A stretch of DNA of 64,000 nt from Amphiura filiformis (taxonomy: Eukaryota; Echinodermata; Ophiuroidea; Amphilepidida; Amphiuridae), in NCBI RefSeq assembly GCF_039555335.1, contig NC_092637.1:9136815-9200814 (forward strand), in the 5' to 3' direction. Shown here piece by piece: positions 1-64,000 of the stretch; within the stretch, counting starts at the first letter, position 1; every line of letters starts with the position of its first letter. Below the pieces are notes generated by a model, which saw nothing but the letters and a program-made list of their open reading frames with translations, did not search any database and was not told where the DNA came from. The position numbers and the translations under genes were made by a program.

Positions 1-330
1 TTAAACAGATCGGAGGTGGTTTAAGATAGGGTATCTTTGTATGTGTTTCTGGATTTGTATGGGATCCCTCGAACCCCTGGAACACTTGGAGACCTGAGCG
101 CAAGAAGACTGTAAGTCCACTTGGCCCTCAATATGTATATGGTCAATTCCAGCGAAAGCGGGACAAAATTCTCTCTATGTTAACTTTCCACTTTAAAATG
201 TCATTAATAAAGGAAATCACGTTATTGATGGAGCATATCATGTCACGTCCAATGTGCTCTCTTTGTGCATATAGGCCTTTACTAGCAAGTCATACCAGGG
301 GACAAGTTATGATGGCTTAAATGAATTGGC

Positions 331-2058
331 GTTACCCACGAATTCAAAGATAAAGCACCATATATGTCACTGAATGTCCTTCAATCAAAATGAAATTATT
401 ACCGTTAGAAAGACGTTTGCATGATCTCTCATCATATGTAAAAGCGATTGAATTCCACCAAAGTTTGTGGACTCTAGAGGCCATTAAGTCAATTTGGCTA
501 ATAATTTTGTTACCCGCGTATCAAAAATAAAATGATCGTTCTGAAAAATGTTAAGTGAATATGCCATAAATGACTATATCATGAAACGAAGTTTCGTTCT
601 ATAATTCTGAGGTCCAAGTGATTATTTTGTGCAAATACGTTTTACCCATAAAATTCCAAAAAATCAAATTTGACGTTACCCACGTATCAACTGTTACCCA
701 CGAGTCCAGCAAATATAATTGCCATAACTTAAATTAACATTTAATGACTTTGGACACTGAATTTAGTTTGACAAGCGCTTAAAATTGTAAATCGTAAAAA
801 TACGTTCACCGCTTTAAAAAAAAGAATCTCGACGCTTTAAACTTTTGTTACCCACAATCCCGAATAGATGCTAACCTTGAAAAACAAGGAGATTGTTTAT
901 TTTAAGTTTAAATCAGCACATATTCAAGCCATGGGTATGCTATAATTTTTACAGTACTTACAGTTTATGCACCTAAGAAATGCAAACCAAAACGGTACTA
1001 TAGTACTTATAGCTTTACCCACAATTGGCGTTACCCACGAATCCAAGGATTTACTCGTAAATTATATGTTTCTTATGCATCTTAACATTTTGAAAACATG
1101 CGAAATAGGTTCCAAAACAGTCCTGTTTAATAGCGTCCCCTTGAAGGTATACTGAAGCTGTATCATGAAGTTTTGATTGATTATCCTAAATTACCATTTT
1201 TGGGTAAATGCAATTGGTTAGAGAAACGGGAATCATTGAAACACAATGGAAGAATAACCGCATGATGGTTTCCAACCTTCTGTAATATTTTCTATTTTGC
1301 CGCTTACCAATACATACCTTCAAATATGTGTTACCCACGAACATTTTGGTTACCCACGAATCCCTACTTAAATTATAGTTAACAATGTATTGATAGTGTT
1401 TTAGTTCATAGGAACCGTCAAACACGAAGTTAATAGAATATTGCTGCATGAGAATATGGCATGATTTTACTACAATAATAATATAAAACTGTTTGCTCTG
1501 TCTATTTGAATTTGGCAACTTCATTATTCTCAATATTTTTATACCCAAAATGCCATAATGATCCATTCTAAATATTTCATGTAGTATGTATTTTGATTAA
1601 AATTCATTTTAGTGCCATTGTAGCCTGAATTATTGACATACGGAAAAGTATTTTTTATTTTTATTTAAAAAAATTTATAGGAATTGCTATTTTCCAGACG
1701 CTGTTACCCACGAATCCATCCGAGATCCTCATCCTGCGACGAGATACAAAATCTAACTTTACATTTATATGAAGCATTTATTCTAATCTTTCGAAATAAT
1801 ACAGTAATGTTATTTGACAGCCTCTTTGGAAAGAGTTCAAGAATTGACACAATCTTAACTGTACACCTGGTTCTTTCTTAAAATTTGTAATAACCAAAAT
1901 ATTTCTTTGTAGATATATGTAATAAAATTCAATTTTACGTTCAAAGTCTTCACCGATTTCTAGTGTATATAAGTCACACATAAAATATTGAAAGATATTA
2001 AAGAAATTGAAATTTTATGGCGTACAATAGGTGAAAAAAGGCTTGAATTGTGGGTAAC
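331..2058. repeat. Dispersed 15-bp motif GTTACCCACGAATCC, about eleven copies
   Basis: Copies or near-copies begin at 331, 509, 675, 693, 847, 1014 (degenerate), 1030, 1330, 1349 and 1703 on the plus strand, and one lies reversed at 2045-2058. Spacing is irregular (18 to about 370 bp), so this is not a tandem repeat. Two pairs are close together (675/693 and 1330/1349). All lie inside the TIR element. Binding sites for a transposase or host factor are a guess. Confidence 0.8.
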
Positions 2059-2247
2059 ATGCATATGCGCATTTAACACTTTATTTGGTCTAGCAAGAAA
2101 AGTTATTTTTCAATCCGATGGCACTTCCACCTGATGATTCACTAGATATGATCGTCTCATTTGATAAGTCTAGAATTGAAAAGGAAAACATTTTCCAAAT
2201 GGCCCCCAGAGAGAATTTTGTCCCGCTTTGGCTGGAATTGACCATAT

Positions 2248-2398
2248 ACTAAAGTTACGTATAGTTTCTTATGGTTTAATAATGTTTAATACATGTTCCA
2301 GGGTGAAAACATCACGAAAGGTTATGAAAGATTTGTTTTGGGCCCTGAACATTTATAAAACATTACCAAACTATATGAAACTATACACAACTTTAGTG
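2248..2398. mobile_element. Small MITE nested in the right TIR of the 111-2428 element
   Basis: About 150 bp with ~20 bp inverted ends (ACTAAAGTT..GTATAGTTTC and its complement) flanked by TATA/TA. It splits the right terminal repeat of the larger element, whose left copy at 111-176 shows the uninterrupted sequence, so it inserted later. Confidence 0.75.
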
Positions 2399-2428
2399 TA
2401 TACATGTTGAGGGGCCAAGTGGACTTAC

Positions 2429-3287
2429 AAGACCCCGGTGGCAACAGTTTTTATGTACACTTATCAAAATATTTAAAAATCAGAATCTGATATCCTGCTT
2501 TTCACTCTTTCTTGCCTGTTGTCATGGTGCCAACCTAAAGTGTTTTTTAGTGAAATGGGACTTAGTACTCGGTAATACAAGTGTTCTGCTGCCTAAACGT
2601 TACTGAATGGAACGATATTCATCTGATTTTACAACATTTATCCTGTTATTGAAAAATAAAATAATACTTTAAAAAAAAGTTTTATTATTATTTGTGAAAG
2701 TTACTTTTTGGCCATGGGTTTGAGACATAGAATTAATTTTTTTAGCCCAGGATTAGAAATTTGGCGAGAATCTATTCTCGCAAAGATTCTCGTAAACACA
2801 ATTGCAAGAATCTAAATATTTCAGTTTATCATACAAAGTGGCAAGAATCCATGGATTCTTGCAAAATTCCAGTAGGAGAATCCAAAAGGATTTTTGCACT
2901 TGGTTGCGAATTTCTGACCCTGTAGCCTAAGCATGTCGGGTATAATTTTGTTTCTGTGTTTTTCTATTCTCTTGCAGGAGTAACAGCAGCAAGAAGACTT
3001 GAGATGGCTAGATGGTCATTTCCCTGAGTTTTGTAATAAGCAGATGTAGATAAGAGCTCAGAATTCTGTACTTTCACGATGGTAACATTTGGGATGAAGA
3101 CTTCCTCATGTGATAAAAACAGATGTAGATAAGAAATGAGGTGATTAAAACTAATGTATTTTTTGGACGTTTTGGTTGTTGAACTTGCAAAAAGGTTATG
3201 GCCTGTATGCACAAAACAAGTTAGACCAGGTCTAACTTTAAACCTGGTCTAAACAACAAGCTAAGGTACAACAAAGAGTACTGACTT
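2429..3287. other. No gene recognised; one perfect 22-bp palindrome
   Basis: AT-rich sequence without a supported gene. The only clear structure is the perfect palindrome GCAAGAATCC/ATGGATTCTTGC at 2841-2862, among several shorter related words (AAGATTCTCG, GAGAATC) between 2760 and 2890. Confidence 0.5.
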
Positions 3288-3619
3288 CTTCTGGAGCGAA
3301 TCCAGCGGAAAGCAGCCAGATTCTGCTTGAAATACTACGAGCAGTGTAGCAGTGTAACAAAAATGCTGGAGAAGCTTGAGTGGAAGACCGACGCAGAACC
3401 AACAGACTGACCATGATGAACAAAATCATGAACGACTTAGTCGCAATCGACAGGGACGACATGATCACCATGTCAACGGAAACCAGAACTAGGTGTAGTC
3501 ACCAGCTCAAAATTCTCAAGATGTAGGGAATAAAGGACATCTATTTGAACTCCTTCCTCCCTCGCACTGTGACAGACTGGAACAAGCTTCATGGGGATAC
3601 CAGTTCACCAGCCACATAA
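3288..3619 (+). pseudogene. Decayed 3' end of a non-LTR retrotransposon (LINE) ORF2
   Basis: Conceptual translation gives the C-terminal region seen downstream of reverse transcriptase in CR1/Jockey-type LINEs: LLERIQRKAARFC, then SSVTKMLEKLEW, then RLTMMNKIMNDLVAI, then NSFLPRTVTDWNKL. The pieces lie in different frames: a frameshift falls near 3390 and an in-frame TAG near 3524, so it is dead. Only the last ~110 codons remain; the reverse-transcriptase domain is absent from the window. Clade assignment is tentative. Confidence 0.75.
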
Positions 3620-3895
3620 GAAATTTTCAAAAATAGTGTCCAAAAGTAATTAAAATAGTCATATCATTATATCAGCTTGAGCAGCATCAAAGTTGGCGAT
3701 AGTACTTGCAGCTAGACCTGAACCTGCCGAATCAACCAAGACAATACAAGACGAGACACCATGCTTGCTTGTCACTTATGGAGTGCAAAATAGTTCACCT
3801 CTGTATTAGTTTGCAGTGGGCCGGGCAAATAATCTGGAGGAGCACTATTTTGCTTTCCACGAGTGACAAACAAACATGGGGAGTTGGTTCTCTAT

Positions 3896-3934
3896 GAATA
3901 GAGGGTGTATGGATTTCAGCTGGAATAACCAATA
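3896..3934. repeat. Fragment of the GGGCTATTCC MITE family (right end)
   Basis: The words GGGTGTATGGATTTCAGCTGG and GAATAACCAATAAA match the right ends of fuller copies at 53118-53310 and 54869-55060. Confidence 0.55.
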
Positions 3935-4010
3935 AATTACTGCAATTTACTTATGTTTTTTTTTTATTTAAAAGTAGTTTTGTTATAACTGATACAATAA
4001 TTGTAGTATA

Positions 4011-4248
4011 GACCACTTGGCATCTGACGTCATTGCCCGGCAGTATGCGCGCGCATTATGGCAATTTCAATTGTTCTTTGCCCTGCAGTGTGCGTACGCA
4101 TCGTAGTCTGCTAAGGGCACGTGCATTTTAAATCGCCCGCCACATTTCATATAGTACAGGAAAGCCATTGAACAGTGTAGCGGCTCGTTCAAGCATATCT
4201 ATAGACGAGTCCCTCGCCTTTGTTGATAAACAGTGATGTCAAGTGGTC
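4011..4248. mobile_element. MITE with GACCACTTG ends and TATA target duplication
   Basis: Inverted ends GACCACTTGGCATC and GATGTCAAGTGGTC bound ~238 bp, flanked by TATA on each side (alternatively a TA duplication with the element at 4009-4250). The flanking host sequence recurs at about 4570-4605 with a single TATA and no insert, giving the empty site. Confidence 0.85.
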
Positions 4249-4261
4249 TATACTGAGTGAT

Positions 4262-4487
4262 TAGAATTCCATCTTCAAGCATAATGCCTGTAAATGAGTT
4301 TTTTGATGAAAGAGATGAAATTCAGACACCCAGTAATACACACATTGTAGCAATAGATTGGAAGCACAATGAAACATGGTTGGCCAGCCACATGTATCAG
4401 TATCAGACTCAAAATGTTCTTATGGAGGGTGTCTGTTTTTTATCGAAAGAAACCCACTGTTTAGAGGCATACACTTAGTGAATTCTA
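4262..4487. mobile_element. MITE copy 1, TAGAATTCCATC terminal repeats
   Basis: About 226 bp with inverted ends TAGAATTCCATCTTCAAGC and GTGAATTCTA, preceded by GGCATACACTTA. A sister copy is at 4606-4834 and a right-end fragment at about 6930-6976. The open frame inside copy 1 is shared with no known protein and I do not call it a gene. Confidence 0.7.
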
Positions 4488-4605
4488 TAGTACAATGTAT
4501 GTGAAATAAAAAGAAGGGTTGAGATGTATTCTTTTCTTACAAATTTTTATTTTTTTTGTTATATTTAATGATAACTGATACAATGACTGTAGTATACTGA
4601 GTGAT

Positions 4606-4834
4606 TAGAATTCCACCTACAAGCATAATGCCTCTAAATGAGTTTTTTGACAAGACAAAATTCAGACACCCTCTAAGAACGTAACATTTGATTGATCTCA
4701 CAATAATACATGTTTGGTAATCCACATGTATCAGTGTCAAACTCAAAAATGTTTTTGTGGAGGGTGTCTGCCTTTCATAAGAAAAACTCCACACATTTAG
4801 AGGTATAGCCTATATGCTTATAGATGGAATTCTA
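4606..4834. mobile_element. MITE copy 2, TAGAATTCCACC terminal repeats
   Basis: Same family as 4262-4487. Left end TAGAATTCCACCTACAAGC; right end reads TTAGAGG...TGCTTATAGATGG then AATTCTA. About 35 bp upstream of both copies also match, so the two are parts of a local duplication. Confidence 0.7.
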
Positions 4835-4894
4835 TGGCATTTTGTGAAATCAAAATATCAAAAATTCCTGAATTGACTTATACATGTACCAGTG

Positions 4895-5152
4895 GTAGCA
4901 GTAACAAATTCCAATATTTTTTTTTGGGGGGGTGAAATATTTTTTTTATAAATAAAAATATTTTTTTAATAATTTTTTTTTGGGAAAAATATTTTTGGGA
5001 AAAAAGTCAAATTGTAGGCAAATTTTCAGATTGTTGCCTAATAATTTAATATTTCTGACGTAAAAATAGTATTTTTTAACACATTTATCTTTTAACATTT
5101 GTATCTTTTAACATTTGTATCTTTTAACATTTGTATCTTTTAACATTTGTAT
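4895..5152. repeat. T-rich low-complexity tract ending in a 16-bp tandem repeat
   Basis: From 4915 to 5050 the strand is dominated by T and A homopolymer runs. From about 5085 to 5152 the unit GTATCTTTTAACATTT repeats about four times. Confidence 0.85.
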
Positions 5153-5799
5153 GTCAACATTTTAAATCCAGGATTTTAAGTTTGTAATGAATAATAAAAC
5201 TAATCTACATGTATTGAGTTTTGAAATTGGGTGTTTGAACTTGGTCTAAATAGTCTCAATGGTTAACAATAGATATAGGTGACTCCATAATAATGTGACT
5301 AGATCTGGTCCAATCAGGCTAAAGTCGGCAATAATAAAACTGAGTTGGGATAATAGCGAGGAGAAAAAACAATACGAAACATAAGAAAATGGATGCACAA
5401 ATTTGCAACCAGTATTCAAGAGACCTGAGGATTCAACATCCGTAATTGACTGAACTGAGCAAGATAGTAATGGTAGTTCGCTCAATTTTCAAAATTTCCA
5501 ACTTTGGTAGAGTGGATCAGATTGGGTCACATGGACCAGATTGGGTCACATATGAGAGCTGGATCTGCATCAAAACGCATCAATGTAATCTCCTGAGATC
5601 TGCATCCATAACAATATGTGTCTACACTGCACTTGGATCTGCATGTATCCGAGAAATGATCACATAGTGAGCGTATTTCTTGTAAGTGCATTACAGTGGG
5701 TGTATGGCATGTAGGATGCTTTAGACACAATACTGTGTCTGCGCACAAGAGATCACATTTGATCTGCATCCCAGGAATGTGCATTGATGCAGGTCTCGC

Positions 5800-6080
5800 T
5801 TCCCATTTATACCTGTCCCACAGGCATGGGCGTCAACAGAGCCATAGGGGGGGGGGGGGTGCAGAGGGTTCCACACACCCCAAATTTGCAAAAGTATACA
5901 AAAAGTCCAAATTCAAGAATATGCGAGCATAGCAAGCCAAAAAATCCGGATTGTCAAAGCTTTTTTGGTCAAAAAGGTCCAAATTTGGGGAAGAAGGTTC
6001 ACTTTCCACAAAATCCCCCACCCTTTGAAAAAAAGTCCACTTTTTCAAAATCGGCACCCCCCTCAAAGAATCCTGGTTAT
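5800..6080. repeat. Dispersed repeat with AAAAAGTCCAC words
   Basis: Poly-G tract at 5848-5859, then words such as AAAAAGGTCCAAATTTGGGG, AAAAAGTCCACTTTTTC and GGTTATGGGCCTGAGCG. The same word order (GGTCCAAATTTTGGGAAGG, GTCCACTTTTTCGAAAT) returns at 62050-62150, so this is an interspersed repeat. A long open frame crosses it but is not credible as a gene. Confidence 0.55.
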
Positions 6081-6248
6081 GGGCCTGAGCGTCAATCCGG
6101 ACCGAGGCAAGGGGGGAATGTGTTCCCAACCTTTTGGCAAAATGACCCGTTTCTTGTTTTCAGCCACTTTTTGACAATTCAGGCCAATTTTCAGGTTTCA
6201 AGCCGGATTGGTGCTAATGCGGCAGCGGGGATCTTTTGGTGGTATGTT

Positions 6249-6356
6249 AGGGGCTGTGCAATAATTATGAGCCCTTGTGAGAGCCAAGAGGGGGGGAAAT
6301 TTTTGGTGCATTTGGAAATTTTACCCCCCCGGCTCATAATTATTGCACAGCACCTT
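6249..6356. mobile_element. Short hairpin MITE, GGGGCTGTGCAATAATTATG ends
   Basis: About 24-bp inverted arms (GGGGCTGTGCAATAATTATG and its complement ATAATTATTGCACAGCACC) enclose ~60 bp. Related single ends occur at 7243-7266 and 34267-34290. Confidence 0.7.
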
Positions 6357-7857
6357 ATATTCAACAAATGGGCAGATAAGGAAGAGAAAAAAAGAGGAAG
6401 AATGATGAGAGGGACGTACATGTATTATGTAACTTCGATACTGAATTACAGACCTAGTGGCAAGGGGTAGCAGAAGCAGGCAGAATGGAGGGGACACACC
6501 TCTCAATTTGTCTACAAGAGGATGCAGACGTCCCCTCTAAATATTGTGAGAAAATATACAACAAAATACATCTACCGCAAAATCAACCTGACCTGCCCTT
6601 TTTTTCTTCTTTTTTAGCCCGATAAACACTGTTTAACAGAAATATGGTAAAATTGCAAAAGCCTTCATTTCGGTCTAAAATAAAACCTTCATTTTGGGTA
6701 AAAATAGTATGGTATTAAAATTTTTTTGCTCACAATTATCCCAGTAAAACCAACCCAAAATCTGATCGTCCCTCCTAAATTTGAATTTGGAGTTTGAACA
6801 ACTATATTACTGATCAAGGCAGCTGTACAAACATGTATATTTGTAAGACCAATCTATTGCAATGTTTTTGAGACCAATCTATTGCAATGTTTTTGAGAAG
6901 GGTATTTATTGGCCTTTCATATCTTTTGTTAAAAAAAACCTTGTTTAGAGGCATATATGCTTCTAGACGGAATTCTACGGTATGTAAGAAGAGTGGGATG
7001 GACCATTATCTTGAAATATCAATCAGGACTATATTAATTCACACATACTACAACTTCAATTCAAAAACATCTACAAGATTTTAATATATTTTTTAAAACT
7101 CCCAATACAATTACAATAAAAGCCTTATCTATTATACAGTTGATATGTCACTGCTGGAGACCTCGCACCTGCAGAAAGTTAATTTCAGAAGTACCAGTGA
7201 TGGAAGTTTATAAATGATATAATGTGCTAAACTGTAATATGGGGCTGTACAATAATTTATGAGCCATAGGGTAGGGTAAATTATTTCCAAAAGGCATACC
7301 AAAATTGCTTGCCTGCCTCTCTGAGTGCAACTTTTACTTCATATTTGAAATGTTTTTCTATACGTTTTTAGAAATCCACAATTATATGGGATATTCATTA
7401 TGAAATACTTTCGAGAAAAGCATGGAATTTGGCACAGTTGCAAAAGTAAATTGAGTACAAACTTAACAATAGAGAGTACACATGACATGAGTATTCAATT
7501 ATGGCCATTTTTAATATTTAGATTTTTGGGTAAAAATTGTGAAAATCATGCACACACACAAAAAAGGAATTTTTCCACACCAAACAACTCAATTTCACTT
7601 GGTCCCATACCCAGAAATATTCAGTACCGTATATCAAGCAATATCTGCAAAACGTCATTCTTTTCATCAAAAGTACCAATAATGTACACATCAAGATGTG
7701 AATGCATCTAATGCATGGGTCCCATGTCACCTGGAGTAGGGCATGTTTTACGAATTATATTGCAATGAATAAATTGATTAGCCCAAGTTCCATCTTTAGG
7801 CGGGGGAGTCTTATTTAAAAACAACAGCGTAAAGCAGTATACAGACTTTTTATTGTA

Positions 7858-8096
7858 CGTACAATATTGTATGTACAATATGTACGTTATTTAATCTATT
7901 GCCATTCTATTTCCAGTAATGTTTAAGTTCTAACGAATATTTGATGACGTAAAATCGATAATATATTTCTGCTAGATATTGTATGTAACATATTATCGAT
8001 TTTTCGTCATCAAACATTCGTTAGAACTTAAACATTACTGGAAATAGAATGGCAATAGATTAAATAACGTACATATTGTACATACAATATTGTACG
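7858..8096. mobile_element. Near-perfect foldback element, ~105-bp arms
   Basis: Arm 7858-7964 and arm 7991-8096 are reverse complements with only about two mismatches seen, separated by 26 bp. Arms contain GTACAATATTGTATGTACAA and ATTGCCATTCTATTTCCAG. The near identity of the arms suggests recent insertion or gene conversion between them. Confidence 0.85.
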
Positions 8097-8269
8097 CATA
8101 ATACTGAGTCTGAAGCGCACTTTAGGCAGTGATGGCGTATATCGCTTTTTGCAACTCTTCAAATTTTCTCCATTACATTTCCTACATTAAAAAGCTACAT
8201 CCCACTGCAAAGTACTAAAACACTACAATCCGTGATTTTTTTATAAAATAGCTTATAATTTAGGCCACA

Positions 8270-8625
8270 AAAAATTTGTTTGCTTGCCCTCCACCGACCG
8301 ACCCAAAATTGGCTAAAATCAGGATCGGCCCTTTCAAAAAAAGTTTTTTTAGATTAGTTTATAATTTCATTTCCAGTTTCATTTCAAAGCTAAATTTGGC
8401 CAACAACATTTTGTTAAGAAGAAAACCATTACTGTAAACTCATAAAATATTTCATAACTGTCCATTCCTACACCCATTTTTCCAATAAACTTTGCGTCTT
8501 ATGCCTGTAAGTATTTAGTCACCGTAATTGAATCTATTTCTATGGTGTGTCATGACATACCGACCCACCTCAAAAATCCCATTGGAGGGCAAGCAAACAA
8601 TTTTTTTGGACAAAAAATAGCAAAA
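8270..8625. mobile_element. Inverted-repeat element, TTTGCTTGCCCTCCACC ends
   Basis: AAATTTGTTTGCTTGCCCTCC at 8274 is matched in reverse by GGAGGGCAAGCAAACAATTT at about 8584. A third end with the longer arm (GGTCGGTCGGTGGAGGGC) sits at 35026-35062. Interior is A/T-rich and holds A-runs and C-runs. Confidence 0.6.
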
Positions 8626-9171
8626 AAACAAACAAAACCCACCCCCCCCAAAAAAAACCAACAACAACAACACCTGACCATCCGCATTTTAAAGTTGCTA
8701 AAATACAAAATATCAGTAGCTAGGCTATTTACAATTTAAAGGCACCATTATTCTGAATCCAATTCTGTCACAGATCTGATCGACTTCCAAGATTTAAAGT
8801 TATTGCGGCACCCTGTCTTGTTTAAATAGTGGTGCTATACTCGATCCAATGTCCATCGATTTCTAAGAATTCCAATTCCTTTTATTATGTGCGGCAGTAA
8901 ACGTTATTTGTCTGTTTATAGTGCCGATCCATAATGGTTAACGTGTACTTGAACACAAAAAAGGGATATGCCTGCCGCACTATAAACATGCTCAATGGCA
9001 TCACCACTCTGAAGTACCAAAATTGAAGTCGGCTTTTCTTAAATGTTTATTCTGAAATAGTTTTTTTGTTTCCCAAAATTTTGTCCAGTTCCATATGTTT
9101 CCAATACTCTTATCCACATCTGGTTTTGACAAAGGCATTCTGGCCTTTAAATTCTTGTCTGCTGAACACTG

Positions 9172-12100
9172 CTATTTCTGAAAGCAATGAAAAAAGAAAA
9201 GAAACAATATTAGGAAGGCTGTCATCGACACGTCTTCTGTCAGAATCCGACAGAACTTCTTCCATGGCAACATAAAAGTTCAGGGTTCAGGAAATAGCCC
9301 AGTGTATGATGAATCCAATATTTGAGTTTCAAATGGCTTGTAGTACTAGCAATGACATAGAACAAGTCATGAAAACATTTTTAAAACATTGTAAACATTT
9401 TTTTGCCAAATATTTCGACAACACTTACATGTTAAAATTATTTTGCAGTAAGTTTTAATGTTTTATACCCTTTATAAAACCCAACATTTAAATGTTTTCT
9501 GGCAACCTTTTCTAACCTTTGGCCTTGGGAATAATATTGAAAACGTTTTGTGTTTGTTGGGTATTTAACCCCATGAGAACTACCTGCTGATTGGCCAAAA
9601 TGAAGATTGTGTCCAACTTTGAACCAATCAAGGAGAGTATTAATAAGATCATCTGCAAATGTAAGTTTAGGCTTTAAGCCTAGTCATAATTGGCCATTGA
9701 AATGAGAATATCAAGTTATCAACCAATCAGAAATGCTGTTAGATGACCAGTAGTGTCCAGGAGGTTAACAAAGTATTTACCTTGATTAATCCTGGCATGG
9801 TGATGGCATCACTTTTGATAAGTCCACGACCGATTCCTGGCACATATCCTCGTTGTCCTGATGTGACAGCACCCCTCCCTATTCCAACCCATGGTCTCGA
9901 TGCAGTGTCATTTTTGCCAGATATGTTGGCTGCTATGTGTCCTCCTGCACGAACAAAGAACAGAAATAACAATAATTGCATAAAAAAAGGTTGAAATGCA
10001 GGTACGCAGTTCCCAGTAAATCTAGAACTCGTTCTAGTTCCTCAAGGGGGTGCACATGAGCATGCATGGTCGCGAAGCAACCAACGAGGCGCTTACTGGT
10101 GGATTTTGTAATGTCAGAGAGGGGTTGCCATGGTCCCATACAGGCACTGAACAAGTGCTAAGTAAATCTTGAGAAGTGCGTCAGGAAATAAATTGAGATG
10201 ATTAGTTAGATGCAATAAATTAACAAACTTTCACAAAATTGCTGTATGATCCATCTCAAATTGGTTTAACCCCATGAGAACTACCTGCCGATTGGCCAAA
10301 AAGAAGTTTTCATTATCGATTGGACCAATCAGCAACATTGTTAGAATAATTTCACCACACAAAAAAATTGGGGTGAATTATTTGCAAAGCTCCATTCTGA
10401 TTGGTGATTTAAGTGAAGATATCATGAAATTGACCAATCAGAGGCAATGTTAGATCGGCAGGTAGTACTCAGCAGGGGGTTAATGCATAAATGATTGATC
10501 CAAAAAAACTTGCTGAAATAATGTCCCACAGGTGTCTCCCTGCGGAGGAAAGGAGGGGGGGGAATACTCAAGCATGCATCACTACTATGGTTACAAGTTT
10601 GGTAGTGACAAAGGTAGCTGGTCGCAGTATCAAATTGCACACGTTAAGTTAATCGTACAGAGCATAGGCCCACGCAAACAAGGATGGTGCTTCTGCACGC
10701 TTGCGGCACAACCTTGAACAAGCATTGACGTCATTACTGAACTTGGGGTGAACCAAGGCATATACCAATTTCCAAGAAAATTGGACCCATGATTGGTATA
10801 GACTACTTTAAAACTCAAATTTTCTGTCAAATTTAAAGTAAGTTTACAGTTTTTACCAAATTTCTAGACATTTCTGGCAAAGTATGAAAATATTGGCTAC
10901 AATGAGACCAATTTTGGCTTTTTGTTGGATTGGAAAATTTAGAAAAATGACCAATCCATATGTGAAAATAGACCTAAAAAAAAAGGGGTCCTTGATATCC
11001 CATGTAAGCTGACGGCACATCTCCATATGATCATTTGTTCAGCGCCCCCAGGGTTTTACTGAAGAGGATAACGTACAATAATTCTAACCTTTCTTTGGTC
11101 TGGTAAAGGCAGACTGCTGCACGTTGCCAGAGCCCAATGCAATGGCAGCAGCTTTGGCTGGTTGCCTAGGCAATCGTGCAGAAATTTGCTCATCTGCTTT
11201 TGATGCTGTATTCTGTAGCTGTTCAACAGGTTTGATGGTGGCGCTGTTTGCCGATTGGTCCAAAGAGTTGGTGGCGCTGTTTGCCGATTGGTCCAAAGAG
11301 ATGGTGGCGCTGTTTGCCGATTGGTCCAAAGAGATGGTGGCGCTGTTTGCCGATTGGTCCAAAGAGTTGGCGGTAGAGTCGTATGTGTAATGCCAATAGG
11401 CCTGTACAGGCTTGTCACGTTGTGAAGGTTGTGCATTTGCACTGAAATGAACAAAAACATAGTAATTCTTGGTGAGTGATATTAATCCCAGGTAACATGA
11501 TATCAGTAAAATCAGGGACTGTTTATGAAGGGGTTGGAAATGACTTCCACTTGTTGTACTTTGCAAGTTTTTGCTTTAAAAATCATCCTCATCAGTGGAG
11601 CAAGCAATTATGTTAAATTGTTGATCAATAGACCTTTTAAACCACATTCAGAAATCATCTGAAATTGCTCAGAACTGAGATCCTATGGACTTTGAGCAAC
11701 CAACCACGTACAAGAACACCAATCTAGAAATCTCCTCAATGTTGAACAAATGTTTCGTTTAGTTTAAGTTTAATTTAAGTTAACAAAGTTGTCCAAGATG
11801 GCGAACACCGAGTGCCATTAATTTGGACTCTTCCTGGCAAATAATAAAGCTTATTTAGTTCTGGCTAATGGCAAGGGTCATCAGATAAAATATTTTTCAA
11901 ACACATTTTTTAGTACCTACCTTGTTATATTGTTATAAGCAGGTGGTCTTGGGTGTGCATCTGGATTGTATCCTGTGCAATCCTCATCGGAACACTCTAA
12001 AGAAAAGAATGATCAACAATAATTTCATAAATGAGAATTATTTTCAATGATCAAGCAAAATACATGAGACACAATGCGTCAAACCACAAAATCTTACTAC

Positions 12101-15100
12101 GGGTCGTTCAACATTTGCATAATTTTCACATGCATTCAAAGTATGTATGAGGCGAGGTGGAAAAACCAAAACATGGAGCACTGAAAGAAATTAAATGGCA
12201 CATTTTTTTGAGGGAAACAAATCCCGGTAAGGCGACGAAAAGAAACCCATTCTACAGGTGGACGGACCTTTTAAGTAGGGTCGGTCAGGCGGGCATTTTT
12301 TTCCTTTCTTTTCTGGAGGCTGCTAAAATTACCCTAAATTTCACCAAAATCTGAAAAAAAAACCCTTTTTGCAAACATATTTACTAAAAAATGTCAGCTA
12401 CAATTATGTCAGGTGATATAGCAACTGGCCAATCAGAGAGCAAGGCCTATGACCTACGACATGTAGACTAGGCATGATGGGTCTTCTGGTGTACGAGATA
12501 ACAATGTAGACCTTAATCAGGAAAACCATCCGTATTTACAGCATCCCAGGCAGGCCTCCCTTTGTCATCTGCATGATCCAGATAAAACCCCTAAGGCCCA
12601 CTCTCATTAAACCATTACCATCACTTATGGACCAGATATTAACAACACTAGTGTTTATGATAAACTGATCTGTTACTGATACAGCTGGTCATTACTGGCA
12701 CCATTTAGGGACGCACCATTTGATACTCAGGGGGGGTAGGAAGTCGGGTTAATTTTTTTTTTTCGCCACCGAATGTGGCAAGTTTTTTTTTTTAATTTCA
12801 TGCATTTTACACAGTTAGGTGGGGAAAGTTTTTTTTTTTTTTAGTGTTGGTGGGGAAAGTTTTTTTTTTTTGGTCATGTAGTGGGTGAAGTTTTTTTTTT
12901 TTGAAAAACTTCCTACCCCCACCCTGAGAATCTAATGGCGCGTCCCTTATAGTCAATTAGCCAATGTTAGCTAACCAATAAACTAATGTCTCTTTTCCTG
13001 AACAAATATGACAAACAATTAGTGATGTGTCAATGAGTACAGCAGAGAATCAGGTGTTATCTCTACTGCTTTTAAGAGGTGCACCATTGAATTTTTTTGG
13101 GTGGTGGCATGGAAGTTTGACTTAGAGAATAAAGGTATTGTTTTTAGCCGCTGTCGTGCATCTATCGTCTCATATAACACAGGCGACATCATTATTTTAA
13201 GTAAAACAACGAGGCGAAGCCGAGTTGTTTTACGCCAAAAAATAATGTGTCGCCTGTGTTGTATGAGACGATAGATGCACGACAGCAGCTAAAAACAATA
13301 CCTTTATTCTCATTCTTTAACACTTCAATTCAAATGAAAATATCATATAAGTATTACAAATTTTAATAATATTAAATTCTACATTTTGCAAGGAATTACC
13401 TGGGGCTTAAAATCGATCAGTCCCGTTGCTGCTACTACGCCTCTGATTGGTTCAAATAGCGAGTACGCCAGACGCATCGATGCATGCAGCTGGCCCGTGT
13501 GATATTGTGTCATATCACACGGGTAAGAACCAATAAGATTGCAGGAACGTTCTCAAGTGTTTAAGAATGGGTATTAACAACACTAGTGTTATGATAAACT
13601 GACATGTTACTTACTGATCATGCTGATACAGCCGGTCATTACCATCAATATTTAGCTATAGTCAATAGCCAATGTCAATTAACCAATATACTACCGTCTG
13701 TTAACTATTTATATCTTTGACAAACAATGAGAACAAATGAGTATCAGGTATGTAGCTCTGCCACTCTTTAATAATAAAGTGATTCTTACAATTGTAAATA
13801 ATAATGATATAATATATTAATAATACCGTAACCACTCGGGTATAAGCCCACCCACCTAGATGGCAAACAAGGGAAACAGTTCAAAATTGGCAAGGCGTGA
13901 AAAATTAAATGTGCAAAATTTTTTACAGTATTGCTTTACTTTTATGAGCTGACTGATAAAATAAGAATGGTCCCTAAGTAAAATGGCAGTGCCTGTTTTG
14001 CAATTGATATAGCAGATCCTGCTTATTTACTTCTAGGGTACACACATACCTGCATCCCAATCTTCTATAGGCGGTGGAATTTTGGCGTAATTTGGCAACT
14101 CGGTGCAACCTTTGAAGAAATTGTCATTTTCTTGGCATCCATACAATTTTCGCTGTTCTAAAAAGATTAAAAAAAGACAAGTGTTTTAAAATAGAACTTT
14201 TACCATGAAACTAGATCAGGTTGTGTCAGTGGAGCTACATGTATCTAAATACAGTAAAGGATACTTGCGGCGCCCTCAACAGACACCAGGGCGCCATGAC
14301 TTCCATTAGTTTTCAGCAAGATTTTGTCACCTGTTTCACAAACGGACATTGCACAGTATCACAGAAGAAGAAGGAAACCAATCAATGCAGTATAGTGTAG
14401 TGAAAGTGGCAGTGCATCTGGAATAAACTTCACAGTTGCTTTTTAAAGTCCAAAAAAATCAATGTTTTAATTTGGTCCCATTACCACCCCATTTCATGGA
14501 ATGTTTAAATATTTGTTTTAGATTTGTCAAAAAACTTTAAACATAAGTTTATTAGGGAACAAAGATCACTTACAAGTCTTTTTGTGGTCTACTCTAGGGG
14601 GTTTATCCCTCACATTTGTAGGCCTACAAACAACCAAAAACTTAGACGGACAACCAGAAATTGTAATCTGGTTGTCCGTGGGACAACCATTTATTTTTCC
14701 TAAATTCGAACACTGTCACATACCGTAGTAAAAAGGGCCTCCTCCTTTTACAAGTCTTGCCTGGCTAAGTGATTGATGAGCTAATACCTGAGATATTTAC
14801 TAGCTTAGTTGTGAGGATTTGCTGAATTGCCTATTAGGCCCTTCAGTGCCTTCACACTTTATTATTAGTTTCCTGTTTACCACCCGCGTCCAAAATTGAA
14901 AATCTCAAAATAATTTTCATTTTATGTTTGTTTCTGATTTTCTCCATTAAAATAACTTTCAACCTGTGAGATACACATACTTACCGCACCTAAAACGGCA
15001 CCTTCCCTAAATTATATTATCAATATTACTATAAAATAAACGGCCATCTATATTTTACAATGTGTACTTACGATATGCGATATCTGGTTCGACACATTTC

Positions 15101-16127
15101 TTATCTGGGCAAGTTGCCAAATGATGAAGGATTGTAGAAGCTGGTTCTTTATGTCTGGCATTGAAGGAGCATGTCACCAGGGCACAACCATTATAATTCT
15201 GATGGAATTTGAAATAAGAAGCAGTCAAGTCAAGACATTTTAGGCAAAGTAAAAAATAAAACATGTTTCTCGTCCAGGTTTTGGAAAAATAGGAGGAAGA
15301 GGGGCTTTTTATTTTTTATTGAAAAAAAAAACTAAATTGCCCTATTTAGACGCTTTTTATCCTTTTTATAGCGTAAAGATTAGAAGCTGAAAAACATGAA
15401 GAGGCTCTTTTTATTTTCTTGTTTTGAGATGTCAACCCCTCTGGTCATCACCCAACACTTCACAAATGCTTCTAATACTATTGTAAAGGCTTATAAGAAG
15501 TTGCAACTTCTCTAGTACCTTTGCATAAAGTTAAACAGAAAGATTGCAAAATAAAAAGAAAAATGCAAAATCTTCAAAAAAGGAGGCGGGAGGGGACGAG
15601 AAACATGTTTTTTTATTTACTTGGCCTTAAGGCAGCAAAAACAACAGACAATGATCCTAGCATCCTCTTTTTTTACGAAATTTTTCAGTCATTATTCACA
15701 CAAAAAACTTCCCAAAATTTGAGTCGATTCAAATTTTAACTTGCAAGTAAATGCATGATTTAAGGAGTGATAGGCCATGTTGAAATTTTGTTCTGTTTAA
15801 ACAGAAATTTAACGCTATAATTAATCTGCAAGAATATATTTTTGTACATGTATTATAAATATTATGTACAGCCAGTCCACACCAGGAACTTTATTCTTAA
15901 AAGATGCGGTGAAATAGTCCCGGCATTCATGGCATTTTAGCAGTGATTTATTTTTTCAAGTCCTGCATTTAAAAAGTTCTTATCTGTGTACCTACCTTTC
16001 TGCACTTAATAATATGATATGGGTATCTCATGGCAAGTATATTGTCATGATTGCAAAATGGACACACAAGCATTGCATCTGGGTCCACCAAGTCCAATGT
16101 TGGGAACTGAATCGGCTCTCTATCCAT
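9172..16127 (-). CDS. GTSF1: GTSF1-like double CHHC zinc-finger protein, copy 1
   Basis: Coding exons 16127-15996, 15198-15072, 14157-14050, 11996-11921, 11441-11089 and 9944-9781, all with GT/AG borders and matching phases. The end is ambiguous: a pyrimidine-rich acceptor at 9178 gives AAA-TAG (321 aa), or read-through of exon 6 stops at 9741-9739 inside a MITE (333 aa). Finger 2 is C54-H60-H70-C74 (TCSFNARH...HLATC). Finger 1 is C22-H27-H38-C42, with the first His one residue early compared with copy 2 and an extra Cys25. An EDWD motif follows (W120), then four 11-residue repeats (174-217) and G-x-G-R-G motifs at 286-290 and 302-306. GTSF1/Asterix proteins bind PIWI proteins and support piRNA silencing; EDWD tryptophans are the expected PIWI contact. 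Vertebrate GTSF1 is about half this length, so the C-terminal half is an extension. Assignment is sure at family level; orthology is not. Confidence 0.88.
9565..9768 (-). mobile_element. piggyBac-type MITE, copy 1, at 3' end of GTSF1-like copy 1
   Basis: Bounded by TTAA with CCCC inside the left TTAA (CCCCATGAGAACTACCTGC) and CCTCC before the right TTAA. It starts 13 bp beyond the last certain exon base (9781) and supplies the stop codon if exon 6 is read through. More diverged than the other three copies. Orientation is arbitrary. Confidence 0.75.
10266..10483. mobile_element. piggyBac-type MITE, copy 2 (intron of GTSF1-like copy 1)
   Basis: TTAA-CCCCATGAGAACTACC ... GGGGG-TTAA, 218 bp. Inner arms GATTGGCCAAAAAG and complementary ATTGACCAATCAG words give a CCAAT-rich palindrome. 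TTAA target and C-rich ends fit piggyBac; no transposase is present. Confidence 0.85.
11234..11366 (-). repeat. 33-bp coding minisatellite, four copies, in exon 5 of GTSF1-like copy 1
   Basis: Four tandem 33-bp units, nearly identical, in frame, each encoding SLDQSANSAT plus I or N (residues 174-217). Near-identity at DNA level means recent expansion, so copy number may vary between individuals. Confidence 0.92.
12708..12946. mobile_element. MITE with GGGACGCACCATT ends and TTA target duplication
   Basis: Left end GGGACGCACCATTTGATACT, right end AATGGCGCGTCCC; TTA on both flanks. Inside is a short direct repeat of GGTGGGGAAAG followed by T12-14. A 3-bp TTA duplication and GG-starting ends fit PIF/Harbinger MITEs; this is inference. 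A diverged left-end relative begins near 13075 (GAGGTGCACCATTGAATTT). Confidence 0.8.
13125..13312. mobile_element. Foldback element, ~75-bp arms, intron of GTSF1-like copy 1
   Basis: GAGAATAAAGGTATTG...CGTCTCATATAACACAGGCG at the left is repeated in reverse from about 13238 to 13312. The centre is itself palindromic (GTAAAACAAC ... GTTGTTTTAC around GAGGCGAAGCCGAG), so nearly the whole element pairs with itself. Confidence 0.85.
13494..13523. other. Perfect 12-bp-arm hairpin
   Basis: CCCGTGTGATAT and ATATCACACGGG are exact reverse complements around a 6-bp loop. Role unknown; it lies in an intron. Confidence 0.7.
14647..14678. other. Perfect 12-bp-arm hairpin
   Basis: CGGACAACCAGA and TCTGGTTGTCCG around an 8-bp loop, in the second intron of GTSF1-like copy 1. 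A third copy of GGACAACCA follows at 14680. Confidence 0.7.
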
Positions 16128-17818
16128 GCAGTGGAAATGCAGAGTCAGCAGTTTTAACTTCTAGTTCTAGTACACCAGAAACTTTATTCTCAAACTAAAC
16201 CGTCACTGGTTACTCTCTGTATAGATGCCCAGTTGTAGCTTGAAGTTCTTTATTTACTTTGAGACTGAATGACAACTTAAAAATTTGGGCCAACACAAAG
16301 AATAATCTTGAAAATAAATGCCACACTACTGAGGCAAGTCATGTGCACTTGTTGACTGGTTTCGCTGCACTGATTTGTTGCCTGATAATTCGGGATTCAC
16401 CATAGTCTTGTTTGCAGCCTCAGTGTGATTTCTTCTTCACCATATTAAAGTGTGCGAGTCGTAAACAGGCCAAAGAGTGCATGAGAGGAAGACTACCAAA
16501 TCTATCACCCCTAGCTGTATCCAATTTAAAATGAAAAGTTTGCAAATTTTATGAACAAGAACTGTCTTTAACAAAGACAACGCCACCAATGAGTTTGGCA
16601 TTGAAAAGTGGAAATTTGTTTAATTTATCGCCAATGACATACTGGAACATACCGCGAAATACCCAAGTGTTTTAATATTGAAAGCTGAATAGTTCAATTC
16701 AGTTCTTTATTGACATGCACCACACATCTAGGCCTATTATAGTCAAAACGCATGTAAAACTAAGGATATAACAAAAGTATAAAACATTACAACATTCAAT
16801 TTACATAGGCTACTGTATGACATTGAGATACATCACTGAGATGTCTACCGTACTGTATCTCGGGAGTGGAGAAGCCATCCCTCAACAAACGAGGGGGCCT
16901 GAGATTCCAACTGTCGCACGCCTGGGATTCATCGATTGTCAATATTCCTTGCCGATTGACACGTGACCAGTCTCCGACTACGATCAATACCGGAGCATCT
17001 TTGCAGTTGCCAGATGAAGTCCAATGAGATTGGATGAAAATTCGCAAAATTCGTAAGTTATTCCAGTATTTTATTTATAATTCACCTCTGTTTCTACGAC
17101 TGGATGAATCATAATATACATCAACATGTATCTCGGGATTCAAATGCACTTTTAATAAACTTTATAACTAAAAGAAACTAAGCATTAAATAATCCTGAAA
17201 TCCCATTAATAGTAAAGATATATCATTATCAGACATGTTATTAATATCATTTACCTGGGCTAAATAGGCCTACATAAATTTTTACGATTCCATCAAAATT
17301 TAATTTTGTTATTCTTTACTCAAAATGCTGAAATAATATTTAGTTATAACTGTCAGGAAACATTTCTGTACATTTTAAGCCAAAAAAATGAGGTTAAATA
17401 AAATTTAAAAAAAGTTAGCTACTGTCTATTTTGGTCATTTGCAACATCATGGGCCTGGGGGAAACTCAACACAAATGACCATAGCTCCAAAAGATTCCTA
17501 TATTTTAACAAAACACTGAAAGACCCTTGATTGTGAAAAAACAGCTCTAAAAAGCCAATAATTTGCTCATTCCTCACCTTTTTTCAGGGGATTTTTAGTC
17601 AGCTGTTAGCTGCTCCAAGAGGCTCACTTTTACCGGTTTGCAGCTCCAAGACCCATTTGTACACCGTCAGCTCCCAAATTGCCATTTAAAAATAACTAAT
17701 ATGTGACCATCCAGCACAACTGAGCCCTGAAGTCGTCAACCATCATTTTTGAGATATTCAACCAAAATATTCTGCTTGAAATTAGCTTTAAAATGATGTA
17801 TATCACGTATCACGTCTA
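16128..17818. other. Upstream of GTSF1-like copy 1; possible LINE 3' tail
   Basis: The promoter and 5' UTR of GTSF1-like copy 1 must lie here, but no TATA box or initiator can be singled out. On the minus strand 16800-16682 reads ...GTCAATAAAGAACTGAATTG, the kind of polyadenylation-signal tail common at LINE 3' ends. The frame upstream of it is not recognised. Confidence 0.4.
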
Positions 17819-18048
17819 TACAGGGTGTATCAAAATGATTAGTACCCATCAGTTTTCAGTGATATGGACATGATTACCACATCAAAATGCAACATAGGAT
17901 CCGCATATTTTGTTGATTAATACCATAAAGAGTCATATAGCTATAAGGTATGATCATGTCATGAAGACCCTGTGTTGCATTCGGAAGAAGCAGGATTTTC
18001 AATAACCATCAGAACTGATGGGTACCAATCATTTTGATACAGCCTGTA
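17819..18048. mobile_element. MITE with TACAGGGTGTATCAAAATGA ends
   Basis: About 230 bp. Left TACAGGGTGTATCAAAATGA, right TCATTTTGATACAGCCTGTA, with a further inner match around GTACCCATCAGTT/AACTGATGGGTACC. A relative lies at 56106-56342. Confidence 0.8.
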
Positions 18049-18050
18049 TT

Positions 18051-18399
18051 CTCTAAATGTAAAATAGTGAAAAACTCACTCCCGAAAAGAGTGATTCACT
18101 TATAAGACCACTCAAAGATAGAGGAGTGAAATGTGTTTTTTTAACTTTAAAACCACTCAAAAATGAGTGAAAACCACTCTTTAAGAGTGAATTTTAACTC
18201 TTTCAAGGAGTTAAATGAAGGACAACTCTAAAAATGTGTTGTCCTTCATTTAACTCCTTGAACGAGTTGAAATTCACTGTAGTTTTCACTTTTTTGAGTG
18301 GTTTTAAAGTTTAAAAAACACATTTCACTCATTTTTGAGTGGTTTTATAAGTAAATCACTCTTTTGGGGAGTGAGTTTTTAACTCTTTTACATTTAGAG
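18051..18399. mobile_element. Foldback element ~350 bp, arms ~165 bp
   Basis: The left half (CTCTAAATGTAAAATAGTG...) is mirrored in the right half (...CTCTTTTACATTTAGAG), with the turn near 18232 (AAGGACAACTCT...TGTTGTCCTT). The arms contain many AGAGTG/CACTC words. Only 2 bp separate it from the preceding MITE. Confidence 0.8.
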
Positions 18400-20137
18400 A
18401 GTAGAACTCGATTTTTAAGTAGTGAAAAATCAATAAAACAGTCAAGAAATCCTTTGTTTCCTATATTGTTAAGTTCAATGGATCATATATCCAGTGGCAC
18501 TGGAGACATCCGGGCTCAGTTGTGGTGGATGGTCACATATTAGACGAGTCAATTTACGTTGGAGTGAGCTAGCCTAAATTGGAACACGGATGCCTTTGCT
18601 TGCCAGTGACTATATAAACACCCTCCTGAACATAGTCAAAAAGAAGAAAAAGTAAATAGGGGAACATAGTAATTTGTATATATCCAAAATGACCTATAAT
18701 GCAGGGCTCAAATTTCAATATTGGGCGATATGGATAAAATAAAAACCATCTAAGATCTTATTGTATATCGCTCAGTTCCAGGATTCAGAAAAAGTATAGT
18801 TTGACCTATCTCCGATGTACAGTTCTTGAGTTATAGGCACAAAGGTCAAACGTTCAATTTTAGCCTCCACCATTCTACATGTTCTATGATTGTCCACATG
18901 AAGTAAAAAAATGCTCTGATTTTGATCAAAGTGGTCTCAAATTGTACCATTTCAAACAACTTTTTAAACAAGAATAGTTTGTATTACCTATACCTGTACA
19001 TCACAAGGTCAAGTTTATGGTAGGCATACATGATTATGGGCTTTGAGTTTTTAGCCCTGTTACATGATATTTTTGACAAGCGAATGAATCTGCAATAAAT
19101 GTTTTGTACATAGGACTAGGCCTACCTCTTGTGGTTTAAAAATCCTCACATATTTTTGAGAAAAGTAGGGGGATCACGAAATGACCCTTTAAATTGATTA
19201 TTATACCGGTAATCTATTCCAAATCCAGTGACACCGCATAAATTTCCCTCAGAACTTTGGATGTATTGATATAGGGCAGGCCTAGGTATTGATTGAATCA
19301 ACATGACAGGGGATGCCAAGTATTTATTTTTTGTCATGAAAGGCCATCCATACAAATGCTCCTTCAAATATATCCATTTTAGGGCGTACGAAAATGTATT
19401 TTTAGCATTCTAAATGCATGGACGTTCATCAGGTACAGGTTGCTACGAACTGAAGCCTATTTCATTGTATTTTGAAGCAAATTTCACGTATTTACATAGT
19501 ATTAGTAGGTTTGATTATGAAATATTGCATGTTAATTGTTTTATACATCATTTTGTCATGAACTTGTGATTTTTATTTTTCGTGTTTGATAAGCTTACAG
19601 TCATGATGCAGACCTATACGCATGCACAAAATAAAATAAACGGAAACAGGACACCTCGCCTACACGGCATCTCGCCTATACGCCACTTCGCCTACGTGCC
19701 ATCTCGCCCCCTATGCAATGCAGTGCATTGCAATGGCGATTGCGGATGTATAATCGGGTGTATAATAGTCGGGCTCTCATTCACGCGCGGATGGGAAATA
19801 GTGTTCACTTTATAGTTGATACGGTTTCTAGACTGAAATTTTGCGTAGAACACGCTCCTGTAGTCCACTTTAATTAAAAATGTGCCCAAAGTGCTTTTTC
19901 GGGGGGTGCCCCTACAATGGGGGTCAAAATTACTAAAAATGTATTCTAAGGCCAATGGTGGTGATTTTGGTGTCTAAATATATGTTTATGGACATGAGAA
20001 AGTCATTTAGACAGTTTACGAAATCCAAAATGGCTTCCTTATGTTCCAAAATTCAAAATGGCGGCCAAAATGGTGAATTGTAGCCAAACTTATTTGAACG
20101 GCTTTTTCAGGCCGATGGTGGTGATTTGAGTGTCTAT
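18400..20137. other. No gene recognised
   Basis: AT-rich sequence. At 19648-19712 a short degenerate array of CCTCGCCTACACG-like words recurs in reverse at 32270-32345 (GGCGTGTAGGCGAAGTG), together with flanking words (TGCATTGC, ACATCC), so this is one dispersed repeat present twice. Confidence 0.4.
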
Positions 20138-20405
20138 GAATAGAAAGGAAGGAAAGAAATAAAGGGATGGAAAGGAAGGAATAAAAAGAAAGAAAGAATG
20201 GAAGGAAGATAAAGAACGAAAGAAAGGGAGGAAAGAAGGAAGGAAAGAACGAAAGAAATAAGGAAGGAATGAAAGAAGATGGAAGGAAGGAAAGAAAGAA
20301 AGATAGAAGAAGGAAGAAAGAATGGAAGAAAGTAAGGAGTAAAGAAGGAAGGAAAGAACGAAAGAAAGAATGGAAGGAAGGAAGAAAGAGAGAAGAGAAG
20401 AGAAA
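20138..20405. repeat. Purine-only GGAA/GAAA microsatellite
   Basis: About 270 bp of almost uninterrupted A and G on the plus strand in irregular GGAA, GAAA and GAAT steps. The minus-strand Ser/Phe/Leu-rich open frame across it is an artefact of this composition. Confidence 0.95.
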
Positions 20406-20559
20406 CTTACCGGTACTACTCTGGTAAAAAAAACCAAAGAAAGACTAAATACAGGATGAAACAAACTAAATAACCTATAAGTAGGCCTACTTGTACTTAG
20501 AAATCTCCAGAATAAAGAAACTTACTTAAAAATCTTGTACATTATATATATTCTTTGTT

Positions 20560-20627
20560 TTATTGCTGTAATGCGCTTTGGGATCGCTTGATGTATTGCG
20601 CTATATAAAAATAAAGTATTATTATTA
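20560..20627 (+). mobile_element. SINE 3' tail fragment
   Basis: AATGCGCTTTGGGATCGC, GCGCTATATAAAAATAAAG and a terminal (ATT)n run are the kind of tail seen on many animal SINEs. The Helitron copy that starts at 20628 is inserted inside the ATT run, which resumes at 21638. Confidence 0.6.
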
Positions 20628-21637
20628 CTAGCGGGACACCCGCGCTACGCGCGGGTCCCCGCTAGGTGAGTAAATGGGAGCGTTCACTAAAAACGGGAGG
20701 AATTACTGAACAGGTAGAATCATTGAAAAGGTAAATTTCATTTATCTGAGTCTGACCCTCGTTAAGCCTAAGTTTCCATTTTAGCCTCTTTCTTTCTTTT
20801 TAGTTTCTTCTACATGGGCCAATTTTGTTCCATTTTTTAAAAACATTTTGCTGCTAAGCTTGCAAATTTCCGTTACCATGTTTTTTATTTACTCAATCCC
20901 GTTCCCATTATTTTCTAAATCTGTCCTTTCTTACATTTCCCCGTTGACTTCATTTTTTATTTGCTGCTAAGCTTGTGATTTCCCGTTTTCATGTTATTTA
21001 TTTAGTTTAATAGCTTTTTTTATTTAAATCATCTAATTTTATTAGATTTTATTATTCTTTCCTTCTTTAGCCTATTTTATTCCCGTTTTCATTTTCTTAC
21101 TGTGACTAACTATAGGCTAACCCACATACTCGTAGGCCTACCTGTTTGTCCTTATTTTGTTTTCTTTTTTAATTACAGTAGGCCTACCTCTTCATGTTGT
21201 TTATACTTTTTAACACACATCTTTTCCCGTATTTATTACGCCTACGATTGGTCGTTCACCCGTATTATCATTCATTCTTGTGCGACTCTCGTCGTTTACT
21301 GCTGACATGGCGTAGTGCTGCGTTACCGCTTCGCTATCGCTGCGCTTCTGACTTGCTTGGCATTAGATCGCCCGTCTGACGCGCATGCGGGCTAACTTGA
21401 CAACTGACTCCCTTTATTTGTTTACCCAGCATAGCAAAGTACAACATTTTCACTAATTTTGAGGCCAATTCTTGACCGTTTTCAACCAAATAAAGTTTAA
21501 ACACGTTCCCGTATATTCATCGATCTCCCGTATGAATTTGGCGACATTTGGATCGAAACTGACGGAGCCTTTATAGCATACATAGATAGATACATAGATA
21601 CATAGATACATACAACATTTCCCTATTTATAGTAAGA
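20628..21637 (-). mobile_element. Helitron (non-autonomous), copy 1, inverted
   Basis: Read on the minus strand it begins TCTTACTATAAATAGGG and ends in a GC hairpin plus GTCCCGCTAG. Host bases are A before TC and T after CTAG, as Helitrons require. 1010 bp. Contains (ATCT/ATGT)n microsatellite near the 5' end and a GC-rich variable block. No Rep/helicase. Confidence 0.9.
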
Positions 21638-22172
21638 TTATTAATATAGTCGGGGTATTGAGGTGAACCTGGAATTGGATTAGGCTCGATATAGTTTCTG
21701 ATTCTCTGACATTGCCTGACAAGATATCCGACCATGGATCCGATCCTGTAAAGACTGACATATGTCGCAATTTTTTCATCATCATATTTGCATCATGATC
21801 ATTGAGCAATTTAAATATTACCAAAAATGGCTGAAATGGACCCAAAATCGAGAAAATGGTAATTGGTATCTATACTAAGATATGGACCAAATCTAGAAAA
21901 TGGTAATTGGTATATAGACTATTAAGTGCATGCGTTTTGACTCATTAAAACCTGGCACTGTACTGTAAAAGCCAGACCAATTCCGAATTGAAACATACAT
22001 CAGCCTGTGAATGATGATCTGATGAACCATGCACTATAAAACGTCAGACTATTATTAACTCAGCTCAGATCGAAAGTGTAGATTATGTTCGGTTTTTAAC
22101 ACACCGTGCTGATGTGGTTATAACAATATTTTTTAAATATTTTAATATGTGTATGCATTTTTTCAACATGCA
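21638..22172. other. Sequence between inverted and tandem Helitron copies
   Basis: About 535 bp without a recognised gene. A short local repeat of AGAAAATGGTAATTGGTAT is present at 21853 and 21896. Confidence 0.5.
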
Positions 22173-23170
22173 TCTTACTATAAATAGGGAAATGTTGTAT
22201 GTATCTATGTATCTATCTATCTATGTATGCTATAAAGGCTCCGTCAGTTTCGATCCAAATGTCGCCAAATTCATACGGGAGATCGATGAATATACGGGAA
22301 CGTGTTTAAACTTTATTTGGTTGAAAACGGTCAAGAATTGGCCTCAAAATCAGTGAAAATGTGGTACGTTGCTATGCTGGGTAAACAAAAAGGGAGTCAG
22401 TTGTCAAGCTAGCCTGCGCGCGTCAGTGACGGGCGTATCTAATGCCAAGCCGCTCGCGTAAGCGCAGCGATAGCGCCAAGGGTAACACAGCACTACGCCA
22501 TGTCGCTGCGTAAGCGACGCAGAGTCGCAAGAATGAATGATAATACGGGTGAACGACCGACCGTGAGGCGTAATAAATACGGGAAAAGATGTGTGTTAAA
22601 AAGTACAAACAACATGAAGAGGTAGGCAGGCCTACTGTAATTAAAAAAGAAAACAAAATGAGGACAAACAGGTAGGCCTACGAGTATGTGGGTTAGCCTA
22701 TAGTTAGTCACAGTAAGAAAATGAAAACGGGAATAAAATAGGCTAAAGAAGGAAAGAATAATAAAATCTAATAAAATTAGGTGATTTAAATTAAAAAAAA
22801 GCTATTAAACTGAGGACAGAACTAAATAAATAACATGAAAACGGGAAATCACAAGCTAAGCAGCAAATAAAAAATGAAGTCAACAGGGAAATGTAAGAAA
22901 GGACAGATTTAGAAAATAATGGGAACGGGATTGAGTAAATAAACAACATGGTGACGGAAATTTGCAAGCTTAGCAGCAAAATGTTTTTAAAAAATGGAAC
23001 AAAATTGGCCCATGTAGGCCTAGAAGAAACTAAAAAGAAAGAAAGAAGCTAAAATGGAAACTTAGGCTTAACGAGGGTCAGACTCAGATAAATGAAATTT
23101 ACCTTTTCAATGATTCTACCTCATTTACTCGCCTAGCGGGGACCCGCGCGTAGCGCGGGTGTCCCGCTAG
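22173..23170 (+). mobile_element. Helitron copy 2, first unit of tandem array
   Basis: Begins TCTTACTATAAATAGGG after host A; ends with hairpin GACCCGCGCG/TAGCGCGGGTG and CCCGCTAG, directly abutting the TC of the next unit. 998 bp. Nearly identical to copy 1 over most of its length. Confidence 0.92.
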
Positions 23171-24171
23171 TCTTACTATAAATAGGGGAATGTTGTATGT
23201 AACTATCTATGTATCATGGAAAGGCTCCGTCAGTTTCGATCCAAATGTCACCAAATTCATACGGGAGATCGATGAATATACGGGAACGTGTTTAAACTTT
23301 ATTTGGTTGAAAACCGTCAAGAATTGGCCTCAAAATCAGTGAAAATGTGGTACGTTGCTATGCTGGGTAAACAAAAAAGGGAGTCAGTTGTCAAGCTAGC
23401 CCGTGCGCGTCGTGCAGGCGTATCTAATGCCAAGCCACTCGCGTAAGCTGCTAGCGATAGCGCTGGTAACGCAGCACTACGCCATGTCGCGCAGTAAGCG
23501 GCGAAGTCAGCGCAATGAATGATAATACTGGTGAACGACCGACCGTGGGGCGTAATAAATCGGGGAAAAGATGTGTGTTAAAAAGTACAAACAACATGAA
23601 GAGGTAGGCCTACTGTAATTAAAAAAGAAAACAAAATGAGGACAAACAGGTAGGCCTCTCGAGTATGTGGGTTAGCCTATAGTTAGTCACAGTAAGAAAA
23701 TGAAAACAGGAATAAAATAGGCTAAAGAAGGAAAGAATAATAAAATCTAATAAATTAGATGATTTAAATAAAAAAAGCTATTAAACTGAGGACAGAACTA
23801 AATAAATAACATGAAAACGGGAAATCACAAGCTAAGCAGCAAATAAAACATGAAGTCAACAGGGAAATGTAAGAAGGACAGATTTAGAAAATAATGGGAA
23901 CGGGATTGAGGAAATAAAAAACATGGTAACGGAAATTTGCAAGCTTAGCAGCAAAATGTTTTTAAAAAATGGAACAAAGATGGCCCATGTAGAAGAAACT
24001 AAAAAGCAAGAAAGAATCTAAATTGGAAACTTAGGCTTAACGAGGGTCAGACTCAGATAAATGAAATTTACCTTTTCAATGATTCTACCTGTTCAGTAAT
24101 TCCTCCGTTTTAGTGAACGCTCCCATTTACTCACCTAAGCGGGGACCAGCGAAGCGCTGGTGTCCCGCTAG
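23171..24171 (+). mobile_element. Helitron copy 3, second unit of tandem array
   Basis: 1001 bp, TC...CTAG. The hairpin differs in compensating fashion (GACCAGCG/AAGCGCTGG), keeping the stem although the bases changed. Confidence 0.92.
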
Positions 24172-25073
24172 TCTTACTATAAATAGGGGAAAGTTGTATG
24201 TATCTATGTATCTATCTATCTATCTATGTATGCCTATAAAGGCTCCGTCAGTTTCGATCCAAATGTCGCCAAATTCATACGGGAGATCGAGGAATATACG
24301 GGAACGTGTTTAAACTTTATTTGGTTGAAAACGGTCAAGAATTGGCTGCAAAAACAGTGAAAATATGGGTAAAACGGGTTTTTGTTATGAAAATCGGTCA
24401 CCAGCCTCACGCGTCACTGCAGCTGGCCGGCAGCGCGTCGTCAGGCGTCAAGCGTAATGTCGCGATTACGCCAATGCTCGCGTAAACGGCGCAGAGCCAC
24501 ACGATGTGCGAGCCAGAGACCAGTGGACATGATAATAGGGAAAGAAGGAAAAATAATAAAGGACAAAAAGGTACATGGACGGGTCACGGGATGAAGCGGT
24601 ACTATAAAGAAAAATTAAATTAAAATGAGGACAAAAAGGTACGAGTAATTAGACCAACGGGTTAAAGTAACTAAATGAAACGGAACGAAACAAAGAAGGA
24701 AAGAAACTATTCAGGAAATGTAAGAAAAAAAAAGAAGCTAAAATAATGAGAACAGAATTTAATTAAAAAAACATGGAAGCGGGAAATCACAAGCAGCAAA
24801 TAAAAAAAAAAGATGCTAAAAGGGAAATATAAGAAAGAACAGATTTAGAAAATAATGGGAACTGGGTTAAATAAATAAATAACATGGAAACGGAAAATCA
24901 CAAGCTAAGCAGAGGAAACTAAAAAAGAAAATGTTAGAAGAGACAGATTTAGATAAATAAAAATGTACGTTTTCAATGATTCTACCTGTTCAGTAATTTT
25001 TCCTGTTATAGTGAACGCTCCCATTTACTCATGATCTAGCGGGGACCCGCGCGAAGCGCGGGTATCCTGCTAG
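24172..25073 (+). mobile_element. Helitron copy 4, third unit of tandem array
   Basis: 902 bp, the most diverged unit: part of the interior from about 24380 to 24640 is replaced or reshuffled relative to the others. Ends still TC and CTAG, hairpin GACCCGCGCG/AAGCGCGGGT. Confidence 0.9.
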
Positions 25074-26097
25074 TCTTACTATAAATAGGGAAATGTTGTA
25101 TGTATGTATCTATCTATCTATGTATGCTATAAAGGCTCCGTCAGTTTCGATCCAAATGTCGCCAAATTCATACGGGAGATCGATGAATATACGGGAGCGT
25201 GTTTAAACTTTATTTGGTTGAAAACGGTCAAGAATTGGCCTCAAAATCAGTGAAAATGTGGTCCGTTGCTATCCAAGGTAAACAAAAAAAGCAGTCAGTT
25301 ACTAAGCTAGGCCTGCGCGTCGAAAGGGCGTATCTAATGCCAAGCAGCTCGCAGAAGCTATAGCGATACCATGCTGGTAACGCAGCACTACGCCATGGCA
25401 CGCGTAGAACGACGCAGAGTCACGTAATGAATGATATTACGGGTGAGCGACCGTGGCGTAATAAATACGGGAAACAGATGTGTGTTAAAAAGTACAAACA
25501 ACATGAAGAGGTAGGCCTACTATAAATAAAAAAGAAAACAAAATGAGGACAAACAGGCTGTACGAGTATGTGGGTTATACTTAGTCACAAAATGAAACCG
25601 GGAATAAAATAGGCTAAAGAAGGAAAGAAAGAAACTCTTCAGGAAATGTAAGAGGAAAAAAAGCTATAATAAAATCAGGAAGTTTAAATAAAAAAGCTAT
25701 TAAACTGAGGACAGAATTAAATAAATAACATGAAAGCGGAAATCACAAGCTATGCAGCAAATAAAATAGAAGCTAAAATGGAAATGTAAGAAAGGACAGA
25801 TTTAGAAAATAACGGGAACGGGGTTGAATAAATAAAAAAACATGCATGGTAACTGAAAATCGGAAGCTTAGCAGCAGAATTTTTTTTTAAATGGAACAAA
25901 ATATTGGCCCATGTAGAAAAAACTAAAAAGAAAGAAAGAAGTTAAAATGGAAACGTAGGCTTAAAGAGGGTCAGGTTCAGATAAATGAAATTTACCTTTT
26001 CAATGATTCTACCTGTTCAGTAATTCCTCCTGTTTTAGTGAACGCTCCCATTTACTCATCTAGCGGGGACCCGCGCGTAGCGCGGGTGTCCCGCTAG
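25074..26097 (+). mobile_element. Helitron copy 5, last unit of tandem array
   Basis: 1024 bp, ends hairpin plus GTCCCGCTAG and then host T, completing the A|TC...CTAG|T insertion rule for the whole array. Confidence 0.92.
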
Positions 26098-27990
26098 TTT
26101 TTATAATTTGATAACTTCGTGTTAAAGTGTCATACGTGAATTTTTATGAAGATAATTTTTTATGAAGATAATTATAAAGAAAAATATGGCAGTCTTAATT
26201 TTCTTAATATTTTCCCAGATACCATTGATTGTTAAAACTTTCAGCCTGCTTTTAATAACGTGATAAAGTGTTTAAAATAAATGTTGGCCATTTTCTCCGA
26301 GACAAATTAAAAACAAACCGCGCGAGGGAGGGCCTGATGTGCTATGCGTTTCGCCTCTTTTTACACCGCGGGTACTTGCTGCCGACGATTGCTTGACAAG
26401 TCCCCTGCGTGCCTGCACACCGCCAGCCAAACCACGGAATGGCCCGGAAATTGAATATACTGGATACGTTGCGTACTACGGTCACAGTGCCATTGATTTA
26501 CCCATGTCATACCCGGCGATTTCAAGCGAAAGTCTTTATTTGCCAGCCTTGTTGGAGGACGGGTAGTGTGCGCAACAAAAAATTTGTAATTGCGGGCCGT
26601 GTTAAAACATGTTTTGTGCTTGTAAGTCCGGACCATGCACACGAAGACGAAGGAAAGCCATTGAATTATGGCAAAATCATAAGGGTAATGAAAGTTGATT
26701 CCAAGTTTCCCATCATCCGCATCACTTTTTTTACATTATATTAGCTTATATTTTCACGAACAATAATTAATTTAATATGTCCGAAATTTAGGCCTTATAA
26801 AAGTATTTTTATGTTAAATCCTTATGTTTTTTACTTGGGGTATTTTATTTTTACAGGTATGTTTTCATGATTGAACAATTAGGCCCCTATTATATATTTG
26901 AAATGTGTTATTTTATTTCACAAATTATGTTTACTTACTTCATATAAGTTCATACTTTTTAGTGTTAAATTAATTATGGCCAGTATGGCCTAATAATTTA
27001 TATAATATAGCAAAAAAAAAGCGCTAATTGCGAGTTTTGTGTATTTTTATTTAACCGAATCATTCTTTTTACCGACTCAAACTCAGTTAAAATAGCCTAA
27101 AGTTTGAGATGTTCAAAACTTTTAAAACTTGCAGTCCTATAAAAGATATCAAATCAGAGATCTTCTTTGACATAGCCTAATGAAACAATTAAGGGAAAAA
27201 ATATTTGGCAAATTTTTCAAAGACAAATGTGCACAACTACCAAAACAAACAGCATGCAGCTTTGAGATATTTTGTGGGGTGCTGTGCAGTGACTTATGCC
27301 CCATTTTTGCACCGCGTGTTAGCGGCGGATATTAGCTACCACTTACACGAAAACGCCGGGTGTGATTATGTTCAATCAACGCATGGCACCATGATTCTGA
27401 GCACGCAAAAATGCCAGAATACACCGACGTACCTTCCTTGACATGTCCCGGGCCCCGCGCGCGGCCGCATGCCTTACACACTTATGTACGATCGATTGCT
27501 TGAAGTCCCGGGTCAAGTATGCTCTCAGTTTGATTAAAACCCGAGAATTATCACGGGCCATGTTTTGTGCTTATGACGGTAGGCCTATTGGAGGCACGCC
27601 AAGAAGAAAAAAAGTTTCAAATGTTTGCAAAACTGGTTAATATACGATTTCGGTAAAATTTTAATTTGGGGTTATTCTTTGTCAAATATTATTAGTAACG
27701 CTACCTAATAGGCCTACACCGGGCCTACACATCCAAAGACCCATCATTTTCTTCTTGTTTTCACGCAAAAGGCCAGCTCCCAAGACCATTTTGTGGGAAA
27801 CGTCCTAAATTTTAGAATTTTTTATGGCCCAGAAAGAACTCTTTGGGGGGGGGGGGGTCTTCCCTCGAAAGGCCTCATTTGTTAGCAACTGCCCCCGAAA
27901 GACCTCTTTTTTTTTATCCTACTCCTCTTTGTCGCACATTTTTGCCCACGAAATACCTTATGACCGCAAATAATAATATTAAATATATTA
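26098..27990. other. No gene recognised; two GC-rich islands
   Basis: AT-rich background with two GC-rich patches, 26310-26640 and 27270-27600, that share words (TTTTTACACCGCG/TTTTTGCACCGCG, GATTGCTTGA, CGGGCC with ATGTTTTGTGCTT) in the same order. They look like two old copies of one repeat. Poly-G at 27846-27857. Confidence 0.4.
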
Positions 27991-27993
27991 TAC

Positions 27994-28018
27994 TAGCGGG
28001 GACCCGGGTCTCCTACTA
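27994..28018. mobile_element. Degraded Helitron 3' hairpin remnant
   Basis: CTAGCGGGGACCCGGGTCTC followed by CTACTAG: the terminal hairpin of the Helitron family with its loop and part of the stem deleted, 1.9 kb beyond the array. Confidence 0.6.
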
Positions 28019-28199
28019 GTTTTACTTAAAGACCAGAGGAAACTGAAGCTGAATTTCTGTAGGCCTATATAGAAGAATGGGGTTTCCGACATTTGTAGGC
28101 CTACTCTTGGAGTGCAGCACGGGTTGGAATGTATCATCATGCACGTATATGCAGGAATAGGATATTTGACGCTGTAGGCATACTAAACCTTTAACCATA

Positions 28200-28840
28200 C
28201 CCCCCCCCCCCCACACACACACACCCCTGTTTGTAAATACGTTCAAACGAGGACCTCGACTTTTGGAGGATCTAACCGAGGACTTACACACCCGTTTTTA
28301 ATCGACACACCGTGGACCTCACGCAAACACACCAGGCAACTTACTATCCAACTGAGACCCGTCCTATACCCGCTATGGGGACCTATCTTATATGCTATCT
28401 TATATGCATATTTGCATCATTTACGCTCATCCTGGGCATAGTTTCAAAACGAGGACGTCCTCGTTTGGAGGTGTGTCCTCGCTTTCACGTGTGTATCCAT
28501 ATGTAGGTCCTCGTTAGACGGCATTTACAAACGCACACACACCCCCACCCCCCTTCATGAGCAGTATTGAACACATGCACACACCCCGATGCACACATAG
28601 TCCCTACTCGAAGAATTGAGCGCGGAAATGGAAAATGTTACTTTTATGCGCATTAAACTGAACTTGTGTTTTGTTTTCTTTCTCCTGTAATTCTCTAATC
28701 TTTCTCATTAACTTTGGTTTGTTTATTTGTTCTCTCTACGTCCACTCCCGCACACACACCCACCTCACACTTCACGAACACACCTCGAAGAATGAAGCGC
28801 GAAAATGGAAAATGTTACTTTTGCGCGCATACATCCGAAT
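28200..28840. repeat. Inverted-repeat element and a direct repeat
   Basis: About 28226-28536 is bounded by GTTTGTAAATACGTTCAAACG and the reverse of GTTTGTAAATGCCGTCTAACG, both running into CGAGGACCT and adjoining AC-rich runs. Downstream, CGAAGAATTGAGCGCGGAAA with AATGTTACTTTT (28609-28650) is repeated directly at 28787-28826. Confidence 0.55.
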
Positions 28841-28879
28841 TATAATTTTTTTCTCGGTGTTTGACGGTGGTGTTTGTTA

Positions 28880-30640
28880 GAAATCAGTAAAGAAATAGGA
28901 TGTGCCTATGTATAATATACAAGAAGGTATATACACATGATAAATGAAAGAAAGATAATATAATAATAGAAACAAGGAAGGAATTATTTTAGACAAGTGT
29001 TAATTGTGTGTATGGCCAGCCTGATCATGCAAACGACATCCGAGTAATTATAGCTTCCAAATCTGGGTGTTTGATAAGCCTAGATAGGGAAGACCTTTTC
29101 GTAGATGGTGCGCACATGAACAGGCAAAATACGGGGCAAAATAATGATTTATATGAAGTTTAAAATGAAATCATGTATGGTATAGACCTATGCGGTGCGC
29201 GTGTTAACAGGATCTAGGAAAAATAATGAGTTATATGAAGTTTAAAATGAATCGTACCTGTACCGGTATATAAAGCCAAACAACCTACATCTTCCAAATC
29301 TGGGGAAAATAACGAGTTACGGGAAGTTTCAAATTAAATCACAGCCCGTATATCAATAAACACATTTATTACACAAAATGTTTCCATTTATTTGAAATTT
29401 TTTCCCAGGGTAGCGCCGATGTCTTACAAACAGAATGAATTTGATGTATACTCAGTGGACATGTTTAAACATTACAATGCCAAAAAATCAACATGATCAG
29501 GGTTGAAACGTATTATGTAAAACGATCGAAGGCCTACACTATATGGCTTTATCTCTTGGCCCGCCCGGCTCTTGACAGCTCAGTTTCGACACACTAAATT
29601 AATAGGAGAAACTTAAGAAATAAGGGGAAGGTTCAACTTTGAGCTTGTCACCAAGAAATTTAAGAAAGAAGGACTCCACGTGTCATTTCAGTACACCCAT
29701 TATAATAATTTTTTCTCTCACGTCCAATGTTTGTTTTGTACTCCGTCGGTAATCACATGGTTCAAACTATAATACGAATACCGTATTAGATTGTTAAATC
29801 CGGTTTCTTCCTTCAGGCATAAGGCCAAAGTCTTTCTTTCCTTATGTCCCTAATTTTTCTTTATTCAAACCTGTTCTTTCTTTCTTGAGGCCTAGGCCTA
29901 ATTCTTGTTGGCCCTTGGAAACGTTATTGTATTGTCAATGGTCATGTCATATACATAAATAATTCAAACTTTCTGACTTTGGTTTGAGCTGAGCTGAGAC
30001 TAAAATACCTAATACCTAAAGCCTTACTTGCATTTGAATCAAATAAATATATGATATAGGATACATGCTAAATACTTGAAGCCCAAGCTATTAAGTATAA
30101 CAAGTCAGATCATGATGACGGTGTTTATGCTACATCATATGCGCAGGTGCTCCTTTGTTAAAAGGGAAATCCCTGATGAGGAACGGTCAAAGAGTAGTTC
30201 TCGCCAGTCAAGAAAGATAAACTGTGAAAGTCCACTAACCGCCCCACCCGAAAAGGAACTTTCGCGATTCGTCTTCATGGTCTTTCTTACGCCATGTGAG
30301 ATACTAGTACTGATCATAGTCTGAGTTTGGTAACTATAAAGAAAAAAAGGTCCTACTCATCGGACTATCAAAAAGCTGAGACGGTTAAATAATACCGGGA
30401 AATAATAGCATTGAGTACGACATAGAGTACTAGCTTAAACATAATAAATCATCATTATCAGTTTGTTTTATAAAGCAAAGTTTCAACACCCGTATAAATT
30501 ATACGATATGCATTATTGCATGAATAAAGTGCACATGACATAGGCCTACGTGTCTTCCAAATCTAGGTTTATCAAACTCCCAGATTTGGAAGTTATATGA
30601 AGTGGTCCTTTAAAAAAAAAAATTTTTATTCATTTTGCAT
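28880..30640. other. No gene recognised; small local repeats
   Basis: GAAGTTTAAAATGAA-type words repeat three times between 29140 and 29330. TTCCAAATCTGG occurs at 29053 and 29291, and as a hairpin at 30552-30590 (CTTCCAAATCTAGG...CAGATTTGGAAG). A short open frame at 30076-30324 has codon-like sequence but no domain I recognise. Confidence 0.4.
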
Positions 30641-31099
30641 TTATATTAAACAGGACAAAAGACAAATAACTTGAGAAAAAAAAAAGATAGAAAGAATAAA
30701 AAATAACATACACAACACAAATACAAAAGCATCTCTTACATTATAATATATGACTAGTACAATATTATGCATATTTTTAAATTCGTTTAAATACTTTGTT
30801 TGTCCGTGGGCACACGAGAAAGACAATAATATGTTATATTTATATATAATTACTTTGTTGTTACATTATTTTCTTACACAAAACCTCCCCATTTCATATG
30901 ATGTGTGATTTGCATAAAAAATAGCTTCCTATTTAAATGTTAGTTTTTCACTGATAGCTCGTACTGATCGCATTATCCCTTTTAATTTCGAGCCAAACAA
31001 ATGAGGTAAAAGCGAAGAAAATTGCTATTTCATTCCAGCGCCTACAATCTGTGTATTAGCTCACCGATCATATTATTATCGGGAGCTAAAGGAAAATTA

Positions 31100-31960
31100 T
31101 AAAAGACCAACTTGGACCCAAACCAAACCGATCAGATAGGGCCTACCGCGAGTCAGACTCAGATGCCAACAACAACCCACCAGGAACCACGGAAATCCAT
31201 CCAAAAGTGGCTATATAATAATAAGAAGTTAAACAATAACATAACACATAACAAAAAGTAGAAAAACAAACATCAAAATAGAACAAAAAGGCCTAAATCC
31301 AAAAGAAAGCAAGACCAAAGAAAAGCATATACATAAAAAAAAAAAAAAAAAAATTAAAGAAAAACATAATGGAAAAACAAAAAATAGGACAACAAAAAAC
31401 CCAACCCCCAAACATGTCAGAAAACAATACCAAATAAACAAAATCAAAAGGAAACAGTGCAAAATACAGACAGACATAACATTAATTGATACAGACAAAA
31501 TAAAACAAAAACAAAAACGCATAATATACAAAAACAATACGATCGTACCAAATTAGTATACGGTAGGCTACAAAACAGTACAAAATAAAGAAAAGGATAA
31601 CTAACCCAAACCGAGCCAAAATAGAACTAGAAACGTAACAAAAACAAGCAAAAAGCCATAGGCCTATCCCAAACAAAGAAATTATTTTACTAAACAAAGA
31701 AAAGCATAAACAACAGTACACTAATTAAAGGAAAAAACTAAATTGAAAATATAACCAAAAATCCACTCAGACAAAGCTTTAATAAATCCAAAACAAATAA
31801 ACATTAAACAACATAACAAATTATAGCAAGAACCAAGAACAACAACAAAGCCAAACACTAAAAAAAACCCATTACGAAATATAAAAGACGAGAATTAGAA
31901 AACATGCAAAAGTCCAAAAGACTTAAAACGGTACCGTAGGAAACATAAAAACGTAGGCCT
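31100..31960. repeat. Strongly A-rich strand-asymmetric tract
   Basis: For ~850 bp the plus strand is dominated by A and C (ACAAAA, CCAAAA, AAACAA words, A17 at 31336) with little T or G. The minus-strand Phe/Leu/Cys/Val-rich frames across it are compositional artefacts. Confidence 0.7.
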
Positions 31961-32389
31961 ATTAAATTTTGATGCACTTTTCGGAAACGCAATACTGAGC
32001 TACTAAATTAGGTGAGGGGGAAATACAACTATACTTCTCAACTTCAAATCACCACAGCACGATCATTAAAAACAATCATCCACCTATAGGCCCTATCGCT
32101 ATTCTCAAGACTACACCAGGACGTGGTCACTAGACCTATTCTCGTCCATTCAATGGGGGCGATTTAATGAATACATCATTGATAGTACGGTCTGAATACA
32201 CACACATCCTGTGCGCATCGATCGTATACATCCACAATGCCATTGTGTTGCATTGCCGCTATAGCTAATTAGGGGCGAGATGGCACGTGGCGAAATGGCG
32301 TGTAGGCTAAATGGCGTGTAGGCGAAGTGCATTGTGGGCGAAGTGTCCTGTATTCAAAATAAACAAAACAAGTTCTCAGTAGAATTTCT

Positions 32390-33882
32390 GGCGATCCTGA
32401 CTTATAGACCACCCGAGCTATAAGGTACAAATTGCAAATTTATCATATTAAACTTTTGCAACAAGGTCAAACATGATCTCAACTGTACAAACATGATCTC
32501 ATTCTCAACTGTACAAACATACCTTCTATTCCATCAAACAAGCTTTATTTTGTTCAAAAATTCAAGTTTTTATAGCTATTTTTGACGTAAAAGAGCTGGT
32601 AACAAAACCGGTGATGCCAGCTCCGAAGTTTTCGCGTAGCACAAGCGCTTGATGTACGCTCGTTTTGACGATAATTTACGCTAGCGTGTCATGCATTTTC
32701 AAGCGCGTTTGATATCGTTTTACTGCATGAAGCAATTCTGCATATTTACATTGTTTATTCAAAATGGCGAATTTCTCGAAAAACATGATACATTTTACGG
32801 CGATCTTTTCTTTTAGACCACCCGAGTTATATAAGGTTAAAATTACGATTTTACCAAATTAAACTTTCACAACAAGGTTAAACATGTTCTTAGCTATACA
32901 AACATACCTTTTATTTCGTCGAACAAGCTTTATTTTGTTCCAAAATCCATGTTTTTATCGCAATTTTTGACATAAAAGAGCTGAATACTAAACCGGTGAT
33001 ACAAACTCCAAAACTTTTCGTTTTGACGGTGATTTACGCTCGCGTATCAAGCATTTTTAAGCGCGTGTGACAGTATTTTAATGCATGACGCAATTTTGTA
33101 TTTATTCAAGATGGCGAATTTCTCTAAAAACACGATGTATTTTTCTTTAAAAAAAATATCATTTCACACATTCTTTGCCACTTTTCACTCATCTGATCAT
33201 CTTTTTATGTGACTGAAGTGATGCTGATTGTATGAAGGTATGTTTTTTGCTTTTCCGATCATTTTTAAATTGTTCTTTGAGACAAAAACTTCTTTGCAGA
33301 ATAGCTGTTTTCACATATTTTCAAAAAGTTGTTTTAACCTTGTTTTTTACCCCATAATTTCCCTCATTTATCGAAGCCCTGCCCTCCTTCCAATACATTA
33401 AACCTTGACTTCAAAGTGTTTGGCAACTGTTTAACCTTGATGCAAAAGGAAACCTTGATGCAAAAGTAATATTTTAGTCCCTATATAGCGAGGGTGGTCT
33501 AAAGGAAAAGATCGCCCATTTTACCCCGAAATTTCACTCATTACTCAAAGCCCTGCCCGTTTTCACAATATTTTAGCTTCTTGGATATCATCGGAGACAT
33601 AGATTAGTAATATTAGGTAGGTCACTGTATTTTTAAAGATTTTTTTAGATGATTTTTACGATGAAAAAATTGACGTTTTAAGCTTTTTTCAAAAATTGGT
33701 TTTTGCTTGTTAAAAAATGGGTAAAAAATTGTTTTTAGCTTGTTGGATATTTTTGCTAAATAGTTTAAAGCTTGACTCCTTAGATGAAACTTTTAGTTTA
33801 AGCTTGTTAGAATATTAAACCTTGATGAAATAGTAATATTTTAGCCCTATATAGCGCGGGTGGTCTAAAAGTCAGGATCGCC
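32390..33882. mobile_element. DNA transposon with GGCGATCC ends and 8-bp target duplication (outer copy)
   Basis: Ends GGCGATCCTGACTTATAGACC and GTCTAAAAGTCAGGATCGCC, flanked by GAATTTCT on both sides. Without the inner insertion it would be ~767 bp. The interior is non-coding. An 8-bp duplication is compatible with hAT, P or Merlin elements; I do not choose. Confidence 0.88.
32799..33516. mobile_element. Same family nested inside itself (inner copy)
   Basis: 718 bp, ends GGCGATCTTTTCTTTTAGACC and CTAAAGGAAAAGATCGCC, flanked by the 8-bp duplication CATTTTAC, which is outer-element sequence. Interior words (TTTTACCCC, CGAAGCCCTGCCC, AACAAGCTTTATTTTGTTC) match the outer copy. Inner ends share TTTTC and outer ends share CTGAC, so pairing is unambiguous. 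Confidence 0.88.
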
Positions 33883-33986
33883 GAATTTCTGAAGCATGTG
33901 AAGCGGTGACCTGACTTTGCTGTTATTTACTTGTGAAAGGGGCTTGGGGGAGGGGGTCATGAATTTGTTTATCCGTTATCCATGTT

Positions 33987-34215
33987 ATACTAAAATGCAG
34001 TAAACCTTTGACGAGCGCGTATTGTTCATGTACATATAAGTATATACATCGCGTATTTACTGCGTTGCACGCACTTGTCTCTGATTGGCTGCTGAGGCGA
34101 TCTGTTGTTGCCGAGTGGAAATTTATGAATGAACTGTGCGCCGTACGCGTTGTTAGCGCCGAATTTGCAACATCACGGTAGTCGCGCTCGTCAAAGGTTT
34201 GCTGCATTTTACTAT
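33987..34215. mobile_element. MITE with CTAAAATGCAGTAAACC ends
   Basis: TATACTAAAATGCAG-TAAACC and TTTGACGAGCGCG are mirrored at the right by CGCGCTCGTCAAAGG-TTTGC and TGCATTTTACTATA: ~33-bp ends, ~229 bp total. Confidence 0.82.
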
Positions 34216-34616
34216 ATCACTGCCGTACTAACTAACAGTAACATTATTATCTGTATTCTGTAATGATGGCTGTGCAATAATAATGAATGAGCCCCCCCCC
34301 CCCCGTTGTAGTTCGAACGTTACTTTGAGGACTTGTTCTCAAGTTGTAGCAGGTGCCATAGGGTGTCTTCAGCGTTAATTGTTTTCATTATAAATGTCGC
34401 AAAATATTAATATTGACAATAATTAACAACCTGTTTGACCTCTCCATGTATTCATACATTGCTCACCTGTGTTTTCATATCATATTTTGTTGTGAAAAAT
34501 CCTAACAAATGTATAATTTGCAATCATTTTTGGAGCAACAATTTCTTCGTACCGACGGCTTAGTGTGTATGTGAATGCACATTAAACACATAAAACACAT
34601 ACACAGCACCTGTTGG

Positions 34617-34640
34617 AACTCCCCGTCGGAGCGGGGAGTT
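34617..34640. other. GC-rich hairpin AACTCCCCG/CGGGGAGTT
   Basis: Nine-base perfect arms around TCGGAG, followed by T-rich sequence. It lies ~590 bp upstream of GTSF1-like copy 2. It does not match the histone stem-loop and no role can be assigned. Confidence 0.6.
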
Positions 34641-35231
34641 TCAATTATTTTTCCGTAAGAGCACTCACCGATTTTTGAAAAAGTATGGACGATGTAGACC
34701 TGTGTTATTTAAGTCTTGGCCTAGGCTAATATGGTTCAAAATTCGGACCGCTCGCCATTTAAGTTTACTGTCTTTCTTCTTTTAAAATCTGTTGACGTTG
34801 TTAATGTTTTTGGAGCCATATGCAGCCAGACTTCAGAAAAAAATGACGACCGCAATGTGGGACTTGCATGCCATAGGATAATCCTATCCTAAGGATCATG
34901 CAAGGCAAGGGGCGTACCATGTGTAGGTTGAATGTTGAGCATATTAGTGAAGTTATCTACACATGTAAGATGAAATTGAAAGTATGTCGCTAAAATGTTG
35001 TGACCATGTGCACAGGATAATTTTGGGTCGGTCGGTGGAGGGCAAGCAAACCAATTTTTTTACCTAATGAATGATAAAAACAATAAATTTTATTCTTGTC
35101 CATCCAACAACTACAGTATTTTCTTCTCCCTGATCTCATATCTCCATACAGTTAACACATATCTTCATCATCATCTTCAACAGCAGCATCAGCAGCATCA
35201 TCATCATCAGCAAGAGCAGCCAACCTCCAAG

Positions 35232-38200
35232 ATGAATCCCAACGTGATCCAGATGCCAAACATGAGGTCAGCGGACCCAGACCAGCTGTTTGTGTGTCCA
35301 TATGATCCAATACACAGAGTGGTTGCTAAAAGGTTTCCATATCATCTCATGAAATGCAGAAAGGTGAGTACAGGGTTTGGGTGGGGTCAGAGTCTTAGCC
35401 AGAAATCAGAAACCACCCGTCCAAGCAGATAGCAAAATTTGACCCTCAAATATAAAGCAACTTGTCTATACCCATGGAAGGGTCACTAGGGTCAAATATG
35501 TCCTGATTTGGCCTTTACATGTCCCTCTGAATTAGTCTCAAGTTCATACAACCTTAAAATCATCTGTTTTAGAGCTATCAGTATCACATCTGTAAAATCC
35601 ATTAAATCCACCCGTCTAAAATTAGATTAGGCCGTCTTAAAGACAGGTGGACGCATGGCTGGCTAAGACCTTGGGTGGGGTTACCGTTTGGGTGTACCAA
35701 CAAGAGGTCAGCAGACCCAGACCAGCTGTTTGTGTCAGTCGCGCTATGGTGCATTTTAACCAAAGTCGCAAGCCTGGGTCCGTCACAATTTGAACTGTAA
35801 GATGATCAGTTGTCACTACGAAGCATAACACAGTACATGCGCAGTGTTGACGGTGGAATAAGTCTAGAGTACTGGGTTTGGGTGGGGTTAACGTTTGGAT
35901 GGATGCAATAGTTAAAATTATATGGCTTTTATGGGGTGGTGGAGAGGCCAAAATGGTGGTGATTGTGCATATTTGATCATGAGGAGCTCCCAAAAACCTT
36001 TTTGGTGCCTTTGAACCCATAAATGTTTTGTCAAATACTGCTAGGGCTATTTTGTGAAATTTGGAGGCTCATTGCCTTAAGCCTTGTTGATAACTATATA
36101 AACGAATCCAAATTCACGCATTCCTATACCTTAATGGCTGCCAAAGTTGGGTCCCCGTCGGCTCAATCTCACATAAAATGTGAAATAATGCGGCCTTGGA
36201 GGGTATTTTAAACTGCATTCTATCACCTGTGTTACACGTAAACAAAAGAATAATGACAGAATACAACACAAAAGAATCTAACATCAAATTTTAAGCGGCT
36301 TTAATCCACCCAATTGGGCAGTCACTACACCAGTGTGGTGCATGCGGGGACCCGTCATGGCCGACCAAATCCTGACCATGACTTGGCTCGTTGGATTCGT
36401 CTATAGGTGCCAAGTCCACCTATCAGTGGCGTAACTAGACTTTTACAATCGCGGGGGAAAGGGTCCAATTGGTTCCCTTCTGATTATGCCACTGCCACCT
36501 ATAGACCAATCCAGTTAGTTTCATGGCATTTTTGTGAACATAATTTCATACATTATTATGTCAATCAGATGCATACTTGTGAAGCAATCTGTTAATAAGA
36601 TTTTTTTGTTTTCAGAACTGGGGAGGAAGAGCCATGTCCACATGTCCATTCAATGCTCGTCACATTGTCCCTCAACCGGAGTTCAGACATCATGTTGCCA
36701 ACTGTCCGGATAAAGCTTGCATTGAGCAGGATATGGCATACGGTAAGTGGAACAACCACAGGTCACATTGTCCCTCAAAATATTTAATACAGGGTGTTGA
36801 CACTGTGTGGAATAACCACACCAGGGACCGCCTCTTAAGGAATGCGCATGTCTGGGGGTACTAGATACAAATGACAAGAATCGATACTGACAAGAAATTT
36901 ATCAATATTTCGTCATCCTTTAGAAGTAGAATATTCATTAAAAATATACCGTATATCCTTGAATAGTCGCCCTCAAGAGGCATGGGGGGCATTTATTAGA
37001 GGTCATTTTAGAACAATAATTCCTGCTAAAATTGCTTGGTTAGCTTAAAACTTATGCTGAAATGACGAACTATGAACTTAGGAGCGATGACTTCCGGTTC
37101 ACTTCCGGGTTTACGATCAGACTTTCGCCAACTACCAAAGCCATTTAGCAATTTTGTGTGCACCTTGGTAAGCTTTAATACTGCACAGGATACATGCAGG
37201 GTCTTAGCTAGCCACCCGTCTGGCCATCATTTTAGACGGCCAGTTTGCTCCTGGGACGGGCAAAATTAATGCCTTTGACAGATGCTATATTATAAATTGT
37301 ATGTTTTGAGAAGCTAATTGACCTTTTTAGGAGACCCAATTTGTAGAACAAGGCCATATCAGCACATATTTGAACTCTTTGAACCCCCAATGGGCTATAG
37401 ATGTCTGGTAAATGTTTTAAAGGTCAAATTAGGACAGGCAATTTTATTCAAATGACGGGCAACCCTCGATTTCTAGCTAAGACCCTGGATACATGTACAT
37501 AGAAATATCAGCATTTTTGAAACATCTTGGTTGAAAAAATGGTGGGGGCATTTAATTGGAAGGGGCGACTATTTGTGGATATACAGTAGCCCATTTACCT
37601 CAATCAGCAAGGTGTTAGGCACTAGAGCAATGAGCAGGGTCTTAGCTAGCCACCCGTCTGGCCGTCATTTTTGACGGGGAGTTTGCTCCTAGGACGGGCA
37701 AAATTAATGCCTTTGACAGATGCTATATTATAAATTGTATGTTTTGAGAAGCTTATTGACCTTTTAGTAGACCAGATTTATAGAACAAGGCCATATCAGC
37801 ACATATTTGAACTCTTTGAACCCCCAATGGGCTATAGACATCTGGTAAATGTTTTAAAGGTCAAACGAGGACAGGCAATTTTATTCAAATGACGGGCAAC
37901 CCTCAACTTCTAGCTAAGACCCTGGCAATGAGTGAATGATGTTACAAGTTCAGGCCTTCACAATGGCATAATTCTGTTGTTGTGGAAAAATTCCAGTGGA
38001 CAAGAAACTAACTGCGAATTGATGGGCCAGTAGCATATATCCAGCGGTGGGCTGGGCAGGTTGGGGCAGAATTCCCCCGGACAAAAACTGAAAGAGAAAA
38101 GTGTTTCTCTGACAAAAAATGAAAGAGAAAATTGGGAGCCTGTTTCCCCACCCAAGTTCACCCCTAACATGGGCCAAAATAGTCTAAAATAACAAAGGTT

Positions 38201-41200
38201 TGCATGCTACGCTTGCACATTGTCCCAATAAAGCCCTTTTTGGAAGCTGGAAGACTTCTACATAATATATACCGTATCCACCCAGGTATAAGCCCACCTT
38301 CGGCTATAAGCCCAGCAGCCCACCCCCTATTTACAAAACATTCTGGGAACAAGGGTGCACTCAGGTATAAGCCAAGTACTAAATTTTGGCCAAGTTCTTT
38401 TATGAAATCAATGCTTTGCTCTCATATTTTAAAAGAACAAATATTATAAAAAATATCAGTTGATATAAACATTCCACACTTATAAAATTTTTAAGAAATT
38501 GGCATAAAAGATAGAAATTACTGGTACATGTACATTGGGCAATTTACAAATGGTGCTGATTGTTCTTATTTTTAAATTCAAGCACTAGCCCTTCCCCGGT
38601 TATAAGCCCACCCCCATTTTTGAAGTGAAATTTGCCATCGGGGGTGAGCTTATACCAGTGGTTACGGTATGTACATGTACATTGTACAGTCTCGCTCAAA
38701 AAACTGTTGATAATACTGGGTCAAAATGATACATCCTGAAATTTTGGAATAATCCCAAATTTTTGCTCCATATGAATATCAAGATGTATGAAATCTGGGC
38801 TCTCTGGTTTTAATAATATTTAAAACTTTGAATTCCTTTTTAAAATTTTTATTTCCGTTTAGTGCAAAGGAAAGAATGCCAAGATGGAAGCTATGTGAAA
38901 GGTTGCACAGACATTCCTGCCTACAACAGAAAGATACCGTCACCAACGGAAGACTGGGACAGAGAAATATCAGCAGAAATAGATGTGGGTTATAACCCTG
39001 ATGATCACTTGCATCCAGGAGTGTTCAGGAACCTTACAGGGTAGGTAGCAACCAGTGCTGGGGGAGAGGGGGGGGGGGAGGAGGGAGGCACCCAACAGAA
39101 GACTGGAACAGAGAAATATCAGCAGAAATAGAAGTGGGTTATAACCCTGATGATTAATTGCCTCCAGGAGTATTCAGGAACCTTACAGGGTAGGTGACAA
39201 CCAGTGCTGGGGGAGAGGAGGGGGGGGGCACCCAACGGAAGACTGGGACAGAGAAATATCAACAGAAATAGAAGTGGGTTATAACCCTGATGATTACTTG
39301 CCACCAGGAGTATTCAGGAACCTTACAGGGTAGGTGACAACCAGTGCTGGGGAGAGGAGATATGGGGGGGGGCACCCAACGGAAGACTGGGACAGAGAAA
39401 TATCAACAGAAATAGAAGTGGGTTATAACCCTGATGATTACTTGCCACCAGGAGTATTCAGGAACCTTACAGGGTAGGTGACAACCAGTGCTGGGGAGAG
39501 GAGATATGGGGGGGGGCACCCAACGGAAGACTGGGACAGAGAAATATCAACAGAAATAGAAGTGGGTTATAACCCTGATGATTACTTGCCACCAGGAGTA
39601 TTCAGGAACCTTACAGGGTAGGTGACAACCAGTGCTGGGGAGAGGAGATATGGGGGGGGCACCCAACGGAAGACTGGGACAGAGAAATATCAACAGAAAT
39701 AGAAGTGGGTTATAACCCTGATGATTACTTGCCACCAGGAGTATTCAGGAACCTTACAGGGTAGGTGACAACCAGTGCTGGGGAGAGGAGATATGGGGGA
39801 GGGGGGGCACCCAGCGGAAGACTGGGACAGAGAAATATCAACAGAAATAGAAGTGGGTTATAACCCTGATGATTACTTGCCTCCAGGAGTGTTCAGAAAC
39901 CTTACAGGGTAGGTGGCAACCAGTGCTGGGGGAGGGGAGGCACCCAATGGAAGACTGGGACAGAGAAATATCAACAGAAATAGAAGTGGGTTATAACCCT
40001 GATGATTAATTGCCTCCAGGAGTATTCAGGAATCTTACAGGGTAGGTGGCAACCAGTGCTGGGGGAGAGGAGGGGAGGGGGACACCCAATGGAAGACTGG
40101 GACAGAGAAATATCAACAGAAATAGAAGTGGGTTATAACCCTGATGATTACTTGCCACCAGGAGTATTCAGGAACCTTACAGGGTAGGTGACAACCAGTG
40201 CTGGGGGAGAGGAGATATGGGGGGGGGGGCACCCAACGGAAGACTGGGACAGAGAAATATCAACAGAAATAGAAGTGGGTTATAACCCTGATGATTACTT
40301 GCCTCCAGGAGTGTTCAGAAACCTTACAGGGTAGGTAGCAACCAGTGCTGGGGGAGGGGAGGCACCCAATGGAAGACTGGGACAGAGAAATATCAACAGA
40401 AATAGAAGTGGGTTATAACCCTGATGATTAATTGCCTCCAGGAGTGTTCAGAAACCTTACAGGGTAGGTAGCAACCAGTGCTGGGGAGGGAGGCACCCAA
40501 TGGAAGACTGGGACAGAGAAATATCAACAGAAATAGAAGTGGGTTATAACCCTGATGATTAATTGCCTCCAGGAGTATTCAGGAATCTTACAGGGTAGGT
40601 GGCAACCAGTGCTGGGGGAGGGGAGGCACCCAATGGAAGACTGGGACAGAGAAATATCAACAGAAATAGAAGTGGGTTATAACCCTGATGATTACTTGCC
40701 ACCAGGAGTATTCAGGAACCTTACAGGGTAGGTGACAACCAGTGCTGGGGGAGAGGAGATATGGGGGGGGGGGGGCACCCAACGGAAGACTGGGACAGAG
40801 AAATATCAACAGAAATAGAAGTGGGTTATAACCCTGATGATTAATTGCCTCCAGGAGTATTCAGGAGGAACCTTACAGGGTAGGTGGCAACCAGTGCTGG
40901 GGGAGAGGAGGGGAGGGGGACACCCAACGGAAGACTGGGACAGAGAAATATCAGCAGAAATAGAAGTGGGTTTTAACCCTGATGATTACTTCCCACCAGG
41001 AGTATTCAGGAACCTTACAGGGTAGGTGACAACCAGTGCGGGGGAGAGGGAGGGGAGGGCACTCAACATTGTTCAAACTTGAGCCAAAGCTGCATGGGAA
41101 CTTTCATGTAATGGTTCTGCAACCAAACTTGGGTCATAGCTGCAATTGGGAGGGGGGGGCACCCAACATTTGTCCATTATTATGTTTTGATAATTCCAAG

Positions 41201-44200
41201 TGTGTGAAAATATTGGATCCAGAATATATCTGTAATAATGATAAAATTTGAATCTTTACGCCCAATATATATTGATCTCGCTATGAGTTTTAAAATATTG
41301 GACTACGCCTCGTTCAATAAAACTCATCCGACCAATAAATATGGGCTCAATCAATCCAATTTTATATCAAACTTGAGCCAAAGCTGCATTATGGGAACTC
41401 TCCTGTAATGATGGTGTTCAAGGTCACACACTGAGATCAAAGGTCATTTGAGGTCAACTAACAAAATGGGACCCTTGACCATTGATAAAGCTTCCAAGTT
41501 TACACAATTGATATAGATGCTCTACATTTGATATCACAGGTACACACCAGCAGAGAAGAGAGCGTTCCACCAAAGAACAGGGAAGTTCCACTACAAAACT
41601 CAAGAAGAGTAAGTATGGCCTCCTGGGCTTCTAAGAACTATTTTGATTGGTTACAAAGAGGCCTACATGTGTATATTATAATATTGAGCCAATCAGAGAT
41701 AAGGTAAGAAGAGTCAGTATGGCCCGCTGGGGCTCTAAGAACTATTTTGATTGGTTACAAAGAGCCCTATATTATATATTGAGCCAATCAGAGATATGGT
41801 AAGAAAAGAAAGTATGGCCTGGGGCTCTTGAGAGCTATTTGATGGTTACATTGAGGTCTATTGAGCCAATCACAGATCCTGTCACAGATATGGTAAGAAT
41901 GACTATTCTTGTGCACCAAATATAGTTTGCACTGGGCCAAAATTGTGATGTACTGCCTCTGAGTGAACACTGTATACATTCCTATGTCCTGGCAGTCTGA
42001 TGCCTGGATTGGGTGGGGTCTTGATTTTGTTTATGGTGGTGATTTACGGCAGCTGGGTTTTGAAAATGACCTTAAAGTTGTACCTAGTGGATGTAGTGGA
42101 TTTTCTGGTATTTTTTGTCCTGACTGGGGATGGGGGAAACTAGAACTGCCCTGGTGCTTACATGGATCGAATCCATGGGTTCCTACAGTCACCCATGGAA
42201 AACAGGGTACTGAAAACCAGTACAGCATGTTCATATGGGGCATGAGTTAGTTTGTTTACATTGCAGTAATTCCCTCAGAATAGTCAATACAGATTCCAAA
42301 CAGATAAAACTTACCTCACATCAGTTTTAGTTGCCCTTAATAACTCCAAATTGACATGACATTGAATTCTATTTGCTCAATTTCATACCAAAATCAAGGA
42401 AAACATGGTTTTGTTATTGCAAAATAACATGGAAATCACACAGGGTTATATCTGGTCACTCTAGTAGGCCACTTGAAGTAATCAATATTGGTACTTGAAT
42501 GACATGACTCTGTGACTTTCTGCTCATTGTAAGACTGATGTGTTGTAAACTTGATTGCATAACATTAAGATTGCCAACTGATATCCTTTGTATTTGAGTT
42601 TTCAATTATGGGAGTACTTCTGTCATTGATGTAAACATTAAAAAAAATGTCAACAAAACATGCTACTGTACAACTCTATTCCTGTATGTGTGTGTCTGAG
42701 GGCTGATGACACACATTCGATGGGTGTACCTGGTGCTGCCACTGTATCCACCTTTCCATTGACACCCTGGGTCTGTTACTCTTTGTTTCATCTTGCAGTG
42801 TGGACACTCATGTTCCCGGCAACATAAAGAGAGATACCACCCAGAACCATGTCATCCATACACCGACTGCTGTACGACCTAGTGGTGGGGCAGCGCCCTT
42901 CACAGCCCAACCACAGAGCACAGCATCAGAAAATACAAACACAACTCAACACATGAGGCTACCGAAACAGCCGCCGAAAGCTGCCGTGGTGGCGGCTGCT
43001 GCGTCACTGCCAAACGGGAGGGAGAGTTGCGCATCTAAGAGAGGTAAGGGGGAGTGAAGTAGGATATCAATCTTTTCTCTGTTAATTTCAAACCACAAAT
43101 CTAAAATCATTTCATTGGGCGCAGCTTCAATCGCTAGTTTTCGCTTAAGGCCAAAGTAATGGGAGAGAACATGGACCTTTTCGAGCATCATTATTTCTGA
43201 ATTGTATGACCAAAGTATATAAAACTATACATTTTTGGAAAGGAAATGAGTCAAGGAATCACATGGTGTCGCCAGATTTGTTCAAAACTCTCGCGTTTTT
43301 GAAAAAATCACAAAAATTCACTTTTTTACCCCATATTTTTTTTGTGACAACTTAGAAAAAAATCTGTTCAGAGTAAAACAAATTCAGTTAGCTTTTCGTG
43401 AAGAAGAGACATGAACTTAGGGAAGGTTTTATTATTTTTTTGAAATTTGTCTCTTTTTTCGAAATATTGAAAAAAAACATGTGAAAAAAGCAATTTTGTC
43501 ACTCTATTAAGCTAAAAATTGCACACAATGGTGTATATTTTTGTTTAAAACAAATATTTTGAAAAAATGAGAAAACCTTCCCCAGACTTTGATGAACTCT
43601 AAACGATAGTACAAAAGGTTTACCTTTTGCTTGCATATTTTTTGAGTTATTTTGTCACAAAAATCGTGCAATATCGTCAAAAGTGAACTCTGAGAAATCG
43701 ACGTTTTAGTAAAAAATGTCAAAATTATGCACAAAACGTCCTTATATTTTAAAACGGTAAGACTTCCACGCTTGTAAAAGCTGTATCTGGTGCATGGTCT
43801 AAATATGCATCTTTTTACACCAATGAATCTATAATACCTGCTTTCAGTGCGCCAAAATTTAAAAAAATTAAAACATCTAAGTGGCATTTTGACTGCAAAT
43901 TTTTGTTTTGTTTACACCACATTTGCTGGCGTTAACAACATACCAAATGCGCCTTGACTGCGTTGGACATACGCACAGAGTTGCGCCGCATCACGCGATG
44001 CGAATCGCGCGCGTAATGACAATATTTCGCGTTTGCGCATTTCTGACTCATTATTTCCCGCCAATTTACTAAGCTGTCTTGAGCCATGTGACTTTTTAGA
44101 GTTGGAAAGAGTGAAATAAATCAAGCAAAAGTACGAGGAAATATTAGCAAGTTGTATTTTACCAGTTTCAAGTGAAAGAATACATCTTAGTGTTGATAAA

Positions 44201-47200
44201 TATCAAGAAATCTCAAATTCGGGCGTGGACGAATGTGTCTTCCATTACTCTGTCCTTAAAAGCGCTGTCATACACACAAAGGTCCTTTAAAGACGTCCCA
44301 TAGATGTGCGAGAAACAGCTTCCTCAGCGCGTTGACGTCACTGCCACATCAGTGTGAAAATGGTATATATACACAAGTGTGTGAAGGGACAATCACATTA
44401 TTTTCTATAAAAAATATTTCGCATATAGTCTGTCTCGTTCAGAGTATTATATCAATTGTTGGATCCCACTGTGGCAGATTCTAATAACCCGCTGTAACCT
44501 TATCCTGCGGGGTGTATACACATCCAGTGATTTGTTCGTATGCTGGTGACGCATCTGTGTAAATGAACTGACAGATTCACTGCAAAATTCGACATGGAGT
44601 TACTCTCAACTTAAGATGAGACAAACTACATGTATAACTAAATGACGAAATGATAATTTTTCTGATCCAAGTGCCATATTTGCCCAACAAGGATCTGTTT
44701 CAGCAACATGCTACTCAAAATTGTACTTGATTTCATTGATACTTTCATGATATAGGTTTTCGGATATCCAGGGTTTCAGTTTTGAAAATAATAGGCGTGC
44801 TACAAATCGCACTTCTGGAAATACTCAGGTGTGCTATTAAATTGCACTCGGTTAGAAGTTTAGGAATTGAGGTGTGCTATAAATTTAAGGTGTGCAATCG
44901 CACTCACACACCATAAAACTCAATCCCTGGATATTACTATGAGTACGAACTTGGTATAGAGATAAAGACAGTGATAGTGATGGCAAGGACTGAGGCTTTC
45001 ATGTGGAATAATGAGTTGGAATTCAGGGAAGACTTTCTTATTTTCAAAATAAATTTGTTATTTTAGAATAATGCTAGTTACAACTTGGAATGTAGCTGCT
45101 ACTATTATCTGTTCCAGCTGCAATGAAGCTCAGTGACACCTCATGCTTATATAGACCTTTTCAAACTGATCCATTTCGATAAAACCGGAAGCATGAAATA
45201 ATTTCCCCTGTTGTGTGCACCTAAAAGTACCTCTTCAGCATCATATACAGTGCGAAGTTCCAATGTGTAACAGGCATCATAAACTACGATGAACTTTCGA
45301 CGGTCAATTATGGATGAGAGAGGTACTTTTGCCAAGGATACTCAATGTGCAATCAAGCGTGTGGTGGTATGTCTTGTGTAAGAGACTGACCTGTGGAAGA
45401 GGTGATGCATAAAAAAATGTTCTGTAAAATTTTTTTAACTGACGAAAAAGACGAACATTTGATCATTTCTTTCCATTAGGACTCCGTAGCTTACTTAAAG
45501 CCATAATTTGTGATCTGCTTCACAGCAACGCCCTCAATTTTACTTGGATTTCTACTTTTTGCATAATTATAATGCCCAGTGGTGTACTAAAATACCATGT
45601 AAAAGACTATGCCTGAAGTGATTTAATAACAGTAAAATTTAACTTTTTATATTAAAACCGGGTCGACCCGGTTTTATTCAGAGTTCATTGTTCGACTGCT
45701 TGCTAACACCTCACGTGTGTCAGCTTATGTGTACACACGTCGGGCGCGATGATCTGTGCAGTATTACATGTTACGATCGGTGAGCGTAGTACACACATTT
45801 GTAGGCGCTGGAATGAAATCACAATTTTCTTCGTTATACCTCATTTGTTTGGCTCGAAATTAAAAGAGGATAATGTGATCAGTGAAAACAAACATTTAAA
45901 TAAGAATCTATTCTTTATGCAAATCACACATTATTGCTTTAATAGCGCGGTTTTCCAAACATTTCCGATCTTTATATGAAATGGTCTATTCTATTGTCCT
46001 GGGTAGAATGTACTCGCCTGAGAGACCATGTGTTATTATCATTTCAACAACTCTTCCTATACCTTTATACAGGAGCCAACTGTTGTTAATCCGTGATGAA
46101 TCCACAGTCCAGTAGCGTATACGTGAACGCAAGGTTACGCGTACGCGTTACGCAAGAGCGCGTAAAATTTGTCATGCCTGGAACTTACGCGTTAACATGC
46201 ACTCTCTTATGTTGGATGTCCGGCTCGTCTGCGTGGTTTAAAGCTGCCCGAGCGAAGTAAACCATGCAGACGACGCGGACGCATCGTTGTTAATCGGTGA
46301 TGAACAACGGTGAAACATGATTGAATCCCTTTCAACAACGAAAACAAGCTAAAGATGTCTAATTCACATGAATCTCTCATTCGGAATGTCCGTTTGTCAT
46401 TGTGACTCAAACTTAATACAAGAAGATCGGTGAATTCTCTGTTAATATCAGCAATAAAACTAAAGAATAAACCGGTAACGTTTAATCGCTACCTCCAACA
46501 TAAGGGAGGACAGTTTTTATGGTCTACTGAGCTCAGCAATGCTTTGCTGTCTTCGATAGCGCATTGTATCAGAGAGGTACCTGGCTTTTATCAAAGCCCA
46601 AACCCATTGAAGCCTGTAGCAAACTCTTTTAGGCTCTGCTCAATTGACAACTCTGCTCCGATACAACGCATTGACCAAAATATCGATCGAATCAATTTTA
46701 CGACCATGCTTGAATTAACAACCCCTTGAAACCTAATTACACCACTTTATGTAAACATAAACTTACACACATTATTTACTTTCTATTGACTGCAGCCACG
46801 ACCCAAGACATGCTTATTTAATGACCACTTGAGTAATTGATGAGTGGGTCGTTATGTACTTACTGAACACAAAGGAAATTGATTTTGGTTTTACCATCTA
46901 CTGTGTTTATAATCCTGCTGCTCTGCTGAACGCTCTGATAGATATCAGCAAACTCATATACTGTTCGCTTGTTCCTATCGAACGCTCTAGCGTACATGAA
47001 CCATTATCGAAGACAGCAAAGCATTGCTGAGCTAAATAGACCATAAAAACTGTCCTCCCTAAGAGAGTGCGTAAGTTCCAGGCATGACGAATTTTAGGCG
47101 CTATTGCGTAACACGTACGCGTAACCTTGTGTTCGCGTATACGCTACTGGACTGTGGATTCATCACGGATTAACAACGGTTGGCTCCTGTATAAAGGTAT

Positions 47201-50200
47201 AGGAAGAGTTGTTGAAATGATAATGAATTATGAAAACTTACCTTGTCTTTTTCAGAAAATATGTCATGGGGAAAAATGAATTGACTTTATCTCACTTTTG
47301 TTTTTCATATGCAGGTGGAAGGGCAATAGCAGCTAACATATTTGGTGCTGGTGCTGCGTCATACTCCCATGCCTCGTCAGAAAGCATGACTACAGGTGGC
47401 CATCACCCAGTGTCTACACCTATGGCTAACAGTGAGGTACTGTATAGTGCAATATTTTTGCTGGGTTAATTTTTCATGATTTTATCAATTCTGGAGAGTA
47501 TAGTGGGTATTTAATTCATGTGTCCAAATATATTCATGTGTTTCCAATTAACAATTGAATAAACAGTGAATTGTACCGGCACTTAGTATAGTTGGCAGGG
47601 GCCCCATCGCGGGCAAGCACGCTTGACCACGCTTAGCATTTTCGATCGCGTGCAACTTCTGAAAATGCACCAACTTTCAAATACTGGTATAAATCTTTGT
47701 CAATTTAGAGTGTTTGGTATCAAACTGGATTCTGCACACAACCTTATCAATCAAATTGTCATAACAAGACCAGATTTGGTGGAGGATGGGTTTCATAACT
47801 GTGGACTTTCTTTATTTGAGGTGTTTAGCATGAAAAATGCTTTGAAATGGGTACAAACAAGCCTAGTATTGGTTCAGTGGTTCTTAATATTGCAATATAT
47901 ATTTTTATGTTGAAGCCTATGGCTAGCACATAGAGCATTATTCAGCATACAACTCAATTTTGGATATTTCATTACTTCATATTAAAATAGAAAGCAAAAT
48001 CAAACTTCCACGCTACTCAAATTTGGTACGCTCACTGGAGCGCTTTCATTGGCTCAACCGGCGTCTTCAGCAAATTTGTTGTTACCCGTGATGTTGCTTA
48101 TTTGACGACATCTAGAGAATTTGAGCATTGTCTCAATTAATGATGTGATTTTGCTGGACTGCATGGTTCCGCAATTGCCAACTTAGATTGCAGGTTTGAC
48201 GAGTGTAGTTCGTTTTGGTGTTAGACACCATGGCAGAGTGCTTTCACTGGAAGTCTTCATCAGATTTCTGGTTCTGGTCAAATACTTGCCTACTCTTTGT
48301 ACAAAACCAGGCGAGAAGGAAATTGGAGATTTTGCTCTGTAGATTTGTTGTTCCTAATGATGTTGAGATACCACCAATAATGTCATAGGCGTGTAACACA
48401 AGAAGAATCAAAGAATCCATTTGGATCAGGAGACGAGGTCCTAACGTCATGAATAGAGACGAGGGGGCCCACTTCCTTAAAGGCGCATATTGGAATGTCA
48501 TCTGTGGAATGTCATGGCCAGAGGGTAACATGAGTAGGTTTGTTTCACCTTGAAGACAAGGATAGTCTTGCAAATATGGGCTAACTTTCCCCTAGGCCAT
48601 CCAATATGCCATATAAGGCTTGTTCAGACGATCGCTTGTAAAGTCGCTTGTAACTACATTCAAATGTAAACTTGTATGTAGTGCCCGTCTAAACGCATTC
48701 GCATGTAGCTACATGCAAGTTACAAGTGACGATTTTACATGTAAGATATCTTACATGTAGCGAGCAACATTCGAATGTAAGGCCAGTGTAAACAAGACTT
48801 GCATGTTAACTCGCTTGTAAGCATGACCTTGATCACCCAATCCTATTCTGATTGTGCATAATCATGGCATGATTTACCAGTGAAGGTCACTCTTACAAGT
48901 TAGTTGGCTTACAAGTAAGTCCCGTGTGGACACACACTCGCTTGTAGCATAATTTTATTGCTGGCTCGCTTGTAAGTAACATTCAAAAGTAGGCTACCGT
49001 CTATACACACCTATACAGTAGGACTACAACTGGTATCTACTGGTCAGTTTATACTCCTATTTCCACATCTGTTATTTTTTATGCTCCTTTAAGTCACATG
49101 TATGATCCTCTCCTGGCTGATAATACACCCTCATCAGTCGGGATACGTCCAACCGGAAGTAAGGATCTCCAACCATCATTCTGATGATGCCTATCGACCA
49201 TGATAGGCGAAACGGTCAATAGTGATTAAGTTATTGTTTTGTGTAAAAGAAATCTTACCAACAAAGCTGATGAATCTATATAGTGACCAATCCGGTGAGT
49301 ATACCAAATTTGTATATCGTAGAAGATAAATTTTACTTTCTATTTACATTTACCACTACTTATGAATATTCATGATTATTTCTAAATTTTGTGTTTGTTT
49401 CCTACAGTTGCAGAATGGATTCAGTGGTGCTGTATTGTCTGTAAGTAATGATGTCAATTATTTTGTCTTAAACATGCAATATTTTCCTTAAAACTGACCT
49501 CTAAATCTATTAGGTTACCATTGTCATATTTTCCCTGCAGGGAGCTACCATGAGCCACAACCTATGCTAATTATTCTTGATGCCATAGACCTTTGCACAC
49601 AAATTTCGACATTTATTATTTCGGCATCAAAATACCGCCTGCTTGACCTCTCCCGTATGATGGATATGTTTCAAAATTAGTATTCAATGCTAAACGGTGA
49701 TCTACTAAGCTTGATCCCAGAATTAAATTTGGTCGTCCATTAATGTGCTTTGCAGTTGAAGCTGAGAAAATAATTACTCCTTTAGTACTAAATATAGATG
49801 GGATTAGACGTCTATTCCTGGCCAGGATAGATGGCACAAATGTTGAGGTCTAATAGAACGCTAAGAAATTTAACTTCACCATTTTTGATTTGATGTGTAT
49901 TCTACTGCTCTCAGAATGGGGTTGGATATTGGTATTCCATAAAGCAGACACAGTGGCATAGCGATGGGGTGACGGAGGAAGGGGAGCATATATGCCCATT
50001 CAGTCTGGATTCTGCGCCCCTCCAACCGATGAAAATCAAAATATTCGCACACATTTCAGCACAAAATCATTTGAAAGACTGATATTCAACTTCATTATAA
50101 CCAAAATTAATTAGTAGCGAGGCCCTATTTGTCCAAATTCTCGCTTGCTCCGCGTGCAATTGTTTCAAGAATTGGGTGGGGCGCATTATGTATCCTTAGC

Positions 50201-51016
50201 CCTGGGTGCCACAACAATTGTTTCAAGAATTGGGGGAGGGGTTGCCATTGTGTATCCTTAACCCTGGGCGCCACAAGCCCTAGCAATGCCACTGAGCAGA
50301 CAAGCCAGTAGTTTGTGTCAGACACCTGAAGGTGTTGTACGGTGCTAACATATTGATTTTCACAACATTATATTAGTTTCTCTTTTTCTCTCTTTTAGAA
50401 TGGAGTAGGATACCAACCCAACACACAAGGATACCAACCATCATCAGCATTCCGTAAGCCAGTGGTTGGAGTCGGGCGTGGTCTGGTTCCGGGTCTTGGT
50501 AGGGGTATTGCGCCAGGCATCGGTAGAGGATTAGTGTCTTACAGTGCTGTAGCATCTTTGAGACCAGGTAAGAGGAGAGTTTTGAACAGATTCCTTGAAA
50601 AGTAGTCTTCCTATGCACATGTTGTTAAAAAATGTTTAATATGGGAGCATAAAAACATCCGTTGTACTAGTTAAAAACAACAAGTAATATTTCCGAGTTC
50701 CAACTGATTTTGCTTGATTGCATCACATTTTGCAAATTCATTTTTGTAAGTTTAATAGTTAACTTCATATACGTTGATATTTTTAAATGAAAAGTATCCC
50801 ATTGGCGGCTTGGCATTAATAGTGTCACTCCATATTCATCTATTTCATTCAGCTGCGAAGCAGGCGACTACAAAGTTTCTCTTGTATTACGATTTGAAGC
50901 CAAAGCCGTAATGGCATGTGGCAGTTAAGTCCTTATAATGTCATGAAATGAGCGGATTTTTGTTCTTTTTCTTGTTAACAGAACCAAAAGTTGGATTACA
51001 GCAACAACAGTCATAA
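35232..51016 (+). CDS. GTSF1: GTSF1-like double CHHC zinc-finger protein, copy 2
   Basis: Nine coding exons: 35232-35363, 36616-36742, 38863-39040, 41540-41608, 42799-43043, 47315-47436, 49408-49440 (33-nt microexon), 50399-50567, 50982-51016 with TAA. All borders are GT/AG, phases agree and the sum is 1110 nt (369 aa). The start is the first ATG after a likely acceptor at 35151; the frame is also open upstream through a His/Gln tract. CHHC fingers are C22-H28-H38-C42 (CPYDPIH...) and C54-H60-H70-C74 (CPFNARH...), followed by CIEQD and EDWD (W118). The tail (residues 326-346) has three G-[VLI]-G-R-G units 8 residues apart. The family binds PIWI proteins in piRNA silencing; finger 1 binds RNA in studied members. 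Exon 3 corresponds to exons 3+4 of copy 1, so introns have been gained or lost. The final LQQQQS tail is unlike copy 1. Confidence 0.93.
35697..35735 (+). pseudogene. Duplicated fragment of GTSF1-like copy 2 exon 1
   Basis: AGGTCAGCAGACCCAGACCAG followed by CTGTTTGTGT repeats the exon-1 segment encoding [10 protein letters not shown] (35264-35296) with about one difference in the core. It sits in intron 1, embedded in repeats of TTGGGTGGGGTTA that also occur right after exon 1 and at 35876. No splice sites. Confidence 0.8.
36428..36498. mobile_element. Short CAGTGGCGTAAC element
   Basis: TCAGTGGCGTAACTAGAC at the left and TTATGCCACTGCC at the right form short inverted ends. Relatives are at 49970-50296 and 63790-63940. 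Confidence 0.5.
36948..37588. mobile_element. MITE with GTATATCC..AATAGTCGCCC ends, carrying a nested element
   Basis: CCGTATATCCTTGAATAGTCG at the left is mirrored by GACTATTTGTGGATATACAG at the right, with GGGGGCATTTA words just inside each end. The 37197-37487 element is inserted within it. Intron 2 of GTSF1-like copy 2. Confidence 0.75.
37197..37487. mobile_element. hAT-type MITE, CAGGGTCTTAGCTAG ends, copy 1
   Basis: 291 bp, ends CAGGGTCTTAGCTAG and CTAGCTAAGACCCTG, flanked by the exact 8-bp duplication GATACATG. CAGGG ends plus an 8-bp duplication are typical of hAT. Relatives of its ends also occur at about 35388 and 35660. Confidence 0.92.
37635..37924. mobile_element. hAT-type MITE, copy 2
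   Basis: 290 bp, same ends, flanked by exact 8-bp duplication GCAATGAG. Same orientation and highly similar to copy 1, 147 bp away, but with its own target duplication, so this is an independent insertion rather than a tandem duplication. Confidence 0.92.
38269..38670. mobile_element. MITE with ACCGTATCCACCCAGG ends
   Basis: ACCGTATCCACCCAGGTATAA and TTATACCAGTGGTTACGGTA are mirrored, and further GGTATAAGCC/GGTTATAAGCCCACC words lie inside. A single left end is also present at 13827-13855. Confidence 0.75.
39080..41040 (+). repeat. 14-copy tandem array made from the 3' half of GTSF1-like exon 3
   Basis: Fourteen units of 131-153 bp follow the true exon (38863-39040). Each repeats the exon from the EDWD codons (GGAAGACTGGGACAGAG) to ACAGG and its splice donor GTAGGT, then a G-rich linker (GTGCTGGGGGAG) of variable length. 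All 14 keep the donor; none has a pyrimidine tract plus AG at its start. Nine units have GATTAC and five GATTAA (stop) at one codon. In-frame extension past any donor meets TAG at once. So the array is most likely intronic, with 14 decoy donors. It derives from the exon, not the reverse, since the exon has the upstream coding part. Confidence 0.93.
41609..41895 (+). repeat. ~95-bp repeat, three copies, starting at the exon-4 splice donor
   Basis: Three units start GTAAG..GTATGGCC and contain CTAAGAACTATTTTGATTGG and TTGAGCCAATCAGAGATA. The first begins with the real donor of exon 4. Each later unit again offers GTAAGA. A related single unit lies at 51898-51970 beyond the gene. Confidence 0.85.
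44459..44597. mobile_element. Small inverted-repeat element, CACTGTGGCAGATTC ends
   Basis: CCCACTGTGGCAGATTCTAA and ACAGATTCACTGCAAAATTC are mirrored, with the sequence after it (GACATGGAGTTACTCTC) also matching the second copy at 54367-54513. Confidence 0.55.
46033..47224. mobile_element. 1.2-kb foldback element with ~165-bp arms
   Basis: Left arm ATCATTTCAACAACTCTTCC ... CATGCCTGGAACTTACGCG, mirrored at 47058-47224. A second arm segment (GGGAGGACAGTTTTTATGG ... GCTGTCTTCGATA, 46504-46559) is mirrored at 47006-47062. In the right arm the two segments are contiguous; in the left they are split by the 46212-46500 insertion. No transposase. Intron 5 of GTSF1-like copy 2. Confidence 0.85.
46212..46500. 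mobile_element. MITE nested in the left arm of the foldback element
   Basis: TGTTGGATGTCC at the left and CTACCTCCAACA at the right, about 290 bp, flanked by TTA/TAA. The right arm of the host element at about 47062 shows the uninterrupted GCACTCTCTTAGGGAGGAC in reverse, i.e. the empty site. Confidence 0.7.
48620..49010. repeat. Cluster of CGCTTGTAAG words in both orientations
   Basis: GCTTGTAAG, CTTACAAG, CTTACATGTAAG and close variants occur about a dozen times in ~390 bp, including the perfect 24-bp palindrome TACATGTAAGAT/ATCTTACATGTA at 48736-48759. Probably a MITE built of short palindromic units; intron 6 of GTSF1-like copy 2. Confidence 0.65.
49181..49213 (+). ncRNA. Hammerhead-ribozyme-like core
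   Basis: CTGATGA (49181-49187), a potential stem GCCTATC ... GATAGGC, then GAAAC: the order of the conserved hammerhead core (CUGAUGA, stem II, GAAA). One extra T precedes stem II, and I cannot close stems I and III with confidence. Such cores occur in Penelope-like retroelements, and the following CTTACCAACAAAGCTGATGA would fit that setting. Tentative. Confidence 0.35.
49968..50296. mobile_element. CAGTGGCATAGC element
   Basis: CACAGTGGCATAGCGATGG at the left, CTAGCAATGCCACTGAGC at the right, with two inner direct repeats of CAATTGTTTCAAGAATTGGG (50157, 50213). Family with 36428-36498 and 63790-63940. Confidence 0.55.
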
Positions 51017-51082
51017 ATGCTCAAAACAAACAGACTACAAAAAGAGAAAGAGACTCTTACATGGAAAAGGACACTGAACTTT

Positions 51083-51534
51083 TATAGACCATTGCTATAA
51101 ATGGCACTTTCCTGCTATTGATGGGGTGAACATCTATATAAAACAACAGTAGCGAGGACAAGAAGAGTATCACATGCAGGGTTCCAATGGGCCTTGAAAG
51201 ACCTTGAATTTGAAAACACCTTCTCAAGGCCTTGAAAGTCCTGGAAATTTGCACAATGTCCTTGAAAGTACTTGAAAATTGGAATTTTACCTTAAGTATA
51301 ATTTTGACAAAATTTGTGGAGTGGAGAGGAGCTGTCACTTTTTGTGATTTTTTAGTTGTGGTAAGTCCTTGAAAATCATGCTCTTGGACCGTGAAAGGCC
51401 TTGAGAAGTACTTGAAGGCTTCAAGGTGCGAGAACCCTGCACATGATCATAAAATAACAAAAGAAAGGCCAAGAAGGGCATAGATGTTCACCCCATCTAC
51501 GCCAGGAAAGTGCCAGTGATAGGAATGGTCTATA
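51083..51534. mobile_element. MITE just downstream of GTSF1-like copy 2, ~55-bp TIRs
   Basis: TATAGACCATTGCTATAAAT ... GGGGTGAACATCTAT mirrored by ATAGATGTTCACCCC ... GGAATGGTCTATA. Interior has repeated CCTTGAAAG words. It begins 67 bp after the stop codon, so it may lie in the 3' UTR. Confidence 0.85.
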
Positions 51535-52085
51535 GTATGTGCAATGTGGTGCACACTTTTAGCTTTTCTGCATCTTACATCATGGATTGTTTTGTACAAC
51601 TGAAACTACAAGAAGGATATTGATAAGGAGGAGAGAGATAGAGAGTAACTTGTACTCGATACAAGTTGAAAGTTTTTACAAATTTTTCGTTTTGTTTAAT
51701 CTTTTCATGTATCATCATGCATCGAAACACTTTAACCATGAAGAAAATGTTCAGTTTTTTAAAGGCCTTGTTGAAACTTAAAGAGAAAAAGAGTTCACCA
51801 AGAGAAAAAGAGTTCATTATGAGGACTCGTCAAGAATCCTACTTGTCGTGTTCGGAGGTTTACTTGATTATTCCCATGGCACTACCTGCTGAATTGTAGG
51901 CCTCTAAGAACCATTTTGATTGGATACACAGAGGGGAATAGCATACATTGAGCCAATCAGAGATACTGTAAGAATAGGTAGTAGGACCGAAAGGTATTAA
52001 GCCTATTCCCGGATTTTTACTATGAAGAGAAACAACAACATTACACAGTAGTTTAATATCAGATTTTTGAACTTTTGGTTGTAAA

Positions 52086-52290
52086 TCAATACTTGCGTTG
52101 TGGTAAAGTTCTGCAAGCAGTGTATGGTATACATACTAATGATGCAATGGACCATACTCATGTTGTGGTAAGTGTTCTGCAAGCAGTGTATGGTATACAT
52201 ACTGAAGATGCAATGTAACATACTCCTGTTGGAGTAGAGTTCTGCAAGCAGTTAAAGTTGCAATGGACCATACTTATGTTGTTGTATGCG
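52086..52290. repeat. Tandem repeat, unit 62-69 bp, about three copies
   Basis: GTTCTGCAAGCAGTGTATGG, TATACATACT and GATGCAATGGACCATACT recur in order three times, the last copy shortened. Confidence 0.85.
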
Positions 52291-53117
52291 ATACGTGTAA
52301 TCGCTGCCACTATGCCACAGACGAGGCATGTGATAAGTGTTGATGTGGTATTTAAAACAAGCAGCGCAAAAGGAAACATTTAGCATATCATTGGTTTGTA
52401 CTGAACCCTTTGGCATATGTTTGTTAAAGTTAAACTTTGATGCATATTTTTTTACGGGTAATGCTGCATTTCATTCTAGTTGTGATGTCATAAGACTTGT
52501 ATGCTAGAATAAGGTAATACACATTGTATATTGTGTGTTCAATTTACAGGGGACTTTCAGAGATCCTGTAAGGACCAACAAAAACAGAAATTTTCTGAAG
52601 TCGTTTAAAAATGGTCGATAAATATAGAGTATGATTTTGCTTCAAGAGGGCAATACAATTAATTATCTATTTTGATCCTCACTGACAGAGCAGTCAGGTT
52701 GGTAGCCTGGTATGTGACTAGTTGGGACCATATAGTAAATTGTTTAATTCTGCCGTGGTGTGCATAAATGCTGTGCATACACAAGTGATAACAATCATGC
52801 TGATTGACTGATCAACAGTCATGACAACAAGACAGCTGACCCATTGGTCATGGGTTCACAGGTAGGGAGGAGACCTCGCCTAGTCTATGCAATCACTTGA
52901 TCACCAATGTGTACCTGGATCATGGAAGAATGAAAAAATTGCATTACAAGTTCCAAAACAACATTATTTTGCACATTTTACAACCTGTGTTTATCTGGGT
53001 TTACTAAAGCACAACTTCCTCTTTCAGGAATGTTGAATTCAGAAAAATATTTGAGGTGCTAGAAAGCAAAATCATTGTTCCATGCTATTTTATATAGAAA
53101 AGCCAGTTTTCCAATGG

Positions 53118-53310
53118 CCTATTCCAGTTGAAATCCCCCCCCGTGGATGGAAGGCAATGAGTGACCTTCCACATAGGGAAAGTGAATTTCAAGCGTAGTT
53201 ACCTAAATGGGAAACTCCATTTGAAATATACACCCCCTGTGTGGGAGATGAAGTTCATGCCTTCCATATGATAGGCAGTGTATGGATTTCAATTGGAATG
53301 CCCAATAAAA
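53118..53310. mobile_element. GGGCTATTCC-family MITE, copy 1
   Basis: Palindromic family: GGCCTATTCCAGTTGAAATC at the left, ATTTCAATTGGAATGCCC at the right; inner words ACACCCCCTGTGTGGGAG. Fuller copies at 54869-55060, 55377-55666 and 56397-56577; fragments at 3896 and 62442. Confidence 0.8.
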
Positions 53311-53340
53311 GTTTACAAGTTAATTGAACACACAATACAG

Positions 53341-53850
53341 CCAAACAATTAAGGTACCAGTTATGTTCACCTCCTGTATATCCTAAACAAAGACAGGTAT
53401 GTCATAATTGGAACCAGCAGCCAATAGCTGCATCTTTTAGCTCGAGTTTAAGACATCATTTGTTAAAATTGTTCAAGAAATAAAAACACGGCGATCCTAA
53501 AACCAAAGGAAGATGCCAATATAAAAGTTGCAGTTTGCTGCATTAAATGCCCTATTGATTTGTACACAAAGTGTTCGTGAACAAGAGAACTAGCGCTGCG
53601 CTTCCATTGATTAGCACATGAAAACTAGCGTCGTGCTTACATTGATTAGAACACAAAAGTGCAACTTTTGATTTCGTTTCTTCATTAGGTTTTTAGATCA
53701 CTGTTTCTTTAATTCTCAACCAATTTCAACAAATAAGGTCTAAAATCAGAGCTAAAGAGTACATGTATTGACTGCTTGTTTTAATTTTGACACATTTGTC
53801 TTTATTAAGGATATACGGGGGTGAACAGAACTGGTACCTTAATTGTTTGG
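53341..53850. mobile_element. 510-bp element with 54-bp TIRs
   Basis: CCAAACAATTAAGGTACCAG ... CACCTCCTGTATATCCT is mirrored by AGGATATACGGGGGTG ... CTGGTACCTTAATTGTTTGG. Interior non-coding. Confidence 0.87.
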
Positions 53851-54058
53851 CGCACTGCAAGTCAATAGATGGTACTTTAAAGGATCATCTGTTTTTAAGG
53901 GCATTTTTTGCATGAACTTTGCTGAATTCAAAGCAAATACAGTAATACTAAAAATATTATCAAACTTGCTTACAGGTGCTAAGCTATTATTAGCTACATG
54001 CTATCCCATACTAAACTTTAATAAATCCATCAGGTCTGTAGTTTGTCCATAACATCAA

Positions 54059-54160
54059 AAATTTCATCACACCAACACCACCCAGTCAAAACTTATGTTT
54101 CTGGATGTTGATGAAACGTCCAGAAACGTAAATTGTGACTGGTCTGGATGTGATGAAATT
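54059..54160. other. Hairpin structure
   Basis: AATTTCATCACACC and CACCCAGTCA at the left are mirrored by TGACTGGTCTGGATG and TGATGAAATT at the right; an inner stem TTATGTTTCTGGA/TCCAGAAACGTAA forms the tip. Confidence 0.6.
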
Positions 54161-54366
54161 CTTGAAATTACACCATACTATTACAAAATTAAAACAAGGT
54201 TATGTAAGTTGGATTTGAAAAGATTTTGTCATCTGCTGTGTATTAGTTTGCCTTGTGTGAATTTCAAAAACAACAGAGGGTGTCCTTAATAAACAGGTGA
54301 CATCATGCATAGGTCAACTCATCTATTAACTACGATTGTGAAGATTATTATAAACTAACAATATGC

Positions 54367-54513
54367 TGGATTTCACAGTGGCAGATTCTATTCAGTGCGT
54401 TTACGTGGTTGCGTCGCCAGCGTACACATAAATCGCCCCTCAATGCGTATGTATACGTCCCATGGGATTAGGTTAGCGTGCATGATTTGAATCTGGCACT
54501 GTGAAATTCAACA
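54367..54513. mobile_element. Small inverted-repeat element, second copy
   Basis: TGGATTTCACAGTGGCAGATT at the left mirrored by AATCTGGCACTGTGAAATTC at the right. Relative of 44459-44597. Confidence 0.65.
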
Positions 54514-54868
54514 TGGTGTTACTCTCCTCTTGAGATAAGACTGTACTAGCAATTATGTGTTTGTACAAAAGATGTTCATATTGAAATATATTTTTATGCT
54601 CTTTCTTGTCATTTTCCAATGTTTCTTCAAACCCGCCTTCAAACTTTGCCATATTTCACATGTCATATGAAAAATGTGAAGTTTGTTTTATCATTTGTAT
54701 TAGAATAGTTCTAGAAACTTGTTTGCCAGGAGTATGGTGGAGTCGGGGATTAAGAAGGCTATTGTGTCAATCCTAAGGGGCGCTAATACAAGGGACCCAC
54801 AGTTACATCACTGCAAACAAAGTATTTTGGGAGTACCAATTCTTTATTTGCCTTTCTGGAGAACTGGA

Positions 54869-55060
54869 TTATGATATTCCAGTTAAAATCTACACACCCC
54901 CTATGGAAGACTTGACCTTAATCTCCCACACAGGGAGTGTGATTATTTCAAATAGTGTTACCTGAATGGGTGACTCCATTTCAAATCTTCACCCCCTGTG
55001 TGGGTGATCAAGATCACATCTTCTATAATAGGGGGTTATGGATTTAGGCTGGAATTAGGT
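54869..55060. mobile_element. GGGCTATTCC-family MITE, copy 2
   Basis: TATTCCAGTTAAAATCTACAC ... GGATTTAGGCTGGAATTAGG, with inner CTCCCACACAGGGAGTGTG. Confidence 0.75.
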
Positions 55061-55213
55061 ATATTGCTGATCGAGATCGATGGGCAAATGCGATGCATGC
55101 TGGGAATGAAAAGGGCTCGAAAGCTATAAAATTTGTTACCCGAGATCACAAATTTGAGCCCTTTTCCTTACCAGCATGCATCGCTTTTGCCTATCGATTG
55201 CTATCAGCAATAT
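55061..55213. mobile_element. Foldback element, ~60-bp arms
   Basis: ATATTGCTGATCGAGATCGA...GATGCATGCTGG...AAAAGGGCTC is mirrored by GAGCCCTTTT...CCAGCATGCATCG...CTATCAGCAATAT, with ~30 bp between arms. It abuts the preceding MITE. Confidence 0.85.
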
Positions 55214-55376
55214 GCCTTACAGCCTGTTGTCTTCATTCTAGAATTTGCATGTACCTGACAATGTGCCAGCTCTGCCATTCTAGCCTCAGGATGTGTTCAC
55301 CTAACCAGTTTTTTTATTACATTATTTATATATTTTTTTTAATGATCTGCTGTTTGTTATAAGTCACCTTCTGCAA

Positions 55377-55666
55377 TGGGCTATTCCATTTCAAATTTGC
55401 ACTCCCCCTGTGGAAGATTTTGGAACAGGAGGAGAATGAATTTCAAATGGAATGAACAGTGAACACATTAGGCAGCTCCATTTGTATATCATACACCCTT
55501 TGAGAAAGATTCAACTTGAATCATCCACAAAGGAAGGGTGAATTTCAAATGGAGCTGCATAATGTGTACATTCCATTTAAAATTCATACTCCCCTGTAGG
55601 AGATATATCCAAAATCTTCCACAGGGGTAGTGTGGTTTTTAAATGGAATAGCCCAATGGGTTTGTG
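55377..55666. mobile_element. GGGCTATTCC-family MITE, copy 3 (composite)
   Basis: GGGCTATTCCATTTCAAATT at the left and ATGGAATAGCCC at the right enclose an inner element (AGCTCCATTTG ... CAAATGGAGCT) of the same type, so it looks like a family member inserted into another or a palindromic expansion. Confidence 0.75.
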
Positions 55667-56105
55667 ATCAATCCAAAAAGGTTGTATGATAAAAATGTTG
55701 CTTTTGGGTTTATTTCTTTGTTCTGATTCAGTTACTAACGTGAAAATAACACGTTTAGCTAAAAATACTTTTGTTTTACAGTTAGAAGAGAGAAAAGGAG
55801 TGAAATAAACTTGCAGGATTTTACCTGCAATTACCAGGTAAAGGGCATATTATACTACTAGCAGTCGCACCATGTGAAAAAAAAATTGCTAGTGATCAAA
55901 CGCTTGTAGCGCTTTCACAATCGCCAGCAGCATTCAATTGCAGCAAGCATCAAAGTTGGTCTTGAAGTCCACTGGCTTGTGATTTGACGCATAGGCATGC
56001 TAGCGACTTGGATATCGGCAGTGGCTACTGGATCTGCCAATAAGTGGCGGAACTGAAAAGCAAAAAGAGCCCATATATTTTTTCTTTGGATTGCAACATT
56101 TTTGA

Positions 56106-56342
56106 GATACCCTCTGTATCAAAATGATTGTCCTCCATCCATTTTTGAAAAGCTTGCATTTTCCAAACGCACCGTTTGATCCATCTGAAATGACCAGGGG
56201 TTTTTCTACACATTATATTTTAAAACAGTCGGGTCATTTCAAGTTGATTCAATGGTGCATTTGGAAGAGGTAGGCTTTTAAAAAGACACCAAAAATAGAT
56301 GGAGAATAGATGAAGAATAGAATCACTTTGATACAGGCTGTA
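56106..56342. mobile_element. MITE, relative of 17819-18048
   Basis: CTCTGTATCAAAATGATTGTC near the left end, AATCACTTTGATACAGGCTG near the right; inner CATCCATTTTT/AAAAATAGATGG words also pair. Confidence 0.6.
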
Positions 56343-56396
56343 TGTAAACAATGTCATTATTCAAGAGATCATGTATATCAGTTAGCAATGATATTG

Positions 56397-56577
56397 GGAT
56401 ATTCCATTTGAAAATACACCCCAATTGGCAAGACATGGCTAATAATCTCCCACACAGGGAGTGTGAATTTCAAATGGAGTTACCTGAACAGGTGACTTTA
56501 TTTGAAATCTTCACCCCCCTTGTGGGAGGTTAAAGGTGTGTCTTCCATAGGGGTGTGTGGATTTTAATTGGAATAGT
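56397..56577. mobile_element. GGGCTATTCC-family MITE, copy 4
   Basis: GGGATATTCCATTTGAAAAT ... GGATTTTAATTGGAATAG, with inner CTCCCACACAGGGAGTGTG shared with copy 2. Confidence 0.75.
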
Positions 56578-56831
56578 AGTGATATTGGTTACAGCCACTA
56601 TATGTTGAAAGTTTGCTATATTGAGTAAGAGATACGGTTTTGCTTTTGAATCGAACCCTAACCAAACCCTAACACAAATGTTGGTTTCATACTTTCCTGC
56701 CGCTTTGACAAAGATTTTGCTTCACTTTCATGGGCTGAAGCATCAGAAAGCAGTGGCAAGCCGATATATCAATCACTCCACTGCTTTGCCCAAAGCGGCA
56801 GATCGCTAGTAGTTGAATTCAAGTCAACTCT

Positions 56832-57932
56832 TAACACGGCTGTGTACTCTAGCCATTGTTTCTTTCTCAAAATTGAGTTTTTATGATATGTTTGTACCTT
56901 GTTATGTTTTTTATAAATACAAGGAATGAAAATCCAGATTTGTAAACTCCAACTGCAATATTTTAAGGATTTTATTTCACTATTCCACTCGTGTTTGAAA
57001 TTGAAAAGGAAAGAAAATCTTTGTTGTACCAGCAAGGTACACGCCACAACAACTCATCGCGTTGCGTATCGCAATTTGTTAACGCACAAATACGCGACGC
57101 TTATCTGCATCGCGGCGCATCTTATGGAAACACCACGGAAGCACTGATTTCACAAAAACCTAGTGGTCAAATGGCTCCGTTTTAGCTGATAAAATGTGGG
57201 TTTTTCAAGTTCTTTCCCCGATTTAAATATCAAGTTATGAATGGATTTCGCTCAAACTTCTCAAGGGGCTGTGGATTTACCCGATGTTCACGTAATATAA
57301 GTTTCAAAACGAAAACTGTCGCATTCTCCTGTGAGATTCGATGAAAGTGCAAAATGTGACCACTTTAAACTTCAACGGCCATTATTTCAATGTTCATTTT
57401 CTCGGTAAAATGACGATTTAGGTACACGATAACTCAATAAATACAGCATCTATAGGTAAGCAAATATGATCATCGTAAAAAGCATGATCGACTCAAGAAA
57501 CGGTTTTCTCATTTTTTATATTTTGGTCTATTTCCGATTTTGGGCATCATTTTGTGCAAATAGGCGTTTTGAATTTTAAAAAGTTCATTTTGATGCCTTA
57601 TATGGTCAATATCTAAAAAAATAAGGCCAATATCAAAAAATAAAAAACAGTTTTTGGAATGGAGCCTCAAGATTGAGCTAAAAACAAAATAAAATATTTT
57701 GGAAATAGTGTTTTTTTGTTATGATGTACCTAACAAATATTGCCAAAAAACTCACTTTTTTTGTAATTTTCTTCAAAATTGTTGTTTTTACCCCAAATCT
57801 GTATTTATATTAAGATTTATTGATGTCTTGCCTTCATAAAAATGTATACTTTTATATGTTTCGCGCGAATAATTACAAAGTTATTGCACTTTTACTACAT
57901 GCATGTCTGAGAGTACACAGCCACCTTAAGTG
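56832..57932. mobile_element. 1.1-kb element with ~21-bp TIRs
   Basis: CTTAACACGGCTGTGTACTCT at the left and AGAGTACACAGCCACCTTAAG at the right. Interior AT-rich with no credible gene. Confidence 0.6.
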
Positions 57933-59140
57933 GCGCCGCTCCGACGTATGAGAACAGGAGAAACGATATTTGGTGATGCTGAGCAGCAACATTGGCTTTC
58001 ACAGTTGTGCCGCTCAGTGGAATGCTGATCCGAATGCAGAGAAGTACAAGCGGCATGATGAAGCATTACACAACAGAAAGTATGAAACAAGCATTTATTA
58101 ACCGTATCATGTTCGACATAGCGAACATTCAATTTGAAAGGAAAAGACTACATACAAATGTCACAAGACTTGTCAACTCTGTTTTAGTATCTAGCATCAG
58201 TATGTTTTTATTAATGCTTACATTTAACATTAACATGTGTTTTTATTCGGTTGTCCAAAGAAGTAATAAAGAATACATAAACTACTTCAAACAGTTGAAA
58301 GAAATTGTGGAGGTGGAATTTTCATTTCATTGTAATACGTGTAAATTAATTTTGTGTATTATCATTTTAAGTTGGAGTTGGAATGTCAATGGGTAACGAA
58401 GAGGGATTTGAATTGTAACATAGACCTGTTCTAATTCTAAATGGCTTTAAATTTTCTTTATTATTGAATAGTATACAAATATTGAATGTACAGTAAGAAT
58501 ATTTCTTGAGGTGAATTGGTGAAATATGGACTGTTCCATTCAAAAGCCTTGTTGAATGCAACAATTCATTTTAAAGTATTTTTTGCATGCTGTAACAATC
58601 AAGCCAAAAGACCTGTACAATCAGGTTACGTATTCGGATTTTGGAAACACATTTTCGAATCCCTTTACTATCAATTATAAAAATTAATGCAAGATATTGT
58701 AAATTATAAGCTTTGCACAAGATTTTGAATGCTTAGACTAACTGTGCACAAGTCTAAGAATTTTATGACTACCAATAGAGGTTATCCGTGTTCTATAAGC
58801 TGCATATCCTATCAACTACTGCTATACCTTGTTTAGGACTTTCAAAAGAAGTACCTGCATGTGCAACCATGAATGTTTCAAAATAGCCCGCCAAAGTCAT
58901 GCAGGTAACTCAGAGGTCATGCATTGAATTGGTTTGAATGAGGAATACTACGGGAACCAGCTCCTTTTGTTAGAAGTCACGCATGAGTAAAGTGGATAAC
59001 CTCTATTGTTAGAAGACAATAGTCATGCAATTTCCCATTGCAAATATATTTAGATAAAAATTGACCTTTTATTGCCAGTTAGAACTAAATAGCTCTAAAT
59101 AATTTATTTAGCTGTTTCATTTGGCAAAACATGATATATC
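57933..59140. other. No gene recognised
   Basis: A 134-codon frame at 57992-58396 and an overlapping frame (HSCAAQWNADPNAEKYKRHD, stop soon after) are the only open stretches. Neither shows a domain I can name. The words ATAGAGGTTATCC (58778) and GGATAACCTCTATTG (58994) form the ends of a ~230-bp inverted-repeat element. Confidence 0.4.
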
Positions 59141-59143
59141 CAG

Positions 59144-59535
59144 AGGTTAAAAAAAAAAAAAAAAAAAAGCGCAGTGATTTATAGTGCGCTACGCACAGGC
59201 ACAACGCCTAGACGTTGATCCACAAGCCTCAGCACACTTTACAGGTTGTCGCTGACCACTACGGCCCCACATCATTCCACAAACCATTAAACAACAATTC
59301 AGGGACTTTGCTGCTTCCAGAGCGCACACCCTAGACATTCCACAAATAACCATCGCAACCAGGATCAGCTCCCCGAGTTTCGTACGGGTTACAACGAGAC
59401 AAATTAGCAGCGAGTTCCTTGTCCAAGGGAATTTCAAGGTAACTCAATTTTTCCATGTGAGCGTATAGGCACCGCCAGGGTTCGAACCCGCAACCTCTCG
59501 CACCATAGTCGAACGCCTTATCGATTGAGCTAACT
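59144..59535 (-). mobile_element. tRNA-derived SINE
   Basis: On the minus strand it starts with an A-box-like TAGCTCAATCGATAAGGCG and a B box GGGTTCGAACCC, the two internal Pol III promoter elements, continues ~300 bp, and ends TAGCGCACTATAAATCAC then a T18 run (poly-A on the plus strand at 59150-59168). The tRNA part cannot form an acceptor stem, so it is not a tRNA gene. Confidence 0.82.
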
Positions 59536-59561
59536 TGACAGGTTAGTCTGCCATTAGTGTA

Positions 59562-59776
59562 TTAACAGTATGAGAACTACCTGCCTATTGGTCAAAAAGA
59601 AGTTTTCATTATCAATTGGACCAATCAGCGACATTGTTAGAATAATTTCACCATGCAAAAAAATTGGGGTGAATTATTTGCAAAGCTCCATTCTGATTGG
59701 TGATTAAAGTGAAGATATCACATAATTGACCAATCAGAGGCAGTGTTAGATCGGCAGGTAGTGCTCAGAGGGTTAA
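59562..59776. mobile_element. piggyBac-type MITE, copy 3
   Basis: TTAA ... TATGAGAACTACCTGCC ... GATCGGCAGGTAGTGCTCAG ... TTAA, very similar to 10266-10483; the C-run after the left TTAA has mutated. Confidence 0.82.
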
Positions 59777-59917
59777 GTCTGTATCTGCAATAGTTGCCTC
59801 ATTAGAATCTGGCAATTTCTGCATTCTGTATTGTACATCTAAAAATAAGACAACTATATAGTATTCAGCAAATTCCTTCTGTGGTGTCTGTCTGCTCTTT
59901 CTGATTATCGCATAAAA

Positions 59918-60000
59918 ATGCTTGGTCATGCAATGCTTGGTCATGCAATGCTTGGTCATGCAATGCTTGGTCATGCAATGCTTGGTCATGCAATGCTTCG
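59918..60000. repeat. 15-bp tandem repeat, about five copies
   Basis: ATGCTTGGTCATGCA repeated nearly perfectly; the minus strand reads as MTKHC repeats, a compositional frame with no support as a gene. Confidence 0.93.
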
Positions 60001-60172
60001 TAAATTGACCAGCGATTGAGGTGCTGATGTCATGACATGATTCAATAATCCAATCAGAATCCCACTTCTGTTTTCAGTTTTCACCATAAACAGCACCAAA
60101 TCTGAAGAACTGGCACTGAAGAACCTTGCAGAAAATGATAGCAGCTATTGCAGTGAGATAGGCCTTCTTGTA

Positions 60173-60387
60173 TTAACCCCCTGAGCACTACCTGCCGATC
60201 TAACATTGCCTCTGATTGGTCAATTACATGATATCTTCATTGAAATCACCAATCAGAATGGAGGTGTGCAAATAATTCACCCTAATTTTTTTTGTGTGGT
60301 GAAATTATTCTTACAATGTTGCTGATTGGTCCTATTGATAAGGAAAACTTCTTTTTGGCCAATCGGCAGGTAGTTCTCATAGGGTTA
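60173..60387. mobile_element. piggyBac-type MITE, copy 4, at the 3' end of MRNIP
   Basis: TTAACCCCCTGAGCACTACC ... AGGTAGTTCTCATAGGG-TTAA, opposite orientation to copies 2 and 3. Its right TTAA and terminal bases form the last codons and TGA stop of the MRNIP frame as it stands in this sequence. Confidence 0.87.
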
Positions 60388-63300
60388 ACCTTTCAATACT
60401 TTTTCTACCAGTCATCTGAGAATATTTCATCCAAATTATGTTCCTCAATAGAAAATATGTTTCCATCAACTTTAGGCTGTATCCTAGACTTATCACTTGC
60501 TTCTTTCTGGTTAGGTTTACTTTCCCTGATGCCACCTGTAAATTTCCACTCTGGTAAGATGTATTTCCCCCTGTTGTCTGTAAAATTCCACCCTGGTAAG
60601 GTTTACTTTCCCCTGATGTCATCTGTAAATTTCCACTTATATTTTGTGACATTTTACCCAATTCTGATTGATTCACCATTAAGTCAGTTTCAGCTTTGTC
60701 TTTTCTGTTTGACTGACTGGATAGGAAAACATTCCACCTGCTAGAACCCTGAAGAGAGTCCACTTCCTGCTCTCCAATGGAATCACCTGATTCTCTCTCC
60801 AGAATCTGACTTAAAGATTCGTTGGTCATACTTTCTGGTAAACTGTCACTTGATCTCAGCATATTGTTATCATTTAACCTAAATTTATCATCACTGTCCG
60901 CTGTGACCCACTCCTCATCATTCCCCAAATATCTGTGGTTAAAGGATCCACTTATGGATCCTTGCTCCTGTTGTTGACTTGACAAAGATCTTTCGACGTC
61001 ATCCTGCCTGCTTTCTTGACTGTATTCTTCAGTGCTTTCAGCATTCTCAAGGAACTGACCCCACTTGCTACTTGATGTGCTCGTTGCAGACGATTGAGTT
61101 GGTTTGGACAGTGATTTTGTAGACATTTTCTCTTTAACAAATCCAAACCTCTTGTCTTCACTGCTATTTTCTTCATTCAAAAAATTATTCCATCTTCCGT
61201 TTGAATTTGAAGGTTCAGGATTAGGATAAGTATCAGAAGATTTCTTGACTGCTTGTGTGTTACCATAGTTACAATGTGACTGCTTGGCAGTGCCTTGTTT
61301 TTTACCCCAGAGTTCTCCTGATGAATATTCATGATGACCACCTGTGGATGAGGCTGAATGCACCTGTTCACTGTAATCTTCTTCAAAATAGTTATCCTGA
61401 AAAAATGTTTAACATGAATTATGTAATATATACATTTCAAATATTTTAATGGGTTTGTGTGGGAGATAAATCCGCTGGGGGAACTCACACATCCCCGAGC
61501 AGGCCCTTAAATTCCAACCCAAAGCGCCAACCCTAATCACTGATTAAACATGGGTGGATAGTCACAAAATAAACACATTTTGCAAGATCTGGATGTGCAC
61601 TCACTGTTCATTTATCGACCCATGTTACACTATACCAAATCAGTACAGAAAATTGAAATGGAAGAAATGCATTGTGGGAAGTGTAAGATTTCAACTTACC
61701 TTATTCAATTTCCTTTTCCTTCCACCTGACCCAGTATTGCCTCTTGTCCATCCTCGGTTACCACGACGACCTCGACTTTTGTAGGTATCTGCATCAGTTG
61801 TTATCCTACTAACATCAAAGTCAGGAAAGGTCTGGGGTTCAAGCTCATGTGTTATTTCTTCATCAGGGTCATTTATGAATTGACCCCACATTGAAGCTCC
61901 TGGATTGCTCTGTATAAGACAAAGTGAGTACACATTGAGTCTCTACTCCCAATTCTAAAAAAAAAGGATATGCCACTAGTGCCTGGCATTTGATAAAGAA
62001 ATAAATATGTTTATTAGTAATGACAGTAAGCGTAGTAAGCAAACAAATCAGGTTTTTAAAATTCTTTTTTTGGACAAAAGGTCCAAATTTTGGGAAGGTC
62101 CACTTTTTCGAAATTTGCACCCATTCCCCCCAAACAAATACTGGGTGTGGGCTTGAGTAATGATATTAAAATACATTTAATACATTTTTTACCTCTTGAA
62201 ATGGTTCTTCAGCCTGTTCATAGCATTCTTCATCATTCTCATCATCATAATGATTATGCAGTACATCCTGGTCTACAGGGTGTGTTTCAGCAGGGATGTC
62301 ATTCTCCACAGATACCTTTAATAGGTTCAGTTTCTGGACATGTTTACGGCAGTCAGCTCCTGAGCCACGCCCATACTCCTATTCACACAAAAATAAAATC
62401 ATAAGACACAAACTGGGCAAAATTAAAATTCATTAATTGGGCTGTTCCAGTTGAAATCTATGCATAAGTAATTGAAAATGTTAGAATACTGCTTAAATGG
62501 AAAAAAAAAAAAACATGGGTGGGGATGTTGGACTGCAACCTTGGCGAAAAAGGTTGCCACACCTGAGCGTTCATTGGCCAACATCCTTCCCCGCTCCCCA
62601 ATTGCAATGTTGATTTGGACAAAATCGTCATTGTGTCTACATTTCAGTCTCCCAACATTGAAAGATGGGGGTGGGGGGGGGGGGGGGGGAAGGGGAAGGG
62701 GAGAGTCTAAATTGAGTGTGCATGCATTTTTGCAACTATTATACAAAGATAATGCGGTACTGTGACATATATTTACCTCTGGCGATTGCTTTATTTTAAC
62801 ACCAGCACGGGCTGGTGTGGCAACGAATTTCCGCCAAGGTTGTGGGACTCTGTAAAACTACCCGACTAGACACCAATTTTGACAAAAAACAGACCCAAAT
62901 TTATACCATTTAAAAAAGATATTTTTACAAATTTTGCTTTAAAACAATGAAAAATTACATGTTATTTTAGAAAACTTTGGAAAAACTCAACACTCTTTCT
63001 TTCACATCCCCTTACCCCTTTTAATTTCTACTAAGAACCCCCGGGTGTCTTACGCACAGTGGCTTAGATTTCTTTTTGACATGGGGGGATGGGGTTGGAA
63101 AAAGTCTTGAAGTATAGTGAATCCAAATATGAGGTAGTAGCCTAATTTGGTCAGAAACCCATATTCAGGTGTTAACATGGGGGTGGATGATTGTATGGAC
63201 CACCTCCCCTGACAAAATATTGGGGGATAAATCCCCATCCCCGGATTTACGCCTATGCTTACGTATGTAGTACCTTCTTCAGTGACTGTTTTTCTCCACA

Positions 63301-63393
63301 CATCTTACACACCCATTTTGGGACTTTTTTCACTTGCTGCACCTGGAAGACACTGCAGGCATAACAGCTGGTAACCATGAATACTTGTGGCAT
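60377..63393 (-). CDS. MRNIP: MRN complex-interacting protein (MRNIP)
   Basis: Four coding exons: 63393-63274, 62378-62193, 61909-61700 and 61396-60377, GT/AG borders, all phase 0. As read it is 511 aa. The N-terminus has a zinc-ribbon-like C10xxC13 ... C29xxC32 module (FQVQQVKKVPKWVCKMCGEK) followed by YGRGSGADCRKHVQKLN across the first junction, the signature of MRNIP (formerly C5orf45/UPF0544). The rest is Ser/Asn/Glu-rich and probably disordered, with a Lys/Arg-rich patch at the end of exon 3 that may serve nuclear import, and four W-x-x-F-[LI] motifs (W110, W241, W284, W393). MRNIP binds MRE11-RAD50-NBS1 and supports damage signalling and fork protection. A missing base at about 60534-60536 shifts the last ~46 codons; restoring it would give 502 aa ending EIFSDDW with TAG at 60405. 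The start is the upstream of two nearby ATGs. Confidence 0.92.
60530..60650 (-). repeat. Short coding repeats in last MRNIP exon
   Basis: SGNLQMTSGESKPYQ and SGNLQVASG.. are two copies of one unit, with GGILQTTGGNTSYQ between as a diverged third. The better-preserved unit has TCAGGGGAAAG where the last unit has TCAGGGAAAG, exposing the 1-base deletion. Confidence 0.8.
62050..62150. repeat. Dispersed repeat, second copy of the 5800-6080 type
   Basis: GGTCCAAATTTTGGGAAGG, GTCCACTTTTTCGAAATTTG and GGGTGTGGGCTTGAG, within an MRNIP intron. Confidence 0.55.
62442..62770. other. MRNIP intron 1 repeat material
   Basis: Fragment of the GGGCTATTCC family at 62439-62462 (GGGCTGTTCCAGTTGAAATC), an A12 run, and a G-rich run at 62667-62700. 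Nothing gene-like. Confidence 0.5.
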
Positions 63394-63419
63394 TCTGACA
63401 AGGCCTATATGAAGATCAA

Positions 63420-63545
63420 ACCTGTATATGGAATCATAACCAGAAAAGCAAATGTTAGTCAATGTCACCTACATGTATGTTTCAGATGGACATTTTCTTT
63501 GTGTACGAGGCAGTGCCTGTATATGGAATCATATCCAGAAACAGG
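63420..63545. repeat. Direct repeat upstream of MRNIP
   Basis: CCTGTATATGGAATCATAACC at 63420 returns as CCTGTATATGGAATCATATCC at 63518. The MRNIP promoter should lie here or beyond, but no core element can be picked out. Confidence 0.6.
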
Positions 63546-63789
63546 GGTGTGAGAGGCCACAGACCAAAAAAGAGGACAATGACTTAAAAACGCTGAAAAC
63601 AATGTAAAATCAGAATAAAAACGCCAAATATTGGCTGAAAATAAAAGAAAATGCATAAATTTGGGCAACAAAAAAAGAGGAATTAGCTGAAAAGAGGAAC
63701 TCTCACATCCCTGCAGAAAAGAGACAGCAGCAACTGTTAGTTAATTAACATTAATGTTGTGACCTTTTTTTCCAGATGGATTTTCTTTC

Positions 63790-63940
63790 AGTGGCGTATG
63801 TAGCGTCATAGGGGCTCGGGGGGTACATGCCCCCCAATTGATCTGAAAATGGCCGAAAACGGCTTGTGCCCCCCATTCAGACCAGGAGCCCCCAATCATG
63901 GTCGGTACCCCCCATATGATGACCCACGCTACGCCACTGT
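63790..63940. mobile_element. CAGTGGCGTATGTAGC element
   Basis: TCAGTGGCGTATGTAGCG at the left mirrored by ACGCTACGCCACTG at the right, with G-run and C-run interior. A further left end (GTGGGGTAGCGTCATAGGGG) starts at 63960 and runs off the window. Confidence 0.65.
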
Positions 63941-64000
63941 TTTCTTTGTGTAAGAGTCAGTGGGGTAGCGTCATAGGGGAACCCCCAATCTATTGCAAAA

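Follow-up and report, generated by a model that had tools for sequence, protein, structure and literature searches.

Intron 3 of a GTSF1-like gene, an animal gene belonging to the piRNA pathway, carries 14 head-to-tail copies of the last 92 nt of its own exon 3, each followed by a splice donor and a G-rich linker, just as the first-pass annotation of this DNA had claimed. We consider this array probably to be a 'mirage'-type minisatellite over the border of exon 3 and intron 3, founded by a duplication at short homology, grown by unequal exchange, and spliced out with intron 3. Tandem repeats over exon-intron borders are a kind already described, namely the 'mirages' of amphioxus. The array would belong with them by anatomy, and not by descent, since four anatomical features were tested and all four were found. 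It looks like a large example of this repeat type, and is probably harmless.

The gene lies on the + strand of the window, by which we mean the whole stretch of 64,000 nucleotides analysed. Five exons were read (Table 1), and these join into an open frame of 250 amino acids. Exons 2 through 5 are each preceded by AG, and all five exons are followed by GT. The proposed identity of the gene as GTSF1 is borne out by matches of the predicted protein to PDB entry 6x46 (gametocyte-specific factor 1, E 1.1e-25) and to chain 9nhb_E, 'GTSF1' (E 2.3e-11), with the alignments to 6x46 and 9nhb covering both CHHC zinc fingers. Similarly, Pfam finds a U11-48K-like CHHC finger from exon 2 on, the second finger being the only one submitted. 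In the alignment to 6x46, the tryptophan of the EDWD motif falls at position 107 of the chain, which would make it the PIWI-binding tryptophan expected of GTSF1 / Asterix. Joint mutation of W98, W107 and W112 in mouse GTSF1 is reported to weaken MIWI binding more than 60-fold, and the same three residues are suggested to define a PIWI-binding surface (PMC9385479). Intron 2 of the gene also contains a direct repeat of 293 bp, 94% identical, at 37196-37488 and 37634-37925.

Table 1. Exons of the GTSF1-like gene, units of the intron 3 array, and copies at other exon borders (window positions; a slash marks the splice cut)
Feature	Position	Strand	Details
Exon 1	35232..35363	+	Counted from its ATG; first CHHC finger; donor AAG/GTGAGT
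Copy of exon 1 part	35699..35735	+	In intron 1; 37 nt, 94.6% identical to 35259-35295
Exon 2	36616..36742	+	Second CHHC finger; Pfam zf-U11-48K, E 1.9e-07; donor ACG/GTAAGT
Copy of exon 2 part	36762..36778	+	Near the start of intron 2; 17 nt, exact copy of 36659-36675
Exon 3	38863..39040	+	178 nt; EDWD motif; donor AGG/GTAGGT
Intronic array	39041..41067	+	First linker, 14 copies (exon 3 end, donor, G-rich linker), last linker to likely founding breakpoint
Unit 1, exonic part	39098..39189	+	TAA; GCA as in exon
Unit 2, exonic part	39238..39329	+	Class A
Unit 3, exonic part	39382..39473	+	Class A
Unit 4, exonic part	39526..39617	+	Class A
Unit 5, exonic part	39669..39760	+	Class A
Unit 6, exonic part	39817..39908	+	Class B
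Unit 7, exonic part	39950..40041	+	Class C; TAA
Unit 8, exonic part	40092..40183	+	Class A
Unit 9, exonic part	40239..40330	+	Class B
Unit 10, exonic part	40372..40463	+	Class B with TAA
Unit 11, exonic part	40503..40594	+	Class C; TAA
Unit 12, exonic part	40636..40727	+	Class A
Unit 13, exonic part	40785..40879	+	Class C; TAA; 3-nt insertion
Unit 14, exonic part	40930..41021	+	Edge unit; GCA as in exon
Likely founding breakpoint	41060..41067	+	Intron sequence CACTCAAC; CAAC common to it and exon 3 TCACCAAC
Exon 4	41540..41608	+	Donor AGA/GTAAGT
Repeat at exon 4 border	41602..41820	+	About three tandem copies (from 41602, 41706, 41801) of exon 4 end, donor and intron 4 start; second and third donors altered
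Exon 5	42799..43043	+	Donor GAG/GTAAGG

The array is placed in intron 3 because exon 4 is found downstream of it. TRF reports 15.0 units with a period of 133 between 38943 and 41067 (score 3165), and the + strand of the window contains ACAGGGTAGGT 15 times, once at the end of exon 3 and once in each of the 14 copies. The exonic part measures 92 nt in 13 of the copies and 95 nt in unit 13; unit starts are spaced 131-149 nt apart, the 14 linkers measure 39-57 nt, and a unit is about 142 bp long. The donor ACAGG/GTAGGT is intact in all 14 copies, and an in-frame TAA occurs in five (units 1, 7, 10, 11 and 13), so the initial observations of intact donors and of a stop codon in some copies both hold. 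The number of copies in the animal may differ from the 14 in this sequence. A four-run G-quadruplex motif is found in two of the 15 linkers, and the G4Hunter-type maximum is at least 1.5 in 13 of the 15, the last segment of which includes flanking sequence; such G-runs would be suggestive, and only suggestive, of a G-quadruplex drive of the array. As coding sequence the array is rejected, given that no stop-to-stop open reading frame of at least 90 amino acids exists on either strand within 39041-41067.

The junctions of the array point to how it may have been founded. The exon reads TCACCAACGGAAG, intron 3 after the array reads CACTCAACATTG, and the copies begin with CACCCAACGGAAG. Comparison of these three sequences places the join at CAAC, next to a G-run, as would be expected of a tandem duplication at short homology. 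We infer a single founding duplication that would have begun within exon 3 and reached about 50 nt into intron 3, with its join at CAAC beside the G-run. Repeated unequal exchange would then have reassorted and homogenized the interior units, while the true exon and both edge units stayed more divergent.

The distribution of differences among the units is consistent with such growth. Copies differ from the exon at a mean of 6.1 of 92 nt and from each other at a mean of 2.7 of 92 (the extra 3 nt of unit 13 left out). Among themselves they vary at 15 of 124 core positions, a count that leaves out the 3-nt insertion and the G-runs, and the exonic parts of units 2 through 5, 8 and 12 are identical. 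All four combinations occur in 16 of 36 pairs of informative sites (12 among the copies alone, 4 only when the exon is included), or in 10 of 28 pairs when the junction site is omitted (6 among the copies alone, 4 only with the exon). These pairs likely stem from exchange between units, with recurrent mutation as the alternative. The largest mean distances belong to units 1 and 14 (6.08 and 6.69), followed by unit 10 (5.92); the chance that both edge units are the most divergent is 1/91, a post hoc figure to be read with unit 10 close behind. GCA is common to the exon, unit 1 and unit 14 only, and units 2 through 13 all carry ACA. The interior of the array seems, on these patterns, to have turned over while its edges did not.

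Only three exonic positions set the exon apart from all 14 copies (Asp/Glu, His/Tyr and His/Pro). All three differences are nonsynonymous (chance 0.45) and, without an outgroup, unpolarised. The homogenization proposed in the first-pass annotation thus stands in so far as copies are closer to each other than to the exon and as the four-combination pairs and divergent edges indicate turnover, whereas the three fixed differences, taken by themselves, could go back to the founder copy. An ordered A-B-C pattern of unit classes is not significant, whether judged by forward steps (P 0.13), by few reverse steps (P 0.07) or by same-class neighbours (P 0.48), and a lag-3 test for an ordered A-B-C repeat likewise yields P 0.35.

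At the level of individual donors, the nine bases around the cut are identical in all 15, and the computed U1 pairing energy of each is -9.4, which lies between the extremes (-6.1 and -10.4) computed for the four other donors of the gene that were examined. Intron 3 had been described as offering 15 equivalent donors, and this is true of the donor 9-mers but not of the coding outcome. Specifically, exon 3 ends in ACA GG and intron 3 starts with GTAGGT, such that read-through yields ACA GGG TAG, with a stop directly past the first donor. When each of the 15 donors is joined to exon 4 in silico and the resulting frame is read, the first donor alone keeps the frame open into exon 4. Because the in-frame TAG is met by any read-through past the first donor, all 14 later donors give an identical truncated product of 146 amino acids, whose stop lies 145-1977 nt ahead of the next junction. 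As a rule, NMD acts on transcripts whose stop precedes a junction by more than about 50 nt, and the transcript of the truncated product is probably an NMD target. Use of an extra donor would therefore create no protein variety, just lower output or one truncated form.

The first donor is expected to be the one in use because its block alone has a genuine acceptor, as exon definition would have it, and the array would then be removed together with intron 3. RNA from slips to later donors, which would encode the truncated product, would mostly be cleared by NMD. First-donor use is not automatic, however, because DOK7 splicing is reported to favor the intron-proximal donor over its competitor, the favored donor also being the stronger of the two (PMC5585400). 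Heavy use of the later donors would cost output; that as many as 14 exist suggests that splicing mostly passes them over, or else that the gene tolerates or exploits the loss. An influence of the array on splicing is possible.

The copies had also been said to have no acceptor. Indeed, the unit does not include the acceptor of exon 3, but every unit contains a CAG/GAG of its own. The pyrimidine share of the 15 nt before this site, a crude measure of acceptor quality, is 0.60-0.67 in every unit, compared with 0.60 before the real acceptor of exon 4 and 0.73-0.80 before the other three examined. The site may serve as a candidate cryptic acceptor, in which case a frame-shifting micro-exon of 22 nt (25 nt in unit 13) may be included. 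Splicing at the best internal AGs of the 14 units would lengthen the transcript by 19 or 22 nt, or by 22 or 25 nt for unit 13, and shift the frame. For an in-frame alternative, a piece of 12 nt (in unit 13, of 12 or 15 nt), the pyrimidine share before the AG is 0.47-0.53. The idea that the copies act as cassette exons is weakened rather than rejected.

Tests for selection were made on the 124-nt core without G-runs, where 14 similar copies provide low power. None of the 15 variable sites falls inside the donor 11-mer (P 0.23, not significant). Variable sites number 9 in 92 exonic and 6 in 32 other positions (P 0.21), and the synonymous share of exonic changes is 4/9 against 23% expected (P 0.14). 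An RNA structure over two units is rejected, with z 0.51 and 141 of 200 shuffles folding at least as well. At this low power, donor conservation, synonymous share and RNA folding appear to carry no sign of selection, and no function would be needed.

Exon 3 is not alone in having copies nearby. A same-strand copy of an exon part or border lies within 600 nt downstream of four of the five exons (1, 2, 3 and 4) and upstream of none of the five; exon 5 has no copy within 600 nt downstream. In the repeat at exon 4, the extra donors read GTCAGT and GAAAGT versus GTAAGT. Random control segments elsewhere in the window, excluding starts in 33000-46000 and 18800-26800, have such copies downstream in 90 of 900 cases and upstream in 31 of 450, and non-exonic control segments near the gene, with the array left out, have them in 53 of 500. 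Against controls of about 10%, four of five corresponds to a binomial P of about 0.0005, and three of four, once exon 3 with the array as its match is set aside, to a P of about 0.004; both values come from a post hoc test, devised after the matches were seen, in which the exon 2 match is 17 nt and the exon 4 match 19 nt, 12 of them intronic. An earlier form of the test gave 3/5 versus 108/1046. We treat the downstream excess of border copies at these exons as a lead.

Other repeats are found elsewhere in the window. A dense inverted-repeat cluster at 20618-26107 apparently consists of a single element present several times, in either orientation. Between 19000 and 33500 there are 41 pairs of inverted repeats of at least 40 nt; among the 25 pairs listed, one lies outside 20618-26107, and many arms are 94-99% complementary. 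Long fold-back palindromes occupy 7851-8103, 13125-13311 and 18050-18400 (254, 189 and 365 aligned positions with 92, 87 and 84% identity, respectively), and a 33-bp minisatellite with 4.2 copies and 97% matches lies at 11234-11370. A stop-to-stop open frame of 343 amino acids on the minus strand (60377-61408) shows, by visual inspection, three occurrences of a W-x-x-F-L motif, and it matches nothing in Pfam at E 0.01. Apart from the GTSF1-like gene, eight of the 58 ORFs listed in the window were submitted to Pfam, with no match at that threshold. Scans of the window for tRNAs (ARAGORN) and for Rfam families (gathering scores) yielded zero hits each.

Amphioxus mirages are described as minisatellite-like tandem duplications of exon-intron borders, many of which keep their splice signals, in Adh3 and in the globin genes BflGb6 and BflGb9 (PMC3087553), with PGBD5 and troponin C reported as further lancelet cases (PMC3902484). 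The GTSF1 array is likewise a minisatellite-like tandem repeat across such a border; the 131-149 nt between its unit starts is within the reported unit range of 10-160 bp (PMC3087553), and it keeps 14 of 14 donors where the mirages keep splice signals in many units. BflGb6 is reported to have acceptor-side units of 150-160 bp, homogenized inside and divergent at the edges, with six and three units in two haplotypes (PMC3087553). The GTSF1 array differs in having 14 copies on the donor side, and resembles BflGb6 in that its edge units, judged post hoc, are the most divergent and its sites give the four-combination pairs noted above (16/36, 4 of them only with the exon). In BflGb9, a duplicate of 157 bp is reported on the donor side (PMC3087553), as in the GTSF1 array. 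For Adh3, somatic instability of the mirage is reported (PMC3087553). Titles and abstract starts among the matches listed make no mention of a GTSF1 mirage, and we do not claim its absence from print. A 41-nt degenerate pattern used to look for relatives has no match in prokaryote and viral contigs, as expected for an animal gene.

In human IFI6 (6-16/G1P3), Turri et al. in 1995 reportedly described a minisatellite that gives multiple splice donors. The IFI6 repeat unit is short, at 12 bp. Its tandem units supply several splice donors, as do those of the GTSF1 array, but two downstream IFI6 units are reported to act as donors for isoforms (PMC4526556), whereas each downstream donor of the GTSF1 array leads to a stop. 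Human genes in segmental duplications are reported to have internal tandem repeats at exon-intron borders, which lie in primate-specific duplicates and average four units of 30 bp (PMC2812944). These too reflect minisatellite growth at borders, which is reported to be able to alter splicing and form introns (PMC2812944), although their size contrasts with the 14 units of about 142 bp in this one gene.

What else might the array be? The extra donors could compete with the first as an unproductive-splicing switch, with the TAG and NMD tuning the level of GTSF1, or they could yield the 146-amino-acid form, which has both zinc fingers and the EDWD motif and lacks the tail. We give this a small chance. 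The 15 identical 9-mers, with U1 pairing like that of the other donors, and the single stop shared by all 14 later donors are what a switch would use, and SRSF1 and hnRNP A1 are reported to shift the choice between competing donors (PMC5585400). However, the donors bear no sign of selection, those in the exon 4 border repeat are altered, which counts in favor of a neutral minisatellite, and RT-PCR is reported to have suggested regular splicing in amphioxus mirages (PMC3087553). An assembly error, by which the array would be false or its copy number wrong, has a slim chance of being the explanation: six units have identical exonic parts, and the draft version of one amphioxus mirage is reported to have looked aberrantly assembled (PMC3087553), but here exonic sequence and linker differ together between units, forming classes A, B and C, and the edge units are distinct, where in a false array the same unit would tend to recur.

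Least probable to us is a reservoir of exon variants, in which exchange would swap the last 92 nt of the exon in frame with the donor kept, such that units with TAC would give altered protein ends and units with TAA null alleles. In its favor are the exon length kept in 13 of 14 units and the donor kept in all; in units 9 and 10, GTG and the intron bases AG at +7/+8 match the exon, and 4 of the 16 four-combination pairs appear only when the exon is counted in. Regardless, the three bases peculiar to the exon are absent from all 14 copies, which argues that no recent exon replacement came from the array as sampled. A bolder proposal, which we consider very unlikely, makes intron 3 a dose-setting splice trap. 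Its identical, U1-competent decoy donors, all made unproductive by the in-frame TAG, would form a bank of variable copy number that determines what fraction of GTSF1 transcripts yields protein. If this were true, the length of the array, if variable in the germ line as minisatellites can be, would be a heritable dial on piRNA-guided silencing, and earlier rounds of this process would have left the donor-side border copies at exons 1, 2 and 4.

If the array is instead a mirage-type minisatellite removed with its intron, as we favor, it still offers 15 identical donors at different positions with a frame that reports use of the first only, and exon definition can thus be tested directly against intron proximity. 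That one gene has donor-side border copies at several of its exons may also be informative about the growth or origin of introns. Finally, if the host is not amphioxus, mirage-type border minisatellites would extend to another lineage.
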